Source of the DNA: a virus | Length of the DNA stretch: 55,875 nt | Direction: 5' to 3' (one strand) | IMG/VR virus record: IMGVR_UViG_3300044729_003382 | Coordinates: 1-55,875 of that record | Part shown: one piece after another, positions 1 through 55,875 of the stretch | Numbering within the stretch: the stretch's first letter is position 1 | How the letters are laid out: each line of letters begins with the position of its first letter | Notes under the pieces: model-generated | Databases searched by the model: none | Told to the model about the DNA's origin: nothing | The model's input: only the letters and a program-made list of their open reading frames with translations | Position numbers and translations under genes: made by a program

Positions 1-32
1 TATTCAATGTGGGGTGTGAGTTCGTTGGTCAT
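1..32 (-). CDS. YwqK/MORN-like protein, N-terminal fragment cut by window edge
   Basis: An ATG at 32 opens MTNELTPHIE and runs off the left edge. The same opening (ELTPYIEY) starts the MORN-like proteins at 18662-19312 and 19317-19778, and a close variant starts the one at 1647-2036, so this is most likely another member of that family. It follows the 38-346 gene after a few bases. Only the first ten residues are visible. Confidence 0.5.
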   Translation of the reverse strand, partial: MTNELTPHIE

Positions 33-37
33 AACTT

Positions 38-346
38 TTATTCATTAATAATTGTGTATTCTGAGGCTTCTAATAAATCCAGTATATGTGCTATCTCATA
101 AAGGTCTAATGTTTCTAATGAAATTTCATCTTCATCAATCCCAGGAACACCCAACAGCGTTCCATCGGATGATAAACCCCCAACCGAATATGGTATTCTT
201 GACTCATCATCATAAATATCCTCTGTTACCCATATTCTAAATGGGGTTTTGAATTGAATGGCTTCAATTTTATTCTCCTCCAATATTCTTTTAATTTCAG
301 CAATAAAACCTCGGTATATTAACTGTACTGTATCCGTATTTGTCAT
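38..346 (-). CDS. hypothetical acidic protein, 102 aa
   Basis: Not recognised. The sequence is soluble and acidic, with a basic N-terminal half and a Glu/Asp-rich C-terminal half ending in SEYTIINE; no membrane segment or metal motif is seen. The start lies in the context AAAAGTTATG, which is used by many genes in this window. It sits between 368-637 and the truncated MORN-like gene and is probably co-transcribed with them. Confidence 0.6.
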   Translation of the reverse strand: MTNTDTVQLIYRGFIAEIKRILEENKIEAIQFKTPFRIWVTEDIYDDESRIPYSVGGLSSDGTLLGVPGIDEDEISLETLDLYEIAHILDLLEASEYTIINE

Positions 347-367
347 AACTTTTATTTTAGTAGTTTA

Positions 368-637
368 TTATTTAATTCCAGCCCATGCGTGTGTCCTATA
401 AATGGTCATCGGTCCAACCATTAAAGTAGAAACCTTACATTCCATTTCCTTATATAACTGAGAGTAGATATAAGAACGGAGTTGTTCACACGAATAGTAT
501 GTACCACTACCCACAGTATGGGGTTTACAAAAGGTTTCGATTATCGAACTGAGCGTTGGTTTACAAACAGTTATGGAAAGATAATCAAGAACATCATTAC
601 GCAACATCCAGTCGCCGGGAGGAAGGGAATTTTTCAT
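368..637 (-). CDS. hypothetical protein, about 89 aa
   Basis: Not recognised. It begins MKNSLPPGDWML and contains three Cys, including a YYSCEQ segment. An in-frame ATG at 646 exists, but the promoter -7 element lies at 660-668, so the ATG at 637 leaves a more plausible leader. The helical N-terminal half (NDVLDYLSI) may be a small helix-turn-helix, but this is weak. Confidence 0.55.
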   Translation of the reverse strand: MKNSLPPGDWMLRNDVLDYLSITVCKPTLSSIIETFCKPHTVGSGTYYSCEQLRSYIYSQLYKEMECKVSTLMVGPMTIYRTHAWAGIK

Positions 638-659
638 ATTTCTCATTTTGTCTTACATA

Positions 660-691
660 GTAAAGATACTACAAAAAACCCATATTTCCAA
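660..691 (-). promoter_or_regulatory. Bacteroidetes-type promoter, TATCTTTAC class
   Basis: On the minus strand TTGG (691-688) is followed after exactly 19 bases by TATCTTTAC (668-660), matching the -33/-7 layout TTTG-N19-TAnnTTTG of the Bacteroidetes primary sigma factor. An upstream TAAAATTTAACCTAAATTTAA block (split by position 709-725) recurs at the sister promoters near 1600 and 29200. It should drive 368-637 and the genes after it. Confidence 0.7.
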
Positions 692-733
692 GCTTTCTAT
701 ATTAAATTTAGGTTAAATTTTATTAAAATACGA

Positions 734-982
734 TTAATAGAATACTGCCATGGCTGACCTGAGCTCTTGCTCGTTGGTCACACGGAAGGTCTTTTCATCA
801 ATCGTTAGATTAGGGATGTTCTTCCATCGTTCTCGGGCCTGTGCGATGGCTTCTTCCACCGTATATGCCATTTCGGTATTCCATCCACCCAATTTGAAGT
901 TGTACATATACTCACACTTGCTTTTGGTGGCATTTGAGGTCGGCCGGATTGATTTGTTTTTCATAGGTTTGGGGTTTATCAT
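734..982 (-). CDS. hypothetical protein, 82 aa
   Basis: Not recognised. It has a basic N-terminus, a YNFKLGGWNTEMAYTVEEA segment and a helical C-terminus (TNEQELRSAMAVFY). The ATG at 982 overlaps the stop of the upstream gene as TAATG, which favours this start over the internal ATG at 964. The arrangement implies translational coupling with 982-1263. Confidence 0.6.
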   Translation of the reverse strand: MINPKPMKNKSIRPTSNATKSKCEYMYNFKLGGWNTEMAYTVEEAIAQARERWKNIPNLTIDEKTFRVTNEQELRSAMAVFY

Positions 983-1263
983 TACAAAGACTGCAACTCC
1001 GACTTGACATTATTCCAAAATTCAAGTGCCTCATCTTTTTGTGCTTCATACCAATACTGGTGAGTTGCTCCACAATCATCCCAATCAACATGGTTTGGGT
1101 CTAATGGTCTTGCGCTTAGTATTTCTTCAACCGCTATCAATGCGGATTCCTTAGCAAGTCTAATTCTAATACCATCTACAAGGTCATTTACTTGTGATAA
1201 AGATATCCCTACAAATTTTGAAATCAACTCGTATGCTTTTTCTTTTGGTGTCATGGTTTTCAT
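982..1263 (-). CDS. small phage family protein (TPKEKA...EFW type), 93 aa
   Basis: It opens MKTMTPKEKAYELI and ends with a W/F-rich helix (ALEFWNNVKSELQSL). The same plan, an N-terminal EKAxEL helix, a central Ala/Val/Ile helix and a terminal EFW-type helix, is shared with 24561-24839 and 27427-27696, so the three are paralogues. Such small helical proteins are frequent in phages of Bacteroidetes by my recollection; the function is unknown. Confidence 0.65.
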   Translation of the reverse strand: MKTMTPKEKAYELISKFVGISLSQVNDLVDGIRIRLAKESALIAVEEILSARPLDPNHVDWDDCGATHQYWYEAQKDEALEFWNNVKSELQSL

Positions 1264-1279
1264 GGGTTTAGGTTAAATT

Positions 1280-1573
1280 TTATTCATTACACCATTCGGG
1301 GTGAAGATAATGATACTCTTCTCTTAAATAAATGATTTGAAATTGCTGTGATTTGGGGATACCCCAAGCTTCAGTTTCCTGAACCCATATCAACCCCTTT
1401 TTAACCAACGAACCAACCCCACCACGAACGGATTTAATATCAATACCAATCTCTGATGCAATATCTTTTGCATCAACATCCGAAAACCCAGGTTCAGCAT
1501 ACAACCCATCAATCAAACAACTCAAAATGGTTTCTTCCAATTTCGTTAATCCTAAATCTTTGATTGTTTTCAT
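1280..1573 (-). CDS. winged helix-turn-helix DNA-binding protein, about 97 aa
   Basis: Residues about 5-60 read as a winged helix: LTKLEETILSCLIDG, a second helix with AKDIASEIGI, a recognition-like helix DIKSVRGGVGSLVKKG and a wing LIWVQE. It is probably a small transcription regulator. The gene directly follows its own TATCTTTAC-class promoter; the ATG at 1573 fits the leader better than the ATG at 1582. Its targets are not visible, but the palindromic operators at 2273 and 29264 are candidates. Confidence 0.65.
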   Translation of the reverse strand: MKTIKDLGLTKLEETILSCLIDGLYAEPGFSDVDAKDIASEIGIDIKSVRGGVGSLVKKGLIWVQETEAWGIPKSQQFQIIYLREEYHYLHPEWCNE

Positions 1574-1593
1574 ATCTCTCATTGTCTTACATA

Positions 1594-1625
1594 GTAAAGA
1601 TAGGGATAAATCCCTACTTTTCCAA
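1594..1625 (-). promoter_or_regulatory. Bacteroidetes-type promoter, TATCTTTAC class
   Basis: Minus-strand TTGG (1625-1622), 19-base spacer, TATCTTTAC (1602-1594). It is nearly identical to the promoters at 660, 2210, 2368 and 29200, including the AAGCTTGG start. It drives 1280-1573. Confidence 0.7.
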
Positions 1626-1646
1626 GCTTTCTATATTAAATTTAGG

Positions 1647-2036
1647 TTAATTTTTATTGATTATAAACCCATTCTTATAAGTAATGGTTTTATTTAAATT
1701 TCCACGCAAATCTAACCACTCTGCGATACCATCCAATACACCATTTGTATAAGGATACCTTACTCGAACCTTTCCATTTGGATAAAACTCTTTACTATAC
1801 CCATCTTCCTTTCCCTTCTTGTATGGGGTTCGCTCACGGATATTTCCGTTTTCGTAATACGATTCCCAAACACCATCCAGTTTCCCTTCCTTCAAAAAAC
1901 CTTTTGTCCATAGCTGACCGTTTTTGTGATACGATTCCCAAACACCAACCTGTTCTCCTTTTGAGTTGAATTGTCCTTTGGACAGCACATTTCCGTTGGG
2001 GTAGTATAAAATGTGGGGTGTGAGTTTGTTTTTCAT
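1647..2036 (-). CDS. YwqK-like MORN-variant repeat protein, 129 aa
   Basis: Nearly the whole protein is made of MORN-variant repeats of about 23 residues with the pattern YxNGNxxxKGxxxxGxxxGxWExY. This is the pattern of the MORN_2 repeats in the YwqK family, some members of which are annotated as antitoxins; the true role here is unknown. It ends with ITYKNGFIINKN. Paralogues lie at 1-32, 18662-19312 and 19317-19778. No toxin-like partner is evident next to it. Confidence 0.7.
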   Translation of the reverse strand: MKNKLTPHILYYPNGNVLSKGQFNSKGEQVGVWESYHKNGQLWTKGFLKEGKLDGVWESYYENGNIRERTPYKKGKEDGYSKEFYPNGKVRVRYPYTNGVLDGIAEWLDLRGNLNKTITYKNGFIINKN

Positions 2037-2083
2037 TGTCTGTTGGTTTGGTTGTTAAAGATTGTCTTAAATTACGCTAAAAA

Positions 2084-2191
2084 TCAACACCCAAACATCA
2101 AACCCACTATCGAACCCATTAGGAAAAACACAACCGCGAGTATGATTAAAGAGATGTAGTATTCGGTGTGGGGGTTAATTTCGTTTTTCAT
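2084..2191 (-). CDS. small single-span membrane protein, 35 aa
   Basis: An ATG at 2191 encodes MKNEINPHTEYY followed by a hydrophobic stretch (ISLIILAVVFFLMGSIVG) and ends in Cys. It lies about 20 bases below the TATCTTTAC promoter at 2210-2241, as the other first genes of this promoter class do. The hydrophobic span and placement support a real gene; no function can be assigned. Confidence 0.5.
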   Translation of the reverse strand: MKNEINPHTEYYISLIILAVVFFLMGSIVGLMFGC

Positions 2192-2209
2192 ATTTCTTTA
2201 TCTTACATA

Positions 2210-2241
2210 GTAAAGATAGGTATAAAACCCCAAACTTCCAA
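2210..2241 (-). promoter_or_regulatory. Bacteroidetes-type promoter, TATCTTTAC class
   Basis: Minus-strand TTGG (2241-2238), 19-base spacer, TATCTTTAC (2218-2210). A DnaA-box-like TTATCCACA (2258-2266) and a palindrome (2273-2290) sit directly upstream. It drives 2084-2191 and then 1647-2036. Confidence 0.7.
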
Positions 2242-2272
2242 GCTTTTTCCCAAAAAGTTATCCACATTCTAC

Positions 2273-2290
2273 TGTCCAATATATTAGACA
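2273..2290. promoter_or_regulatory. operator-like palindrome TGTCCAAT-N2-ATTaGACA
   Basis: An 18-base inverted repeat with one mismatch. A perfect version, TGTCCAAT-TT-ATTGGACA, lies at 29264-29281, again about 35 bases upstream of a TATCTTTAC-class promoter. Two copies in the same relative position suggest a binding site for a dimeric regulator. Confidence 0.5.
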
Positions 2291-2816
2291 CTATATAGTA
2301 GTAGTAGAGGAGCGCTGGTGGGGGAGGTGTATCTCTCTCTATATATATAAGGACACACCCCTGCGGAGTAAAGATACAACAGAAAATCCATATTTCCAAG
2401 CTTTTTTAAGATTATTTTTTCGTTTATTTCCCCCATACTATATAGTAGTAGAGAGAGGAGCGCTGGATATGTATCCTTATATACTATATAGTAGTAGTAG
2501 TACAGCGCCGGTCCTTACCGCAGAAACGGTGGGTGAGGTATGATTTAAAATATGTTAGGCGTGATGTAGAATATGTTAGCTATGACGCTTCCCCTATACT
2601 ATATAGTAGTAGTATATATAGTGTTATATATGAAACGAGATATGTTATATACTATATAGTAGTAGTAGAGAGAAGCGCTGAAGATTGCTTGTGTATTATA
2701 TACTATATAGTAGTAGAGAGAAGGTACGCACACACAGCGCTGTGTTATATTGTAAGTGCTTATTGTTATATACTATATAGTAGTAGAGAGAAGCGCTGAA
2801 GATTGTTTATGTGTTA
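2291..2816. repeat. direct repeats built on the palindrome TACTATATAGTA
   Basis: Six exact copies of the self-complementary 12-mer TACTATATAGTA begin at 2436, 2482, 2597, 2650, 2701 and 2771, with a truncated copy at 2291 and a degenerate one at 3325. Most are followed by GTAGTAGAGAGAA and then by a second palindrome, AGCGCT or AGCGCC. Spacing is uneven (46, 115, 53, 51 and 70 bases). The units at 2650 and 2771 share about 35 identical bases. No gene fits this stretch. It may be a replication origin, a partition-like site or a cluster of regulator sites. Confidence 0.75.
2368..2399 (-). promoter_or_regulatory. orphan Bacteroidetes-type promoter, TATCTTTAC class
   Basis: Minus-strand TTGG (2399-2396), 19-base spacer, TATCTTTAC (2376-2368), matching the other members of its class. 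Unlike them it has no ORF directly downstream: the next 170 bases hold a CT-repeat, one TATATAG unit and the promoter at 2210. It may make a non-coding transcript or a long leader. Confidence 0.6.
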
Positions 2817-2819
2817 TAT

Positions 2820-3395
2820 TGTGTGTGGGGAGTGTTATAGGGGATGTTTTTAGTGTTATAAAATTTTCCCCAATATTTATGGAAGCTAAATTGCTCTCCC
2901 GTCTCTCATGCCCCTCTTTCCCCGCTTTTCTTCGCAATTGAGGTATCATTATTAGTTTTGCTCCCCCCTTCCCTTCCCTCTCTCCTCCTTTCCCTTTCCT
3001 GTCTTGCTCCCTTTCTATTTTTGACAGGGTTTTTTTTGAAGGTTCATTTTAATACAATTTCGGTGTCAAATGGTATATAGTGGGGAAAAGTGGGGAAAAG
3101 TGGGAATTTTTACGATTATTACTCCATTTCTTCCTCTTTTCTTCTTCTTCTTCTGCTTTCGTTACTTATTTTTAGGTTATTTAGGTTATTTGGTTATGGG
3201 GTATCCTATATAGTGTATTGTTATTCTATATTAGTTATATATATATATATTCTTGTTCTTTTATACTCTCTCTCTCTATATATAGTATTGTTATTATTAT
3301 TTGTCTTAGTACTGCTACTATTACTACTATATAGTGCTATTATATTTTTTGTGTTTATTTCCCACTCACTCACTGCGTTCATTCGTTTCGGCGCA
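2820..3395. other. gene-free region with pyrimidine-rich tracts and TA repeats
   Basis: No credible coding frame is seen on either strand. The stretch holds a plus-strand pyrimidine-rich tract at about 2953-3012, a second one at about 3125-3152, a tandem TGGGGAAAAG pair near 3080-3103, TA and CT microsatellites at 3236-3290, and one degenerate copy of the upstream palindrome at 3325. Together with 2291-2816 it forms the longest non-coding interval of the window. Confidence 0.6.
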
Positions 3396-3425
3396 TAAAA
3401 AAACCCCAGCCTTTTGGGTTGGGGT
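3396..3425 (-). terminator. rho-independent terminator
   Basis: On the minus strand the stem ACCCCAACC / GGCTGGGGT (one mismatch) closes a short A-rich loop and is followed by seven T. It lies just past the stop of 3449-3763 and should end transcription of the leader-peptide gene cluster before the repeat region. Confidence 0.8.
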
Positions 3426-3448
3426 CTTACACTACTTTAAAAGTGTTT

Positions 3449-3763
3449 TTATCTGAATCTATCTAACCGGCTTTGTAATTTATCGTTCCACTCCGGCCCA
3501 CCTTTTAACCTGACCACTAATGCGTTCCCCGGTACTTTTAACGCATTACCTGTCAATGCCGATTGTACAATATATGAACTACCTTCTTTTCTATATATAC
3601 CTACCACATCCCTAACAAATATAGGTTCTTTCTCCCTACTATCTAAATCCAATACATTCATGCTTTTCTTTACTACACCTAAGCCAATGAAATTATTGCT
3701 TTCTGTCAGTAATACACTTTTTATTGCCTCTCTAATTAGCTGTCTTAATTGCGATACTTTCAT
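3449..3763 (-). CDS. probable packaged protein with N-terminal leader, 104 aa
   Basis: It opens with MKVSQLRQLIREAIKSVLLTE, the leader shared (with variation) by the genes at 3792, 4181, 4377, 5000 and 7615. The leader is amphipathic and contains IRE and LTE, which fit the (I/L)-X-E cleavage rule of T4-type prohead proteases. The remainder (SNNFIGLGVV onward) is a small basic domain with no recognised fold. It is the last gene before the terminator. The packaged role is inference. Confidence 0.65.
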   Translation of the reverse strand: MKVSQLRQLIREAIKSVLLTESNNFIGLGVVKKSMNVLDLDSREKEPIFVRDVVGIYRKEGSSYIVQSALTGNALKVPGNALVVRLKGGPEWNDKLQSRLDRFR

Positions 3764-3791
3764 ACTTTAATCCTTTTTTGATATTAATATA

Positions 3792-4130
3792 CTATTTGTG
3801 AATTTTTACTCTATGGAGAGATTTTATCAATTTAAATAATTTATCAAATTCCATTTGAGTAGTATTGTGCGTATCCCTAATACCTAACATATCCGGTGTT
3901 TTATTACCATACCCGCCAATTTTCTCAACTGCAGCATAATTACTTAATTTTGTTCTTTGACCATTATTCATCCTTACAAATACAGGATTTATTGGTTCAT
4001 GTGTTTTATCATCTTCTCTACTATATTCAGGTTTAAAGTGGACTTTATATAGAATTGTATCGGCAGTTGCTTCTCTCAATACTTGTTTTATTGCTTCTCT
4101 AATTAGCTGTCTTAATTGCGATACTTTCAT
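3792..4130 (-). CDS. probable packaged protein with N-terminal leader, 112 aa
   Basis: The start is set at the ATG of MKVSQLRQLIREAIKQVLRE, because this leader is conserved; an upstream in-frame ATG at 4172 would only add a translated copy of a duplicated intergenic segment. IRE and LRE are candidate protease sites. The body (ADTILYKVHFKPEYS onward) is basic and unrecognised; HNTTQMEFDKLFKLIKSLH near the end is helical. Confidence 0.65.
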   Translation of the reverse strand: MKVSQLRQLIREAIKQVLREATADTILYKVHFKPEYSREDDKTHEPINPVFVRMNNGQRTKLSNYAAVEKIGGYGNKTPDMLGIRDTHNTTQMEFDKLFKLIKSLHRVKIHK

Positions 4131-4135
4131 ACTTT

Positions 4136-4176
4136 GTTTCCTTATTAAGCATCTCTTTTTCTTCTCGACCACACCA
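4136..4176. repeat. duplicated intergenic segment, copy A
   Basis: About 40 bases (minus strand TGGTGTGGTCGAGAAG, then AAAAAGAGATGCTTAA, then AAGGAAAC) directly upstream of the leader gene 3792-4130 recur almost exactly at 4369-4408, upstream of 4181-4363. The duplicated block carries the purine-rich ribosome-binding region and marks a tandem duplication inside this gene family. Confidence 0.75.
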
Positions 4177-4180
4177 TATG

Positions 4181-4363
4181 TTACATGTCATAGTCTTTCA
4201 AACTTTCCAAAAGATTTTCTATACCTTCTTTGATAAGTCCGTTATATAATCCAACCTTTTTTAAGTTATATTTATTTTGTAGTAAATCTTTTTTTAGTTT
4301 TTCCAAAAATAGATCACTTTTTACTGCTTCTCTAATAAGCTTTTTTAATTCTAATGTTTTCAT
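4181..4363 (-). CDS. probable packaged protein with N-terminal leader, 60 aa
   Basis: A short member of the leader family: MKTLELKKLIREAVKSDLFLE followed by about 40 Lys/Leu-rich residues ending LLESLKDYDM. The conserved leader selects the ATG at 4363; longer frames upstream translate the duplicated segment. IRE and LFLE are possible cleavage sites. It may be little more than a leader plus a helical tail, like the small internal proteins of T4. Confidence 0.6.
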   Translation of the reverse strand: MKTLELKKLIREAVKSDLFLEKLKKDLLQNKYNLKKVGLYNGLIKEGIENLLESLKDYDM

Positions 4364-4368
4364 TGTGT

Positions 4369-4408
4369 GTTTCCTTTTAAGCATCTCTTTTTCTTCTCGA
4401 CCACACCA
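4369..4408. repeat. duplicated intergenic segment, copy B
   Basis: Second copy of the block at 4136-4176 with a one-base length difference. Here it also encodes the last residues (WSRRKRDA) of the upstream gene 4377-4661, so the duplication copied a gene end plus spacer. Confidence 0.75.
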
Positions 4409-4661
4409 AAGACCATTCCTTAGATACTTTATCAAACTCTCTTTGTACTTCTGGCCCTTTTTTCTTTACATAATCTTCAGCTTGTTCGGCGTAATCATCT
4501 AAATGAGTAGTACTACGATATAACCTCGCCGCATCCAATATTTTTCCGTTATCAATTAATCTCTTAAACTCTCTAAATGCTCCTAATTGACTAAAACTTT
4601 CTTTTAGTAATACATTTTTTACTGCTTCTCTAATAAGCTTTTTTAATTGTGATACTTTCAT
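4377..4661 (-). CDS. probable packaged protein with N-terminal leader, 94 aa
   Basis: It opens MKVSQLKKLIREAVKNVLLKE, with IRE and LKE as candidate prohead-protease sites, then SFSQLGAFREFKRLIDNG and further mostly helical, charged sequence. The C-terminus (VWSRRKRDA) lies in the duplicated intergenic block. The fold is not recognised. A ribosome-binding stretch AAGGAAAT precedes the ATG. Confidence 0.65.
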   Translation of the reverse strand: MKVSQLKKLIREAVKNVLLKESFSQLGAFREFKRLIDNGKILDAARLYRSTTHLDDYAEQAEDYVKKKGPEVQREFDKVSKEWSLVWSRRKRDA

Positions 4662-4686
4662 ACTTTATTTCCTTTTTTACTGTATT

Positions 4687-4995
4687 TTAAATTTTATGCT
4701 TTCCAAAGGTGTAATAATCTTGAGCTTCATCATCAGCACTCCATTTTGATTTGGCCAATTGTTTTACCTTTTCGGTTGGATTTTGGATGTATTGGATTGA
4801 ATATGGATCTTTTTCAACCGCTGCTAACTGAACCCTTTCTGATGGATTTTCTATGAATTCTATTGCCCATGCATACTGTTTAACCGCCGCTAACTGAATT
4901 AATTCACCATTATTATACACCTGTTTATCCAAAGTATATTTTGGATTCACTTCACCGATTTTGGTTAGGATATTTTTGAGTTGATTGTTTTCCAT
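4687..4995 (-). CDS. DUF4116-like repeat protein, 102 aa
   Basis: It carries two to three repeats of about 22 residues with the pattern NPSExVQLAAVxxxxxxIxYIxNP, the type called DUF4116, which forms helical hairpins. Its C-terminal repeats match those of the upstream neighbour 5000-5674 (both end with NPTEKVKQLAKSK). It lacks the leader, so it is probably a partial duplicate of that gene. Function unknown. Confidence 0.65.
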   Translation of the reverse strand: MENNQLKNILTKIGEVNPKYTLDKQVYNNGELIQLAAVKQYAWAIEFIENPSERVQLAAVEKDPYSIQYIQNPTEKVKQLAKSKWSADDEAQDYYTFGKHKI

Positions 4996-4999
4996 AATA

Positions 5000-5674
5000 T
5001 TAATATCCTTTTGATTTGGCCAATTGTTTTACTTTCTCTGTTGGATTTTCGATGAATTGGATTAAATATGGATTCTTTCTAACCGCCGCTAACTGAACCG
5101 CTTCTGATGGGTTTTTGATGTATTGGATTGAACCACCAACTTGTTCGACAGCTGCTAACTGAACTTTTTCTGATGGATTTTTGATGTATTCGATTGTCCA
5201 GGGGCCCATTGGTTTCTCTTTAACCGCAACTAACTGAACCTTTTCTGATGGGTTTTTGATATATTTGATTGACTTTGGATCCTCTTTAATCGCAGCTAAC
5301 TGAACCGCTTCTGATGGGTTTTTAATGAATTGGATTGCAGGACCGTCCCTTTTAACAGCAGCTAACTGAACCGCTTCTGATGGATTTTCGATGTATTGGA
5401 TTGAAAGACTATTCTTTTCAACCGCTGCTATTTGGTCTTTTTCGGATAATTTGTTTGATGGTTCAATATAAGGTTCGACATCAGATTTTTGTATTCTTAC
5501 TTGCCTCCAGCCATTTACGTTTTTTGCAAGGTAATATGTTGGATTGATTTTGTCTACCGTAAAGACATCACCTGAAGGGATATGTTTCACTTTTGAGCCT
5601 ATCTTGATTTCTGTCTCCAGCAATACACTTTTTACTGCTTCTCTAATAAGCTTTTTTAATTGTGATACTTTCAT
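5000..5674 (-). CDS. leader peptide plus DUF4116-like repeat protein, 224 aa
   Basis: Three parts are visible: the leader MKVSQLKKLIREAVKSVLLE (residues 1-20); a small beta-rich domain (about 22-70, IKIGSKVKHIPSGDVFTVDK), possibly SH3/KOW-like; and six tandem repeats of about 22 residues (about 77-215) of the type AVQLAAVKRDGPAIQFIKNP. Such repeats form alpha-helical solenoids, often for protein binding. With its leader the protein is a candidate for packaging into the head. Confidence 0.7.
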   Translation of the reverse strand: MKVSQLKKLIREAVKSVLLETEIKIGSKVKHIPSGDVFTVDKINPTYYLAKNVNGWRQVRIQKSDVEPYIEPSNKLSEKDQIAAVEKNSLSIQYIENPSEAVQLAAVKRDGPAIQFIKNPSEAVQLAAIKEDPKSIKYIKNPSEKVQLVAVKEKPMGPWTIEYIKNPSEKVQLAAVEQVGGSIQYIKNPSEAVQLAAVRKNPYLIQFIENPTEKVKQLAKSKGY

Positions 5675-5691
5675 ACTTTGATGCCTTTTTA

Positions 5692-6222
5692 CTAATAAAT
5701 ATATGTTTTTAATTTGTTTAATGTATTTTGTAAATTACTATTTTTGTGCAATATCCCAATACCCCCAGCGGCCTCCCACTTCGTTATAAAATCTTTTCTA
5801 TCATCAATTAAGATAGATGTTGGAGTTGCCCAGTTCTGCTTTTGATAGTTTATTATTGTGGGTGGGTTTCCCAAAAACCTTTTTATCCAAATCAACTTAC
5901 CCTTCTTTGACTCTGATATATTATACGATGGTGCTGATAATATAATAGGTTTATATTTTTTTATTTCTCGCCATAATAACATACCATTTTTTAATGGTGG
6001 TAATCCCGCCCAATATTGGTGTTCCTTCATCCCCTTCTCTACCAACTTTTCATTAAAATTATCCCAAAATTGCTTTCTCTCTTCGGGGGTTTTATATAAT
6101 GGGCCGGGTGGATTTCCCATAAATTTGGCGTATCCACTCACAAAATCTACCAATACACCATCCATATCACAGTATATAGTATAGGTTATGTTTTCTTTTA
6201 CAAGCGGTAATAGTTTTATCAT
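5692..6222 (-). CDS. HAD-superfamily 5'(3')-deoxyribonucleotidase-like phosphatase
   Basis: The core begins YCDMDGVLVDFVSGYAKFMG (about residues 17-36), with the DxDG(V/T) nucleophile motif of HAD phosphatases in the form typical of the NT5C deoxyribonucleotidase group. Motif II is PIILSAPS and motif III is SILIDDRKDFITKWEAAGG. At 176 aa it has the length of small phage nucleotidases, which dephosphorylate dNMPs or related substrates. It opens MIKLLPLVKEN, a short leader-like segment with an LVKE site, suggesting it too might be packaged. Confidence 0.75.
   Translation of the reverse strand: MIKLLPLVKENITYTIYCDMDGVLVDFVSGYAKFMGNPPGPLYKTPEERKQFWDNFNEKLVEKGMKEHQYWAGLPPLKNGMLLWREIKKYKPIILSAPSYNISESKKGKLIWIKRFLGNPPTIINYQKQNWATPTSILIDDRKDFITKWEAAGGIGILHKNSNLQNTLNKLKTYIY
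5693..5703 (-). promoter_or_regulatory. candidate late promoter motif TATATTTATTA
   Basis: The minus-strand motif lies about 20 bases upstream of the leader gene 5000-5674. Similar TATTTATTA/TATTTATAA motifs precede other leader genes and the endolysin, and lack the TTTG -33 box. This is AT-rich DNA, so chance matches are possible. Confidence 0.35.
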
Positions 6223-6224
6223 AA

Positions 6225-6235
6225 TTATAAATATA
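6225..6235 (-). promoter_or_regulatory. candidate late promoter motif TATATTTATAA
   Basis: A TATTTATAA-type motif immediately upstream of the HAD gene start at 6222. The distance is very short, so it may instead be part of an A/T-rich leader. Confidence 0.25.
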
Positions 6236-6238
6236 GAA

Positions 6239-6418
6239 CTATTTTTTATTACTAAAATTAGTTATGTAATTATAATCCGTTTCAAATCCACCTTTACCCT
6301 CTACAGTATTTGATGGCGCTAATTTAGTTTTTCCAGATTGATTTATACTATTAATTATTTTTTTACGAATAATATTACTCTGATTTACAATTCTGTTATT
6401 AAAATCGTTTATATTCAT
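6239..6418 (-). CDS. small hypothetical protein, 59 aa
   Basis: MNINDFNNRIVNQSNIIRKK opens a basic, Asn-rich protein ending NYITNFSNKK. Its ATG overlaps the stop of rpiB by four bases (ATGA at 6415-6418), strong evidence of translational coupling. Not recognised. Confidence 0.6.
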   Translation of the reverse strand: MNINDFNNRIVNQSNIIRKKIINSINQSGKTKLAPSNTVEGKGGFETDYNYITNFSNKK

Positions 6419-6855
6419 ATTTTTTCAATAGTTTTAACTCTATCCTCGTGTCTACCACCTTCAAACGGGGTAAATAAAAATGTATTTACAGAATCAATAG
6501 CATCATCAATGGATATAAACCTTGCAGGTAAACAAATAATATTTGCATCATTGTGCAACCTCATAAGTTCTGCTATTTCTACATCCCAACAAACACCTGC
6601 CCTCACACCTCTCGTTTTATTTGCTGTAATACACATCCCAACACCACTACCACATATAAGAATACCAACGCAATCTTCATTAATAACTACTTTTTCTGCT
6701 ACCAAATGAGCATATTCTGCATAGTTTGATTTTTCAGGCCCACTACCAAGATCTAGAACCAAATAATCGTTTTTATGTAGATATGAAATAATTTCTTTTT
6801 TTAATTCATACCCAGCGTGGTCAGAAGCTATAAAAATTGTTTTATTGTTTTTCAT
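6415..6855 (-). CDS. rpiB: ribose-5-phosphate isomerase B
   Basis: The full-length 146-residue protein matches the RpiB/LacAB family, which interconverts ribose 5-phosphate and ribulose 5-phosphate. The phosphate-binding start IFIASDHAGYELK, the catalytic-Cys loop ILICGSGVGMCITANK, the helix start RLHNDANIICLPARF and the terminal PFEGGRHEDRV are all present. As a phage-borne metabolic gene it could raise ribose phosphate supply for nucleotide synthesis, in line with the thymidylate synthase and nucleotidase nearby. It overlaps both neighbours by four bases. Confidence 0.92.
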   Translation of the reverse strand: MKNNKTIFIASDHAGYELKKEIISYLHKNDYLVLDLGSGPEKSNYAEYAHLVAEKVVINEDCVGILICGSGVGMCITANKTRGVRAGVCWDVEIAELMRLHNDANIICLPARFISIDDAIDSVNTFLFTPFEGGRHEDRVKTIEKI

Positions 6856-7112
6856 CCGTTATATATAGTATGATTGCTATTTGTTAATTTAATAAAAACA
6901 CCAGCTTTTCCAACCGATACCTCATATCCGCAAAACCTATTATCTAATTTAATACCATATTTTTTTAAATCAAAAATACATTTTTCGTTTTTTTCTCCAT
7001 CAAATACAGCATAAAGGCAATTATCAGCATAGTCTACATTTACACTTCTAATTGAACTTATTCTCCAATACGGAACTATAACCAATTCTTCAGCAGGGAT
7101 GTGTATCAGCAT
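6852..7112 (-). CDS. hypothetical protein, 86 aa
   Basis: Not recognised. It is a soluble, probably beta-rich protein (EELVIVPYWRISSIRS, KAGVFIKLTNSNHTIYNG) with three Cys. It overlaps rpiB by four bases and the upstream gene 7106-7432 by seven, so it sits in the middle of a coupled operon. Confidence 0.6.
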   Translation of the reverse strand: MLIHIPAEELVIVPYWRISSIRSVNVDYADNCLYAVFDGEKNEKCIFDLKKYGIKLDNRFCGYEVSVGKAGVFIKLTNSNHTIYNG

Positions 7113-7432
7113 ACCTTATCAAAAAAACGTATAATTTCAACTAACGGCGTTCTACTATCAACACCATTTTCAGACCAAACCCACTCTTTACCCTTACTGT
7201 CAATTATTTTTTTACGACCATCTATCCAATTTATCACATCAATTGGGTGGATGGTTTCTAATACAACATCATATTGGTCGATAATGTTAAATTCCATCGT
7301 AGTGGGGGGTTTTTCAATTCTTAAATTAGGCCCCTCATTGTTTATTAAATCTAATTTTTTCATAACAAATATATTTTTTTTAAATATGTTTTCTAAATCA
7401 ACGCCATCGTATATAAATTCAATTTCTTTCAT
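7106..7432 (-). CDS. hypothetical protein, 108 aa
   Basis: Not recognised. It opens MKEIEFIYDGVDLENIFKKN, has no membrane segment, and contains SKGKEWVWSENGVDSRTPLV. It heads the rpiB operon by overlap with 6852-7112. Confidence 0.6.
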   Translation of the reverse strand: MKEIEFIYDGVDLENIFKKNIFVMKKLDLINNEGPNLRIEKPPTTMEFNIIDQYDVVLETIHPIDVINWIDGRKKIIDSKGKEWVWSENGVDSRTPLVEIIRFFDKVC

Positions 7433-7437
7433 TCAAA

Positions 7438-7557
7438 CTAATTTACATGTACTCTATCCTCTTCATCAAATAAATCTTTACCCCAATAATCAATATCCCC
7501 TATCCAAACGATGGAAATGGGTATTGTTATTAGGAGTATAATTAAGAAAGTTATCAT
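7438..7557 (-). CDS. small single-span membrane protein, 39 aa
   Basis: MITFLIILLITIPISIVWIG forms an N-terminal membrane segment followed by an acidic tail (DIDYWGKDLFDEEDRVHVN). It fills the gap between 7106-7432 and a thyA remnant. The hydrophobic/acidic pattern is typical of small phage membrane proteins; no function is assigned. Confidence 0.5.
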   Translation of the reverse strand: MITFLIILLITIPISIVWIGDIDYWGKDLFDEEDRVHVN

Positions 7558-7565
7558 AGGTAAAG

Positions 7566-7607
7566 TTATTTAATTGTTGGGTGTGATTGATAGTTACTTA
7601 ATTGTAG
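7566..7607 (-). pseudogene. remnant of a thyA 3' end
   Basis: The minus strand reads LQLSNYQSHPTIK then stop, matching the C-terminal LENYQSHPTIK of the thymidylate synthase C-terminal ORF at 9193-10005. Twenty-four bases are identical (7569-7592 and 9211-9234). No other part of the gene is present here, so it is a recombination scar or a fragment copied during rearrangement. Confidence 0.65.
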
Positions 7608-7614
7608 GTATTAT

Positions 7615-7815
7615 TTACAACGACTTACGTATATAAGCAGTGTGTTTTTTTACTATATTAGCTAATTCAACAACATCACCTGTTGGATTTTTGATAGCCA
7701 TATCTGCTACTTTATCTAAAATATTAAGACTTCTACTAATTATATCTAAGTTACCTTCATTCATCACCCCAGAGATTTCTTCTCTAATAATTTGCTGTAA
7801 TTCTGATTTTTTCAT
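7615..7815 (-). CDS. probable packaged protein with N-terminal leader, 66 aa
   Basis: A divergent leader, MKKSELQQIIREEISGVMNE, opens this helical protein; IRE again gives an (I/L)-X-E site. The remaining 46 residues (GNLDIISRSLNILDKVADMA onward) are helical and end YIRKSL. I recall similar MKKSEL..IIREE starts in marine phage proteins, without a known function. It probably belongs to the same set as 3449-5674. Confidence 0.6.
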   Translation of the reverse strand: MKKSELQQIIREEISGVMNEGNLDIISRSLNILDKVADMAIKNPTGDVVELANIVKKHTAYIRKSL

Positions 7816-7829
7816 GTTTACCTTTTTTA

Positions 7830-7840
7830 TTATAAATATT
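7830..7840 (-). promoter_or_regulatory. candidate late promoter motif AATATTTATAA
   Basis: It lies about 15-25 bases upstream of the leader gene at 7615-7815, with the ribosome-binding stretch AAAAAAGG between. It fits the TATTTAT(A/T)A set seen upstream of other leader genes. Confidence 0.3.
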
Positions 7841-7842
7841 AA

Positions 7843-8079
7843 TCAATTCAAAATGCGTACATCAGATTCAGTTTCAATAACCACTCTTGCCCCACAAGAA
7901 ATTAAAGGTTTTACATCATCCCCAGCACCACAGTAAGTTATTTTACTTGGTCCCAATATCTCCACTTCATTACAATAGGTGTTTTTTCTACCCTGTTTAA
8001 CTGTAATAACAGGTAAATCAGTTCCTTTAGTTTTGTTGGAACGAATGTGGTGTTGGTTGACGTGTATTTTAGTAATCAT
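7843..8079 (-). CDS. hypothetical protein, 78 aa
   Basis: Not assigned. It is a basic/beta-rich small protein (MITKIHVNQHHIRSNKTKG, LPVITVKQGRKNTYC) with three Cys. The pattern N-x-x-x-IRxNxKx(G) ... PVITVK resembles small conserved phage proteins that I remember but cannot name. Confidence 0.6.
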   Translation of the reverse strand: MITKIHVNQHHIRSNKTKGTDLPVITVKQGRKNTYCNEVEILGPSKITYCGAGDDVKPLISCGARVVIETESDVRILN

Positions 8080-8084
8080 ATCTA

Positions 8085-8657
8085 TTAATCCTTATCATAA
8101 TACTCCCACACCTCTTCCAATTGTGATGGGTCAACAACAAATGATTCCCAATCATCTTTTCCTACCTCAACATCCTTAACATCAATGTAAAATGTTTTAG
8201 GAACAAAAGGAAATGATTTAACATACCCCTTCTTTCCAACCATTTTACTTCTATCGCCTGATTTGTAATCTTCTTCATTTAACCACGCCATCCCACTCCA
8301 ACAAATCCCATTTTGGTCTCTTTTAATAATTGCGTCTATGTAGTAGGGTTTTTCATCCTTTCCATCTTTAAATAAAGCAGAACATCTCCTGTTTTGATAC
8401 CAAGATCTTCCATCCCCGAAATCATTAACATCACCCCATTCTTCATCTTTACCTGTAATAGGTAGTAAAGGTTCAAAGTTGGCAAGTTTGTTAAAGATTG
8501 AAGCAACATATGGAGCAGACATACCCGAGTGTCCTTGTTTAGAGAACACTTCAATAAGTTCCATTACAGCCTCTCCAATTAAACCTCCGTAATCGGAATC
8601 TTCATCAAAGTAACCGGCTGCCTGTAATTCTGTTTTTGCGTAATTTGTTAAACTCAT
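8085..8657 (-). CDS. conserved phage hypothetical protein, 190 aa
   Basis: It opens MSLTNYAKTELQAAGYFDED, then has SDYGGLIGEAVMELIEVF, HSGMSAPYVASIFNKLANFE, and a C-terminal beta domain around YQNRRCSALFKDGKDEKPYY and FVPKTFYIDV. This combination is a protein family I recall from many unrelated tailed phages, with unknown function. The 30-base A/T-rich leader upstream is repeated upstream of 8677-8892. Confidence 0.7.
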   Translation of the reverse strand: MSLTNYAKTELQAAGYFDEDSDYGGLIGEAVMELIEVFSKQGHSGMSAPYVASIFNKLANFEPLLPITGKDEEWGDVNDFGDGRSWYQNRRCSALFKDGKDEKPYYIDAIIKRDQNGICWSGMAWLNEEDYKSGDRSKMVGKKGYVKSFPFVPKTFYIDVKDVEVGKDDWESFVVDPSQLEEVWEYYDKD

Positions 8658-8676
8658 ATTTTTTTAATTTTAATTT

Positions 8677-8892
8677 TTAAATCAACCCGTGTGATTTTAA
8701 TCTTTCCAACGCCCGGTTAAAATTCTCTTCGGCGGTTGATTCTATATCTTGATAGTCAGATGATGAATCTGCGTAAAGAATCGTCCACCCATTTTTTCCC
8801 GATTCGATTGTAATACCCATCCCGGTCTTGTCTTTTATCCTCTTGATGATTTCTACTTCATTTGAAGGCATCATTCCCATAAATCTTTTCAT
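8677..8892 (-). CDS. hypothetical protein, 71 aa
   Basis: Not recognised. A compact alpha/beta protein (MKRFMGMMPSNEVEIIKRIK, MGITIESGKNGWTILYAD) with a C-terminal helix (FNRALERLKSHGLI). The start context is an almost exact copy of the one before 8085-8657, so the two genes probably have equal translation signals. Confidence 0.6.
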   Translation of the reverse strand: MKRFMGMMPSNEVEIIKRIKDKTGMGITIESGKNGWTILYADSSSDYQDIESTAEENFNRALERLKSHGLI

Positions 8893-8920
8893 ATTTTTTT
8901 AATTTTAATTTTTAAATATA

Positions 8921-9190
8921 TTACTCCCCTATCCAATGGTCATCTAGTTCATCTATGCCTGAGTCAACTTGACTTTTAAATTTTTCTAATTCAAAGTTGT
9001 CAATTATATTGTTGTCTGTTTCAAGAGTTTCAAATCGTAGCTGACCTGACCCATCCCCATCAACAACGACCGGAATTGTGCGGGTCGCACCGACATTTCC
9101 AAGATACTGTATCTTAGCAAAAAGATTTAGAATTTCACTAATTTCTGATTTTCCGCCAGAAATTTTAACATTGATGTAATATTTTTCCAT
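8921..9190 (-). CDS. hypothetical protein, 89 aa
   Basis: Not recognised. It begins with a beta strand (KYYINVKISGG) and helix (KSEISEILNLFAKIQYLG), and has an acidic end (GIDELDDHWIGE). It lies immediately after the thyA C-terminal ORF with a two-base gap and is probably on the same transcript. Confidence 0.6.
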   Translation of the reverse strand: MEKYYINVKISGGKSEISEILNLFAKIQYLGNVGATRTIPVVVDGDGSGQLRFETLETDNNIIDNFELEKFKSQVDSGIDELDDHWIGE

Positions 9191-9192
9191 TT

Positions 9193-10005
9193 TTAATTTG
9201 AAAGCGGTAATTTAATTGTTGGGTGTGATTGATAATTTTCTAATGTAAAATCATTAGGTGAATAATAAGGTAAGCAATCACCTTCTTTCCACTTTACTTC
9301 ATCCTCAATTTTTAATGTAGGTAAATCAAATGGTTCTCTTGTCAATTGTTCTTTAATACCTTCAATTTGATTTAAGTAGATGTGTGTATCTCCCAAATTT
9401 CCTATAAGTTCATCAGGCACCATATTAACCTCTTTTGCGATGATTTCTAATAGTAACCCGTAACTTGCGATGTTAAATGGTAATCCAAGTGGGGTATCTA
9501 CTGAACGTTGATTCCACATTAAAGAGATTGCTCTGGTTGGGATGTTATACATTTCAAATTCAGGATTATAAACTCTACTATTAACACCCAATGTTTGACG
9601 TCGTCCACCTCCTGCTTTATTAAGTAATTCTATCCGTTCTCCTTTACTCAACTCTCTTGTATAAACTTGAAATCCATAATGACAAGGTGGAAGAACCATA
9701 TTCGGTAAATCGTGTACTGCCCAAGCACTCACAACCATACGCCTAGAATCAGGGTTTTCTTTTAATAACCTAATCAACTCAGATATTTGGTCTACACCTT
9801 TTTTAAAGTTAATTATATCTTGACTTCCATCTCTTTCTAAACCAATATGTAATGAAAATTCACCTCCCCAATCTCTCCATTGCTTACCATACACGGGCCC
9901 GAGTGACCCCCACTTCCTAGCAAACTTATCATCGGTTTTGATTTTGTTGATGAATTCTTCTTGTGTAAAAGGTCTTCCATCTGGATGTAAATGTTCTTTA
10001 TTCAT
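9193..10005 (-). CDS. thyA: thymidylate synthase, C-terminal portion of a split gene
   Basis: These 270 residues hold about the last two thirds of thymidylate synthase, which methylates dUMP to dTMP with methylene-tetrahydrofolate. Visible motifs are KWGSLGPVYGKQWRDWGG, the active-site Cys in MVLPPCHYGFQVYT, the dUMP-binding WNQRSVDTPLGLPFNIASYG and GDTHIYLNQIEG, and the terminal HPTIKLP. The N-terminal third is a separate ORF at 11015-11332, with an HNH gene between. This ORF has its own ATG in the shared GTTATGAATAAAGAAC context, so it is probably translated separately and pairs with the N-terminal piece. Confidence 0.93.
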   Translation of the reverse strand: MNKEHLHPDGRPFTQEEFINKIKTDDKFARKWGSLGPVYGKQWRDWGGEFSLHIGLERDGSQDIINFKKGVDQISELIRLLKENPDSRRMVVSAWAVHDLPNMVLPPCHYGFQVYTRELSKGERIELLNKAGGGRRQTLGVNSRVYNPEFEMYNIPTRAISLMWNQRSVDTPLGLPFNIASYGLLLEIIAKEVNMVPDELIGNLGDTHIYLNQIEGIKEQLTREPFDLPTLKIEDEVKWKEGDCLPYYSPNDFTLENYQSHPTIKLPLSN

Positions 10006-10969
10006 AACTTTTTATTTTGTTTTTTAATTGTTCTAAATCAATATGACATTTTTTACTTTTAACTCTATTATCATACCATTCTAACATTTGTAAATTACAC
10101 TGATGACTGATAATTTCAGGTTCTACATTATTCAAAAACCCTTCAACAATTGAATATTTATGGTCTAGTTGAAATCCATTTTTACCATTTGTCACTCTTT
10201 CTAAATTATTAGGATTTATGATATTTTTGTATTTATTATAAGTTGATTCCGTTAATTTTTTTACCTTCTTTCTATAAATTTGGTAATCAGATAGAAATTC
10301 GTCTGGTATTACCCACCCTCTTTCTATTTTTGTTTTCATAACATTATCAATTCTCATTTCAGGGTTTATATTGGCACTATTATCAACACCATATTTTTCT
10401 TTTAACACTTCTTTTATTTTTTCTTTAATTTCTTCTGACTTAAATGGATTATCTACACCATACTTTTTAATCCAAGTGTTTAATGCTTTTTGTTTTATTG
10501 CTTGATTGTGAAACGAATGTTCAACCCCATACCTTAAAATCATAGTAGATTTCATTTTATTTTTCAATTCAGAACTTTGTAGTGTGTAACCACCATATTT
10601 GGTGTTAACCGTTTCAGTTCTTTTTTTATTTCTCACTATTTTTTCTACTTCGGATAAGTTATCGTATTTTTCTCTTAATTTATTTTTCGTTTGTTCAGAG
10701 TTGTTATTACATTTTGCTGAGCAAAACATTCGGGTTAAATCAATTATTGGTTTATTACAGTTTATACATACGTTGATTGATTTTTTTTCTTTTAGTACGT
10801 ACCTAACCCTATCTACCAATTTTGGATTATGCAAATCCAAAAATTTAGTGTTATCAATTATTTCTTGTTCCAGCGAATCATCAATTACTCTCAACTTTTG
10901 AGATAATATTTTATATTCGTTATTTCTCAATATACAAAGTGTTGACTGAATTTTACTTTTTATACACAT
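9998..10969 (-). CDS. HNH homing endonuclease inside the thyA locus
   Basis: Zinc-binding pairs CINCNKP and FCSAKCNN come near residue 80, then tandem DNA-binding repeats of the type KYGVDNPFKSEEIKEKIKE (three to four copies), and a C-terminal HNH-like segment with GFQLDHKYSI and QCNLQMLEW. The YGVxNPF repeat is typical of large phage homing endonucleases. The ATG at 10969 is preferred over a TTG at 11005. The gene fills almost all of the interval between the thyA pieces, and its end (KIKSYE, stop) overlaps the start of the C-terminal piece by eight bases. Confidence 0.85.
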   Translation of the reverse strand: MCIKSKIQSTLCILRNNEYKILSQKLRVIDDSLEQEIIDNTKFLDLHNPKLVDRVRYVLKEKKSINVCINCNKPIIDLTRMFCSAKCNNNSEQTKNKLREKYDNLSEVEKIVRNKKRTETVNTKYGGYTLQSSELKNKMKSTMILRYGVEHSFHNQAIKQKALNTWIKKYGVDNPFKSEEIKEKIKEVLKEKYGVDNSANINPEMRIDNVMKTKIERGWVIPDEFLSDYQIYRKKVKKLTESTYNKYKNIINPNNLERVTNGKNGFQLDHKYSIVEGFLNNVEPEIISHQCNLQMLEWYDNRVKSKKCHIDLEQLKNKIKSYE

Positions 10970-10983
10970 TTTGGTTTCTTTTA

Positions 10984-10994
10984 TAATAAATATA
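10984..10994 (-). promoter_or_regulatory. candidate late promoter motif TATATTTATTA
   Basis: It lies about 15 bases upstream of the HNH gene start and after the stop of the thyA N-terminal ORF. Free-standing homing endonuclease genes of T4-like phages often carry their own late promoter, which this placement would fit. Confidence 0.35.
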
Positions 10995-11014
10995 TGAGAA
11001 ACCAAAAAAAGTCA

Positions 11015-11332
11015 TTATTCTTCATTATTTTTTTCCAACCTTTCACACTCTTTCAAATAAGAACGGTAAGCGTCTCCTACCCAAATGTTACAATCGTTGT
11101 CTAAGAGATACTTTATTGATGTATCACCCCGTAAGAACCAAAGTAACTCTACCACAATTCCTTTGAAATACATCTTCTTTGTAGTTAATAGTGGGAAACC
11201 ATCTTTCATAGAATGACGGATTTGTCTACCGAATACTGATAGAGTCCCCGTACCTGTCCTGTCTTTCTTTTCAACTCCATTACCAAGAATGTATTCTAGG
11301 AGCATTTGATATTCTTTATCTAATTTATTCAT
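11015..11332 (-). CDS. thyA: thymidylate synthase, N-terminal portion of a split gene
   Basis: These 105 residues match the first third of thymidylate synthase: [19 protein letters not shown] (the phosphate-binding Arg loop), [20 protein letters not shown] and [19 protein letters not shown]. The frame stops after [11 protein letters not shown], just where the C-terminal ORF resumes with HLHPDGRPFT. All catalytic parts exist when the two ORFs are combined. It overlaps the upstream ORF 11325-11612 by eight bases. Confidence 0.92.
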
Positions 11333-11612
11333 AACTTTCTATTATTTTATAACTATCAAATTTTAACCATACCTCATCTTCATTTAGGTTTAGTGTTGGG
11401 GAACAATTATTTAAAATACCAGACTCGCAAATTCTTTTATATTCAACATCTTTCACATAATCTGATTTAGGTATTTGTCCATATCCAAGATTACATTTTT
11501 TTTGCCATTTATAAAAAAAAATCACATCTTGTTCTTCAGATAGAGGTATAATAAATTTTCTTTCATCATTATATCTACCCTCAAACCATTTTTCATTAAT
11601 TTTAACTTTCAT
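11325..11612 (-). CDS. hypothetical protein, 95 aa
   Basis: Not recognised. [20 protein letters not shown] opens a beta-rich protein with several Cys ([22 protein letters not shown]), ending KIIESYE. The end is generated by the eight-base overlap GTTATGAATAA with the thyA N-terminal start, a junction that repeats along this operon. Confidence 0.6.
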
Positions 11613-12006
11613 AACTTTCTATTGTTTTATCGTTGTATGTTACTGTGATTAGTTTGGTTGGTACATTGTGTTTGTCGCACATATAATTAGCAAAATCAAA
11701 TTCTTCCATATTAGGTGTTAGGTCAGCTATCTTCCATCTTTCCATCATATCTAACTCTCGTTCTTCAATCTTTAATCCCCACCTTTCAGAGAATTCTGTA
11801 TCGGTTTTACATTTGTTGATGAATTCTTCTTTTGTTAGATGTCTAGTTGGGTGCGGGGATACGATAGAACGACCAATACGAATACACCAACCTTTGTATA
11901 AATTTTGATAAAGTATGTTTGTATGATGGTCTTGTATTGTTGCTAATGGATAATTTGTGTATGTCTCATAAACCTCATCCAATAATTCTTGTTGTTCTTC
12001 ATTCAT
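11602..12006 (-). CDS. hypothetical protein with a thymidylate-synthase-like segment, 134 aa
   Basis: It starts MNEEQQELLDEVYETYTNYP and contains HPTRHLTKEEFINKCKTDTE, then FSERWGLKIEEREL, parallel to HPDGRPFTQEEFINKIKTDD, then KFARKWG in ThyA (9193-10005). It ends [20 protein letters not shown]. Siblings lie at 12189-12545 and 12538-12888. No catalytic TS residues are retained, so enzymatic function is unlikely; the role is unknown. It overlaps both neighbours. Confidence 0.65.
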   Translation of the reverse strand: MNEEQQELLDEVYETYTNYPLATIQDHHTNILYQNLYKGWCIRIGRSIVSPHPTRHLTKEEFINKCKTDTEFSERWGLKIEERELDMMERWKIADLTPNMEEFDFANYMCDKHNVPTKLITVTYNDKTIESYES

Positions 12007-12196
12007 AACTTTCTAATTTAATCATTGCAAAATATTCAAATTCGGGTATAGTGAATTCTTCTGTCCTACCAGGCGTAGAATTTAAGTACTCAACAATCAC
12101 CTTATCTTTTGTTACATCTTTAACAATCATTGATACAGGTGCCAATGACCCTAAGTCTAAATTGAATTTTTTGCCAATTAATTGTTCTTTATTCAT
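11999..12196 (-). CDS. hypothetical protein, 65 aa
   Basis: It opens MNKEQLIGKKFNLDLGSLAP, followed by beta strands VSMIVKDVTKDKVIVEYLNS, and ends AMIKLESYE. It could be a small SH3-like barrel. The eight-base overlaps at both ends carry the shared GTTATGAATAA-type junction. Not recognised. Confidence 0.6.
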   Translation of the reverse strand: MNKEQLIGKKFNLDLGSLAPVSMIVKDVTKDKVIVEYLNSTPGRTEEFTIPEFEYFAMIKLESYE

Positions 12197-12545
12197 AACT
12201 TTCTACTATTTTATCGTTGTATGTTATTGTGATTAGTTTACGTGGCACTCCTCTTTTATCTAAAGTTTCATGATGATCAGGGTATTCACCAAATAAATCA
12301 TCAAAATGTATATCGTATTTTTTTCTTTCTCTAACAGTTGTCAAATCTCGTTCTTCAATCTTTAATCCCCACCTTTCAGAGAATTCTGTATCGGTTTTAC
12401 ACTTGTTGATGAATTCTTCTTTTGTTAGTAATTGTCCTTTACTATTAATATAGTCTTTCGGTGGGTTAGATTTTTTCATCGGGAAATTATTCTTGAAATT
12501 CTTATAAGCATCATCAATAATCCGATTGTATCTTTCGTTATTCAT
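12189..12545 (-). CDS. hypothetical protein with a thymidylate-synthase-like segment, 118 aa
   Basis: A sibling of 11602-12006: the N-terminal helix MNNERYNRIIDDAYKNFKNN, the shared core LLTKEEFINKCKTDTEFSER followed by WGLKIEERDL, and the C-terminal VPRKLITITYNDKIVESYE. The core is nearly identical at the DNA level to that of 11602-12006, which points to recent duplication, while the flanks differ. Function unknown. Confidence 0.65.
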   Translation of the reverse strand: MNNERYNRIIDDAYKNFKNNFPMKKSNPPKDYINSKGQLLTKEEFINKCKTDTEFSERWGLKIEERDLTTVRERKKYDIHFDDLFGEYPDHHETLDKRGVPRKLITITYNDKIVESYE

Positions 12546-12888
12546 AACTTTCTATTGTTTTATCGTTGTATGTTATTGTGATTAGTTTACGTGGATATAA
12601 TGCTGTACTTCCTTTCAACATTGGATTATTTTGATCTACTTGTTCCAAAATTGTTTGTTCTTCAATCTTTAATCCCCACTTTTGGGAGAACTCACTATCG
12701 GTTTTACATTTATTGATGAATTCTTTTGGTGCGTATTGTCTATATACTTTCTTTATTTCACCTGTACCTAAACACATTCCATCTAATTCCTCTAGTGATA
12801 CTAAATCATCTGTACGGAACATAGTTTGAGATTGATATTTTTTATACACCTCATCCAATAATTCTTGTTGTTCTTTATTCACCCTCAT
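12538..12888 (-). CDS. hypothetical protein with a thymidylate-synthase-like segment, 116 aa
   Basis: Third sibling. MRVNKEQQELLDEVYKKYQS resembles the start of 11602-12006, the core is APKEFINKCKTDSEFSQKWG with LKIEEQ after it, and the end is [19 protein letters not shown]. It is more divergent in the core than the other two. It overlaps 12189-12545 by eight bases. Confidence 0.65.
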   Translation of the reverse strand: MRVNKEQQELLDEVYKKYQSQTMFRTDDLVSLEELDGMCLGTGEIKKVYRQYAPKEFINKCKTDSEFSQKWGLKIEEQTILEQVDQNNPMLKGSTALYPRKLITITYNDKTIESYE

Positions 12889-13117
12889 TGTCTCTTAAAT
12901 TTTTAAGTTCTTCAATCACATTATTATTCATATCAGTAACAAAATCTCTTTCTAACATGTTCCTCAATGCTTGTTCGGCGTCTAAACCATATTCATTTGT
13001 TGCTAATTCAATACACTCATCATCTGATTTGTTATGCCAAAATGATAGATGTTCGAAAAATGCTTTAGCATCAATAATAATTGTTTTTCCTCCTTCGTTA
13101 TTCATCGCGGTGTTCAT
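12875..13117 (-). CDS. hypothetical protein, 80 aa
   Basis: Not recognised. It reads MNTAMNNEGGKTIIIDAKAF, then a helical, acidic remainder (AEQALRNMLERDFVTDMNNN). The ATG at 13117 overlaps the upstream stop as ATGA; a second ATG at 13105 follows and is possible too. It ends inside the start of 12538-12888. Confidence 0.6.
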   Translation of the reverse strand: MNTAMNNEGGKTIIIDAKAFFEHLSFWHNKSDDECIELATNEYGLDAEQALRNMLERDFVTDMNNNVIEELKNLRDNEGE

Positions 13118-13281
13118 TTTCGTGGTTCATTTTCATAGAATTCTTTGATGAAACTAACCACTTCATCGGGGACTGGTATCATACCACCGTAACTTGTCTC
13201 ATGTTCCATTAGACCTCTGACCAATAAATCTGCTATCCAACCTGAATATTCAGGTGATATGTTCAATTCTAACTTATTCAT
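13114..13281 (-). CDS. small hypothetical protein, 55 aa
   Basis: MNKLELNISPEYSGWIADLL begins an acidic alpha/beta protein ending EFYENEPRK. It starts in the recurring AAAAAGTTATGAATAA context and overlaps both neighbours by four bases, which supports real translation. Not recognised. Confidence 0.6.
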   Translation of the reverse strand: MNKLELNISPEYSGWIADLLVRGLMEHETSYGGMIPVPDEVVSFIKEFYENEPRK

Positions 13282-13394
13282 AACTTTTTATTTTTTAATA
13301 AATTTGACCATATTTTTATTACCATATCTCTTCTTGGGGATTGTTTTAACATTTTCCATCTGTTAATCCAATGTTCTATTTCTTCTTTATTCAT
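13278..13394 (-). CDS. very small basic protein, 38 aa
   Basis: MNKEEIEHWINRWKMLKQSP opens a helical, basic peptide that ends LLKNKKL. It starts with ATGA overlapping the stop of the methylglyoxal synthase gene and ends with the same AAAAAGTTATGA sequence overlapping the next gene. The duplicated junction on both sides supports a real, coupled gene. Confidence 0.55.
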   Translation of the reverse strand: MNKEEIEHWINRWKMLKQSPRRDMVIKIWSNLLKNKKL

Positions 13395-13765
13395 AACTTT
13401 TTATTTTTAAATCCTTCAATTAACAGGGAAGCTGTTGCGTAATTTGTGGCAAGAGGTATGTTGTAAACATTACAAACCCTCAGTAACATATTCACATCTA
13501 CAATGTGTGGATGAACAGCAAGTGGGTCTATAAAGAAAACAACACCATCTATCTCACCTTCTGCTATCATACTTGCTATTTGAGCATCACCACCCAAAGG
13601 ACCTGATTTCTTTTTAATGACTTGAATACCGGCGTGCTCTATGTGGGTGCCGGTAGTTCCGGTGGCAATGATTTGGTTATTTTTGAAAAAGTCTAACCTC
13701 TTCATAATAAAAGCAACCATGTCTGCTTTCTTACCATCGTGTGCTATAACTGCTATCTTCAACAT
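13391..13765 (-). CDS. mgsA: methylglyoxal synthase
   Basis: The 124-residue protein matches MgsA, which converts dihydroxyacetone phosphate to methylglyoxal and phosphate. Visible motifs are IAVIAHDGKKADM, the phosphate-binding ATGTTGTHIEH, the catalytic-Asp loop SGPLGGDAQI, and FFIDPLAVHPHIVDV followed by IPLATNYATA. It is somewhat shorter at both ends than the E. coli enzyme. A toxic electrophile-producing enzyme is an unusual phage gene; it could relieve phosphate limitation by bypassing lower glycolysis. It leads the coupled operon down to thyA. Confidence 0.9.
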   Translation of the reverse strand: MLKIAVIAHDGKKADMVAFIMKRLDFFKNNQIIATGTTGTHIEHAGIQVIKKKSGPLGGDAQIASMIAEGEIDGVVFFIDPLAVHPHIVDVNMLLRVCNVYNIPLATNYATASLLIEGFKNKKL

Positions 13766-13782
13766 ATGTAAATATACGAAAT

Positions 13783-13959
13783 TTATTTCATATTTACAAT
13801 ATTTTCTATCATTTTTTTTAAATTTTTACTTTGAATTTTTACTTTTATTACCCCGTCCCCCTCTACACTAACCCCGTCTGATATAATACTTTTTAATAAA
13901 GATAATTCAGTTTCGCTTATTTTATTTTCCACAGGTACTAATTCTATGTTTATTTCCAT
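13783..13959 (-). CDS. small hypothetical protein, 58 aa
   Basis: The ATG at 13959, behind a clear ribosome-binding stretch AAAAGGAAAAGG, gives MEINIELVPVENKISETELS and ends KKMIENIVNMK. An upstream in-frame ATG at 14064 would add unlikely sequence. It alternates strands and helices and is not recognised. Confidence 0.5.
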   Translation of the reverse strand: MEINIELVPVENKISETELSLLKSIISDGVSVEGDGVIKVKIQSKNLKKMIENIVNMK

Positions 13960-14014
13960 AACCTTTTCCTTTTGATAAAAATAATATTTGGAGGTATTAA
14001 ACCTTATAATTTTA

Positions 14015-14080
14015 TCATAATTTAACAAATTCCTCACAGATTGAATCAATTTTACGAGGTTCATAACTACAGTACTCCAT
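14015..14080 (-). CDS. possible micro-ORF, 21 aa
   Basis: The frame MEYCSYEPRKIDSICEEFVK-L lies one base after the stop of 14082-14273. It is supported only by position and a sensible composition; it may be noise. Confidence 0.2.
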   Translation of the reverse strand: MEYCSYEPRKIDSICEEFVKL

Positions 14081-14081
14081 A

Positions 14082-14273
14082 CTATACAACCTCAATCTCA
14101 CCAACTCTATATTTTCTACCAGTTGTATCTGCTTCAGCAGCCCGTCTTGCAAAATCCTCTGCTTCTTCCAATGTATCAAAATCATCCACCAAATCATTTT
14201 CATCTAATTTGGATACCCACATTTTTGGACTTTCCAATAATAATTGCTTATAAACTCTGTATTTAATTGCCAT
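14082..14273 (-). CDS. hypothetical protein, 63 aa
   Basis: MAIKYRVYKQLLLESPKMWV, followed by a DDFDTLEEAEDFARRAAEAD helix and a terminal strand RKYRVGEIEVV. Small proteins with a strand, a T-x-EEA helix and a strand are common in phages. It is preceded by an AAGGAAAT ribosome-binding stretch. Unknown function. Confidence 0.6.
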   Translation of the reverse strand: MAIKYRVYKQLLLESPKMWVSKLDENDLVDDFDTLEEAEDFARRAAEADTTGRKYRVGEIEVV

Positions 14274-14282
14274 AATATTTCC

Positions 14283-15035
14283 TTATTTTATTTGCCCTGC
14301 TTTTTTCAGCATTCTTGCAGTTTCAATCCATTTTTTACCTATTGGGTTATATATAGGCCTTCTAATAAATTCATTTACAGCTTTTTGAACTGCGTTTGGT
14401 GGTGGACCATATGTGGTATTATCAATAATTCTATAATCCTTTGCACCAAAAAGAGTTTGAAACTTACCCATATTCTCTTGGCAATCTTTCCAAATAGAAG
14501 TAACCAAATTTTCAGGTAATGTTCTATCTCTCCCAGCATTTCTTTCCTTTGCTACTTCTAACGATGTATTAACAAAAACCATCATACAATCATACCCTAA
14601 TGATTCAGCATGTTGTTTTTGCTTTTTTATTTTAGCAAAATCATCCCCCGTACCATCTATTATCATACCCAATCTACCCTCTTCATAAAATGCCCTTTGG
14701 GCTTGTGTTATTTTCTTTGCCCTATCTCTAATTCCACCAGGAACAGCAGTTATTGTAGCCCATAATTCGGGTTCTTCTCTTTCAATTCTACCCAAATCTT
14801 TTGGGTTTATACCATTCTTTTTTAATTGAGATTCAAAAGCAGTATCAGAATTAATTACTTTTAAACCTGATTGAGCAAAGGATGCTTTATATTTTCTATC
14901 TATACCAAATATTTCTTCGGATGTAAAAGATTTTCCTGAACCAGGCCCACCTGCCATGAATACGCATTTTAATATTCCTGGATCATCAACTCCCTCTGTA
15001 AGGATAATTCTTTTTAGTATTTCTCTCAATTTCAT
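14283..15035 (-). CDS. P-loop kinase of the zeta-toxin/AAA_33 type with leader-like N-terminus
   Basis: The Walker A motif GGPGSGKSFTSEEIFG lies near residues 29-44. DGTGDDFAKIKKQ and ERNAGRDRTLP (with the lid Arg residues) follow, giving the layout of zeta-toxin-like and polynucleotide kinases; 250 aa is typical. The first residues, MKLREILKRIILTEGVDDPG, resemble the packaged-protein leader, with LTE as a cleavage site. I recall such leader-plus-kinase proteins in marine phages. The substrate cannot be told from the sequence. Confidence 0.75.
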   Translation of the reverse strand: MKLREILKRIILTEGVDDPGILKCVFMAGGPGSGKSFTSEEIFGIDRKYKASFAQSGLKVINSDTAFESQLKKNGINPKDLGRIEREEPELWATITAVPGGIRDRAKKITQAQRAFYEEGRLGMIIDGTGDDFAKIKKQKQHAESLGYDCMMVFVNTSLEVAKERNAGRDRTLPENLVTSIWKDCQENMGKFQTLFGAKDYRIIDNTTYGPPPNAVQKAVNEFIRRPIYNPIGKKWIETARMLKKAGQIK

Positions 15036-15048
15036 AGTAAAACTCCCA

Positions 15049-15058
15049 TAATAAATAG
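15049..15058 (-). promoter_or_regulatory. candidate late promoter motif CTATTTATTA
   Basis: A TATTTATTA motif about 15-25 bases upstream of the leader-bearing kinase gene start at 15035, separated by a GGGAG ribosome-binding stretch. Confidence 0.3.
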
Positions 15059-15065
15059 TTATTTT

Positions 15066-15290
15066 TTACTTTTTAAACATATTTACTATTGAAGAAATAA
15101 CCCCATAAATAATACCCAATATAAAAGCAGAAGTAAAAATTGGCGCGGTAATAAACCACAATAAAGACCAAATAAGTATGGTGGTATCCGATAATTTAAC
15201 GCTCTTATTAGTAATTTGGAATAAGTGTAAAAAAAATGCCATTACTAAAGACCCACCTAAATATAATTCTAAATGAAATAAATTAAGCAT
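15066..15290 (-). CDS. small membrane protein, 74 aa, two spans
   Basis: Hydrophobic segments lie at about residues 8-26 (LYLGGSLVMAFFLHLFQI) and 40-68 (ILIWSLLWFITAPIFTSAFI and on), with a basic end (NMFKK). No holin motif is evident and the neighbours are not lysis genes. It overlaps 15283-15543 by eight bases. Confidence 0.6.
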   Translation of the reverse strand: MLNLFHLELYLGGSLVMAFFLHLFQITNKSVKLSDTTILIWSLLWFITAPIFTSAFILGIIYGVISSIVNMFKK

Positions 15291-15543
15291 TGGTATTGAT
15301 ATGTATTTTGTTAAATAAATTTACTAAGTCTACTAAATCAGTTTCGTTTGTTATTTTGAACGAATCTTCTTCAAACAAATAACAATACCAATTATCATCC
15401 TTTATTTCATCGCTCGATGATGTTACTAAAGCTATTCCACCAATATCTAAAACATAGTAATACCAATCTTGTGGACTTCCCGATTGTTCAGCTGGAACGA
15501 TAATCTTTTCAAATCCTAATTCACTAAATATTTGTTCTTTCAT
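15283..15543 (-). CDS. hypothetical protein, 86 aa
   Basis: Not recognised. MKEQIFSELGFEKIIVPAEQ, then an aromatic strand-rich centre (DWYYYVLDIGGIALVTSSSD, NWYCYLFEEDSFKI) and a helical end. The pattern of paired strands followed by a helix is often seen in small phage immunity-like proteins, but there is nothing to fix a role. Confidence 0.6.
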   Translation of the reverse strand: MKEQIFSELGFEKIIVPAEQSGSPQDWYYYVLDIGGIALVTSSSDEIKDDNWYCYLFEEDSFKITNETDLVDLVNLFNKIHINTNA

Positions 15544-15544
15544 T

Positions 15545-15832
15545 TTATTCTGGGTTTTTAAATTTGGGGGAGCATCCTAATATTATTGCATTCTTAAATA
15601 GTTGCCTTCTCCAAATTTTAATTTTATATTCTTTAATTACTTCTTGAATGATTTCTGAGAATTGGTATTCACATATTTCGTAATTGTTATAATCTATGAC
15701 CTTTTCTCCTAGCTCATTTTCGGATGCGTTTTGGATTAATTCATCAAAGTTAGCTGATGGAGTTGATGCTCTATATAACCTCCTATAACATTCGTGGATA
15801 GCTTGTTCTTCTTTTTTAGTTGCTAATGACAT
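15545..15832 (-). CDS. hypothetical protein, 95 aa
   Basis: Not recognised. A mostly helical, acidic protein (MSLATKKEEQAIHECYRRLY, FSEIIQEVIKEYKIKIWRRQ). It sits one base above 15283-15543 and four bases below 15836-16246. Confidence 0.6.
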   Translation of the reverse strand: MSLATKKEEQAIHECYRRLYRASTPSANFDELIQNASENELGEKVIDYNNYEICEYQFSEIIQEVIKEYKIKIWRRQLFKNAIILGCSPKFKNPE

Positions 15833-15835
15833 AAC

Positions 15836-16246
15836 TTATTCAAAACTGTAGTTAAACATAAAAATATTTTTATTTTTATTGTATTCACATTCGACTGTTA
15901 ATCCTGTTTTTTTATCGTAAAATTTGTTATCACCCATATAAACAGAATTTTCTCTTACTTGGTTTAAGATAAGTAATGCCATTTCATCGTCTTGAGTTGC
16001 ATTTGTGAACATTACATTTTTTGTTTCTCCATATTTGAAAACATAAAAGCTCATTAAATCAAAAGATGTGTGTTTAGTCCATAAACACCAAATTTCAGAT
16101 TCATATGTCTTATCCCAAGACGCAGTACTAAATTCTATCTTGTTGTAGGTCTTTATTTCATTTTCGGTAAAGCCAACCATTGGTTTTTGTGCTAAGCAAA
16201 TGGTTGTTATCCCCATTAGCATTAGAGTTGTTATTAGTTTTTTCAT
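15836..16246 (-). CDS. secreted protein with signal peptide, 136 aa
   Basis: The signal peptide MKKLITTLMLMGITTICLAQ ends with cleavage before Gln at residue 20, the usual Bacteroidetes pattern. The mature part is a small beta-rich domain (VGFTENEIKTYN, TGLTVECEYNKNKNIFMFNY) with a YVFKYGETKNVMF stretch. It should act in the periplasm or at the surface of the infected cell. No family is recognised. Confidence 0.7.
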   Translation of the reverse strand: MKKLITTLMLMGITTICLAQKPMVGFTENEIKTYNKIEFSTASWDKTYESEIWCLWTKHTSFDLMSFYVFKYGETKNVMFTNATQDDEMALLILNQVRENSVYMGDNKFYDKKTGLTVECEYNKNKNIFMFNYSFE

Positions 16247-16294
16247 TAATTATTTTTTTAGTATTTTTTTATTCTATACATACAACCCACTTTA

Positions 16295-17014
16295 TCATAC
16301 TTTCCCTACTTTAATTTCTCCATCGTAAATTAGGTATTGACGTGAATTTAAAGCATCAATCATAATGTATCTGCCACCTAAAAATTTCGCCATTCCAATC
16401 AAATCAATTTCTTTAATTTGGGTGTGTCCAAACACTTGAATGAATCGTTTTTTAATTCCATCTTTACCTCGTTTGTTATTTGAAGTTCTCAATGAATTCA
16501 ACCTAATCCAAATAGGTGATTGTGTTTCATTATCCCCATATGGATTAAAACCATTGAACTTAAAAATGAATGGAGAATATTTAAATGTTTCATTCAGTTT
16601 TTCAACTAAATTATCGCAATCCCAACTACCTCTAAAATTATCATTCATAAATACTGAAGATACACCAGCATGAGTACAAAGGAAATTATCAAATGAATAT
16701 GCCATTTGTAAATGTTCCATATTTTCTTTGAGTAACTGTCCAATATCAAATTTTAGAGCAGGTTGAAATCCCCTGTACGTTTCACCCATGTTCATATAAT
16801 GATAATCGTGATTACCTACCAAAAGTACAACTTCAACGCCACTTGTTTTTTTGAAATGGATAATTTCCTTAAAATTATGAATTTGGTCAATACCAGGAAT
16901 ATCAAATGAATCGAAATAATCTCCCACAAAAATAACCCTATCAGGTTTTTCCTGTTCTACAATTTCTTTCCAAATGGAACGTCCGTGAATATCACCGATG
17001 AATACAGTTTTCAT
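16295..17014 (-). CDS. PPP-type metallophosphatase
   Basis: The 239-residue protein has the motifs of calcineurin-like PPP phosphatases: GDIHGRSIW (residues 7-15), VGDYFDSFD (about 31-39), LVGNHDYHYMNMG (about 65-77), HAGVS (about 116-120) and FGHTQIKEID. Related bacterial and phage enzymes dephosphorylate proteins or bis-nucleoside tetraphosphates (PrpA/ApaH-like). It has its own sigma-type promoter at 17031-17062 and so may be expressed from early on. Confidence 0.85.
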   Translation of the reverse strand: MKTVFIGDIHGRSIWKEIVEQEKPDRVIFVGDYFDSFDIPGIDQIHNFKEIIHFKKTSGVEVVLLVGNHDYHYMNMGETYRGFQPALKFDIGQLLKENMEHLQMAYSFDNFLCTHAGVSSVFMNDNFRGSWDCDNLVEKLNETFKYSPFIFKFNGFNPYGDNETQSPIWIRLNSLRTSNNKRGKDGIKKRFIQVFGHTQIKEIDLIGMAKFLGGRYIMIDALNSRQYLIYDGEIKVGKV

Positions 17015-17030
17015 GATGTTTAATTATGGT

Positions 17031-17062
17031 GTAAATATACGAAGTAAATTTTGATTTTCCAA
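17031..17062 (-). promoter_or_regulatory. Bacteroidetes-type promoter, TATATTTAC class
   Basis: Minus-strand TTTGG (TTGG at 17062-17059), 19-base spacer, TATATTTAC (17039-17031). The layout fits TTTG-N19-TAnnTTTG closely. It drives the phosphatase gene. Confidence 0.75.
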
Positions 17063-17161
17063 ATTTTTTATCAGGTTAACTTGATCCTACACAAATACAA
17101 CATACTGGTAGAGTATAAGTGGGTGTAAACTTCACAAATAAGTAAGTTATATGAAATAAAA

Positions 17162-17500
17162 TTAAACAATAGTCCAACTACCATTATGAAGATAACATCC
17201 TTCTATAATTTCTTGTGTTTCGTTGTTTTTAATATCATATCTTGGTTTAACCTCAGTTAGATAAATTTTTCTATCAAAATAACCTTTAATCATAATAGTT
17301 ATATTCTTAACATAATCGTAATCCATATCTTTATATTCACGATATGTTAAATAACTTTCTTTATTAGTATTACCATCATATACTAAAATTAACGGTTCTT
17401 TTGTATCTACCCAACCATTAAATTTATCATGTTTGTTTATGATATTAAAAACACCAAAATCATTACATGATACATCTTGTCCTATTTTAAAATCTTCCAT
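17162..17500 (-). CDS. hypothetical protein, 112 aa
   Basis: The start at 17500 (MEDFKIGQDVSCNDFGVFNI) is chosen because the sequence from there is domain-like, whereas in-frame ATGs at 17524 and 17548 add a hydrophobic, probably untranslated lead. Beta-rich with a KESYLTYREYKDMDYDYVK stretch; ends YLHNGSWTIV. Not recognised. Confidence 0.55.
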   Translation of the reverse strand: MEDFKIGQDVSCNDFGVFNIINKHDKFNGWVDTKEPLILVYDGNTNKESYLTYREYKDMDYDYVKNITIMIKGYFDRKIYLTEVKPRYDIKNNETQEIIEGCYLHNGSWTIV

Positions 17501-17535
17501 ATTAAATTTGTTTAATTTTACATTCATATAACAAA

Positions 17536-17566
17536 TGATAAACAACATTAAAACGATTGTTTATCA
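17536..17566. promoter_or_regulatory. perfect inverted repeat TGATAAACAA-N11-TTGTTTATCA
   Basis: Ten-base arms with no mismatch lie between the end of 17586-17873 and the start of 17162-17500. It has no T-run like the terminators at 3396 and 26172, so an operator or an RNA hairpin in the leader of 17162-17500 is more likely. Confidence 0.5.
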
Positions 17567-17585
17567 TCAGACGTTATATTCAAGT

Positions 17586-17873
17586 TTATTTTTGTTTTGA
17601 TTTGTTTATGTGAAATTCTCTGACCATATTATAAATTTCATTATCTTTTGATACTAATGTTCTCATTGGATTTTTATTACCAATGTATCTCAACTGATAT
17701 ATTTCTTCCATATTAGAATCACTATGTAAATAGTAGTCCGCTGTTGGAAAATAAAGTGATATATCATATTGTGTTATATCAAATTCAACATCATCAGTAT
17801 CAAATGTGTAGTAGTCATTTATTTTTGGTGTATTATTCCAAAAAACCTCATCAACTTTAAATAACCAAATCAT
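17586..17873 (-). CDS. hypothetical protein, 95 aa
   Basis: Not recognised. MIWLFKVDEVFWNNTPKIND begins an acidic protein rich in Tyr and Asp (YYTFDTDDVEFDITQYDISL). No membrane span apart from a weak N-terminal stretch. The gene stands alone between 17942-18190 and the inverted repeat. Confidence 0.55.
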   Translation of the reverse strand: MIWLFKVDEVFWNNTPKINDYYTFDTDDVEFDITQYDISLYFPTADYYLHSDSNMEEIYQLRYIGNKNPMRTLVSKDNEIYNMVREFHINKSKQK

Positions 17874-17941
17874 AATTTCTTTTTTAATTGTAAAACAAAA
17901 ATAAACCTAAATATATCTGAGTATCGTTATGTGTAATATTT

Positions 17942-18190
17942 TTAAACTACATCGTGTGTCACTTCTAATATAGGTTTTTGAAAACAATTCGAAAACCATT
18001 CTATCCTCTTCAAACTATCCTCGTGTGTTTTTGTTGGTAGTGTCATTAATCGTGAGTCATGTACAGAATTCCATCCATGATTACACGCATTTACATTATC
18101 ACAAAACCATTCTGGATGGAATTCTGATTTGTTTTCAAATTGTTTTTCTACTACTCTAAATTTCATTGGTGATGTTGGTTCTTGATACAT
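17942..18190 (-). CDS. hypothetical protein, 82 aa
   Basis: Not recognised. It opens MYQEPTSPMKFRVVEKQFEN and contains His/Cys/Trp-rich segments (FHPEWFCDNVNACNHGWNS), which may bind metal. An in-frame ATG eight codons further in is an alternative start. A sigma-type promoter lies upstream at 18233-18264. Confidence 0.55.
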   Translation of the reverse strand: MYQEPTSPMKFRVVEKQFENKSEFHPEWFCDNVNACNHGWNSVHDSRLMTLPTKTHEDSLKRIEWFSNCFQKPILEVTHDVV

Positions 18191-18232
18191 TTTAAAAGAT
18201 TTTGTTAAGTTTAAAAATACATATTTCTAACA

Positions 18233-18264
18233 GCAAATATAAGTAATAAATTTTAATTTTCCAA
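18233..18264 (-). promoter_or_regulatory. Bacteroidetes-type promoter, TATATTTGC
   Basis: Minus-strand TTTGG (TTGG at 18264-18261), 19-base spacer, TATATTTGC (18241-18233): a full match to TAnnTTTG. It drives 17942-18190. Confidence 0.75.
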
Positions 18265-18268
18265 ATTT

Positions 18269-18655
18269 TTATGAATTAGTAAAATTGGAATTCAAAGAGT
18301 TCAAATCAATACGAGCAGTGTCGGTGGTTGCTGTAAACAATGTTGTTTGGTATTTTTTAGGGTTCCGCACCATTTTGTTTGCCATAATACACCCACATAT
18401 ACCACTTCCGCCATTTTTGGGGTTGCAACTACAAATGCTATGGTAAGGTACTACATCGGGTTCATAGTTTGAACTTGTGATGTCAAAAGGGGTAATGTTT
18501 ACTTGGTGAGGTATAGTTTTATCACCATCTATTGCTTCCAGTGTTTCCAGTTGTTTTTTGTACGCGTCGATCTTGGCTGCCAATACCATCCTATCTTCCT
18601 CCAACTTTTGGATATGGAGTTTTGTGTCGTAAATTGCTTTTTCTATTTTATTCAT
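18269..18655 (-). CDS. hypothetical protein with coiled coil and Cys cluster, 128 aa
   Basis: Residues about 3-42 form a coiled coil (TKLHIQKLEEDRMVLAAKID). A Cys cluster follows near residue 75 (HSICSCNPKNGGSGICGC), with four Cys that could bind zinc. The C-terminus (DTARIDLNSLNSNFTNS) is polar. Not recognised. Confidence 0.6.
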   Translation of the reverse strand: MNKIEKAIYDTKLHIQKLEEDRMVLAAKIDAYKKQLETLEAIDGDKTIPHQVNITPFDITSSNYEPDVVPYHSICSCNPKNGGSGICGCIMANKMVRNPKKYQTTLFTATTDTARIDLNSLNSNFTNS

Positions 18656-18661
18656 ATTTCA

Positions 18662-19312
18662 TTATTTTGATTTTGGTTTATAAAATCCAAGACCAACAAC
18701 TTCTTCCCAAAGTTGTTTCATTGTTGTTCTGATGGATTCTTTGTGTTTTTCATCCAAAAACCCAAAGTCATGTTTGTATCTCATTGCCATAGAATCAATT
18801 AGTTGTGGGTCAGGCTGTAGTTCGGGTTTAGTTTCTTCAATTAGTTTTCCGTCTTTCCATACATAAGTTTTTATGATGTTCCCTTGTTCATCAAAACACT
18901 CCACAATTCCATCTATCTTACCCTCTTTGTGTGGGGTTCTTATACGGATGTTGCCGTCCTCATAGAACCACTCCCAAATGCCTTCTTCTTGTCCTTTTGA
19001 GTTCTTCTGTCCTTTAATCCATACATTCCCGTTGGAGTAGTATTCAATGAGGGGTGTGAGTTCGGGTTTAGTTTCTTCAATCAGTTTTCCGTCTTTCCAA
19101 AGACGGGTTTGGGTAATGTTTCCTTGTTCATTAAACCACTCCACAATTCCATCTATCTTACCCTCCTTGTATGGAACTCTCCTTTTGATGTTTCCGTTTG
19201 GACAGAACCACTCCCAAATACCTTCTCGTTGTCCTTTGGAGTTCTTTTGTCCTTTAATCCACACATTTCCGTTAATGTAGTATTCAATGTAGGGTGTAAG
19301 TTCCTTGGTCAT
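18662..19312 (-). CDS. YwqK-like MORN-variant repeat protein, duplicated, 216 aa
   Basis: The protein contains two consecutive copies of a block of about 80 residues, each starting ELTPYIEYY or ELTPLIEYY and reading NGNVWIKGQKNSKGQ, then MORN-variant repeats (GNIRIRTPHKEGKIDGIVEC) and ending WKDGKLIEETKPEL. A unique C-terminal helix (EKHKESIRTTMKQLWEEVVG) follows. The ATG at 19312 lies just after the upstream stop; a longer frame starts only with TTG. It probably arose by internal duplication of a gene like 19317-19778. Confidence 0.7.
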   Translation of the reverse strand: MTKELTPYIEYYINGNVWIKGQKNSKGQREGIWEWFCPNGNIKRRVPYKEGKIDGIVEWFNEQGNITQTRLWKDGKLIEETKPELTPLIEYYSNGNVWIKGQKNSKGQEEGIWEWFYEDGNIRIRTPHKEGKIDGIVECFDEQGNIIKTYVWKDGKLIEETKPELQPDPQLIDSMAMRYKHDFGFLDEKHKESIRTTMKQLWEEVVGLGFYKPKSK

Positions 19313-19316
19313 AGGT

Positions 19317-19778
19317 TTAGTGTTTAGTTTCTTCAATTACTTCACCATTTTTCCATAGAGTGGTTTTGGTGATGTTTCCTTCTTCATCAAACCACTCCTG
19401 AATTCCATCCATATTACCATCTTTGAATGGGGTTCTAAAATCGATGTTCCCGTTTGGATAGAAAACCTCCTGAATACCGTCCACCTTACCCTCTTTAAAA
19501 GGGATTCTCCTTTCGATGTTTCCGTTCTCCCAGAAATACTCCCAAATGCCTTCTCGTTGTCCTACGGAGTTCTCTTGTCCTTTAATCCACACATTTCCGT
19601 TGTCGTGGTATTCAATGTAGGGTGTGAGTTCCTCATCTATCTTTTTTATCAACTCCAACACTAATGAGTTTCTACCCATTCGATAGGTTATTTGGAATTC
19701 TGTTTCTTTCTCAACATCCTTTGGGGGGAGATAATAAAGTTTTTCCAATTCGTCTTTTGTTAATTCTAGTTTTTTCAT
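19317..19778 (-). CDS. YwqK-like MORN-variant repeat protein, 153 aa
   Basis: An N-terminal helical part (MKKLELTKDELEKLYYLPPK) precedes an ELTPYIEYHDNGNVWIKGQE block and several MORN-variant repeats (GNIDFRTPFKDGNMDGIQEW), ending LWKNGEVIEETKH. The repeat block matches the downstream gene 18662-19312. The family role is unknown; such repeats may bind lipids or proteins. Confidence 0.7.
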   Translation of the reverse strand: MKKLELTKDELEKLYYLPPKDVEKETEFQITYRMGRNSLVLELIKKIDEELTPYIEYHDNGNVWIKGQENSVGQREGIWEYFWENGNIERRIPFKEGKVDGIQEVFYPNGNIDFRTPFKDGNMDGIQEWFDEEGNITKTTLWKNGEVIEETKH

Positions 19779-19781
19779 ATT

Positions 19782-20012
19782 TTAGTTTTTAATTTGCCTT
19801 GTTGTAGAGTATTTACGAATATCATCCCCAATCTCAAATCGGTGTGATAAATCCGTTATCTCGTAATGATTTCCACCAATTCGATATGAAAAACGTGCCA
19901 AACTCGTATCTTCTACCATAACTGATTTTCTAGTGATTATATAACTTTTTTCTGCTACAAAATCACACGAGTAAAGTGATGCAAATAGGGTAATTAGTAA
20001 GATTTTTTTCAT
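19782..20012 (-). CDS. small lipoprotein, 76 aa
   Basis: MKKILLITLFASLYSC forms a lipoprotein signal with the lipobox Cys at residue 16 followed by Asp, so the mature protein should be lipid-anchored in an envelope membrane. The 60 mature residues are beta-prone (KSYIITRKSVMVEDT, FSYRIGGNHYEITDLSH). It could be a superinfection-exclusion lipoprotein, but nothing specific supports that. Confidence 0.65.
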   Translation of the reverse strand: MKKILLITLFASLYSCDFVAEKSYIITRKSVMVEDTSLARFSYRIGGNHYEITDLSHRFEIGDDIRKYSTTRQIKN

Positions 20013-20103
20013 AATTGGGTGGGGTTTAGTGTTTCCATCCTATCCCTAATTTATTGATAGGAGTTAATTGTGAAGTATAGTTCATATAAGATATTACAAA
20101 ATT

Positions 20104-20643
20104 TTAGTTCCACCAATTTTTAAGTCCCGAACCATCAAATTTTCCCTCCCACTCATCTTGCTCAAAAAAATCACCTTGTCCTTTAATTATTTCACAAAAT
20201 TCTTCCCATTCCTTAACTTCAAGTTCACGAGATTTTAAAAAAACTTCGTGGTTATGATCTCTTTGTTCTTCAGTTAAACCATCTTCAACACTAAATAATT
20301 CAGGTCTATCTTCCAAAGGAACAAATTTAAGTTCATAATCATAACGTTTACCTAAAATGTTTTCAGCCATTGTAACATAGTTATCATCTATGTGATTTTG
20401 TAAAATCTCACAAGCACGCCTCATTTTGGCCACTTTTTTCATTTTAGTAGACTTAATCTCATTACCTTTATTCTCAATCCCATCAGCCATTTCATTAATG
20501 CCTGTGTTCATAAATTGAAATAAAGGCTGATAAGCCCACCAATGAAAATCGGTGAGAGCCTTTCTAAATAACCAGACATTTTTTATGAAGTTAATGAAAG
20601 ATAAAATTTTATCTTTGATTAGGGTGTAATATATTTTTATCAT
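20104..20643 (-). CDS. conserved phage hypothetical protein, 179 aa
   Basis: An aromatic N-terminus (FIKNVWLFRKALTDFHWWAY) is followed by a helical centre (TKMKKVAKMRRACEILQNHI) and an acidic tail (WEEFCEIIKGQGDFFEQDEW). I recall this combination, with the KxxKMRRAxxLL helix, in many tailed phages, with unknown function. It overlaps 20640-21005 by four bases, and the two probably form a conserved pair. Confidence 0.65.
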   Translation of the reverse strand: MIKIYYTLIKDKILSFINFIKNVWLFRKALTDFHWWAYQPLFQFMNTGINEMADGIENKGNEIKSTKMKKVAKMRRACEILQNHIDDNYVTMAENILGKRYDYELKFVPLEDRPELFSVEDGLTEEQRDHNHEVFLKSRELEVKEWEEFCEIIKGQGDFFEQDEWEGKFDGSGLKNWWN

Positions 20644-21005
20644 ATGAATATTCCGTTTAAGTATCTTGTTCTTTCTTCGTCAGTCATCTGATATGGAAGA
20701 TTATAATCATCAGTTTTATTTTCTTCCAACCATTGATGTAGTTCTTCTATTGTTCTACATAGTTCATTCCCATCCTTATCTGTCATTGTTAAATCGGTTC
20801 TCTCGCCCCAATTTTTATCATAACACCACCAATCAAATGTTTCTTTTCCTTCTTTCCCATAGTAAGAACCAATCAAAAGAGAAATTACTTGTTCTAAAGT
20901 ATCACAAAAATTGACAAGGTCAATTTCTGCTTTGTAAGCGGCAATAGTCTTACTTTGATGTTTTTTAAGTAATTCTATTATTTTTTTAAATACTTCTAAT
21001 TTCAT
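20640..21005 (-). CDS. conserved phage hypothetical protein, 121 aa
   Basis: The N-terminal helices (MKLEVFKKIIELLKKHQSKT, VNFCDTLEQVISLLIGSYYG) and C-terminal KETFDWWCYDKNWGER, followed by TIEELHQWLEEN, match a phage family I know only as hypothetical. It is coupled by ATGA overlaps to the RNA ligase gene upstream and to 20104-20643 downstream. Confidence 0.65.
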   Translation of the reverse strand: MKLEVFKKIIELLKKHQSKTIAAYKAEIDLVNFCDTLEQVISLLIGSYYGKEGKETFDWWCYDKNWGERTDLTMTDKDGNELCRTIEELHQWLEENKTDDYNLPYQMTDEERTRYLNGIFI

Positions 21006-22144
21006 TGTTCGTTTTTAAGTAAAAATTTATTGCTGATTGCCTTAAAAGAAATTGTCCCGTCTAATGACCTAACAACAACACCTTCTCTTTCTGTTTTTGG
21101 GTTAAGTGCGGACTTTCCTTCCGCATACTGTAACATCTCTTCAATTGTGTTTGGAAGAAGAAAATTAGATTCTAGAATGGGCACAGTTTGGAGACCAATC
21201 ATGAAACAAATATCCTCTAAATCTTTGATTCCCAACCTGGTTCTACTATCAATTTGATAAACACTAAAAAATCTAACAGTTTGTCCTTTTATACCATAGG
21301 GATTGCCTTGAATACCTTCACCAATCAACTCTCCCTGTAAACAGATATTGTAGCCGACTGCTCCAAGCTTTGTCTTGAGATCCAGTTGACGAGCGACTTT
21401 CCAAAAGGTGTTCTCCTGTTTCGGTCTCTCAGCTCCATCATCGCACATTACCATTCCTGGCACAAACTCTTCAGGTTCTGCGAGCTCTAAGTTTCGCGAA
21501 CAGACTCCAAAGACTCCATCCTTGAAATAATAAGTTGCGCTTGCCCCATCAAGCTTCTCAGCGACATAGAACTGGTGGGCCGAAGTCAGCTTCCACTTCT
21601 CATAGTCGTCGGCTAAGTTCTGAACTCTCTCCTCATCTGTCTTGCGAATGAATGAAGGAAAAAGACCCTTAACCTTTCCTGCGAGCTCAGCTGGGATTGG
21701 CGGCTCATACTTAACGATTTCCAAATGATTACTTACATCCGTGCCTTCTTCGATTAAGAGGGCATCATCGTATGGTCCCAGTTGGAGTTGCATGCCCCAA
21801 GGTTGTTGTGAGTAGCCGATCTTCATTTCGTCTGCGTCTTCGAGAACAGAGAGCGGAAGCAAGAGTCCTTGTGAGACTTGGCCTCTGAGCCTGATTGTCT
21901 TGAGTCGGAAACCTTCTTGGTCTCCCATCTTTTTGAATGAGCTCTTGCGTAGGAACTCAAACTCTTCGCGAATCGGAAGGAATGAATCGATCTCACAATA
22001 GATTACCAAATCACCAACCTTGTGTTGGACATCTTTTGCCACCACAACTTTCCAACCATCAACCACCGCTAGTTCAATCCTATCAGCTCCTTCGATGGGT
22101 AAAATTTCTTTTATTCTTCTGACTGTTGCAAGTTTTCTTTCCAT
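21002..22144 (-). CDS. RNA ligase, DRB0094 (Rnl5) type
   Basis: An N-terminal OB-fold-like domain (about residues 1-150, RRIKEILPIEGADRIELAVV) is followed by a nucleotidyltransferase domain with motif I FYVAEKLDGASATYYF, Lys197 being the probable AMP attachment site; motif IV-like EGVVVRSLDG lies near the end. This is the layout of the Deinococcus DRB0094 ligase family, which seals 3'-OH/5'-phosphate nicks in RNA. Bases about 21360-22080 are clearly richer in G+C than the surroundings, suggesting recent transfer of much of the gene. It belongs to the local RNA-repair group. Confidence 0.85.
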   Translation of the reverse strand: MERKLATVRRIKEILPIEGADRIELAVVDGWKVVVAKDVQHKVGDLVIYCEIDSFLPIREEFEFLRKSSFKKMGDQEGFRLKTIRLRGQVSQGLLLPLSVLEDADEMKIGYSQQPWGMQLQLGPYDDALLIEEGTDVSNHLEIVKYEPPIPAELAGKVKGLFPSFIRKTDEERVQNLADDYEKWKLTSAHQFYVAEKLDGASATYYFKDGVFGVCSRNLELAEPEEFVPGMVMCDDGAERPKQENTFWKVARQLDLKTKLGAVGYNICLQGELIGEGIQGNPYGIKGQTVRFFSVYQIDSRTRLGIKDLEDICFMIGLQTVPILESNFLLPNTIEEMLQYAEGKSALNPKTEREGVVVRSLDGTISFKAISNKFLLKNEQ

Positions 22145-22494
22145 TACAATACGTTTTTTAAATTATGCAAATATAACTCTTTTTCTTTGCTTCTCAAATA
22201 ATTTTTCATTCTTTTTTCGGCCCTTCTGAATTTCCAAAAAATAGGATTGAATGGATTCAAAACAGCAAACGGTATTTTCCAAGAAAAATGACCGTTCACC
22301 CAGGCACCAATATGATTTGAACTCCAACCAAAAGATAACCTTCCTCCATTTTCTTTTTCATAAGTTGGACTATGAAATTCTGCCCATGACATCCCTGGTC
22401 CGGCGTAATGGTTCATTTTCCAATTTTCATAATCATTCTCCATCGAATCGATGAATCTGTCTATGTATAACTTATCAATTTGTTTTTCTTTCAT
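22144..22494 (-). CDS. hypothetical protein, 116 aa
   Basis: Not recognised. MKEKQIDKLYIDRFIDSMEN, then an aromatic segment (HYAGPGMSWAEFHSPTYEKE), a Gly/Trp-rich part (SFGWSSNHIGAWVNGHFSWK) and a basic helical C-terminus (KFRRAEKRMKNYLRSKEKEL). It sits between the kinase and the ligase of the RNA-repair group and overlaps both, so it may take part in the same pathway. Confidence 0.6.
   Translation of the reverse strand: MKEKQIDKLYIDRFIDSMENDYENWKMNHYAGPGMSWAEFHSPTYEKENGGRLSFGWSSNHIGAWVNGHFSWKIPFAVLNPFNPIFWKFRRAEKRMKNYLRSKEKELYLHNLKNVL
22167..22198 (-). promoter_or_regulatory. Bacteroidetes-type promoter, TATATTTGC
   Basis: Minus-strand TTTG (22198-22195), 19-base spacer, TATATTTGC (22175-22167), a full match to the consensus, inside the 3' end of 22144-22494. 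It would give separate expression of the RNA ligase starting at 22144. Confidence 0.6.
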
Positions 22495-22886
22495 AATTTT
22501 ATTTCAAATCTGTTTTTCATAATTTCTAACTTATCATCAGGAACACCATGAATATTCCTTCCGCCGTGTCGGTTTTCAACAATCAATGAGAAGACTGTGT
22601 AACCGTAATCTTTGGCCAACTTATAATAAGCTTCCATCTCCCATTCTTGTGTGAATGTGTTGGAAACAACCACCGGCGTGTGTTCGAGTCTCAACAAGAA
22701 CTCAACTTCTTTTTGGCACCAATTGTGCGCATCCTTGATTTTCGACGGCTCGAACTTATAGTTGCCTTCTCTGTCGACGAAAAACATATCTGCTTCTTTA
22801 TGACAGTAGTCTTTGTTGACCAACATTTTTGCGACTGTCGATTTTCCTGCACCAGGCAGGCCGCGTAATAATATTAGATTTTTCAT
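22491..22886 (-). CDS. P-loop polynucleotide-kinase-like protein, 131 aa
   Basis: The Walker A motif LLRGLPGAGKSTVAKML at the N-terminus, EADMFFVDREGNYKFEPS, and VVVSNTFTQEWEMEAYYKLA match the short AAA_33/NEDD4BP2-like kinase family related to T4 polynucleotide kinase. The phosphatase half of T4 Pnkp is absent; a separate metallophosphoesterase is the next gene upstream. It probably phosphorylates 5'-OH RNA ends for the adjoining ligases. The ATG at 22886 is used; a longer frame starts with TTG. Confidence 0.8.
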   Translation of the reverse strand: MKNLILLRGLPGAGKSTVAKMLVNKDYCHKEADMFFVDREGNYKFEPSKIKDAHNWCQKEVEFLLRLEHTPVVVSNTFTQEWEMEAYYKLAKDYGYTVFSLIVENRHGGRNIHGVPDDKLEIMKNRFEIKL

Positions 22887-22891
22887 AATTT

Positions 22892-23548
22892 TCAAATTCT
22901 TTTTTCGTGATGATCTTGTGGCAGGTAAAGTTTTTTGATACCCCTTCCTGACATAATAACTTGTATCTCTTGCATAAGTAGAGGTTCGTATTCATTACCA
23001 TCAACACCAACATCCATAGCTCTACCTTGTGCAACCCTCAGGTGTGCTGGTAAGTGTGTGTGGCCGTGAAGGTGAATCACGCCATTGTTCATCCCATCCC
23101 AACTGGCAATAGGATAGTGCATGCAAATAAATTCAAATTTATTTACCAATCCTTTGTTGGTTGAGGAAGGTTGTCTTACATCCAAGTGAAGATAGTCGTG
23201 AGTTGAGGTAAAAAGATTCTGGACACCTCCCTTGTTTCTACGAATGTGATGATCGTGGTTTCCAAAAACAAGGTGAACATTTTTACAAAGGATTCTTTGC
23301 CGAAACTCTTCTATACTTTCAAATCCACCAAAAGACCAATCTCCTAAGTGGATTAAAACATCATCCTCACCTACTTTAGTATTGATATTATCAACCAGAG
23401 TATTGTTCATGTGATCCAAAGATTGGAAATCACGAGTAACACCATCAGAGTCTTTCCAATTTGTAGTAGCTCTACAAATATTTGAGTGTTTGTAGTGGGT
23501 ATCACTAGTAAAAAATAATCTTTGGTCTTTTTCTAAAATTAGTTTCAT
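22892..23548 (-). CDS. calcineurin-like metallophosphoesterase, 218 aa
   Basis: All metal-site motifs are present: FTSDTHYKHSN, IHLGDWSFGG, LVFGNHDHHI, CMHYPIASW and HLHGHTHLPAH. The ATG at 23548 overlaps the stop of the ligase gene as ATGA, which fixes the start against a longer frame. Lying between an Rnl1-like ligase and a kinase, it may remove 2',3'-cyclic or 3' phosphates from broken RNA, as the phosphatase domain of bacterial Pnkp does; this is inferred from context. Confidence 0.8.
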   Translation of the reverse strand: MKLILEKDQRLFFTSDTHYKHSNICRATTNWKDSDGVTRDFQSLDHMNNTLVDNINTKVGEDDVLIHLGDWSFGGFESIEEFRQRILCKNVHLVFGNHDHHIRRNKGGVQNLFTSTHDYLHLDVRQPSSTNKGLVNKFEFICMHYPIASWDGMNNGVIHLHGHTHLPAHLRVAQGRAMDVGVDGNEYEPLLMQEIQVIMSGRGIKKLYLPQDHHEKRI

Positions 23549-24564
23549 AGTTTTTTGTATTCGGGTTGTATAATTTTCCAAATCATAGGGTCTATATTTT
23601 TACCGTCCAATAGACCAAATAAAATGGATGGGTGTTTGTATCTTTTAGCGTACTGGGCAAAGATAGCTCTATTTTCTGAAATTTCCTCGCCCCTTTCTAA
23701 GATTTTATAAATCCAATTATATTCATCTTTTATATCATCAAATTTAGAAACAAGTTCCATTTCATATTCCTTTATCTTATCAAAAAATTCATCAGGAACA
23801 TCTCTGAGTACCTCTTCCATATTACCACCATTGGATAAAATCTCCCAAACAGATTTAGTCGAAACTTCAGTCATAATCTTATGCAGACGCAAGTATTCTT
23901 CTCCTTTGATTTTTACCCTATTTCCGTTTGAAAACCTTACAACGAAACCTTCTTGGTTGTTAGAAATTATACTCTTCAGTTGGGTATAGTCTTTAATTCC
24001 ATCGTATTTTTTAACTAGAACGAATCCTTCGTTTTTCATTTCTGAAAAATCACACTCTTCTCCAGTTTGGGTATTGAGCACACCCAAAACAACCAGTTCT
24101 TCTAAATCACCGTAATTTACTACTATCCGATTTTCCGGGTAAATAATCTCAAATAGGTAAGTGTAGCCAGTGTAAGTTCCACCTTGCCAATTATACTTAT
24201 CTAAAAGAGTTCTTCCTTTGATGGCTTGGTCGGAAGTGAAAGAACCTCTGGATGCAAAAACGGGTTGCTCCTGATAATAAAAGAAAATGCCGAGAGAACC
24301 GTCCATCTTTTCATATACTTTGAATTCTGAGGTTGGTGTGTGTTTTCCCTCTTCTAAATTGAAAAACTTCTTGAAAGGTCTAGCAACGATATTTCCATTA
24401 TCATCTGTAACCAAACCTCTACACATAAGGGTTATTTCATCCCACTTACCCTCATATTGGGTTGATTGGGAATAATTCCAAATAGTAAGAGGCAAAGATG
24501 GGTGGGTTTGTTTAATCAACCAACCTTCTTCAAAATATTTTTCTAAAGTTATAAATAAGTTCAT
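23545..24564 (-). CDS. RNA ligase, T4 Rnl1-like
   Basis: The 339-residue protein begins with the segment LPLTIWNYSQSTQYEGKWDE, MCRGLV and RPFKKFFNLEEG, followed by motif I EFKVYEKMDGSLGIFFYYQ with Lys86 as the probable adenylylated residue. Motif IV is EGFVVRFSNGNRVKIKGEEY. This order matches T4 RnlA, which rejoins tRNA cut by host anticodon nucleases. It begins the RNA-repair group, with the phosphoesterase coupled to its stop codon. Confidence 0.88.
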   Translation of the reverse strand: MNLFITLEKYFEEGWLIKQTHPSLPLTIWNYSQSTQYEGKWDEITLMCRGLVTDDNGNIVARPFKKFFNLEEGKHTPTSEFKVYEKMDGSLGIFFYYQEQPVFASRGSFTSDQAIKGRTLLDKYNWQGGTYTGYTYLFEIIYPENRIVVNYGDLEELVVLGVLNTQTGEECDFSEMKNEGFVLVKKYDGIKDYTQLKSIISNNQEGFVVRFSNGNRVKIKGEEYLRLHKIMTEVSTKSVWEILSNGGNMEEVLRDVPDEFFDKIKEYEMELVSKFDDIKDEYNWIYKILERGEEISENRAIFAQYAKRYKHPSILFGLLDGKNIDPMIWKIIQPEYKKL

Positions 24565-24839
24565 CTCAATTTAATTTCACGTTCAACTTCAACCCAAAAA
24601 TTAGAAAGAGGATGATTAGCCCAATAAGCCGTTTCGGAATCTAAATCATCTTTTTTCATAAACTCAAAGATTTCGTTTACAATTGCTAATGCACATTCTT
24701 TATAATGTGGGTTGGTTGGAATCGGTTGATATTTACCTGTGTTTAAGTCTAATTGTTTGCTTCGACTAAACATAACAGATTCTAACAACTGGTCTGCTTT
24801 TTCTTTGGGTGTAATCCCTATGGGTTTGTATTTTGTCAT
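24561..24839 (-). CDS. small phage family protein (TPKEKA...FW type), 92 aa
   Basis: GITPKEKADQLLESVMF, KECALAIVNEIFEFMKK and NFWVEVEREIKLR follow the same plan as 982-1263 and 27427-27696. It overlaps the ligase gene by four bases. Function unknown. Confidence 0.65.
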   Translation of the reverse strand: MTKYKPIGITPKEKADQLLESVMFSRSKQLDLNTGKYQPIPTNPHYKECALAIVNEIFEFMKKDDLDSETAYWANHPLSNFWVEVEREIKLR

Positions 24840-24954
24840 AATTTAATAAAAAGTTATGCGGGTAAATTGTTAAATAATACTGTTAGATTTTGTGCATCTT
24901 ACTGTATTCGTATGTTTTGGATTTTTAATTAAAAGTTAAATTTTCAATTTATTA

Positions 24955-26157
24955 CTAATGCTTGCTCCATCTTTTTAAAAAGAAATCCCCAAAATCACCC
25001 CCGGGTCCCGATTCGTTGATCGTTGCCCATCTTGAAATTAGAAAAGTAATTAAGAGAGTCACAATCGCTGTTGTCCACTTTGCCCATTCCGGTGGCTCTA
25101 CTGTGAGGTAAGAGAATTCTTTGAAGTCTTTTCTGACGTAGTGATCTACTACGGATTTTTCGACAGCACGACAAATTTCGCCAGGGTTGAAGAAACCAAT
25201 ATCCATAATTTCCTCCCGAATTTCCGGAATTATTCTGCGGTTTGTGGACCAGCTGAATGGCTTTACCCATTCAATTTTATTAGAGGTAGAATTCATACCA
25301 ATACAGATAACAAGCTCATTATCGTTTCCCCCATCCCAATAAGCTTCCTGCATAGAGGCAGCTAACTGTGGTTGATCTTTAAAGAAGAGAAAGAAAATGT
25401 GGACTTTCTTTTTCGGCCCGAGCTTGCCGTTTAAATAATCAGACTGCTGTTTGAAGTAATTTACATTTCCAGGGTTGAGTTGTTTTAAAGAATCCAAACC
25501 CAGAACGGTCTCTTGTCTCCACCCATTAATTGCCGGATAGTCAAAAAGATGGTAGCTTTTAACATCATCTTTAGTAAGCTTCACAAAATCGAAAGCAGAG
25601 TGAGCAGCTTGAACCCGATTTTCGTACCAGTGGTCCGTAGTAGTGGCTTTTGCGTGGAGCGGTTCCTTATCCCATTTGATTGAATACATATCACCATCCT
25701 GCCCGCATCCCCAACCTCCATGGTTTATGTCACGGTTTAGTTCAACAAACTGTGGCTTCTGGCCCCAAAGCTTAGTAAGATGTGCGTAGTACTTCTGGGA
25801 AATGCTGAACTGCTGTCCTAGAGAGTTAATAACCACCCACCTAGGAGGATTTTTATCGCAGTAGGAGCAATCATAAGTGGTGGTTACGGTTGATTTGCCA
25901 ACTTTGTGGGTTCTGGTGCAAGTTCGGCGAACATAAGTTTCCCAATATTCATAATACCGAGCCTCGGTAACAAGCGCTCCGTGGAATTCGGTGTCGTTCA
26001 CTTGAACCTTTTCGACACTGAATTTAAATACAAGGATAAAGAAGAAACAGGCAATGGTTGGAACAACAACTTCCCACCAAGCAAGTGTGTGTTTATACCA
26101 TCGAAGCAAAACAAAAGCTCCGATCAACGGAATCAAAAGACTAATCCAAATTGACAT
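24955..26157 (-). CDS. membrane protein partnered with LemA-like protein, 400 aa
   Basis: Two N-terminal membrane segments (about residues 3-20 and 28-46), a large soluble domain with a Cys-rich stretch (RRTCTRTHKVGKSTVTTTYD followed by CSYCDKNPPRW) and a C-terminal span (about 365-383, TTAIVTLLITFLISRW). The four Cys could form a zinc site or disulfides. The upstream gene is LemA-like. The family is unknown to me. Its G+C content is higher than the neighbours, suggesting acquisition as a unit with 26227-26784. Confidence 0.6.
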   Translation of the reverse strand: MSIWISLLIPLIGAFVLLRWYKHTLAWWEVVVPTIACFFFILVFKFSVEKVQVNDTEFHGALVTEARYYEYWETYVRRTCTRTHKVGKSTVTTTYDCSYCDKNPPRWVVINSLGQQFSISQKYYAHLTKLWGQKPQFVELNRDINHGGWGCGQDGDMYSIKWDKEPLHAKATTTDHWYENRVQAAHSAFDFVKLTKDDVKSYHLFDYPAINGWRQETVLGLDSLKQLNPGNVNYFKQQSDYLNGKLGPKKKVHIFFLFFKDQPQLAASMQEAYWDGGNDNELVICIGMNSTSNKIEWVKPFSWSTNRRIIPEIREEIMDIGFFNPGEICRAVEKSVVDHYVRKDFKEFSYLTVEPPEWAKWTTAIVTLLITFLISRWATINESGPGGDFGDFFLKRWSKH

Positions 26158-26171
26158 AATATTGGGTGGAA

Positions 26172-26205
26172 AAAAAAGCCGGTTTTTACATAAATCGGCT
26201 TTTTT
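26172..26205 (-). terminator. rho-independent terminator, possibly bidirectional
   Basis: Arms AAAAAAGCCGGTTT and AAATCGGCTTTTTT pair with one G-T wobble around a short loop, with an A-run/T-run on either side. It lies between the LemA-like gene and the 400-residue membrane protein gene and would weaken or end read-through. Confidence 0.75.
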
Positions 26206-26226
26206 GAATACCGCTTTTTAAATTGT

Positions 26227-26784
26227 TTAAAATACCTCGACGTTGTTATCTTTTCCGCTTTTGATTACCTCGTCTGTGCGATCTGAAGTAATCGGTTTGT
26301 AAGTCAATCTTGTCCTTCCCATAAAGGATGATAGGATCCAACCGGTAGGAAACCGAGTCATAATGTTATCGTGTTCTAATACGATCGACTGAATCATTTT
26401 TTCCTCCATGAAAAAACCATCTCTTTGAGCTTCGATTGCTCTACTCAAATCTGCATAAAGAGAAGAAACCGCAGCAAAATTAGAATTTGGATTTGATTCC
26501 TGTACCCATTTCATAAAAATGCCCTGGGCATCCTTCCTTCCAGCCATAATCGCATTTACGTTATTTGAAAACGAGCTGTCATTCTTTAATGCAACCTTAG
26601 ATTTTTGTGAAATCGTTTTCCACATCTTGTCGTAAAAAGCTGTTCTTTCGTCCATCTTTTGTTTGTAGCGGTTCCTTAGATCAACCTCCTGGTTGGACAA
26701 AGAAATTACACTCATGAAGATTCCGAAAATGAAAAGTGCGATAATTCCTAGAATTCCGTACTTGATGATTTGGTTTGTGTTCAT
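26227..26784 (-). CDS. LemA-like membrane protein, 185 aa
   Basis: An N-terminal membrane helix (KYGILGIIALFIFGIFMSVI) and a long helical body (SLSNQEVDLRNRYKQKMDER, FYDKMWKTISQKSKVALKND) followed by EHDNIMTRFPTGWILSSFMG fit LemA proteins in length and order, the last part corresponding to the YN..I..FP segment. LemA roles are unclear; some members affect membrane stress pathways. The pairing with a large membrane protein suggests an envelope complex. G+C is higher than the surrounding DNA. Confidence 0.7.
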   Translation of the reverse strand: MNTNQIIKYGILGIIALFIFGIFMSVISLSNQEVDLRNRYKQKMDERTAFYDKMWKTISQKSKVALKNDSSFSNNVNAIMAGRKDAQGIFMKWVQESNPNSNFAAVSSLYADLSRAIEAQRDGFFMEEKMIQSIVLEHDNIMTRFPTGWILSSFMGRTRLTYKPITSDRTDEVIKSGKDNNVEVF

Positions 26785-26809
26785 TTTTTTGTTTTTGAAA
26801 TTTTTAATT

Positions 26810-27376
26810 TTAAAGATCTATTTTACATTTAATTTTACCTGATTCCTTTGTGCTCAAATGTACTGATGAATCAACAGTTATGCTACTTCTATCTGGATCG
26901 TTTTTCCAAAATTCATGTCTAATAACCTGTATCAAGTCAAAAGCAACCCGACAACTTTCATCCACTTCATTGGGATTGTAAATACCGTAACTTCCATTTT
27001 TACCCAAATCTTCTTGTAGGAGTTTGTTTCTACCTTCACTCAGTATTTTATCCGCTTCATCTCTAATTTGATGATACAAGCCATAATCAATGGATAGTTT
27101 TACATTCTCAACATCAGCCCAAGTACGAATTTCTTCACCATTGCCCCAACTACCAGAAGTTTTGATATAACCCTTTCCAATTTCTACCACTTCACCTCTT
27201 TCAGTTCGGTCACCAACTTCTAATTGTTTTTTAGGTCGGAGTTTATCCCGCAAAACATTATAGAATGTAGGGTGGTCTTTAATTACCCACATCTGTCCTA
27301 TTCCAATTCGAGAATACATATCCAAAGCTTGTTGGATTAACCTTAATTGTTCGTTTGTTACTTCAAGAGTTGCCAT
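26810..27376 (-). CDS. conserved phage hypothetical protein, 188 aa
   Basis: The start MATLEVTNEQLRLIQQALDM, followed by YSRIGIGQMWVIKDHPTFYN, marks a family I recall from many large phages, with unknown function. The centre has a basic beta segment (TSGSWGNGEEIRTWADVENV) and the C-terminus a helix with VAFDLIQVIRHEFW. It has its own promoter at 27390-27421. Confidence 0.7.
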   Translation of the reverse strand: MATLEVTNEQLRLIQQALDMYSRIGIGQMWVIKDHPTFYNVLRDKLRPKKQLEVGDRTERGEVVEIGKGYIKTSGSWGNGEEIRTWADVENVKLSIDYGLYHQIRDEADKILSEGRNKLLQEDLGKNGSYGIYNPNEVDESCRVAFDLIQVIRHEFWKNDPDRSSITVDSSVHLSTKESGKIKCKIDL

Positions 27377-27389
27377 AATTTTTTACAAT

Positions 27390-27421
27390 ACAAATATAAT
27401 AAAAAGTTCGTATATTTCCAA
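27390..27421 (-). promoter_or_regulatory. Bacteroidetes-type promoter, TATATTTGT
   Basis: Minus-strand TTTGG (TTGG at 27421-27418), 19-base spacer, TATATTTGT (27398-27390). It drives 26810-27376. Confidence 0.75.
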
Positions 27422-27426
27422 ATTTT

Positions 27427-27696
27427 CTATATTAAATTATTATTAATAATTGGCCAGAATTTTGGATTACCTGATAATTCCAATTTTATGATATCTTTGA
27501 CTACACTCCAAAATTCATACCCTCTATCAGAGCCCATATCCCCTAACACCTCATTACATACAATCAATGCGCAATTTACTGATTGATTATACCTCAATTC
27601 ATCAGGATTTTTTGTGCTAATAAAACTTCCATTATTGGGTAAAATATAATAAAACTTATAAATTAGTTCCCTCGCTTTTTCTTCGGCTGTCCTCAT
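27427..27696 (-). CDS. small phage family protein (EEKAREL...EFW type), 89 aa
   Basis: MRTAEEKARELIYKFYYILP, NCALIVCNEVLGDMG and RGYEFWSVVKDIIKLEL show the three-helix plan of 982-1263 and 24561-24839. It overlaps the upstream gene by one base (TAATG arrangement). Function unknown. Confidence 0.65.
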   Translation of the reverse strand: MRTAEEKARELIYKFYYILPNNGSFISTKNPDELRYNQSVNCALIVCNEVLGDMGSDRGYEFWSVVKDIIKLELSGNPKFWPIINNNLI

Positions 27697-28352
27697 TATT
27701 TTAATATTTTATTTTCAGTTGTATTACGTCCAGCACGATTGGCTTCTCCCTCCATTAACTTATTCAAATATTCGCTTAATTCTTTTATGGTCATCCACCT
27801 ATCAAAATCAGGTTCAATCCTTTTAATGCTAAGTAGTAATTCTTCTCTCTTACCTCTTTGGTAGTAACCATATTCAATATCATCAGCTAAATCTTGTAGG
27901 TATTGGGGAGCTGCAATACTAATCCTTAAATCGTAGTACGACCATTTAGTCTTGTAATCGTATAATGTAATTCCTCCAGTAAGTTTTTTGGATAAGTTAG
28001 ATAAAAACCTATTACGAACCCTTACAATGGATTTATCATTCCCAAATACATAAAGGAATCTCAATACCCAACGAGGACACCATTTAGGTTTTGCTTCATA
28101 ATCCATAGCAAGAACTAAGGGTAAAAGTGCCTTAAAAGTATTTGTCCTTGGGTCATAAGGAACTGAACCTAAATAACCATATTTTTCCTCAAAGTTTTTA
28201 GGAAAGAATATTTCACGAATATCACTCCACCCAATATCACGAGTGTAGATAATTCCTTTTTTTCTACCTCTCCAAAATAGGAGTGATTGAGCAAATTCTT
28301 TTGCCTTTACACTAAAAGGACGATTGTCTTTGAATTCAAATTTACTTTTCAT
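27696..28352 (-). CDS. hypothetical protein, 218 aa
   Basis: A basic, soluble protein with a Trp/Tyr-rich centre (WCPRWVLRFLYVFGNDKSIV) and a C-terminal helix (WMTIKELSEYLNKLMEGEAN). I recall similar proteins with this SVPYDPRTNTFKALLPLVLA segment in phages but no function. It has the standard AAAAGTTATG start. Confidence 0.6.
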   Translation of the reverse strand: MKSKFEFKDNRPFSVKAKEFAQSLLFWRGRKKGIIYTRDIGWSDIREIFFPKNFEEKYGYLGSVPYDPRTNTFKALLPLVLAMDYEAKPKWCPRWVLRFLYVFGNDKSIVRVRNRFLSNLSKKLTGGITLYDYKTKWSYYDLRISIAAPQYLQDLADDIEYGYYQRGKREELLLSIKRIEPDFDRWMTIKELSEYLNKLMEGEANRAGRNTTENKILK

Positions 28353-28364
28353 AACTTTTTTATT

Positions 28365-28595
28365 TTATTCCCAAACAAAATTTTCATTTTTTGCTTTTGA
28401 TAAATGAATTAAATACTCTATAGCTTTCGGTAATGTATCAAAAGACCTTAAATAAATATTAATATCACTTCTAGTCAAATAACACCTATACTCTTCTTTT
28501 AGAAATTCATTCGTTGAATTCATAACCGAATTTTCTTTAAAATGTATTTTACCTATAATACTATTACCCAAATCAATACTATGTAACATAATCAT
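28365..28595 (-). CDS. hypothetical protein, 76 aa
   Basis: Not recognised. MIMLHSIDLGNSIIGKIHFK, then NIYLRSFDTLPKAIEYLIHL and the end KNENFVWE. An alternative start at the internal Met of MNSTNEFLKEEYRCYL is possible, and this C-terminal half resembles the strand-helix proteins such as 14082-14273. Confidence 0.5.
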   Translation of the reverse strand: MIMLHSIDLGNSIIGKIHFKENSVMNSTNEFLKEEYRCYLTRSDINIYLRSFDTLPKAIEYLIHLSKAKNENFVWE

Positions 28596-28629
28596 ATTAC
28601 TACATAAATATTGATTTTAAATATTAAAA

Positions 28630-28749
28630 TTACCCATTATTAACAACATCCATTACTAAGATGTACATACCATACATAAGCAACGAAGTGGCAAACAATA
28701 AAGATGCTTTGATAATTAAACTTACAAAAAACTGAATTTTAACTTTCAC
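28630..28749 (-). CDS. small single-span membrane protein, 39 aa, GTG start
   Basis: A GTG at 28749 starts KVKIQFFVSLIIKASLLFATSL-type sequence with one hydrophobic span and the end MDVVNNG (residues given in part). It fills the interval between 28365-28595 and 28754-29179. The evidence is the membrane pattern and tight spacing. Confidence 0.45.
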   Translation of the reverse strand: MKVKIQFFVSLIIKASLLFATSLLMYGMYILVMDVVNNG

Positions 28750-28753
28750 AATT

Positions 28754-29179
28754 TTATTTTTTATTGGTTTTATTTAAATAAGCAAGAACTTCTTTAAAAT
28801 ACTTTTTTTCAGCATTTCGGGCCTCAACCTCCAATGGGTTTTTCCAATAACCATACTTTTTATAATATACTTCGTATCTTGTTTTTATGGGTTGAAGTGA
28901 GTGTTGGTATTCGTGTATAATTGTCGTTATTAATACTTTTAAAGATTTTACATTATTGTAATATAGTATGAGCTCATTAATTTCCGCATCAAAAGCACCA
29001 TAAGTTTTAGGTTCATAGTGGTTTTTTACAACAGATAATGATATAGCAAATGGATTTCTCATATTTACACCCATATTGGATTTACACCACCGAAAAACGC
29101 GTAATGCTAACGCTCTTTTATCGGAGTAAGACAAGTCTGAAATGGGTGTTTTTTGGGTATATTTATGGGGTTTTTTCAT
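28754..29179 (-). CDS. small zinc-metalloprotease-like protein, 141 aa
   Basis: The zinc-binding motif HEYQHS occurs at residues 89-94 in TTIIHEYQHSLQP, followed by NPLEVEARNAEKKYF, where the Glu of EVEA could be the third ligand, as in SprT-like and related minimal proteases. The N-terminus is basic. A cargo or peptidase role cannot be told apart. It is the first gene of the TATCTTTAC promoter at 29200-29231. Confidence 0.7.
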   Translation of the reverse strand: MKKPHKYTQKTPISDLSYSDKRALALRVFRWCKSNMGVNMRNPFAISLSVVKNHYEPKTYGAFDAEINELILYYNNVKSLKVLITTIIHEYQHSLQPIKTRYEVYYKKYGYWKNPLEVEARNAEKKYFKEVLAYLNKTNKK

Positions 29180-29199
29180 ACACTTTTATAGTTTACATA

Positions 29200-29231
29200 G
29201 TAAAGATACAACAGAAAACCCATATTTCCAA
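29200..29231 (-). promoter_or_regulatory. Bacteroidetes-type promoter, TATCTTTAC class
   Basis: Minus-strand TTGG (29231-29228), 19-base spacer, TATCTTTAC (29208-29200), with the same upstream TAAAATTTAACCTAAATTTAA block (29241-29261) as the copies near 660 and 1600. It is 27 kb away from its sisters, which shows that this is a phage-wide promoter class. It drives 28754-29179. Confidence 0.75.
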
Positions 29232-29263
29232 GCTTTTTATGTTAAATTTAGGTTAAATTTTAC

Positions 29264-29281
29264 TGTCCAATTTATTGGACA
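29264..29281. promoter_or_regulatory. operator-like palindrome TGTCCAAT-TT-ATTGGACA
   Basis: A perfect 18-base inverted repeat about 35 bases upstream of the promoter at 29200-29231 and just past the NUDIX stop codon. The near-copy at 2273-2290 has the same position relative to its promoter. Confidence 0.55.
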
Positions 29282-29282
29282 C

Positions 29283-29687
29283 TTACCTAATACGGGGTTT
29301 TCTAAAGAAACCACTATAAGAACCCACCACAGACTTTATTATATCCCCAGTAAGAGGTGTAAAAGTGTAATTCTTTAGTTGGGGTAGTTCTACAAATTTT
29401 AGTTCGGAATGAACCCTTTTAATTGCTTTCCCACTCACATAATTACATATGAATGGTATTAATTCCACAGTATCGTTTACAGCGGATTTAAACTGATGAA
29501 ATGGCTGTATTTCTATACCAAATTCTTCTTTAAACTCCCTTATAAGGGCTTCATATTCAGTTTCCCCATCATCTACCTTACCACCAGGAAACTCCCAATA
29601 ACCCCCAAAATTGGGGTTATCATCCAACCTTTTTCCTATTAAAACCCTGTCCTCATTTCGTAGTAAACCACAAACAACCTTTTGCAT
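29283..29687 (-). CDS. NUDIX hydrolase, MutT-like
   Basis: The NUDIX box is complete: GGKVDDGETEYEALIREFKE followed by EFGIEI, fitting GX5EX7REUXEEXGU. The segment upstream (VLIGKRLDDNPNFGGYWEFP) is typical for MutT, which hydrolyses 8-oxo-dGTP, and the 134-residue length fits. It could also clean other nucleotides. Its ATG overlaps the stop of the small upstream gene as TAATG. Confidence 0.88.
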   Translation of the reverse strand: MQKVVCGLLRNEDRVLIGKRLDDNPNFGGYWEFPGGKVDDGETEYEALIREFKEEFGIEIQPFHQFKSAVNDTVELIPFICNYVSGKAIKRVHSELKFVELPQLKNYTFTPLTGDIIKSVVGSYSGFFRKPRIR

Positions 29688-29827
29688 TAATCATTAATTA
29701 TACCAAATTGAGATAAGTTAAATTCCATTCCCAACTTTTCAAAAGTTAGTATCATCTTAATTGTTGTAGGAAGCATAACCTCATATCTGGTGTTCCAGAA
29801 AATAGATTGTAAAAAATATTGATTCAT
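29687..29827 (-). CDS. small hypothetical protein, 46 aa
   Basis: MNQYFLQSIFWNTRYEVMLP, then a helix (TTIKMILTFEKLGMEFN) and end SQFGIIND. It is coupled to the NUDIX gene through TAATG at 29685-29689 and lies one base after the secreted nuclease gene. Not recognised. Confidence 0.55.
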   Translation of the reverse strand: MNQYFLQSIFWNTRYEVMLPTTIKMILTFEKLGMEFNLSQFGIIND

Positions 29828-29828
29828 T

Positions 29829-30419
29829 TTATTTACATATGAAATCACTTAATTTTGTAGATTTTGGCGCCACATTATAAAAGTAATAACACTCATTAAT
29901 ATTCAATTTTTTAGATTGAATTGTTTTATAAAACCCAGTTGGTATAGTAGCACCACCAGGTACTTTTTTAAGTGGTGGGTTAAAATCTATTCTAATATAT
30001 ACATAAATATCATCGGATTTCTGTCTCAAATTTCTTTCATATTCTTCCAACTCTTTCCAAGGACCTCTATTTAGAGATTGGTGTTGAAGAGCGGAGTTTA
30101 GATAAGTAAATGTTTGTTTTAACAGGTTTATATCACAACCAAATGCTGCAGCAGGAGCCATATGCCCTTTGTCCCATTCGTTACTTACATAATCACCATT
30201 ATCGGATGTATAATATTCTTTTTCTTTATAAAAATCCAACCCCTTACGAGATACTGAATTTTGGGCGCACTGAACGGTGTATTTAACCCATTTTGGTTGT
30301 TCCAATACTTCGGAGTACACCATTTCAAATATAGGGGATTTGATATATACACTATCTCGCTTTTGTGCGAAAATAGATAGTGGTAATACAAATAGTAATA
30401 ATAATAATAATTTTTTCAT
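29829..30419 (-). CDS. secreted DNA/RNA non-specific endonuclease
   Basis: The signal peptide MKKLLLLLLFVLPLSIFAQ (cleavage before or after Gln19) is followed by a beta-beta-alpha metal nuclease domain. The catalytic segment is WDKGHMAPAAAFG with His86, a variant of the DRGHxAP motif; the Asn/Glu metal helix is YLNSALQHQSLNRGPWKELE. At 196 residues it is a compact Endonuclease_NS enzyme. Export to the periplasm implies a role against incoming DNA, or in degrading DNA at or after lysis. Confidence 0.82.
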   Translation of the reverse strand: MKKLLLLLLFVLPLSIFAQKRDSVYIKSPIFEMVYSEVLEQPKWVKYTVQCAQNSVSRKGLDFYKEKEYYTSDNGDYVSNEWDKGHMAPAAAFGCDINLLKQTFTYLNSALQHQSLNRGPWKELEEYERNLRQKSDDIYVYIRIDFNPPLKKVPGGATIPTGFYKTIQSKKLNINECYYFYNVAPKSTKLSDFICK

Positions 30420-30422
30420 ATT

Positions 30423-31025
30423 TTAGTCCTTATCATAGTCATTTATCTCATACCAATCATCTTCATAATCATAATCATTATCCATTTCATCTTCAGAATC
30501 AGTAATATAATCACCATCATACATTATTGCGTTTTCAGATTTAAGTTCTTCTACACACTCTTCCAATATACTTTCTTTTATAGCAAATACCTTATCTTCC
30601 AATGTATATGGAGATTCATAATCTTCTTTCTCTAATAAAGAACTAAGTTGTTTTTCACTAGAAATTGAATTTGTTGCTGTTCCATAAAAAGCACCAACAT
30701 GGACATACTCACTATGCTCATAGGTTGCTTTTACCTCAAAGTTTTCATCAATCTCTCTAAAAATATCGCACATTCTATTTATCAAATCATACGGAAAATC
30801 GGTATCCGAAGATAAAATTATAACGGATTCATCACCAATAAAAGAATTACTCAATGTGGTTGTGCATGTACCAACACAATTATAATCCCAATCGTGAGTT
30901 GTTTCGTAAAACTGACTTAGTAACCAATTATTATCACCCTCTTTCGGATTTGAGAAAATGGATGAAAGCGTTGATTGCAAATCTTCATTTCCAATGATTT
31001 TGATTGTTGATAGAATTTTATCCAT
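30423..31025 (-). CDS. hypothetical protein, possibly YubB/DUF1281-like, 200 aa
   Basis: The N-terminal half (ITIKII-like strand, WDYNCVGTC, VIILSSDTDFPYDLINRMCD, TYEHSEYVHVGAFYG) has the order GT-strand-helix-strand of the ferredoxin-like YubB fold, also seen at 35200-35772. The C-terminal 40 residues are almost entirely Asp/Glu/Tyr (DNDYDYEDDWYEINDYDKD), an acidic tail that could mimic nucleic acid. A TATTTATTA motif lies at 31029-31038. Confidence 0.5.
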   Translation of the reverse strand: MDKILSTIKIIGNEDLQSTLSSIFSNPKEGDNNWLLSQFYETTHDWDYNCVGTCTTTLSNSFIGDESVIILSSDTDFPYDLINRMCDIFREIDENFEVKATYEHSEYVHVGAFYGTATNSISSEKQLSSLLEKEDYESPYTLEDKVFAIKESILEECVEELKSENAIMYDGDYITDSEDEMDNDYDYEDDWYEINDYDKD

Positions 31026-31045
31026 ATGTAATAAATAGTTTAATT

Positions 31046-31240
31046 TTATTGTTGATTATCTTCGTGAATTTTACCAATAGGTTTAACCTCATATTTATAC
31101 CCAGAATCAGAATTTGTTTCAAAGATATTAGCGTAGTGTTCCGCTGATTCTTCATCATCAAACTCCCAAACTTCTCCGTGCCCATCTAACAATATAACGG
31201 GAACATTTTTTTTAATGTATTTTACTATTACAAAGCTCAT
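31046..31240 (-). CDS. hypothetical protein, 64 aa
   Basis: MSFVIVKYIKKNVPVILLDG, then VWEFDDEESAEHYANIFET and YKYEVKPIGKI: a strand-hairpin-helix-strand protein like 14082-14273. It overlaps the J-domain gene by four bases (ATGA) and is likely co-expressed with the chaperonin operon. Confidence 0.6.
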   Translation of the reverse strand: MSFVIVKYIKKNVPVILLDGHGEVWEFDDEESAEHYANIFETNSDSGYKYEVKPIGKIHEDNQQ

Positions 31241-31818
31241 AATTTATCCTCTATTTCATTTAACGGAATTTCACATCCAATTTGTTGCTCTACGGTTTTT
31301 ATTACATCCAATTTTTCTTTTTTACTTTTTGAAGTAGCCCAAATCCATGCCAATGATTTTTGCATATCCTTTATTTTATCTTCATAATTAATTATATTTT
31401 TTCTAAGCAAAACCTCATCTTCTGAATCAATTTCGTAATCAATATCATATTTAACTGCTAAATCAATCATTCCAATTAAATTATCTGAATCATAGGCTGC
31501 TTTTAATGTATAAAAATCTTCGTTTGTTCCACCTCTATCAGGATGAGCTTTAATTGATATGTTTTTAAAAAGTTTTTTATATTTCGTATCCGCTTTCTTT
31601 TCTATTTCTATTTTGGGTTTCGGTGGTTCGGAAGTATCGGGCTCCTCATTTCTGACCTCACCGGTCTCCTGATTAACCCAATACTCCGTAACACCTTCAT
31701 TAGAACCAGAAACCCCCATAACTGGTTCTTTTTCTTCTTTTTTTTGAAATTTACTAAAAAAAGAGTTGAATTCATTCAAATAAGTATCGAAATCAGTTTC
31801 AACATCTTCTAACTCCAT
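31237..31818 (-). CDS. J-domain co-chaperone, 193 aa
   Basis: A central linker rich in Glu/Pro (DTSEPPKPKIEIEKK) leads to a J-domain-like segment YKKLFKNISIKAHPDRGGTN, then EDFYTLKAAYDSD. The HPD tripeptide is the Hsp70-stimulating motif. The ATG at 31818 (MELEDVETDFDTYLNEF) is preferred because longer frames overlap groEL by 50 bases. Lying directly after groEL, it suggests a phage-encoded folding module that also recruits host DnaK. Confidence 0.75.
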   Translation of the reverse strand: MELEDVETDFDTYLNEFNSFFSKFQKKEEKEPVMGVSGSNEGVTEYWVNQETGEVRNEEPDTSEPPKPKIEIEKKADTKYKKLFKNISIKAHPDRGGTNEDFYTLKAAYDSDNLIGMIDLAVKYDIDYEIDSEDEVLLRKNIINYEDKIKDMQKSLAWIWATSKSKKEKLDVIKTVEQQIGCEIPLNEIEDKL

Positions 31819-31840
31819 TTGAATGTATTTATACTTCAAA

Positions 31841-34100
<2,260 letters not shown>

Positions 34101-34104
34101 CCGT

Positions 34105-34389
34105 TTATTCTTTTACCATTAAGATTTCGCTTTCACGATATAGATTGTATTTTACTCCATCAATTTTAATTTGAAAACCTGTTCCATCTAAAACGACTTC
34201 ATCATCTACTTTAAGTTTCATAGGTATTTTTACACCTTGCTGAGTAAATAATCCATCTCCAACCGCTACAACTTTACCTGTCATAGTTTCTTTTGCGGTT
34301 TCGGGTTTGTACAACCCACCTTTTGTTTTGTCATCGTGTTTGTTTACGGAAACAAGCACATAATCATTCATTGGTTTATAGTTCATCAT
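34105..34389 (-). CDS. groES: co-chaperonin GroES (Hsp10)
   Basis: The 94-residue protein matches GroES: MNYKPMNDYVLVSV at the start, a mobile loop KTKGGLYKPETAKE, TGKVVAVGDGLFTQQGVKIP and the DEVVLDGTGFQIKIDG core with a final RESEILMVKE. The mobile loop, the part that binds GroEL, is complete, so phage GroES and GroEL can form their own folding chamber. It is the first gene after the promoter at 34409-34439. Confidence 0.94.
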   Translation of the reverse strand: MMNYKPMNDYVLVSVNKHDDKTKGGLYKPETAKETMTGKVVAVGDGLFTQQGVKIPMKLKVDDEVVLDGTGFQIKIDGVKYNLYRESEILMVKE

Positions 34390-34408
34390 AACTCCTTTAT
34401 TTTTTTGA

Positions 34409-34439
34409 TAAATATACGAAAAAAAGTTTTAATTACCAA
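34409..34439 (-). promoter_or_regulatory. Bacteroidetes-type promoter of the chaperonin operon
   Basis: Minus-strand TTTTGG (TTGG at 34439-34436), 19-base spacer, TATATTTA (34416-34409), about 20 bases before groES. The -33 box lies inside the end of the 34433-34885 gene. Confidence 0.75.
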
Positions 34440-34885
34440 AATTTTCCATTGATAAAATCTTTTTGTTTTTGGATTGCATTTTTGAGTTCAACTTTATCAA
34501 TTTTGGTTTCAGTTGTTGTTTCTTTTATTGGTTGATTTATTTTAATATTTCTTTCCAATCGTTTTTTTATTAATTCTTTCTCACCACCAGTGAGAGAATT
34601 TGATAATATGGATGAAACATAACAATACGGGTCTTCTGGGTCATCCAATTGTAAGTCATAATAAATACACCCTGGTCTAGTTACCGATTTAACTCTATAA
34701 CAAGCCCAACCATCTTTACTATGGTAACATTCGGATACAAAACCAATTTCTCTTTCACCATACCATTTAAACGCAACCATATCGTTTGGTTTAAATTGGT
34801 GTTTTTTAAAGCGTTTCTTATCCTTATTTACATTTCTAACAGTGGGTAGTTCTATATTAGATTTCGATTCCAACAAAACCTCCAT
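34433..34885 (-). CDS. hypothetical protein, 150 aa
   Basis: A central beta domain (KPNDMVAFKWYGEREIGFVS, GWACYRVKSVTRPGCIYYDL) resembles a small SH3/KOW-type barrel; the C-terminal third is a basic coiled coil (KELIKKRLERNIKINQPIKE). The start MEVLLESKSNIELP overlaps the HAD gene by 29 bases; a later start is possible. Not recognised. Confidence 0.5.
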   Translation of the reverse strand: MEVLLESKSNIELPTVRNVNKDKKRFKKHQFKPNDMVAFKWYGEREIGFVSECYHSKDGWACYRVKSVTRPGCIYYDLQLDDPEDPYCYVSSILSNSLTGGEKELIKKRLERNIKINQPIKETTTETKIDKVELKNAIQKQKDFINGKFW

Positions 34886-35207
34886 TTTTTTGAACTTCAA
34901 TAGCAGTTGCCCTTTTTTCAGTTGGGTTTTTTACACTTTTATTGTTTATCAAAATCCTTTCAGCCCTACCAATACCCATAACCAATTGGTGAAACGGAAT
35001 ACCTAAAATATTCATCTCATCTATTGTGATTTGGCGTAATTCTTCGGGTCGTGCTGTGGTTAAGACGATATAATTACCCTCATTATACCAATTGTTCATT
35101 TTTTCAACAACGCCGGGCAAGACCATACTTGTCTTAGGGTTGATTTCTTCAAAATTGACTTGATAAACAAGCGTTCCATCAATATCACAAAAAATTGTTT
35201 TACTCAT
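34857..35207 (-). CDS. HAD-superfamily phosphatase, 116 aa
   Basis: The nucleophile motif FCDIDGTLVYQV lies at the N-terminus, motif II is YIVLTTARPEELRQ, and ILINNKSV lies where motif III should be, although the usual acidic pair is replaced by NN. It is a minimal HAD without a large cap, of the kind related to phage and bacterial polynucleotide or sugar-phosphate phosphatases. The NN change could affect Mg binding, so activity is uncertain. It overlaps 35200-35772 by eight bases. Confidence 0.75.
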   Translation of the reverse strand: MSKTIFCDIDGTLVYQVNFEEINPKTSMVLPGVVEKMNNWYNEGNYIVLTTARPEELRQITIDEMNILGIPFHQLVMGIGRAERILINNKSVKNPTEKRATAIEVQKNGGFVGIEI

Positions 35208-35772
35208 CGTTATTGTCTTTTACATATTCTAAATAATAATTCACTTCGGACTCCATTAAATTACGAAGTTCATCTTCGAATTCTTCGTAGTAAGTACCAC
35301 CCTCACGGATTTTGGGTACATCCCACCCATCCATATCTGTCCATTCATCGGATGTGTAATCTTTTGCCGCCAAATGAACACCTGCAAATAAATAGGCTTC
35401 ATCTTCAAAGGTATGTTCAATCCAAATATCCTCTTTTATGTTTGATAGAACTTCCGCCAACTTTTCAACAAATCCTATAACTGGGTCCCACGCAGATACC
35501 ATTCTAATAGAGACCCGAGTTTCTTCTTCATTTGCAATATGCCCATAAAACCATTTAGCGCCACACACTTCTACTACCCAATTTCTATTATAATCCTTAT
35601 TACCATTTGCCCATATATTATTGTAAACTCTATTTACCAAATCCACAGTCTTTACATCAATCTCAAAAGGATTATCTTCCCGTCTATTAGGTTTGAAAAT
35701 CTCTTTTAATTTTTCAGTAACTTCAGTATTTACATTTTCAACAATAATATAATTTGAAACTTCGTTTGCCAT
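35200..35772 (-). CDS. YubB/DUF1281-like ferredoxin-fold protein, 190 aa
   Basis: The order NYIIVENV, CGAKWFYGHIANEEETRVSI, SAWDPVIGFVEKLAEVLSNI, EHTFEDEAYLFAGVHLA follows the YubB ferredoxin-like domain found on plasmids and phages (usually GTKWD...F.T.WSPP...L...FP). The role of this family is unknown. The C-terminal part is strongly acidic. 30423-31025 may be a distant paralogue. Confidence 0.6.
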   Translation of the reverse strand: MANEVSNYIIVENVNTEVTEKLKEIFKPNRREDNPFEIDVKTVDLVNRVYNNIWANGNKDYNRNWVVEVCGAKWFYGHIANEEETRVSIRMVSAWDPVIGFVEKLAEVLSNIKEDIWIEHTFEDEAYLFAGVHLAAKDYTSDEWTDMDGWDVPKIREGGTYYEEFEDELRNLMESEVNYYLEYVKDNNDE

Positions 35773-35791
35773 AACTATATTTTAATCTACA

Positions 35792-35810
35792 ATGGTGATG
35801 TTTGATTCTC
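35792..35810. repeat. inverted repeat, left arm
   Basis: ATGGTGATGTTTGATTCTC; its reverse complement recurs at 36205-36223 with one mismatch. The two arms flank the gene 35823-36179. Confidence 0.7.
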
Positions 35811-35822
35811 GTTTTTTAATTT

Positions 35823-36179
35823 TTAACCTTTGATTATTTCTTTGTTTGTTTTACCGAATTTGTTCTCAAGTTTATCAATACGAGAGTCTATCATTCGCCG
35901 GATTTCATCGCATTCTTGCTGAATGTCATTAATTTGAGTATCAATGCTTCTATTTGTTTCATCAATTTTCAAAGCCACCTCTCGCATTTCATCTACGATT
36001 CTTCGGTCCATGTTAAACTCATTTGATTCAATCAATCGAACAATATCGTTGGTTCTTTCATCAAAATCGTTTGTGTTTGATTCAATTTTTTGAATTTTAT
36101 TCCTCACATTAACCATACCAACAGCTATCAATGTAAATCCAGCTGAAACTACACCTAATACAAAATATACTATTTCCAT
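35823..36179 (-). CDS. membrane-anchored coiled-coil protein, 118 aa
   Basis: An N-terminal membrane helix (MEIVYFVLGVVSAGFTLIAV) is followed by about 90 residues of continuous coiled coil (NKIQKIESNTNDFDERTNDI, SIDTQINDIQQECDEIRRMI). This shape is common in phage proteins of unknown role and in membrane-scaffold proteins. It is the only gene in the window flanked by a long inverted repeat (35792 and 36205). Confidence 0.6.
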   Translation of the reverse strand: MEIVYFVLGVVSAGFTLIAVGMVNVRNKIQKIESNTNDFDERTNDIVRLIESNEFNMDRRIVDEMREVALKIDETNRSIDTQINDIQQECDEIRRMIDSRIDKLENKFGKTNKEIIKG

Positions 36180-36204
36180 AATTTTTTCTCCTTTTTATTT
36201 TAGA

Positions 36205-36223
36205 GAGAACCAAACATCACCAT
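36205..36223. repeat. inverted repeat, right arm
   Basis: GAGAACCAAACATCACCAT, the reverse complement of 35792-35810 with one mismatch (18 of 19). It includes the stop codon of 36217-36411. Confidence 0.7.
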
Positions 36224-36411
36224 ATAGATAGTTTTCTTTTTAAGTTTTTAATATGTTTACACTCAGAACCTCGTCCAAACTCATAGGAAGGACAGGAGCA
36301 ACTGAACCTTTTATGATTAAACGATGTAACTTTATAATATTTTAATTTATTGGTTTTTTTATCACGAGAACCCATCTCAATGTAAACCTGCGTCCAATCG
36401 TTAGTAAGCAT
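36217..36411 (-). CDS. SWIM zinc-finger protein, 64 aa
   Basis: The segment FSCSCPSYEFGRGSECKHIK fits the SWIM pattern CxC...CxH, a small zinc finger that binds DNA or protein. The ATG at 36411 (MLTNDWTQVYIEMG) overlaps the upstream stop in the sequence ATGCTTACTAA and is preferred over the ATG at 36456. Context gives no further hint. Confidence 0.7.
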   Translation of the reverse strand: MLTNDWTQVYIEMGSRDKKTNKLKYYKVTSFNHKRFSCSCPSYEFGRGSECKHIKNLKRKLSIW

Positions 36412-36586
36412 TTTCATCCATTTCGGTTCTATAAGTAATTGCTTCATCAATCTCATCGCCGGTCATAGAATCGGCAACTTCCATCAATTCATCACAAACC
36501 TCGTCAGAGCATTGACCATACAACTCAATCATAAGATTTGCCCTTTCCTGAAGGGTAATAAAACGAAAAACTTTTTGTGAAATCAT
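36401..36586 (-). CDS. hypothetical acidic protein, 61 aa
   Basis: MISQKVFRFITLQERANLMI, then an acidic helical part with DEVCDELMEVADSMTGDEID. Not recognised. It is the first gene after the promoter at 36631-36661. Confidence 0.6.
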   Translation of the reverse strand: MISQKVFRFITLQERANLMIELYGQCSDEVCDELMEVADSMTGDEIDEAITYRTEMDENAY

Positions 36587-36630
36587 AACTTTGGGGGGTT
36601 TATTTTGGGGGTTTATTAATCATTACAATG

Positions 36631-36661
36631 TAAATATACGAAACTTTTGGTGAAAATCCAA
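36631..36661 (-). promoter_or_regulatory. Bacteroidetes-type promoter, TATATTTAC class
   Basis: Minus-strand TTGG (36661-36658), 19-base spacer, TATATTTA (36638-36631). It shares the AAGCTTGG start with the TATCTTTAC class. It drives 36401-36586 and the SWIM gene; three DnaA-box-like 9-mers lie directly upstream. Confidence 0.75.
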
Positions 36662-36688
36662 GCTTTTTAGATTAAATTATCATTAAAT

Positions 36689-36717
36689 TTATCCACATTT
36701 ATTCACAGTTATCCACA
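36689..36717. promoter_or_regulatory. three DnaA boxes at 10-bp spacing
   Basis: TTATCCACA (36689-36697), TTATTCACA (36699-36707) and TTATCCACA (36709-36717) follow one another at exactly 10 bp, so all face the same side of the helix; an inverted TGTGGATTT lies at 36721. All three fit TTATNCACA. It may be a binding site for host DnaA or for a phage protein with the same specificity, either as an origin or to repress the promoter at 36631. Confidence 0.6.
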
Positions 36718-36728
36718 TTTTGTGGATT

Positions 36729-36908
36729 TTACTCCCCATTTTTATAGGGAAACCACTTATTTAGGGTTTCTTGGCGTTTATCACACCCACAATCGGTATT
36801 TCCGGTCAATTCTGCTATTTTTTTTGCCAATTCATCCATCTTTGTTGCTGCTGTTATTTTTGCAACAGTATCACCCAATCCTCTACTTTTTAAATTTTTA
36901 TTACTCAC
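36729..36908 (-). CDS. small phage protein with GTG start, 59 aa
   Basis: A GTG at 36908, overlapping the ClpS-like stop by eight bases, starts SNKNLKSRGLGDTVAKITAA; the protein ends TDCGCDKRQETLNKWFPYKN-GE. The closing CGCDKRQ/ETLNKWFPY motif and GLGDTVAKIT opening are a family I recall from phages of Bacteroidetes. The pair of Cys may bind metal. The non-ATG start makes it easy to miss. Confidence 0.7.
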   Translation of the reverse strand: MSNKNLKSRGLGDTVAKITAATKMDELAKKIAELTGNTDCGCDKRQETLNKWFPYKNGE

Positions 36909-37125
36909 TTACCAACTCCGTTTTATAATTCATACCTTTTAACTCATTTTGATATAAGTTTGCCATATCAAAATCACCATAAAACACACAACACTTACCA
37001 ACAGTATGAATTATGTTAGCAACGCTGCAAGTTTGGGTTATGGGCATATGAAACATATCTGATAAATGCATTTGAACTTCATCAAACGAATGATGATTAT
37101 CGTTATGAATAAATAATTTTGTCAT
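36901..37125 (-). CDS. clpS: ClpS-like protease adaptor, 74 aa
   Basis: The sequence follows ClpS: TKLFIHNDNHHSFDEVQMHL (corresponding to VILHNDDxTPMEFVVEVL), a central helix with TQTCSVANIIHTVGKCCVFY (VHHxGKGVCGVY), then DFDMANLYQNELKGMNYKTE. The Asn-Asp of HND and His of IIHTVGK that line the N-degron pocket are kept. ClpS delivers N-end-rule substrates to ClpAP/ClpCP; a phage copy could redirect the host protease. The flexible N-terminal extension that acts on ClpA is very short here. Confidence 0.75.
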   Translation of the reverse strand: MTKLFIHNDNHHSFDEVQMHLSDMFHMPITQTCSVANIIHTVGKCCVFYGDFDMANLYQNELKGMNYKTELVSE

Positions 37126-37297
37126 TTTCTATATCAAATTTTTTTTGAAACTTGTTTATATAAATGGGAACTTCATACTCATTACACATTTCGGCCAAAA
37201 TTGGACGATTTGAGTTATCCAATACATAAACAATATGAGTCTGTCCACTCCCCCCAAAATCTACTTCATACTTTAACTTTTTTACTCTTATTTTCAT
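37103..37297 (-). CDS. hypothetical protein, 64 aa
   Basis: Not recognised. A basic start (MKIRVKKLKYEVDFGG) leads to VYVLDNSNRPILAEMCNEYE and a helical end. It overlaps the ClpS-like gene by 23 bases and the upstream gene by 32, unusual even for this compact region. Confidence 0.5.
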   Translation of the reverse strand: MKIRVKKLKYEVDFGGSGQTHIVYVLDNSNRPILAEMCNEYEVPIYINKFQKKFDIENDKIIYS

Positions 37298-37481
37298 TTG
37301 ATTTCTCCATCTTATCGGTGTAATCTTTCAACCTTTGGAGTTTTTCGTATTCTTCGTGCTTTAAATAATAATCAATCAAGTATGGAATTACGAGTTTTTT
37401 ATGCTCTTTAATACCACGATATTTACCTAAAACAACTTCCAGGGTTTCATCCATCACCATTTTTTCGTAATTGTTTACCAT
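37266..37481 (-). CDS. hypothetical helical protein, 71 aa
   Basis: MVNNYEKMVMDETLEVVLGK opens a charged helical protein (KHEEYEKLQRLKDYTDKMEK) with a Lys-rich end. Not recognised. It overlaps 37103-37297. Confidence 0.55.
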   Translation of the reverse strand: MVNNYEKMVMDETLEVVLGKYRGIKEHKKLVIPYLIDYYLKHEEYEKLQRLKDYTDKMEKSNENKSKKVKV

Positions 37482-37502
37482 ACAATATATATTAAAAAAT
37501 TT

Positions 37503-38084
37503 TTAATGAAGTTTGTTTAGTATCTTTTTAAAATTATTTCTTAGAACCGATTCAAATATACGAACTTTATCTTTTGGAGCAAAATTATCTACAACTAATT
37601 TAGTTTTTAAAGTTATATCAGGATATTTTAATTTCAAAGCATCTATCGCACGAACATTGGCAGGAGAATCATCCATAAAAGCAATGTCAGTATATCCACT
37701 TTTTATATGTTTCTCAATCCAATCTGCTTTCTTTTGTGGGTTTGAATCACCCAATGCAACTGGGTAAACATCCAACCCAAATTCTTTTTTAAAGTAGTGT
37801 CTAATTGGAAAAGCCAATTGTCTTGCAGTTAATATTGTAACCTTTTTATTTGGGTTTGATAGCATCCTAATCAATAAATCAACATTTTTTTTGATTATTT
37901 TTGGTTCTTTTAGCATTTTATTAAAATCGCTATAATCAAACTTATCACCAGGTTTTGGTTTATATACAGCATACTCACCCGGAGTTAGCACCGTTTCTTT
38001 ACCATCTCTGTGGGTTACTTTAATATTAGAGGATGTCTTTACCAAAGTATCATCCAAATCGAAAACTCTTAATACTTTTCCCAT
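37503..38084 (-). CDS. HAD-superfamily phosphatase, 193 aa
   Basis: Motif I is VFDLDDTLVKT at residues about 7-17, motif II VTILTARQLAFP, and motif III IAFMDDSPANVRAI, giving a complete HAD active site. The insert after motif I is short (GDKFDYSDFNKMLKEPK), so it belongs to the small-cap group found in phages (including T4-type polynucleotide-phosphatase-like forms). The substrate is unknown. It has its own promoter at 38090. Confidence 0.8.
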   Translation of the reverse strand: MGKVLRVFDLDDTLVKTSSNIKVTHRDGKETVLTPGEYAVYKPKPGDKFDYSDFNKMLKEPKIIKKNVDLLIRMLSNPNKKVTILTARQLAFPIRHYFKKEFGLDVYPVALGDSNPQKKADWIEKHIKSGYTDIAFMDDSPANVRAIDALKLKYPDITLKTKLVVDNFAPKDKVRIFESVLRNNFKKILNKLH

Positions 38085-38089
38085 ACATA

Positions 38090-38120
38090 TAAATATACGA
38101 AAAAAAGTTTAATTATCCAA
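38090..38120 (-). promoter_or_regulatory. Bacteroidetes-type promoter, TATATTTA class
   Basis: Minus-strand TTTGG (TTGG at 38120-38117), 19-base spacer, TATATTTA (38097-38090). The start codon of 37503-38084 follows within a few bases, so its transcript is nearly leaderless. Confidence 0.75.
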
Positions 38121-38121
38121 A

Positions 38122-39309
38122 TTATTTTACAGAATTTGATTGGGTTTTTTCTCCACGCTGCCTTGCTTTCCTACCAGCACAATGGGCTTTTTGAGAAAAA
38201 CCCTTTGGATTATTACAATCTATTGATTTTTTGTATTTGTTAGTCCAATCTTCGCTTAACTTTTTTTTTAATAATTCATAAATGCGGTTTTCTATGGTTT
38301 TTAACTTATCATAGTATTTCGGGTTCTCAAATACATGGTCTTTTGCAATCTCAAATGCCACCTTTTTATCATTGGTATGTTCCATTTCCACTTTCACACC
38401 TTTTGCTATTTGAGATTTTATTTCATCCACACCCACCCCGTGCTTTTTTGCCAAATCATCCAATGAGTATTTATCTGCCATACCACCAGGAAAAACATCT
38501 TCGTTTCGGGTTTTATCGACCATAGGCATTTCATATAATAATTTACTTAGTGGTGAATACGTAAACTTTTCTATTAAGCTATTTTCAATTTTAGCAAATT
38601 TTGCAGGCCTTTTAGCACAATTATTATAAGGGTTTTTTTCCTTTATTAAAAGAATTTGATGTGTTATTTCATGCAATACAGCGGTTTCTATATCTCTAAC
38701 CTTACCTAAATCAAATGTAATATAAAGTGGTTCAAATGTTTTTGTATGATAGGTTGTTGCTGCACCCAATCTACCAACCGAACCAAATTTTATTGGAATT
38801 GGGGATATACCAACTGCTTTGCAAACCCCCTTATAATAATTTACAATATTTTGTGGTTTAATTGCCTCGTTTAATTTACCCTCAAATTGCCCCTGCGTCT
38901 TAACCTTAACCCAACCACCACCAGGAATATCAAATATTCTTGCAGGAATTGGTATTATACCTGTCTTTGGTAGATATGATAAGTATTTTCTATCAATATG
39001 TATTACCCTAACTAAATAACTACGAGTCCTATTATCAACACCAACCAATTCAACTTCTACTTGGACTGGGTTTCCATCTACTTTTAATTTACCCTTATAT
39101 ATATTACCCTTAGTATGTCTTGCCTCAGAAACATCACCCTCAGGTGCAGGTGGTTCGGGTGCAGGTGGTTCGGATGCAGGTGGCTCTTCCTCTTTTGGAG
39201 GTTCTTCTTTCTGGACTAAGTCAATAGGAAACGCATAGGTGTATCCACCGCATCGTTTTCTATATTCCTGTTCGGTTTCACCCTTTTTTCTTGAGGAGCA
39301 ATTTGCCAT
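38122..39309 (-). CDS. putative virion-associated zinc metalloprotease, 395 aa
   Basis: The N-terminus holds CSSRKKGETEQEYRKRCGG and a Pro/Glu linker (about residues 35-58). A zinc motif HEITHQ stands at 213-218. A DUF5661-like segment follows (KHGVGVDEIKSQIAKGVKVE and HTNDKKVAFEIAKDH), and the end is CNNPKGFSQKAHCAGRKARQ-type. I recall the last two segments from virion or unknown proteins of large phages. The combination suggests a structural protein with peptidase activity, perhaps acting on the host envelope or on head proteins. Confidence 0.65.
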   Translation of the reverse strand: MANCSSRKKGETEQEYRKRCGGYTYAFPIDLVQKEEPPKEEEPPASEPPAPEPPAPEGDVSEARHTKGNIYKGKLKVDGNPVQVEVELVGVDNRTRSYLVRVIHIDRKYLSYLPKTGIIPIPARIFDIPGGGWVKVKTQGQFEGKLNEAIKPQNIVNYYKGVCKAVGISPIPIKFGSVGRLGAATTYHTKTFEPLYITFDLGKVRDIETAVLHEITHQILLIKEKNPYNNCAKRPAKFAKIENSLIEKFTYSPLSKLLYEMPMVDKTRNEDVFPGGMADKYSLDDLAKKHGVGVDEIKSQIAKGVKVEMEHTNDKKVAFEIAKDHVFENPKYYDKLKTIENRIYELLKKKLSEDWTNKYKKSIDCNNPKGFSQKAHCAGRKARQRGEKTQSNSVK

Positions 39310-39655
39310 TTTTCAACTTTACATTTTCTCTAATGAATTCAACAAAGGTTGGGGTTTTAGTTACATTCTCTTGAACAATAGCTTTTAGATGCTTTTTATA
39401 TAAATAAGCCAAAAATGGTATTAACTCTTTTACCATTTTATCCTTATCCGAGTCTGTAACAGTTTTGTGTTTTTGGGGGGCAGATTTAACTAATTTTTGG
39501 TATGATGCCGTAGTTCTACCACCCAAGTATTTATCTTGTGGTGAGTAAGCAATTGGTACATTATAAATTGCATTATGTGCTTGGCTTCTTAAATTATCCT
39601 TCGTTATTACCAAAGCCTCTTTTATGGGTTTATTTTCATTACATCCACAGCTCAT
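39278..39655 (-). CDS. hypothetical protein, 125 aa
   Basis: It opens MSCGCNENKPIKEALVITKD, with a Cys pair, and is basic and helical toward the end (FLAYLYKKHLKAIVQENVTK). It overlaps the metalloprotease gene by 32 bases and the holin gene by four. Position suggests a late, possibly structural protein. Not recognised. Confidence 0.55.
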   Translation of the reverse strand: MSCGCNENKPIKEALVITKDNLRSQAHNAIYNVPIAYSPQDKYLGGRTTASYQKLVKSAPQKHKTVTDSDKDKMVKELIPFLAYLYKKHLKAIVQENVTKTPTFVEFIRENVKLKNGKLLLKKKG

Positions 39656-40086
39656 TTTCTTTCCCCTTTGTGTTTATCAATTTTATCCAATATTTCATTT
39701 AATAATCCCACTTTAATATATCCAGCCATTGAAGCGTTTTTAAGTGCGCTGATTAATTGGAATACCATAAATGGAACAATAATTACTTCACTTAACCAAC
39801 CTGTTCCTGCAAACCCTCTTTCAATCATTAAAACAGCTGATAATATCATTATCCAAGCAGCAGTGTTTTTTAGTATATCCAAAGCCCGTCTTGTTTTAAA
39901 TCCTTCCCGCTTTGTTCCTGCAATCATACCAAATATACCATCTAAAAACATCACACCAATTACAGCAATATATTGGTCTTGATTATCCATATATAGTTGC
40001 ATGAAATAACTACATATGAAAGCGCATGCAGCGGATACTGATGTTATGGTTAATACAATTGGGTCGGTTATTGTAGTGTATTTCAT
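39652..40086 (-). CDS. holin-like membrane protein, 144 aa
   Basis: Four hydrophobic segments are seen at about residues 8-30, 37-56, 68-85 and 94-112, with a basic C-terminus (LNEILDKIDKHKGERK). GMIAGTKREGFKTRRALDIL between spans 2 and 3 is characteristic of a group of phage holins. Together with the endolysin at 40673-41272 and two small coiled-coil membrane proteins it forms a lysis cassette. Confidence 0.7.
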   Translation of the reverse strand: MKYTTITDPIVLTITSVSAACAFICSYFMQLYMDNQDQYIAVIGVMFLDGIFGMIAGTKREGFKTRRALDILKNTAAWIMILSAVLMIERGFAGTGWLSEVIIVPFMVFQLISALKNASMAGYIKVGLLNEILDKIDKHKGERK

Positions 40087-40466
40087 TGTTTTGGATTTTT
40101 AAGGTTTTCAATCTCAGTTCTTAATAAATATTCTTCTACACTATCTTGATGTTTTTTTAATCTAATCATTTCTATCTTTTTTTCTACCCAAAATTGTATG
40201 GAATCCGTTTTAGTCTTTGCTTTTTCGGCTTTTTTATATTTTATTTTTTTGGTAGGAGTATATACTGAATCACTATGTTCAACAAATCCCTTTTCAAACT
40301 CTTTTATCATCCTTTCTCGATGGAGTTGAAATTCTAAATCAGAAATCCTATCTAAAAGGGCTTCTTCGGTAAGTATCAATTCTTTTTCAGCATGATAGGT
40401 TGCTATGTAATAACCCAAAATACCACCCAAAATTGTTGCTACTATTAAATCTAATTTTAATCGCAT
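40083..40466 (-). CDS. membrane-anchored coiled-coil protein, spanin-like, 127 aa
   Basis: The N-terminal membrane helix (LIVATILGGILGYYIATYHA) is followed by a long helical, charged ectodomain (LILTEEALLDRISDLEFQLH). Size, topology and place between holin and endolysin fit an inner-membrane spanin of the Rz type, which would help break the outer membrane. No clear lipoprotein partner is next to it. Confidence 0.55.
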   Translation of the reverse strand: MRLKLDLIVATILGGILGYYIATYHAEKELILTEEALLDRISDLEFQLHRERMIKEFEKGFVEHSDSVYTPTKKIKYKKAEKAKTKTDSIQFWVEKKIEMIRLKKHQDSVEEYLLRTEIENLKNPKQ

Positions 40467-40669
40467 TCTTTTGCCAATTTAACTATATCTTCTTGTAACT
40501 TTTGAACTTCACCCTCTAACTTTGTAATTCTTGATTTTTGGGCTTCGATTTGTTCTTTGTAAACCATCCTATTATCAATATATAAAAAGACAATCCCCAC
40601 CAAAACCAAAAACATAATGGCTTTGATGGGGTCTTTTATAAAATCTTCAAATGATATAGGAAATTTCAT
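40457..40669 (-). CDS. small membrane-anchored coiled-coil protein, 70 aa
   Basis: One span at about residues 15-34 (IKAIMFLVLVGIVFLYIDNR), then a coiled coil (EAQKSRITKLEGEVQKLQED) ending in KECD. Such single-span proteins accompany endolysins as spanin-type or holin-modulating components. It overlaps 40083-40466 by ten bases. Confidence 0.55.
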   Translation of the reverse strand: MKFPISFEDFIKDPIKAIMFLVLVGIVFLYIDNRMVYKEQIEAQKSRITKLEGEVQKLQEDIVKLAKECD

Positions 40670-40672
40670 TTT

Positions 40673-41272
40673 TTATTTAAGTAATGTATAATATTCTTTA
40701 AAGTGCTTAATACGGTCAGGTAAACCAATTGTTCCACCATTAACTCTTTTAGTAATTGCTGTTACACTTGCATCATCCGCACCTTTATCAGCTAATGTGT
40801 TTAATCCGTTGCTTGACCAAAACCAAGCAGCTGATAATAGCGGATATTTAGTTGCTACTAAATCAGGATTTGCGGTAATATCTTCGTTTATTGCTTTACC
40901 AAATGCAGCGTAATTATTTTTACCTGTCAATTGAATGTATCCTCTACCTCTAAATTTGTATCCATCTCCACTCGCCTCATCACCATTGCCCATTCTGCCA
41001 CCATAAACCAAGTTAGCAATCTTTTCAGGTTTTCTTTCATATTGTAAAGCCTTTGCTTCGGTTGGGAAATACTTTTTAAATATACCCAATAAACCCTTTG
41101 CACCATAGTTTAGGTTTTCTTGAACTGCTTTGAAACCAGCACTTTCATGTCCACATTGTGCCAAAAAGTGAGATAATCTCAACGCTGTATCGATTTTGAA
41201 TGTTGTCATTACTGACGGAATTTGAGTGATAACGGCATCAGGAACATGCCCTTTGAGTTTGTTAATATCCAT
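40673..41272 (-). CDS. endolysin, glycoside hydrolase family 19 type
   Basis: Residues 1-199 match phage GH19 lysozymes: RLSHFLAQCGHESAGFKAVQ with the catalytic Glu of GHES, RMGNGDEASGDGYKFRGRGY, IQLTGKNNYAAFG, the SAAWFWSSNGLNTLAD segment and a final TKRVNGGTIGLPDRIKHF. It would cleave peptidoglycan glycan strands. No signal peptide is seen, so it should depend on the holin. A TAATAAATA motif lies upstream at 41298-41308. Confidence 0.9.
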   Translation of the reverse strand: MDINKLKGHVPDAVITQIPSVMTTFKIDTALRLSHFLAQCGHESAGFKAVQENLNYGAKGLLGIFKKYFPTEAKALQYERKPEKIANLVYGGRMGNGDEASGDGYKFRGRGYIQLTGKNNYAAFGKAINEDITANPDLVATKYPLLSAAWFWSSNGLNTLADKGADDASVTAITKRVNGGTIGLPDRIKHFKEYYTLLK

Positions 41273-41297
41273 AAATTACCCTTTCTTATAAAACTAA

Positions 41298-41308
41298 TAA
41301 TAAATATC
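41298..41308 (-). promoter_or_regulatory. candidate late promoter motif GATATTTATTA
   Basis: A TATTTATTA motif about 25-35 bases upstream of the endolysin gene, a certain late function. This supports the late-promoter reading of the motif upstream of the leader genes. Confidence 0.35.
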
Positions 41309-41313
41309 TATTT

Positions 41314-41715
41314 TTATCTTAAAAATGATTTAAATATCGTTTCTTTTGCTACACCCAATAAAATGTGCCCTATAAAGAAAGCTGCTGCGGGATAAAAACC
41401 AAAAACTAAAAACCCTAAACAAACTGAAATAACTTTCATCATTTGAAAAAAGTGTTCAGCATCACTAAATCCAACAAATAAAGTTGAACCATATGGGTAT
41501 CTTTCAGCTTTCGGCATTGGAACTCCAAAGTGATACCATTTAGGTTCGTATGGTAGTGGGTTTCCGTTTTTATCTAATTTCCATTTGTTTTTCCAAGAGT
41601 TTTTTGTGTTCCATTTTTCAAATTTACCTTTCCAATTGTTTGAAATACATTCATCTTCAAGTTCATTGAAAAACATGAACAAAAATCCTGATAATAAAAT
41701 AACCAATAATTCCAT
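41314..41715 (-). CDS. membrane protein, 133 aa
   Basis: An N-terminal span (MELLVILLSGFLFMFFNELE) and a C-terminal hydrophobic region (SVCLGFLVFGFYPAAAFFIG) enclose a polar loop (KWNTKNSWKNKWKLDKNGNP) with GSTLFVGFSDAEHFFQ. The loop motif resembles small phage membrane proteins of unknown role. It adjoins the lysis genes and may belong with them. Confidence 0.6.
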   Translation of the reverse strand: MELLVILLSGFLFMFFNELEDECISNNWKGKFEKWNTKNSWKNKWKLDKNGNPLPYEPKWYHFGVPMPKAERYPYGSTLFVGFSDAEHFFQMMKVISVCLGFLVFGFYPAAAFFIGHILLGVAKETIFKSFLR

Positions 41716-41727
41716 TTTAACTCCTTT

Positions 41728-42129
41728 TTATTTTTTAAACGCTGATTCTAATGATTTTCTTAATGCGGAACTAAATTCTGTTCTTTCAAATGGTAGGTTT
41801 TCATCCTGTAATTGTAGAATCGTTGAAGAAACTGATGTTTTTGCACTACCTTCCCCAAACAACTCCTTTCCATCCATTTTAATTTTTGTTTTTACAATTG
41901 TTTTCTTTTGCTTAAACTCAAAAGGACCAACCCTAATACCTTTGGTTGGTGCCTCGATTGATAATATTTCTACCTCCACCGGCTTTCCATTATCACATAG
42001 TGAATATTTATCATTTACCAATTCAGTAACGATTTGGTTTGCACCATAAGTTAGTTTTGTATCAGAAACCCCGTTCATATGAGCAAGTGTGATAACGCTT
42101 GAAATAAAATAACATAAAATTGTATCCAT
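41728..42129 (-). CDS. hypothetical protein with possible signal sequence, 133 aa
   Basis: A moderately hydrophobic start (MDTILCYFISSVITLAHMNG) may act as a signal or anchor. The rest is beta-rich (KPVEVEILSIEAPTKGIRVG, KKTIVKTKIKMDGKELFGEG) and ends with a helix (TEFSSALRKSLESAFKK). This resembles periplasmic accessory proteins and it stands next to the CsgG-like block, but I do not recognise a family. Confidence 0.5.
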   Translation of the reverse strand: MDTILCYFISSVITLAHMNGVSDTKLTYGANQIVTELVNDKYSLCDNGKPVEVEILSIEAPTKGIRVGPFEFKQKKTIVKTKIKMDGKELFGEGSAKTSVSSTILQLQDENLPFERTEFSSALRKSLESAFKK

Positions 42130-42141
42130 TGTAATCCTTTT

Positions 42142-43119
42142 TTAATAAGTTAATGTTGATTGATTTGTAAATCCTGGTGATAATAAATATAGATTAGTTG
42201 TTCCTCCATTCGTTGGTGTAAAAGTATAGCTAGATTGAGTGCCTGGTATTGAACTCCTTAAATCCCCCGTTCCCGTTGTTAAACTTGTCCATTGTGAGTT
42301 TGTAAATAATAAAGTTCTTTTTGTCCATCCCAACCCATTTATTCTTCTTGCTATTGTATAAATATCGTTTATTGTAATTGTATTATCACCACTTACCTCA
42401 TATTTGTGATAGTGATGTGATTTGATTGGTGTTCTTTGTAAAACAATATCATCAATTCCTACAAAATCAGCAGAAGATAGATTTGAGGTTGTGGTTGGAA
42501 TTACTACTTCAATATACCATTCAATAGAGGGGTTGGTAGGTAAACTAAAAGAATATTGCCCACTAGCATTTGTTATTGATATCGCTTCTAAAGTCCAAGG
42601 AGTAGTAGTAACTATATATTCAAATTCGAGTACATAAGGTAAGGATACATTTGGTAAATCGTTCCACCTACCGCCGCTAACAAATTGAGCATAATCTTCG
42701 TTTCCCGCATTATTAGGTTCACCCCCGTTCCAGTTTGTATAGGTTACTGCTTCATTTGTAACCCATCGCCATTGCCCTTCCACTGCTTCATCGGTAAAAC
42801 CAATCCACCCCGAAGGCCAGGTGTTAAAAACAAATGTATTTTCAGCAGCCGATGTGATTGTTACTAAATGCCCTCCCATATTGGCACATGCCGTTCTTGC
42901 ATTAGTCCAAGTCATTGAGCTGGTAGAACGATAATACGAGTGCCCATTATAATTGGTTTGCGATGTAAATCCAGTTAATACAGGCGTAGTTCTTTTAAAT
43001 AGTCTTACTGTTATTCCCGATACTCCTATATTGTTTTCAGTCCTAATTAAACCTGAATGTGTAAAGGTTTGTCCAAATAACGAAATAGGTAATAATAAAA
43101 ATAATAATAATTTTTTCAT
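42142..43119 (-). CDS. secreted C-type-lectin-domain protein, 325 aa
   Basis: The start at 43119 gives the signal peptide MKKLLLFLLLPISLFGQ. A short beta segment (IGVSGITVRLFKR) precedes a C-type lectin domain (about residues 40-165) with WTNARTACANMGGHLVTITS, WIGFTDEAVEGQWRWV, NWNGGEPNNAGNEDYAQF and GGRWNDLP. A dockerin-like loop (SGDNTITINDIYTIARRING) and a terminal domain follow. The sugar-specifying triplet is EPN. It overlaps the barrel gene by four bases. Carrying a host-type signal, it should be placed on the surface of the infected cell or on released material. Confidence 0.8.
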   Translation of the reverse strand: MKKLLLFLLLPISLFGQTFTHSGLIRTENNIGVSGITVRLFKRTTPVLTGFTSQTNYNGHSYYRSTSSMTWTNARTACANMGGHLVTITSAAENTFVFNTWPSGWIGFTDEAVEGQWRWVTNEAVTYTNWNGGEPNNAGNEDYAQFVSGGRWNDLPNVSLPYVLEFEYIVTTTPWTLEAISITNASGQYSFSLPTNPSIEWYIEVVIPTTTSNLSSADFVGIDDIVLQRTPIKSHHYHKYEVSGDNTITINDIYTIARRINGLGWTKRTLLFTNSQWTSLTTGTGDLRSSIPGTQSSYTFTPTNGGTTNLYLLSPGFTNQSTLTY

Positions 43120-44333
43120 AACATTAATTTTGTTCCAGTTAAAACTTGCCAATTTAAAAATGTTTGATTTAATTGATAAACTCCTGAAAAACTTACAGTC
43201 CATTTGAATTTATCAGTTACTTTCAAATCTGTGTTTACCATTGGAATTATCAACAAACCACTTTTATACCATTGACCTGCATAGAAATAAATATAGGGAG
43301 AATATACAGCAAGCCCTAAAAAATTTACACCAATTGATTTTCCACCCTTAAAGTTTGTAAATCCACCACCAATCAAAGACCAATTTCTAAAAGTATTTTT
43401 ATCTATCTCACCCAAAGTAAAGGTAGTTCCCCCCATTAAAGTTACTTTATCTATTTTTTGAGCATTGAGTAATGATGCGGTCAAAAACCAATTATCCTTA
43501 AAATTAGTCATATATGATGTAGAAAATATACCCATATACCCCTTAAACTTTAATGAACCATATCCCGATAAGTTAAGTATGTTTTGCCCCGTCTGATAGT
43601 TTATGTTTATACCTTTGATAAATGTTTGGGAGGTATTGACATGGGTCAAAGAAGTATTAAATCTAAAATTATCATTACCTTTCTTTGTGATATTTGAATC
43701 GTTTCGTATTATAACAATATCCCCAGTAGCGATTAAAGCACCATTGGATACTTTGGAAGAACTTTTACCACCTTTACCTCCACCACCACCTTCACCATTA
43801 TTTTCACTTTCACCACCACTTGCAGTTTGTTGGTTTTTATCATCAACTGGTGTTATTTCACCACCACCCTCGGATGAGCTGCTGTTATTATCATTATTAG
43901 CCCTACTACCGCCATTTCTCGGTGCGGGTGGGGGTGTAGGAACACTACCAACAGAACTTCCAATAGAACTAGCCATAGATACTACTGAGGATATGTTTGC
44001 TACACCATTCGCTGTAACACTACCTATGAAGTTTGTAACATTGTTTGATTCCGCAACTCCTTCGGATGCGCACGGATTAGCACCTGGTGGTAAAGCATCT
44101 CTAATGGATTGAACCCATTGTTCATATGCCCCCGCACTTAATTCAGCATAAGTAAATATTCTATATTGCCCCGCAAAGAACATTGTAACTTCAGAACTTT
44201 GTGTTGATAATTGAACACTTTGAGTTCTACCATTACATGGGTTAATATAAGAATAGGTGAAACTTTGAGCTTTTACACTCAAAACTCCACCTATTATGAA
44301 TAATAATACTAATAAATGTTTTTTACCAACCAT
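43116..44333 (-). CDS. probable outer-membrane beta-barrel protein, 405 aa
   Basis: The ATG at 44333 overlaps the end of the CsgG-like gene by eleven bases; a longer frame starts with TTG. A signal peptide ends at VLSVKAQ, before an N-terminal domain with two Cys (NPCNGRTQ, GANPCASE), a low-complexity Ser/Asn/Gly linker (about residues 140-190) and a C-terminal part of alternating strands (NWSLIGGGFTNFKGGKSIGV, TDKFKWTVSFSGVYQLNQTF) that looks like an outer-membrane barrel, ending in LML rather than aromatic. Confidence 0.65.
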   Translation of the reverse strand: MVGKKHLLVLLFIIGGVLSVKAQSFTYSYINPCNGRTQSVQLSTQSSEVTMFFAGQYRIFTYAELSAGAYEQWVQSIRDALPPGANPCASEGVAESNNVTNFIGSVTANGVANISSVVSMASSIGSSVGSVPTPPPAPRNGGSRANNDNNSSSSEGGGEITPVDDKNQQTASGGESENNGEGGGGGKGGKSSSKVSNGALIATGDIVIIRNDSNITKKGNDNFRFNTSLTHVNTSQTFIKGININYQTGQNILNLSGYGSLKFKGYMGIFSTSYMTNFKDNWFLTASLLNAQKIDKVTLMGGTTFTLGEIDKNTFRNWSLIGGGFTNFKGGKSIGVNFLGLAVYSPYIYFYAGQWYKSGLLIIPMVNTDLKVTDKFKWTVSFSGVYQLNQTFLNWQVLTGTKLML

Positions 44334-45015
44334 TTTGCTCAAGACGCTTTACGAGGTTCATTGTCGCAACCTCCAAAGCCTTCTGAGTAGCAATACCAAC
44401 GGTTGATTGGTCGAATCCCATTGTTGGATTCTTAAAATACCCTTCACCAAATTGAGTTGATTGTCCTTGTCCAGACGCAACTATAAATTGTGAATTTTCT
44501 ACATTAACTAAACGAATTTGAATACCCATAATTGTGGTATTTGTTTTTTTCAATTTACCTTTATCGTAGTTTTCTGCGTATGAAACTGAAAAATCATAGA
44601 TTTCGGCATAAACAATATATTTGGGTAAACGAATACCCTGCATTTTAAGTTTTGTTTTACCATCATCTAAACCATCAATCTTTTTTTCCCACGCATCCAA
44701 CATTTGATTTACAACAGCATCTTTTTCTTCGGTAAACTCAAAACGATTAGTATATAGTAAATTTTCAATAATACGATTAGATACACCTAAACCAAGTCTT
44801 TTTTCTCTTAATTCGGGGAAAGTTTCCCAGAGTTCTTTGTTTACATTTAACTTTGAAAGTTGAAGCGTTTGCTTCTTACCTGTATAAGTAGAGATAGATT
44901 CTAATGTTCTATCTGTCTTTTCAAAATCAGCTTGATATTGAGTAGTTGAAATGCTAGATTTACAACCCACCAATAAAGCAAAGCTTACGAATGGAATAAT
45001 AACTATTTTTCTCAT
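44323..45015 (-). CDS. CsgG-like outer-membrane lipoprotein, 230 aa
   Basis: The lipoprotein signal MRKIVIIPFVSFALLVGC has the lipobox Cys at residue 18. The mature part follows CsgG: RLGLGVSNRIIENLLYTNRF, YVIYAEIYDF-like strand (YIVYAEIYDFSVSYAENYDK), IRLVNVENSQFIVASGQGQS and a final helix TQKALEVATMNLVKRLEQNG. CsgG forms a nonameric pore that exports curli subunits. No curlin-like gene is seen nearby. CsgG homologues have been noted in marine phages, so this may be a phage adaptation for export or lysis. Confidence 0.8.
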   Translation of the reverse strand: MRKIVIIPFVSFALLVGCKSSISTTQYQADFEKTDRTLESISTYTGKKQTLQLSKLNVNKELWETFPELREKRLGLGVSNRIIENLLYTNRFEFTEEKDAVVNQMLDAWEKKIDGLDDGKTKLKMQGIRLPKYIVYAEIYDFSVSYAENYDKGKLKKTNTTIMGIQIRLVNVENSQFIVASGQGQSTQFGEGYFKNPTMGFDQSTVGIATQKALEVATMNLVKRLEQNGW

Positions 45016-45410
45016 TCTTCACTCTCCTGCTCTGCCTGCTTAGCTCTCAACCTTTTCATTCTTTCAGCTGGAGTTTCTTTCTTTTCTTCAATTGGTGCTG
45101 CTGCAGGTTGTGCGGCAGGTTGAGCTGCTGGTGCTGCTTCTCTGATTGTTTCTTTTTCTCTGATTATAGTAGTTCCACCACCACCGCTTGAAGTATTACT
45201 TTGGTTATTGTTTTCTAAGTTTAGATTAATAACAGGTTGTGCTGCTGGTGCAACTTGCTCCGTTTTTGCTCCCTCTTCATCGTTATTACCCCCACCAAAT
45301 AGGGTTGTGGAAATCCATACACCACCACCCGTAACTACAGTGGCGAGTGTTCCTACGATAGTTTTCTTGAGTCCGCCCCAAGTACCATCATTTTCTGTCT
45401 CTTCTGCCAT
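45012..45410 (-). CDS. hypothetical membrane-anchored Ala/Pro/Gln-rich protein, 132 aa
   Basis: A hydrophobic Gly/Thr/Val segment at about residues 13-40 (GLKKTIVGTLATVVTGGGVW) may cross a membrane. The rest is low-complexity: an Asn-rich stretch, four Gly, then AAPAAQPAAQPAAAPIEEKK and a basic helix (AERMKRLRAKQAEQESEE). It overlaps the CsgG-like gene by four bases. It could be an envelope-spanning linker. Confidence 0.55.
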   Translation of the reverse strand: MAEETENDGTWGGLKKTIVGTLATVVTGGGVWISTTLFGGGNNDEEGAKTEQVAPAAQPVINLNLENNNQSNTSSGGGGTTIIREKETIREAAPAAQPAAQPAAAPIEEKKETPAERMKRLRAKQAEQESEE

Positions 45411-45425
45411 TTTTTTCTCCTTTTT

Positions 45426-47327
45426 TTAGTATTTAATTATTTTATAAGTTTTTTGCTTCTCATTGGTGGTTAATCTTACAAAATAGAAACCAGGCTTTAA
45501 GTCGCTAACATTGATTGTTTTCGTAACTATTTCATTTTGATTTACAAAATCTCTACTATTATAATAAGATTTACCCATATAATCGTAAATTTCGTATGTT
45601 AGATATCCCCAATCAGTTTGGAAATAATCTATATTTAAGACATCAACTACTGGGTTAGGATATACTCTAAACCCATTTACTAATTGGTTTACCAATTCTC
45701 TTGCCCGTCTACCATTTACAACAGTAGCATCTACGGGTGAAGGTATGATATTTAAATCGGTTGCTTTATCACTACCAGCTGCTTTGTTGAAAATCTTAAT
45801 AGGTGATTGTTCCCAATTTTGATTTAAAATATCAAACTTAAATGAGAATTGTTGTGTTGGGTTGATAATAAGCGATGGAGACATTTTAGATTCATGTCCA
45901 CCCCAAACTATTTCACCTGGCTTATTTGATAAGAAAGAGTTCCAAGCACTTGCTTCAGGCCCAACACTCACACCTGTGAATTTAAAGATTGCTGGGTCAT
46001 ATTTTAATCCTAATTGTGCTGCACCTACTTTATTTCCGTGTGTAATAAAAGTAACATTTACATCTACTGAATTATCTTCTGAAATAGTTAATTTAGGTAT
46101 TCTAAATTGAACTGAATCTTGGATATTTTGATAAATAGTACCTTCATCTAAAACATAAGATGTTCCATTAGTAGGGTTATTTACCCTTTGAATTTGGAAT
46201 GATACATTATTTAATCCAGTATTTGTTACATCCCCCAAAACATATCCAATATAAGATAATGAACCTAAACCATTAATAGGAACATCAACATTTGTAGTTC
46301 CAATAATTGAAGATTGGAAGGTGTTTGGGTTGGTTATAATCGTATTGTATTCAGAGGGGGTGTAATATCTAACATTGTATTCGTTAGCAACAGCAGGCGA
46401 CCAGGTTGTTCTGCCGGTTGCCAAACGATTAAATATCAAATAAGCATCTGCTACTGATAGGGTTGAACTGCGGTTTACATCACCTTGCTGAAACTCATAC
46501 GATTGAGCAGTATCAGCGTAAATACTCATATCTGATAACCTATAAGCATCGGTAATATTGATAGCAGAATTATCTGATAAAGTATCCAAATTTGATACTA
46601 ACTTAACATTATAAAAAGATGTATCGTATGGAATTTTAATACTTACCAAACCAACAGCATCTGTTAAAAATCTACCACCACGAGTATATGTTTGTTCTGA
46701 TTTTAATTTGTAATCATATGCGAAAGGCATATCGGCCGCAGGTGTTCCATTCACATTTGTTAATGTTACAGGAAATGTTAATGTATCCATTTTAAATGCA
46801 CCACCATAGTTGTGGGTTAATAATACATTATCAATACCACCAATTGTAGTTGCGATATTAGAATACGATGGATTTCCAATTACCTTGATAGAATCAACAG
46901 ATGATGGATTAAAACCAACTGCGTGTGGAAGTTTAACCTCAAACACAGCACCATCCGGCCAATCAAATACAGCGGAAGTTCCAGTATAGATAGCTGTTGC
47001 ATTTACCCAACCTGGCTGACTATAGTATGAACCATATTTTGTTCCAATTGATGTTGCGGAAGGGCCCCATAAAACAATAGGTTGTTTGAATGAAGTAGTT
47101 GGATAGAAAAATCTAACCTGAAAACCAGCATAATTGGTTGCTGTTGGGTTATGATAGTGTAAATAAATCACAGTTGTATCATTTAAGATACTACCCAAAG
47201 TAAACACCGTATCAACTAGAAAATGCGGTGAGTTACTGTTTGGAGATGTTAATACTTCCGTTCTACCATTTTGTGCGAATAAGTTAAATGGTAAAGTTAA
47301 AGCAAGTAATAAAAGTATTTTTTTCAT
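45426..47327 (-). CDS. type IX secretion substrate with dockerin/cohesin-like parts, 633 aa
   Basis: The signal peptide MKKILLLLALTLPFNLFAQ comes first. A dockerin-like calcium loop GDVNRSSTLSVADAYLIFNR lies near residue 285, a cohesin-like beta domain (about 420-530, KVGAAQLGLKYDPAIFKFTG) follows, and the last 80 residues form a type A T9SS sorting domain: GFRVYPNPVVDVLNIDYFQT, GKSYYNSRDF, SDLKPGFYFVRLTTNEKQKT, YKIIKY. The sorting domain should send the protein across the outer membrane through the host T9SS. Confidence 0.85.
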   Translation of the reverse strand: MKKILLLLALTLPFNLFAQNGRTEVLTSPNSNSPHFLVDTVFTLGSILNDTTVIYLHYHNPTATNYAGFQVRFFYPTTSFKQPIVLWGPSATSIGTKYGSYYSQPGWVNATAIYTGTSAVFDWPDGAVFEVKLPHAVGFNPSSVDSIKVIGNPSYSNIATTIGGIDNVLLTHNYGGAFKMDTLTFPVTLTNVNGTPAADMPFAYDYKLKSEQTYTRGGRFLTDAVGLVSIKIPYDTSFYNVKLVSNLDTLSDNSAINITDAYRLSDMSIYADTAQSYEFQQGDVNRSSTLSVADAYLIFNRLATGRTTWSPAVANEYNVRYYTPSEYNTIITNPNTFQSSIIGTTNVDVPINGLGSLSYIGYVLGDVTNTGLNNVSFQIQRVNNPTNGTSYVLDEGTIYQNIQDSVQFRIPKLTISEDNSVDVNVTFITHGNKVGAAQLGLKYDPAIFKFTGVSVGPEASAWNSFLSNKPGEIVWGGHESKMSPSLIINPTQQFSFKFDILNQNWEQSPIKIFNKAAGSDKATDLNIIPSPVDATVVNGRRARELVNQLVNGFRVYPNPVVDVLNIDYFQTDWGYLTYEIYDYMGKSYYNSRDFVNQNEIVTKTINVSDLKPGFYFVRLTTNEKQKTYKIIKY

Positions 47328-47348
47328 TATTTTCCTTTTTAGTTTCGG

Positions 47349-47693
47349 TTATTCCTCATTTGACGAAATCGAAACCCCATCTTCTTCATCCATTTTTTGA
47401 ACAAGCATCTTATCTCTGTCCTCATTTGAGAACCAAAAATCTACAACTTTGTTCAAATTACCAACGAAAGCACCCAAAAGAATTAATAATAACTCTTTCC
47501 AAGCTTCTTCTATTGTTGCTTTAAACATCACTGCTAAAACAATTCCAAAAACAATAAAAAAGAATGTAAATAAAATCAATAAAGTAATTTTCCAACGATT
47601 TGATTGCATCGTTTGGAGCATGAAGTTGAACCTTTGATCGTTTTCAACTTTTTGAAAATCTTCGTTATATAAAAGTTTACTAAGAAGTCCCAT
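47349..47693 (-). CDS. membrane protein, 114 aa, two spans
   Basis: Spans are at about residues 33-55 (WKITLLILFTFFFIVFGIVL) and 64-85 (EEAWKELLLILLGAFVGNLN), followed by an acidic tail (QKMDEEDGVSISSNEE). It overlaps the next small membrane gene by one base. Such pairs occur as holin-like or baseplate-associated proteins; neither is certain. Confidence 0.6.
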   Translation of the reverse strand: MGLLSKLLYNEDFQKVENDQRFNFMLQTMQSNRWKITLLILFTFFFIVFGIVLAVMFKATIEEAWKELLLILLGAFVGNLNKVVDFWFSNEDRDKMLVQKMDEEDGVSISSNEE

Positions 47694-47947
47694 TATTCAA
47701 CCCCACCTTTATCGCAATTGCAATCTTTTTTCTTAAAGATTTTATCTGCGGATGCTAAACCTAAAGCACCAAACGCAAGAGCAGCAACGGCGTTTACGAG
47801 TGAATCGGCTGGAGCAATGTGGGATTCAGTAAACTGATTATGGTACATTGTTATACATAAGGTTAGGGCAGCCATAATTCCCACAAACCTCTTTGATGAA
47901 AATCCTCCCTTTTCGTCTTGGAAGATTTCAGTAAAAAATCTTTTCAT
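47693..47947 (-). CDS. holin-like small membrane protein, 84 aa
   Basis: A basic N-terminus (FFTEIFQDEKGGFSSKRFVG) leads into a span (IMAALTLCITMYHNQF) and a second one (SLVNAVAALAFGALGLASAD), then KIFKKKDCNCDKGG. The arrangement, two spans and a Lys/Cys tail, is common in small phage membrane proteins annotated as holins in Bacteroidetes phages. It could be the second holin of the system. Confidence 0.6.
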   Translation of the reverse strand: MKRFFTEIFQDEKGGFSSKRFVGIMAALTLCITMYHNQFTESHIAPADSLVNAVAALAFGALGLASADKIFKKKDCNCDKGGVE

Positions 47948-48001
47948 AGTCTTGTCCTTTCGTTAAAACATAACCAAATTGACAAAACTTATTTTAAAAC
48001 C

Positions 48002-48211
48002 TTATATAAATAGGTAATTTTTTGGAATAACCCATTCAATTCCAAATGGATCGTTGATTTTTACATCATTTTCTAATATTTCTTTTATCTGTACCCTCTC
48101 CCCCTCTATCAGGCTTCCTTTGTGGTTCGAAAATGTCCTCAACATTCTCACCTTTTCTCCCTTTTTTGGGTTTGAACTTTTCAAATCCGGCAGGTTCTTC
48201 ATATTCATCAT
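48002..48211 (-). CDS. small SH3/KOW-like protein, 69 aa
   Basis: MKNLPDLKSSNPKKGEKVRM is followed by a strand-rich core (KGSLIEGERVQIKEILENDV, PFGIEWVIPKNYLFI) like a small beta barrel. Three closely spaced Met codons make the start uncertain. It overlaps the alternative-frame ORF 48066-48236 over most of its length; a +1 frameshift at an A/G run could fuse the two. Confidence 0.5.
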   Translation of the reverse strand: MMNMKNLPDLKSSNPKKGEKVRMLRTFSNHKGSLIEGERVQIKEILENDVKINDPFGIEWVIPKNYLFI

Positions 48212-48236
48212 AGTTTCTTAAATCTACTTTTGGCAT
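48066..48236 (-). CDS. alternative-frame ORF overlapping 48002-48211, 56 aa
   Basis: MPKVDLRNYDEYEEPAGFEK, then FKPKKGRKGENVEDIFEPQR, is a composition that looks coding, although it overlaps another good ORF. Its last 20 residues look less natural. It is either the true start of a frameshifted gene or a real overlapping gene. Evidence is composition only. Confidence 0.35.
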   Translation of the reverse strand: MPKVDLRNYDEYEEPAGFEKFKPKKGRKGENVEDIFEPQRKPDRGGEGTDKRNIRK

Positions 48237-48254
48237 GGTGTTCTTTAATTTTTA

Positions 48255-49532
48255 TTAAAAAATATCGTATATTATATTTTTACTAATTAATGGGTTTTTA
48301 ATTTTTATTTTACCAACTGACATATCTTTTTTGTTTCTTATAAATATCTTAAAATATTCGTATTCATACTCACCAACATCAGTTTGATTAATTATATAAT
48401 AAATGTTACTTAAAAATTCCGAAAAATGCTCCTCTCTAAATTGGGAAAACTGAAAATCTATTACAATATCATCATTAACACCTTTATTTTCAAATATTCT
48501 ATTTTTTGAATTTAATGTATTAAACACATGTTTATATTTTTCCCAATCTTCATTTGAAATATCTAACAACTTATTTGCAACAATGTGCTCCGAATCATAT
48601 ATACTTTGCAGTAGTTCTATTATAGACACATCATCAACATATACATTATTAAAAAATTTTTCTATGTGATAAAATTTATTAACATCTGTTATAGTTCCTC
48701 TTATAACGGCGTTAATATTATAAAAGTTTCTTTTTTTAGTACTATGTTCAATATGTCCCCAATTTCTCAAAAATCTACCTATTTCAATTTGGTCGGCAAT
48801 TGATTGTAATTCTAATCTACGCTGAGCTTCTGTATTATTTTTATCAAACCAACCGGGTCCTCTGCTGGAGGTGCATGTGAAATGATAAACTAACGCATTC
48901 CAAATTTGAATAATTTTAGTATCATTTAAAGCTAATCGGGTCAATATATCAGTATCTTCTCTTGAGCGTCTATAAATGGAGTTATGTCCACCAATAGAAT
49001 TCCAAGTATCTTTGTACAAAGAAAATGGTGCAAAGAAAAATTCTGTTATTTTATTTTCCTTTTTGTTTTCTGCGTAATTAGTAAATTTTTCCAAATCAAA
49101 ATCTAATGGGCTTAATCCAAAATCATATGTTATTTTTTCACCACTATTTGGATGAATTGGTGGTTCAATTCTTGTAGAGCAAACAACAGTGTTTGGTTTA
49201 ATATGTTTTAATATTTCCAAGTCATAATTTCTACAAATAACCATATCAGATTGAATATACGAAACTATTTCATTTTGAGCTTGTAGAAACATTTCATTTA
49301 TATTTGATTGATAACCGTATGGTATTGGTAGTTTGTTTTTTAATATTTTTAAATTTGAAAAAACTAATTTTTGGGAAAGTAACCATTCAAAAGTATTTTG
49401 ATTATCACTATCTACAAAAACTATTATCTCATGTTCTTTATTGTATAAATTTTTTTCAAGAGAAGTAAATAATAATTTTATATGATTTAACTCATTTTTC
49501 CCAGTATTAATACAAAAAGTTATTTTATTCAT
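48255..49532 (-). CDS. GT-A family glycosyltransferase, 425 aa
   Basis: The N-terminal part reads as a GT2-like nucleotide-sugar fold: ITFCINTGKNELNHIKLLFT, HEIIVFVDSDNQNTFEWL, and SYIQSDMVICRNYDLEIL, where QSD replaces the usual DxD. FFFAPFSLYKDTWNSIGGHN and SREDTDILTRLAL match the acceptor-side acidic motif (ED). The C-terminal 180 residues are an unrecognised helical domain. It overlaps the epimerase gene by eight bases and is part of the sugar operon. Confidence 0.75.
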   Translation of the reverse strand: MNKITFCINTGKNELNHIKLLFTSLEKNLYNKEHEIIVFVDSDNQNTFEWLLSQKLVFSNLKILKNKLPIPYGYQSNINEMFLQAQNEIVSYIQSDMVICRNYDLEILKHIKPNTVVCSTRIEPPIHPNSGEKITYDFGLSPLDFDLEKFTNYAENKKENKITEFFFAPFSLYKDTWNSIGGHNSIYRRSREDTDILTRLALNDTKIIQIWNALVYHFTCTSSRGPGWFDKNNTEAQRRLELQSIADQIEIGRFLRNWGHIEHSTKKRNFYNINAVIRGTITDVNKFYHIEKFFNNVYVDDVSIIELLQSIYDSEHIVANKLLDISNEDWEKYKHVFNTLNSKNRIFENKGVNDDIVIDFQFSQFREEHFSEFLSNIYYIINQTDVGEYEYEYFKIFIRNKKDMSVGKIKIKNPLISKNIIYDIF

Positions 49533-50301
49533 ATTTTAATTTATTATAAGTTTCTATAATTCCGTGAGTTAATCCTATATATTTTAATCCGTATGGGGCA
49601 TTTAATTTTGATTCATAATCTTCACTTAAAGATGTGTCCATATATATAGGAACTTTATAATCTTCTAACTCATTTATAATATTAGCTATGTCTAACAATG
49701 AAGTTGAATTTACATATGCACAATTACTTTCTTTTAATAAAGAACTTGAGGAAGATTGAATATAATGATTAACTAATGTTACTAAATCTTTCATGTAAAA
49801 AAAAGACATTTTTTTATTTTGCACCAACATTGGTTCTTTATTTATATATCTTTTGATATTGGATTTGATAAATCTAGTATCTAACTCATTTTCATCAAAC
49901 ACCGCATATATTCTTATATTGTAAAAATTATCTATTTCAGAAATCGATTTTGCTATAACTCTTTTACTTAATCCGTATGGGGATTCAGGACTATGTATTT
50001 CTGCTCCTGAACCAAAGTGAATTAGTTTTCCAAATCTATCATTACAATTTAATAAATTATAATACATTTTAAGATTATTATCCATATCCCCAAATGTATC
50101 TGTTTTCAATCTACTACCACCAGTTACGGCACAGTGTATAACAACATCAAAATATGTATGTTTAAGATAGGAATCTAATAATTTGTAGTTAGTTAAATCA
50201 AAATTTTTCCTACCAATAGCAGTTATATTATATTTGTCTTTTAATGATTCATATAAACTTTTAGCTATATAACCATTCTCTCCAGTAATTAATATTTTCA
50301 T
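49525..50301 (-). CDS. NAD-dependent epimerase/dehydratase or reductase, 258 aa
   Basis: The short-chain-dehydrogenase start ILITGENGYIAKSLYESL gives the dinucleotide-binding GxxGxxG motif, IHCAVTGGSRLK and IHFGSGAEI follow, and SPYGLSKRVIAKS has the YxxxK pair. At 258 residues it is short for the extended group and most like dTDP-4-keto-sugar reductases or GDP-fucose-synthase-like enzymes. It probably reduces or epimerises the keto-sugar made in this operon. Confidence 0.8.
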   Translation of the reverse strand: MKILITGENGYIAKSLYESLKDKYNITAIGRKNFDLTNYKLLDSYLKHTYFDVVIHCAVTGGSRLKTDTFGDMDNNLKMYYNLLNCNDRFGKLIHFGSGAEIHSPESPYGLSKRVIAKSISEIDNFYNIRIYAVFDENELDTRFIKSNIKRYINKEPMLVQNKKMSFFYMKDLVTLVNHYIQSSSSSLLKESNCAYVNSTSLLDIANIINELEDYKVPIYMDTSLSEDYESKLNAPYGLKYIGLTHGIIETYNKLKYE

Positions 50302-51296
50302 ATATTATTAAATTTTTGGGCTATTTCTAAAATTAAATCTTCTTGACCAGCAACCAACTTTCTATTTCCAAGTTCAAAAATTAAAGATGAATATTCTATG
50401 TTGTATAATTTAGAGGCCTTAATAATTGGTTTTTCAAACCCAGAAAATAATTTATTTAATCCCGTTAATACATTAATTGGTGATATTGAAGGTGCTTCTG
50501 GGATTAGATAGTTCATTACATTATCTGCTTCTTTAATGGTTTGTTTAAAATTAATATTTGTTTTAAAACCGCTTTGTTCTAGTACTGGAATTAGTATTTC
50601 CAAAGCAGCGTTTCCTGCGCCAGCACCAAAACCTCTAATACATGCATCAAGTAAGTCTGCACCACTTTGCACAGCTATTAATGAATTAGATATAGCACAT
50701 CCTAAATTATTATGAGCGTGAAACCCAATCTTTATGTTTATATTTTCTTTTAAAGATAATATTCGTTCTTTAACATCCAGTGGTAAATAAGTACCCGTTG
50801 AATCCATTATTATAATGGCCTCAGCCCCATAACTTTCCATTATTTTAGATTGTTCTACTAATTTTTTAGTATCAATTAAAGCACTCATCATTAAAACCCC
50901 ATACACCTCTTTGCCGGTTTTTGCCAAAAACTCTATATGAGATTTTGATAAAGTGGCTTCAGTACAATGAGTAGCAACTCTAAAAACATCCACCCCATAA
51001 TCAATAGCTTTTTTTGCATCATCAATTGTAGATAAACCCGGAATAGTGTGAACACCTAGCTTACTATTTTTTAAAAATTTTTTAGCAGTAGTAAGTATTT
51101 CTTTATCTGTATTTGGTGATTTTCCTATTAACAATGAAGAAGCGGATAATCCATTCCCATGACCCACTTCTACTATAGGAATTCCGGCGTTATCGGCAAA
51201 CTTACAATATTTTTCTATGCTATCTAAACTTATAGTGTGTTTAACACTATGATTCCCATCTCTAAGACTGGAATCTGTTATTAATACGTCTTTCAT
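50298..51296 (-). CDS. 4-hydroxy-2-oxovalerate-aldolase-like enzyme (DmpG/MhpE)
   Basis: The 332-residue protein has the metal-site motifs of the HMGL-like aldolases: TDSSLRDGNHSVKHT (residues 6-20), VEVGHGNGLSASS, IIIMDSTGTYLPLD, IGFHAHNNLGCAISNS and RGFGAGAGNAALEI. The C-terminal communication domain of DmpG is present (LNKLFSGFEKPI). Normal substrates are 4-hydroxy-2-oxoacids split to pyruvate and an aldehyde. The next gene is the partner aldehyde dehydrogenase, so the two should channel the aldehyde. In a sugar operon the substrate may differ. Confidence 0.85.
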   Translation of the reverse strand: MKDVLITDSSLRDGNHSVKHTISLDSIEKYCKFADNAGIPIVEVGHGNGLSASSLLIGKSPNTDKEILTTAKKFLKNSKLGVHTIPGLSTIDDAKKAIDYGVDVFRVATHCTEATLSKSHIEFLAKTGKEVYGVLMMSALIDTKKLVEQSKIMESYGAEAIIIMDSTGTYLPLDVKERILSLKENINIKIGFHAHNNLGCAISNSLIAVQSGADLLDACIRGFGAGAGNAALEILIPVLEQSGFKTNINFKQTIKEADNVMNYLIPEAPSISPINVLTGLNKLFSGFEKPIIKASKLYNIEYSSLIFELGNRKLVAGQEDLILEIAQKFNNI

Positions 51297-52150
51297 TATT
51301 TAACTAATTTTTCGGTTATTTTTATAGCAGCGCAATTTATTATATCTAAATTTCCAGCATATTCTGGTAGGTAGTCACCACTACCCCTAACTCTGATGCT
51401 CATAACTATAATTCCATTTTCTTCTGTTGGTGGTAAGATTAATTCATAATGGGGTATATATTTTTTTAATTCTTCTATTTTTTCTGTAATTTTCTCAATT
51501 AAACCATTAAAATTAATATTTTTTGATTTAACAAACATAGTAGTTTGCATATCAACACATGGTTCAGCGGGATTCAAGTTTAAAATTACTTTTGTATTAT
51601 CACAGTTTGTAAATTGATTGATGGCTTTTTGTGTAGTTTTTATATAATTATCTATGTTTATTCTAGTAGCCATACCAGCACTTTTAGATGCTATTTGGGA
51701 TACAATTTCTATATATTCAATTCCACTGCAATATTTAGATAGTAAATACAACATAGGAATAGAGGCTTGCCCACCACAAGTAATCATATTAACATTACTT
51801 TCATTTAAAATAATATCCCCATTTACATCAGGCACACACATTGGACCTACTTTAGCCGGAGTTAAATCCACTACTTTAATTCCCTGATTTTTGAAAATTA
51901 TAGAATGTTGTAGCGCATCTTCAGCATTGGTACAATCATATACAATATCGCAACAATTGGGGTTATTAATAAAATAATTAATTCCTTCATTAGTTACATT
52001 AATTCCTTTGGCTTTAGCAATTTCAATTCCATCCGAATCTAATCTTCTTCCGGCAAATACAACAAGTTCAATAAAATTTGTTTTAAGAATTTTAAGAAGT
52101 AAATCAGTACCTATGTTTCCTGTGCCTAGTATAGCAGCTTTTATTTTCAT
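51296..52150 (-). CDS. acylating acetaldehyde dehydrogenase-like enzyme (DmpF/MhpF)
   Basis: The NAD-binding start AAILGTGNIGTDLLLKIL, VYDCTNAEDALQH, DLTPAKVGPMCVPDVN and the catalytic Cys in MITCGGQASIPMLYLLSK match the CoA-acylating acetaldehyde dehydrogenase that pairs with DmpG. SRGSGDYLPEYAGNLD-like sequence (RVRGSGDYLPEYAGNLDI) near the end is also typical. At 284 residues it is somewhat shorter than the catabolic enzymes. It overlaps the aldolase gene by one base and the ThDP gene by four. Confidence 0.85.
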   Translation of the reverse strand: MKIKAAILGTGNIGTDLLLKILKTNFIELVVFAGRRLDSDGIEIAKAKGINVTNEGINYFINNPNCCDIVYDCTNAEDALQHSIIFKNQGIKVVDLTPAKVGPMCVPDVNGDIILNESNVNMITCGGQASIPMLYLLSKYCSGIEYIEIVSQIASKSAGMATRINIDNYIKTTQKAINQFTNCDNTKVILNLNPAEPCVDMQTTMFVKSKNINFNGLIEKITEKIEELKKYIPHYELILPPTEENGIIVMSIRVRGSGDYLPEYAGNLDIINCAAIKITEKLVK

Positions 52151-53898
52151 CTTATTATATGTTCACTTTGTTTATTAATACCACTAATCATAGCTTCTTT
52201 TATTTCATTCAAGGATAGTAAAGGAGACATTTCTTCTAATAACCCTGCTTTAATACTATTATCATTTTGCTTTATACCCCGTACTTTGGGGATAAATTCT
52301 TGCTCAGGATTCATAAATACTTCCATTATAGCTTGTCCTTCATACTTTATAAAATCATCCATTTTATCATCTGTAAAGTACTCATAATCAAAAGCCATAG
52401 CTATTTTTTTATAATCAGGAAGTTCAACCCCCGTATTTTTATCTACACATGTTTTGTGGTTTTGAAATAGCATTTTTTGCGTATGTTTTATCATTAAATA
52501 ACCATCATTATTAAAAATAATAATTTTAACTGGTAGGTTAAATGTTTTTATAGTTTGAAGTTCTTGTAAATTCATCATCATACCACCATCGCAATTAAGA
52601 CACAAAACGGGATTACTCCCAAACCCAGCACCAACGGCTGCTGCTAATCCATAACCCATTTCTCCCAATCCTAACGAAGTAAACATTTTTTGGTTAGATT
52701 TAATATTAAAACCATAAAACCCACTCAGTAAAGCAGTTCCCATATCGGTAACAATCGTATAGTTATCAGGCCATGCTTTTGATAATTTATCAATAAAAGT
52801 ATATGAATTTTTAGGGTCTAACAAATGCTCTTTCATTACTATTGGATAATCTGCTTTTATTTTATTGCAATATTCTCTCCAATTTTGTATATTTAATTTA
52901 ATATTAGATTTTAATTGAATAAGTCCTTTTAAAATAAGATTAACATCTATATTATAATTTTTTCCTTTAAATTTTTTAGTTTCGGTAGGGTCTATATCAA
53001 TATGAATTATTTCAGCATTAGGGGCAAAATTTTCTCTTGAATATCCTGTTTGAAGTAATGATAATCTGCTACCAAATACTATAATTAAATCACTATTTTG
53101 GACAATGAAATTAGAAGCTCGTTGTCCTTGTACTCCTGGTCTTCCAAAATTATTTTGGTTACTTGTTTCTAATAAATCTATAGCAGACCAACTTAATACT
53201 GTTGGGATTTGGTGGTTTTCAATAAAGTTTTTAAATAACTTTTCAGAATTGGATAATTTTACCCCGTGCCCCCCTAAAATTAAAGGTCTTTTTGCTTTAT
53301 TAAGTTTTTTAATTATATATTCTACCTCTTTAATTGGTATTTCTTTCTCCACATTTAGGATGGTAAAATCTTCAAAATGCACATTTTGGGATTGAGTATC
53401 AAATGGAATTTCCAAATAAATAGGGCCGGGTCTTCCACTAGTAGTAATATTAGAAGCTAATGATAATGTTTTAAATATATTTTCTTTGGTTATGCGAACT
53501 GATAATTTTGTGTGGTTTTTATATGTTTTTACAGAATCATACCCTTGAATACCATACATTCTCATATTTTTATATTCATCAATATAGTATGTTTGTTCCT
53601 GACCAGCAATTATAATTCCCGGAATAGAATCGGCCCAATTTGATAAAATACCGGTGAATGCATTAGATGAACCTCCTCCTGCTGTTACTAATGCGGCTGA
53701 TAATTGGCCTGTTGTTCTGTAATAAGCCCCCATAGCCATTACTGCAGCTTGTTCATGATGAGTGGGGATTAGTTTAATTTTTTTATTTCTACTAATAGAA
53801 TCAAAAATATGAGAATTAGCAGAACCTATTATACCAAAAACTACTTTAATGTTATTTTTAATTAAAAAATTAACTATAACATCGCTTATTTTTACCAT
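52147..53898 (-). CDS. thiamine-diphosphate-dependent enzyme, acetolactate-synthase-like
   Basis: All three ThDP-enzyme domains are present: the Pyr domain with the catalytic Glu in PTHHEQAAVMAMGAYYR, the middle domain (RPLILGGHGVKLSNSEKLFK), and the PP domain with the Mg/ThDP motif CDGGMMMNLQELQTIKTFNL, PVKIIIFNND. Length (583 aa) fits the IlvB/BenM group. Within a nucleotide-sugar operon it resembles YerE-type enzymes, which transfer a two-carbon unit from pyruvate onto a keto-sugar. The C-terminus (LEEMSPLLSLNEIKEAMISG) also fits sugar-pathway members. Confidence 0.85.
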   Translation of the reverse strand: MVKISDVIVNFLIKNNIKVVFGIIGSANSHIFDSISRNKKIKLIPTHHEQAAVMAMGAYYRTTGQLSAALVTAGGGSSNAFTGILSNWADSIPGIIIAGQEQTYYIDEYKNMRMYGIQGYDSVKTYKNHTKLSVRITKENIFKTLSLASNITTSGRPGPIYLEIPFDTQSQNVHFEDFTILNVEKEIPIKEVEYIIKKLNKAKRPLILGGHGVKLSNSEKLFKNFIENHQIPTVLSWSAIDLLETSNQNNFGRPGVQGQRASNFIVQNSDLIIVFGSRLSLLQTGYSRENFAPNAEIIHIDIDPTETKKFKGKNYNIDVNLILKGLIQLKSNIKLNIQNWREYCNKIKADYPIVMKEHLLDPKNSYTFIDKLSKAWPDNYTIVTDMGTALLSGFYGFNIKSNQKMFTSLGLGEMGYGLAAAVGAGFGSNPVLCLNCDGGMMMNLQELQTIKTFNLPVKIIIFNNDGYLMIKHTQKMLFQNHKTCVDKNTGVELPDYKKIAMAFDYEYFTDDKMDDFIKYEGQAIMEVFMNPEQEFIPKVRGIKQNDNSIKAGLLEEMSPLLSLNEIKEAMISGINKQSEHIIR

Positions 53899-54842
53899 AT
53901 AAATTTATCTTTATAATATTCTATAATTGTAATTAACTCATCATCAAATTGTTTTTTAGATTCCCATCCCAGCTTTTTAAGTTTAGAATCATCTAAAGCA
54001 TACCTAACATCTTGTCCCGGTCTAATACACGACAAATCAACATATTTATCCAATTCTTCAATGTTTTTATTGTACAATATACAAATCTTTTTTACAGTTT
54101 CCAAATTATTTTGTTCAAATCCCCCACAAATATTATATATTTCGTTCTTAACCCCAGATTCTACAATTGTAATTATAGCATCAGCAGTATCTTGGGCGTG
54201 TAACCAATTTCTAATCGGTGTTCCATTATTATGTAAAGGTATTTTTTTACCTAATTTTAGGTATTTACATGCTTTGGGAATTAATTTTTCTACATATTGC
54301 CCTATACCATAATTATTTGTTGGTCTAACTATAATATAAGGTAGATTATATGTTCTTCCCCAAGCCATAACTAACATGTCTGCTGCTGCTTTTGTTGCTG
54401 AATATGGGTTTGATGGTTTGAGTAAATCCGTTTCGGTATGCGCTCCTTCCTCTATATCACCATAGACTTCATCGGTGCTAAAATGAAGTAGTATTGGTTT
54501 AGATACATTTTCTCCCCTATGATTTTTTATCAGTTCAAGTAAATTATGAACACCATTTATATTAGAGTGTATAAAATCATCGCTATTTGCTATTGAATTA
54601 CCTACATGGGTTTCAGCTGCGGTATTAATAACATAATCACAATCATATAAAAATTTTAAATCATTAATATCACAATGCACGAATGAAAAATTTGGATATT
54701 TTTTAAATTCGCTTAATAAATCTTTATTTGCAGCGTATGTTATTTTATCTACGCCTTTAACATACCAACCCAATTTTAAACAAGTTCTTGTTATATAAGA
54801 ACCTATAAAACCTAAACATCCTGTTATATATACTACCTTCAT
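53892..54842 (-). CDS. nucleotide-sugar 4,6-dehydratase (RmlB-like)
   Basis: The Rossmann start YITGCLGFIGSYITRTC, NTAAETHVGNSIANSDDF, the active-site STDEVYGDIEEGAHTETD, the YxxxK in NPYSATKAAADMLVMAWG, and RPTNNYGIGQYVEKLIPK match dTDP-glucose 4,6-dehydratase. The product would be a 4-keto-6-deoxy sugar, the usual acceptor for reductases and for YerE-type carbon-chain extension. It overlaps the ThDP gene by seven bases. No nucleotidyltransferase is present in the window. Confidence 0.88.
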   Translation of the reverse strand: MKVVYITGCLGFIGSYITRTCLKLGWYVKGVDKITYAANKDLLSEFKKYPNFSFVHCDINDLKFLYDCDYVINTAAETHVGNSIANSDDFIHSNINGVHNLLELIKNHRGENVSKPILLHFSTDEVYGDIEEGAHTETDLLKPSNPYSATKAAADMLVMAWGRTYNLPYIIVRPTNNYGIGQYVEKLIPKACKYLKLGKKIPLHNNGTPIRNWLHAQDTADAIITIVESGVKNEIYNICGGFEQNNLETVKKICILYNKNIEELDKYVDLSCIRPGQDVRYALDDSKLKKLGWESKKQFDDELITIIEYYKDKFIW

Positions 54843-55804
54843 AACTCAAAATTATTTTTTAATAAATACCCATCAACTTTATTTAAAAATACTTTTGGTT
54901 TACCTTTTCCTTGAGTATGTCCTATAAAGTGAGTTATTTTTGATTTTAGCCCAATCGTCCAACCATTATTTTCATCTTCATTATTTATTTCCCCAAATTT
55001 TGGGTGAACTCCCCAATTAGGCACTACAAAATACTCATTTTCTTCTAAAATATGCGGATATTTTTTTGAAAAAACAACATTCATTAAACCAAAAAAACTT
55101 TGTTGTTGCGTATCAATAATAAATCTTTCATTACCCCAAATTTCATTACCATTTTGGTCAAAAATAGATTTATATTCAAATAAATCCAATAAAAATTTAA
55201 ATCTATCTTTGGATAAAAAATCATCATATATACTTAAATCAATACCTTGAAATCCAGCATTAAATCCTTTAAACTCAGGATTTCTATTTTTATAAGCTGT
55301 TAAAAACCCTTCTCCAAATACATCTATTAATTTATTTATTAATACCTTATCGCAGTTGATATTCATTGGTTCTGATATTAAAACAGGAATTTTGTTTAAT
55401 ACCAGTTTTACAATGTGGTCAAAATTATCATTTATTAAAATATCATCATCATATATTAAATAATAATCTTTACACAAAACTCTTCTAATATAATGTGGCA
55501 TGATTATATGATAGATTGGTGGCCATATGTTGAATTTATTTTCATAATCCAAATCGTATAAATTTTTAACATAATCTACAAAAAATTTTCTATCATATGA
55601 ATATAGATTTTTAATCTCAGAATTTATTAATTTTTCCCATTTATCATTTGTATCATTATATTCATCTTTATTATCCCATAATATATGAAATTCAATTTTA
55701 ATATCAGAATATAATGCTTGTATTTTACTTTGTATTTGGTGTAGAGCAAAAAAACTTTGTTTATTTTTTGTTCTCATCATGTTTGCTATAATTATTTCTT
55801 TCAT
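54839..55804 (-). CDS. glycosyltransferase-like protein, 321 aa
   Basis: The sequence has a nucleotide-sugar-transferase feel: IKIEFHILWDNKDEYN, then YYLIYDDDILINDNFDHI, whose YDDD could be the DxD metal motif, then GFNAGFQGIDLSIYDDFL and a final HFIGHTQGKGKP. The family is not certain. It heads the visible part of the sugar operon and overlaps the dehydratase gene by four bases. Confidence 0.6.
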   Translation of the reverse strand: MKEIIIANMMRTKNKQSFFALHQIQSKIQALYSDIKIEFHILWDNKDEYNDTNDKWEKLINSEIKNLYSYDRKFFVDYVKNLYDLDYENKFNIWPPIYHIIMPHYIRRVLCKDYYLIYDDDILINDNFDHIVKLVLNKIPVLISEPMNINCDKVLINKLIDVFGEGFLTAYKNRNPEFKGFNAGFQGIDLSIYDDFLSKDRFKFLLDLFEYKSIFDQNGNEIWGNERFIIDTQQQSFFGLMNVVFSKKYPHILEENEYFVVPNWGVHPKFGEINNEDENNGWTIGLKSKITHFIGHTQGKGKPKVFLNKVDGYLLKNNFEL

Positions 55805-55841
55805 ATGTTAATTTATAAGAGTTTTTATCATTAATTTAATT

Positions 55842-55875
55842 TTATTCATATGCTTTTTTATAAAAATTGATTAAT
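55842..55875 (-). CDS. possible C-terminal end of an upstream gene, cut by window edge
   Basis: One frame reads LINFYKKAYE then stop, entering from the right edge. The sequence TATGAATAA at its end resembles the coupling junctions seen at 10-13 kb. Too short for more. Confidence 0.3.
   Translation of the reverse strand, partial: LINFYKKAYE

Follow-up and report, generated by a model that had tools for sequence, protein, structure and literature searches.

The minus strand of a 55,875-nt stretch of viral DNA (IMG/VR record IMGVR_UViG_3300044729_003382, positions 1 to 55,875; here called the window) encodes a series of proteins that begin with a similar N-terminal leader and continue into unrelated bodies. 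What does such a leader do? The initial annotation read it as a signal of the phage T4 kind, one that would direct proteins into the prohead, be cut there by a gp21-like protease and mark a set of cargo proteins injected with the DNA. We followed up this proposal by computational analysis of the window and of related viral contigs.

Leader genes of the window

All eight N-termini on which the proposal was built are in place on the minus strand. They are listed here with two further genes (slash, predicted cut).

3449..3763, minus strand: leader protein 1, 104 aa, MKVSQLRQLIREAIKSVLLTE/SNNF...; leader 3701-3763
3792..4130, minus strand: leader protein 2, 112 aa, MKVSQLRQLIREAIKQVLRE/ATAD...; leader 4071-4130
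4181..4363, minus strand: leader protein 3, 60 aa, MKTLELKKLIREAVKSDLFLE/KLKK...; leader 4301-4363
4377..4661, minus strand: leader protein 4, 94 aa, MKVSQLKKLIREAVKNVLLKE/SFSQ...; leader 4599-4661
4687..4995, minus strand: DUF4116 paralogue without leader, inside the array, MENNQLKNILTKIGE...
5000..5674, minus strand: leader protein 5, 224 aa, DUF4116 repeats, MKVSQLKKLIREAVKSVLLE/TEIK...; leader 5615-5674
5692..6222, minus strand: 5'-3' deoxyribonucleotidase (HAD), short leader MIKLLPLVKE/NITYTIYCDMDG; leader 6193-6222
7615..7815, minus strand: leader protein 6, 66 aa, MKKSELQQIIREEISGVMNE/GNLD; leader 7756-7815
14283..15035, minus strand: zeta/PNK-fold kinase, leader MKLREILKRIILTE/GVDDPG; leader 14994-15035
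38122..39309, minus strand: DUF5661 protein, HEITH at residue 213

A strict regular expression for the leader matched six ORFs of the window (3449, 3792, 4181, 4377, 5000 and 7615), against a mean of 0.1 when the window's ORFs were shuffled 20 times, which bears out a common leader. The kinase and the HAD nucleotidase, originally counted as members, do not match; their leaders are shorter and different in sequence, and have only the terminal phi-x-E in common with the main leader. Between the copies of the five-gene array at 3.4-5.7 kb, identity is 63-92% over nucleotides 1-60 and only 25-42% over nucleotides 61-120. When the eight proteins were trimmed at the proposed site, no match with E < 0.05 was found among their bodies, in agreement with the claim that these are unrelated. 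The only strong body match is that of leader protein 5 to its leaderless DUF4116 neighbour (4687). In the 40 bases upstream of the leader genes, no common element was found except a weak ribosome-site signal.

Conservation of the leader and the predicted cut site

A DNA pattern for leader residues 1-13 matched viral contigs in at least 120 stretches, and its permuted version in none. Among the matches listed, 161 leader ORFs fall into 126 body families. Their consensus, MKKSELRQIIKEEIxKVLNE, is conserved up to residue 20 and then falls off, with 1.29 bits of information at E20 and 0.25 or less beyond, residues 1-12 of the logo being mostly fixed by the search patterns themselves. Leader protein 6 has the form most common in this wider sample. 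The codons for I10 vary freely (ATT 80, ATA 43 and ATC 38 of 161, among the matches listed), and such synonymous variation indicates selection on the protein rather than the DNA. With no common upstream DNA either, a DNA element was ruled out.

The position of the cut had been given as after IRE12 or after a later LxE. The former is probably not the main site, since conservation extends to the LxE at residue 20; residue 13 is E in 84% of the wider family (matches listed). A phi-x-E with its E at residues 14-23 occurs in 90% of the 126 family representatives, compared with 11-19% in five later windows of the same proteins (both among the matches listed). The assertion that the sites fit that of T4, L/I-X-E, held for five of the eight window proteins (3449, 3792, 4377, 5000 and 14283); the other three depart from it, with MNE (7615), VKE (5692) and FLE (4181), the weakest terminal site. 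Across whole proteomes, phi-x-E at residues 8-25 was weakly above later stretches, and in Flavobacterium phage vB_FspM_immuto_2-6A (immuto) and contig G025 it was not above all of them; this weak and uneven excess was not used as proof. The hydrophobic moment of the leader was no higher than in shuffles, and the claim of an amphipathic helix was therefore dropped.

The body of leader protein 1 recurs as a C-terminal domain in longer leader proteins of contigs G110 and G106. Cut after LLTE, it aligns with that domain in both from its first residue, which places the joint at or near the predicted cut; the full-length alignments begin at residues 22 (G110) and 9 (G106). If the leader works like that of T4, the cut site would thus be the point at which domains are fused to it. 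Residues 146-268 of the DUF5661 protein, starting LNE/A, match a G110 leader protein (65398) directly behind its leader.

Kinase orthologues have leaders that vary in length and sequence, and in 25 of 27 distinct N-termini phi-x-E-(G/S/A/N) ends the leader before the xDPG stretch. Residues 1-13 are the sole stretch of the kinase structure model with pLDDT below 50 and form a low-confidence helix separate from the fold. The E-G pair is also retained where the domain is internal, in Atu_ph07, and may therefore be part of the fold, which counts against reading it as the end of a cut leader.

The leader is not universal in the wider group: a looser expression gave no match over 38 kb of contig G107, a close kinase relative, and just two in G087 (288 kb, kinase 68%), where one lies next to the S77 gene. 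Nor is DUF4116 tied to the leader, as contigs G003 and G008 have DUF4116 and an S77 protease with no leader match; a third DUF4116 contig (G007, 328 kb) has one doubtful match. A tblastn search of annotated phages with the 22-residue leader gave no match at E 10, a result of little weight for so short a query. Related leader forms do occur in immuto, an isolate that encodes S77, in proteins at 102294, 102880 and 113188. One family there (81525-81944), directly upstream of an annotated baseplate assembly gene, starts MKLDLLKKLIKEAVKEAVREEL; it is an example of families with the leader pattern that resemble tail-associated long helices rather than head cargo.

Linkage to an S77 prohead protease

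The proposal called for a gp21-like protease and further leader genes elsewhere in the genome. The window belongs to a parent contig of 135,671 bases (G001), with two mismatches over its whole length. No S77 match was found in the window, G001 or contig G002, and no clear structural module was recognised on reading the long ORFs of G001. We therefore take the window and G001 to be fragments and read the missing S77, in G002 too, as incomplete sequence rather than a genome lacking the protease, the outcome that the proposal named as refuting it. A protease was found in the related contig G110, whose nucleotidase is 78% identical to that of the window and adjoins a row of leader genes. Its S77 protein (E 2e-35) matches the PHROG 'head maturation protease' (1.3e-55), and the contig also encodes portal and terminase. 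Leader genes number nine in the 75 kb of G110 by regular expression, with three more by eye.

An S77 gene is present in 15 of the 17 leader contigs of at least 100 kb and in all 11 of at least 140 kb. Among the matches listed for a second pattern, 39 of 117 contigs of any size have one, compared with 3 of 100 random contigs; the remaining 78, mostly short, gave no S77 match. The difference holds for contigs of at least 40 kb (22/35, matches listed, versus 1/22; Fisher p 7e-6) and for shorter ones (17/82, matches listed, versus 2/78; p 4e-4), the linkage to S77 being inflated by close or duplicate contigs. Among contigs picked from kinase and nucleotidase loci, 9 of 26 have S77. The S77 proteins of leader contigs themselves have (L/I)xE(S/G/A)-type sites near their N-termini, for example QLKEA in G110 and LLTES in immuto, the latter the same as in the window's VLLTES. 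Between related phages the leader array turns over, one array body in five being retained in the related arrays compared.

Function of the leader and comparison with known systems

We conclude that the leader is quite probably a lineage-specific capsid-targeting sequence (CTS) of the T4 internal-protein kind, cut after LxE and serving a larger and fast-changing cargo. One leader on unrelated bodies, with conservation ending sharply at LxE, is what a cleavable CTS predicts. The same reading is supported by the S77 linkage, by the presence in G110 of a leader array with S77, portal and terminase, by the contrast between the true and permuted patterns, by the N-terminal sites of the S77 proteins and by the kinase-orthologue N-termini. 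Counting against it are the MNE, FLE and VKE sites, the weak proteome-wide signal, the hydrophobic moment, the baseplate-adjacent immuto family and the lack of an S77 match in the window and G001. We infer the steps, from core binding and cutting to packaging and injection, and the role of each body, as follows. Proteins beginning with MK(K/V)S(E/Q)L(R/K)QLIRExIxxVLxE would bind the growing prohead core via this segment, and a gp21-like S77 protease would cut after (L/I)-x-E near residue 20 during head maturation. The released bodies would stay beside the DNA inside the head and then be ejected into the host, where they might act at the start of infection, in take-over or counter-defence, varying from phage to phage.

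An uncut leader might instead direct the proteins to the tail or baseplate, the phage GroEL, the membrane or the replication site, with phi-x-E as part of a docking segment. The immuto family beside the baseplate gene begins in this way, and by eye we recognised GroEL- and GroES-like proteins among those of the window phage. Such a destination is nevertheless unlikely, given the sharp end of conservation after E20, the resemblance of the site to those at the N-termini of S77 proteases, the linkage to S77 and the T4 precedent. Alternatively, the leader proteins could be parts of the prohead core or scaffold, like T4 gp67 and gp68, that are cut and lost in maturation rather than injected as effectors. 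T4 core proteins do have such sites; in contig G073 the S77 gene (7357-7806) has a leader gene (6794-7279) immediately downstream, and a G110 leader gene (9422) sits among structural genes. We regard this as quite unlikely, because the bodies are mostly unrelated and fast-changing, few of them are retained between arrays, and enzymes (nucleotidase, kinase, cytidylyltransferase) are found among the phi-x-E leader proteins.

The five tandem copies, so similar over their first 60 nucleotides, would also fit a recent duplication or gene conversion of the 5' gene end in the window phage, the leader itself being functionless; recombination can copy gene ends. This explanation is highly improbable: it is contradicted by the occurrence of 126 body families (matches listed) in many phages, and the free third codon positions and the lack of upstream DNA common to the copies also speak against it.

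If the leader works like the T4 CTS, this new candidate packaging tag, a 20-residue motif, would unite hundreds of unannotated phage genes in a defined class, that of virion cargo delivered at time zero, and could be used directly to search for anti-defence proteins. We lean slightly towards a broader view, in which one modular tag for head import, removable by cutting, serves a very large group of T4-like phages, most of them uncultivated, for loading a big arsenal of injected effectors that is rapidly exchanged. The tag alone would then be enough to list hundreds of proteins, mostly unknown, that act early in counter-defence and take-over, and phages would make new cargo by fusing new domains to it where it is cut.

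In T4, a short N-terminal segment is likewise common to unrelated internal proteins (IPI, IPII, IPIII and Alt); it ends in (L/I)-X-E, the prohead protease site, the genome encodes an S77 protease and the bodies are diverse (PMC9026906 and PMC3012670, each in part). Set side by side with T4 MKTYQEFIAE, the leader here has the MK start and terminal phi-x-E in common but not the rest, and is mostly 20 residues long versus 10. In IPI, which likewise begins with MK, ITE-A comes at residue 19, at almost the length of the leader here, and in IPII and IPIII IAE-A comes at residue 10; we take ITE-A and IAE-A to be cut sites. In T4 a handful of proteins are known to bear the CTS, whereas the cargo here is far larger, with 9-12 genes in 75 kb of G110 and 126 body families among the matches listed. 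Unlike T4, immuto also has another kind of leader, M..(N)FDLKKFLVENKLTxNS, in proteins at 103806, 117631 and 118632.

The phages phiKZ and SPN3US also have a gp21-like protease, Glu at P1 and head-packaged ejected proteins, but their inner-head propeptides are mostly much longer, several exceeding 100 residues, and their site is S/A-X-E or A-X-E, unlike that of the leader here (PMC5694885 and PMC9026906, each in part). ART, Nudix, MuF-fused and polyvalent proteins are enzymes thought to be packaged in the head and injected by large myoviruses; unlike the proteins here, they are recognised by head-protein fusion or gene context, and the part of the source available to us describes no shared leader for them (PMC9503650). 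A literature search, with most subscription journals outside its coverage, gave no shared-leader precedent beyond T4 and phiKZ-like phages.

A comparable row exists in Atu_ph07, where ten consecutive proteins at 39.5-49.5 kb start M(K/R)WxxL(T/N/I)E. Their leader sequence is a different one and their bodies have a YRG-like motif in common; the protein at 39484 has a kinase domain related to that of the window, behind an internal VTE-G. All ten fall in CDS 31-76 (CDS numbers counted from accession order), a region for which 29 proteins were detected in virions, a region-level figure (PMC6102473, in part).

Leader genes in the window and their spread

The window, an IMG/VR virus record of 55,875 bases, corresponds to positions 39,412-95,286 of its parent contig G001 (135,671 bases), with 2 mismatches between them. 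The N-termini named in the initial annotation are present on eight genes, listed by start coordinate:

3449, minus strand, leader ORF
3792, minus strand, leader ORF
4181, minus strand, leader ORF
4377, minus strand, leader ORF
5000, minus strand, leader ORF with a DUF4116 body
5692, minus strand, HAD nucleotidase
7615, minus strand, leader ORF
14283, minus strand, kinase

The idea of one leader common to all eight held for six, which fit a strict leader regular expression (6 matches among window ORFs versus 0.1 in shuffled ORFs), and failed for the nucleotidase and kinase, whose shorter, different leaders end in a hydrophobic residue, any residue and E (phi-x-E). A search for further leader genes elsewhere in the genome had been suggested; the remainder of G001 contained no additional strict match. 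Within the five-gene array (3449-5000), pairwise nucleotide identity was 63-92% over the first 60 nt and 25-42% over the next 60. The bodies are indeed unrelated: when cut after the proposed site, they showed no mutual similarity at E < 0.05, and the only match to the DUF4116 body of 5000 was its leaderless neighbour 4687. Immediately downstream of the array, window 2100-3400 has short tandem repeats and no clear genes.

Viral contigs were searched with two degenerate DNA patterns for the first residues of the leader. The first, for MKxx(E/Q)LxxLIREA, matched 30 stretches. Setting aside those in G001 and a second contig, G002, leaves 28, and each of these starts an ORF of at least 47 codons (one truncated by the contig end). 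The second, for MKK(S/T)(E/Q)LxxIIxE, gave at least 163 matches in at least 120 stretches, of which at least 153 start ORFs of at least 40 residues, while a permuted pattern made of the same codons matched no viral contig. Pooling both sets yielded, among the matches listed, 165 distinct ORFs of at least 40 residues; the bodies of the 161 with at least 55 residues fell into 126 families, 113 with a single member (clustered from residue 25 onward, E 1e-3).

With one representative per family, again among the matches listed, the consensus was MKKSEL(R/K)QII(K/R)EEIxKVLNE. Positions 7, 8 and 14, which the second pattern leaves unconstrained, carried 2.2-2.7 bits, positions 17, 18 and 20 carried 1.1-1.3 bits, and from position 21 onward the signal was at most 0.25 bits. 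A phi-x-E motif with E at 14-23 was found in 90% of these representatives, compared with 11-19% in five later windows. Third codon positions varied among leader ORFs, and comparison of the upstream DNA revealed no common element beyond a weak ribosome-site signal.

Linkage to a prohead protease

A search for a gp21-like protease in the source genome had been suggested as a check; neither the window nor G001 or G002 yielded a match to the S77 family (PF03420). S77 was present in 9 of 28 first-pattern contigs and, among the matches listed, in 39 of 117 second-pattern contigs (120 stretches). It was found in 3 of 100 random controls, which are contigs matched by an arbitrary word of 14 bases; the controls cover 100 of the 120 stretches listed, including all contigs of at least 40 kb. 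Among the second-pattern matches listed, S77 occurred in 22/35 versus 1/22 random contigs of at least 40 kb (p 7e-6), in 17/82 versus 2/78 below 40 kb (p 4e-4), and in 12/14 versus 1/4 of at least 100 kb. For both patterns together, again among the matches listed, all 11 leader contigs of at least 140 kb and 15 of 17 of at least 100 kb (all except G001 and G050) encode S77; these contigs are partly non-independent, since G028 and G032 share a leader protein and G010 and G058 come, by name, from one metagenome. The 13.9-kb contig G073 carries seven leader ORFs and one S77 gene.

The proteases themselves have (L/I)xE(S/G/A)-like sites around residue 18-20 (e.g., LTES, LTEG, LNES, LHEA). N-termini were resolved for 34 of 37 loci, and all 32 distinct ones contain [LIVM]xE, a loose expression that selects a different site in a few. 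In-frame TGA codons within the S77 matches of five leader-bearing contigs (G057, G059, G077, G181, and G221) hint at an alternative genetic code.

Passages of PMC9026906 state that the first 10 residues of T4 IPIII sufficed for incorporation and that gp21 cleaves after L/I-X-E; one in PMC3012670 describes internal proteins as a highly diverse defence set conserved only in the capsid-targeting sequence (CTS). Most features of a CTS that can be sought in sequence were found here, and by analogy with T4 the leader probably acts as one. Set beside the T4 CTS, it has the MK start and the terminal phi-x-E in common and differs in the rest. It would be removed by a cut after LxE, near residue 20, possibly with an additional cut after IRE12. 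The sequence data show the anatomy and spread of the leader, its terminal site, its linkage to the protease, and the turnover of the array; we infer that leader proteins would bind the core, be cut, packaged, and injected, and serve in counter-defence.

Related contigs, turnover of array bodies, and probable hosts

Two related contigs preserve the array locus. G106 (60,261 bases) and the window are largely colinear between the nucleotidase and about window 48 kb, with identity above 60% for most matches; G106 has three leader ORFs at the same place as the array. Of the 120 genes predicted in G110 (74,851 bases), 40 have a match in G001, at a median identity of 56%. Its nucleotidase, 78% identical to that of the window, directly adjoins a row of leader genes; at the opposite end lie S77, portal, and terminase. 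A slightly looser expression detected nine leader ORFs in G110, and by eye 65398, 69920, and 9729 appear to be additional ones. When the five array bodies were compared with 14 related leader proteins, only that of 3449 matched; thus, place and leader are kept while the cargo changes. Cut after LLTE, the 3449 body aligns, starting at its residue 1, with the C-terminal domains of two related proteins, G110 71093 and G106 3524 (full-length alignments start at residues 22 and 9, respectively), so the junction between leader and domain lies at or close to the cut that is predicted.

G110 also has a repeat-rich stretch resembling window 2100-3400 (~64.3-65.4 kb), a cytidylyltransferase (L416:12655-14229) whose leader is MGNLIKEWVKEILTE and whose C-terminal Hint/intein match falls below Pfam's cut-off, and an ORF at 10683 whose start resembles an intein end.

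The hosts are probably Bacteroidota, given a short match to, and traits in common with, Flavobacterium phage vB_FspM_immuto_2-6A (immuto), and the end of window 45426-47327, which we take to resemble a sorting domain. A baseplate-adjacent long-helix protein of immuto (81525-81944), with look-alikes within the leader set (L062, L076-L081), has an N-terminus that also fits the leader pattern; this may reflect a different use or chance likeness. Immuto has a second leader type in three cases (103806, 117631, and 118632), M..(N)F(D/N)L(K/R)(K/S)FL(V/T)ENKLT.N(S/A)..L.

Nucleotidase, kinase, and other window genes

Short nucleotidase N-termini contain phi-x-E ahead of the first strand in 34 of 35 cases, a few being in-frame starts within longer ORFs (5 of 78 loci lacked the anchor). 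At L352, L358, L360, and L369 the domain lies in frame behind a long upstream ORF with LNE-N at the joint, as if the nucleotidase were cut from a polyprotein.

Kinase 14283 matches AAA_33 and Zeta_toxin in Pfam, and its nearest solved folds are zeta-toxin and polynucleotide-kinase structures. Its AlphaFold model (24 sequences; mean pLDDT 85.5) places residues 1-13 in a low-confidence helix, the sole stretch below 50. Of the 44 viral loci, all but one gave an N-terminus; the 27 distinct ones vary in length and sequence ahead of the fold, yet 25 have a phi-x-E-G-type end ahead of xDPG. Other leaders include MIPFILKEG in Pelagibacter phage HTVC008M and MKTFAELQEG in Methylophilales phage Melnitz-3. 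In Atu_ph07 the domain is internal to a 778-residue protein starting MKWNDLNEA; the E-G is kept even in this internal position and may therefore belong to the fold. This protein belongs to a ten-protein row (L572:39484-49507) with M(K/R)WxxL(T/N/I)E starts which, by our own CDS count, falls inside the CDS 31-76 cluster, for which a passage of PMC6102473 reports 29 virion proteins. The row shares a YRG(M/I) motif and is possibly ADP-ribosyltransferase-like; a Pfam scan of four of its proteins named no such domain.

The window thymidylate synthase is divided between 11015-11332 and 9193-10005 by a DUF7487 ORF (9998-11005) with Cys-pair motifs, perhaps a homing endonuclease. The stretch EFINKCKTDxEFSxxWGLKIEE recurs in small ORFs 11602, 12189, and 12538, with a similar one in thymidylate synthase. 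Window 50298-53898 encodes, consecutively and next to sugar-type genes, a DmpG-like aldolase, an acetaldehyde dehydrogenase, and a TPP enzyme, a row unusual in phage.
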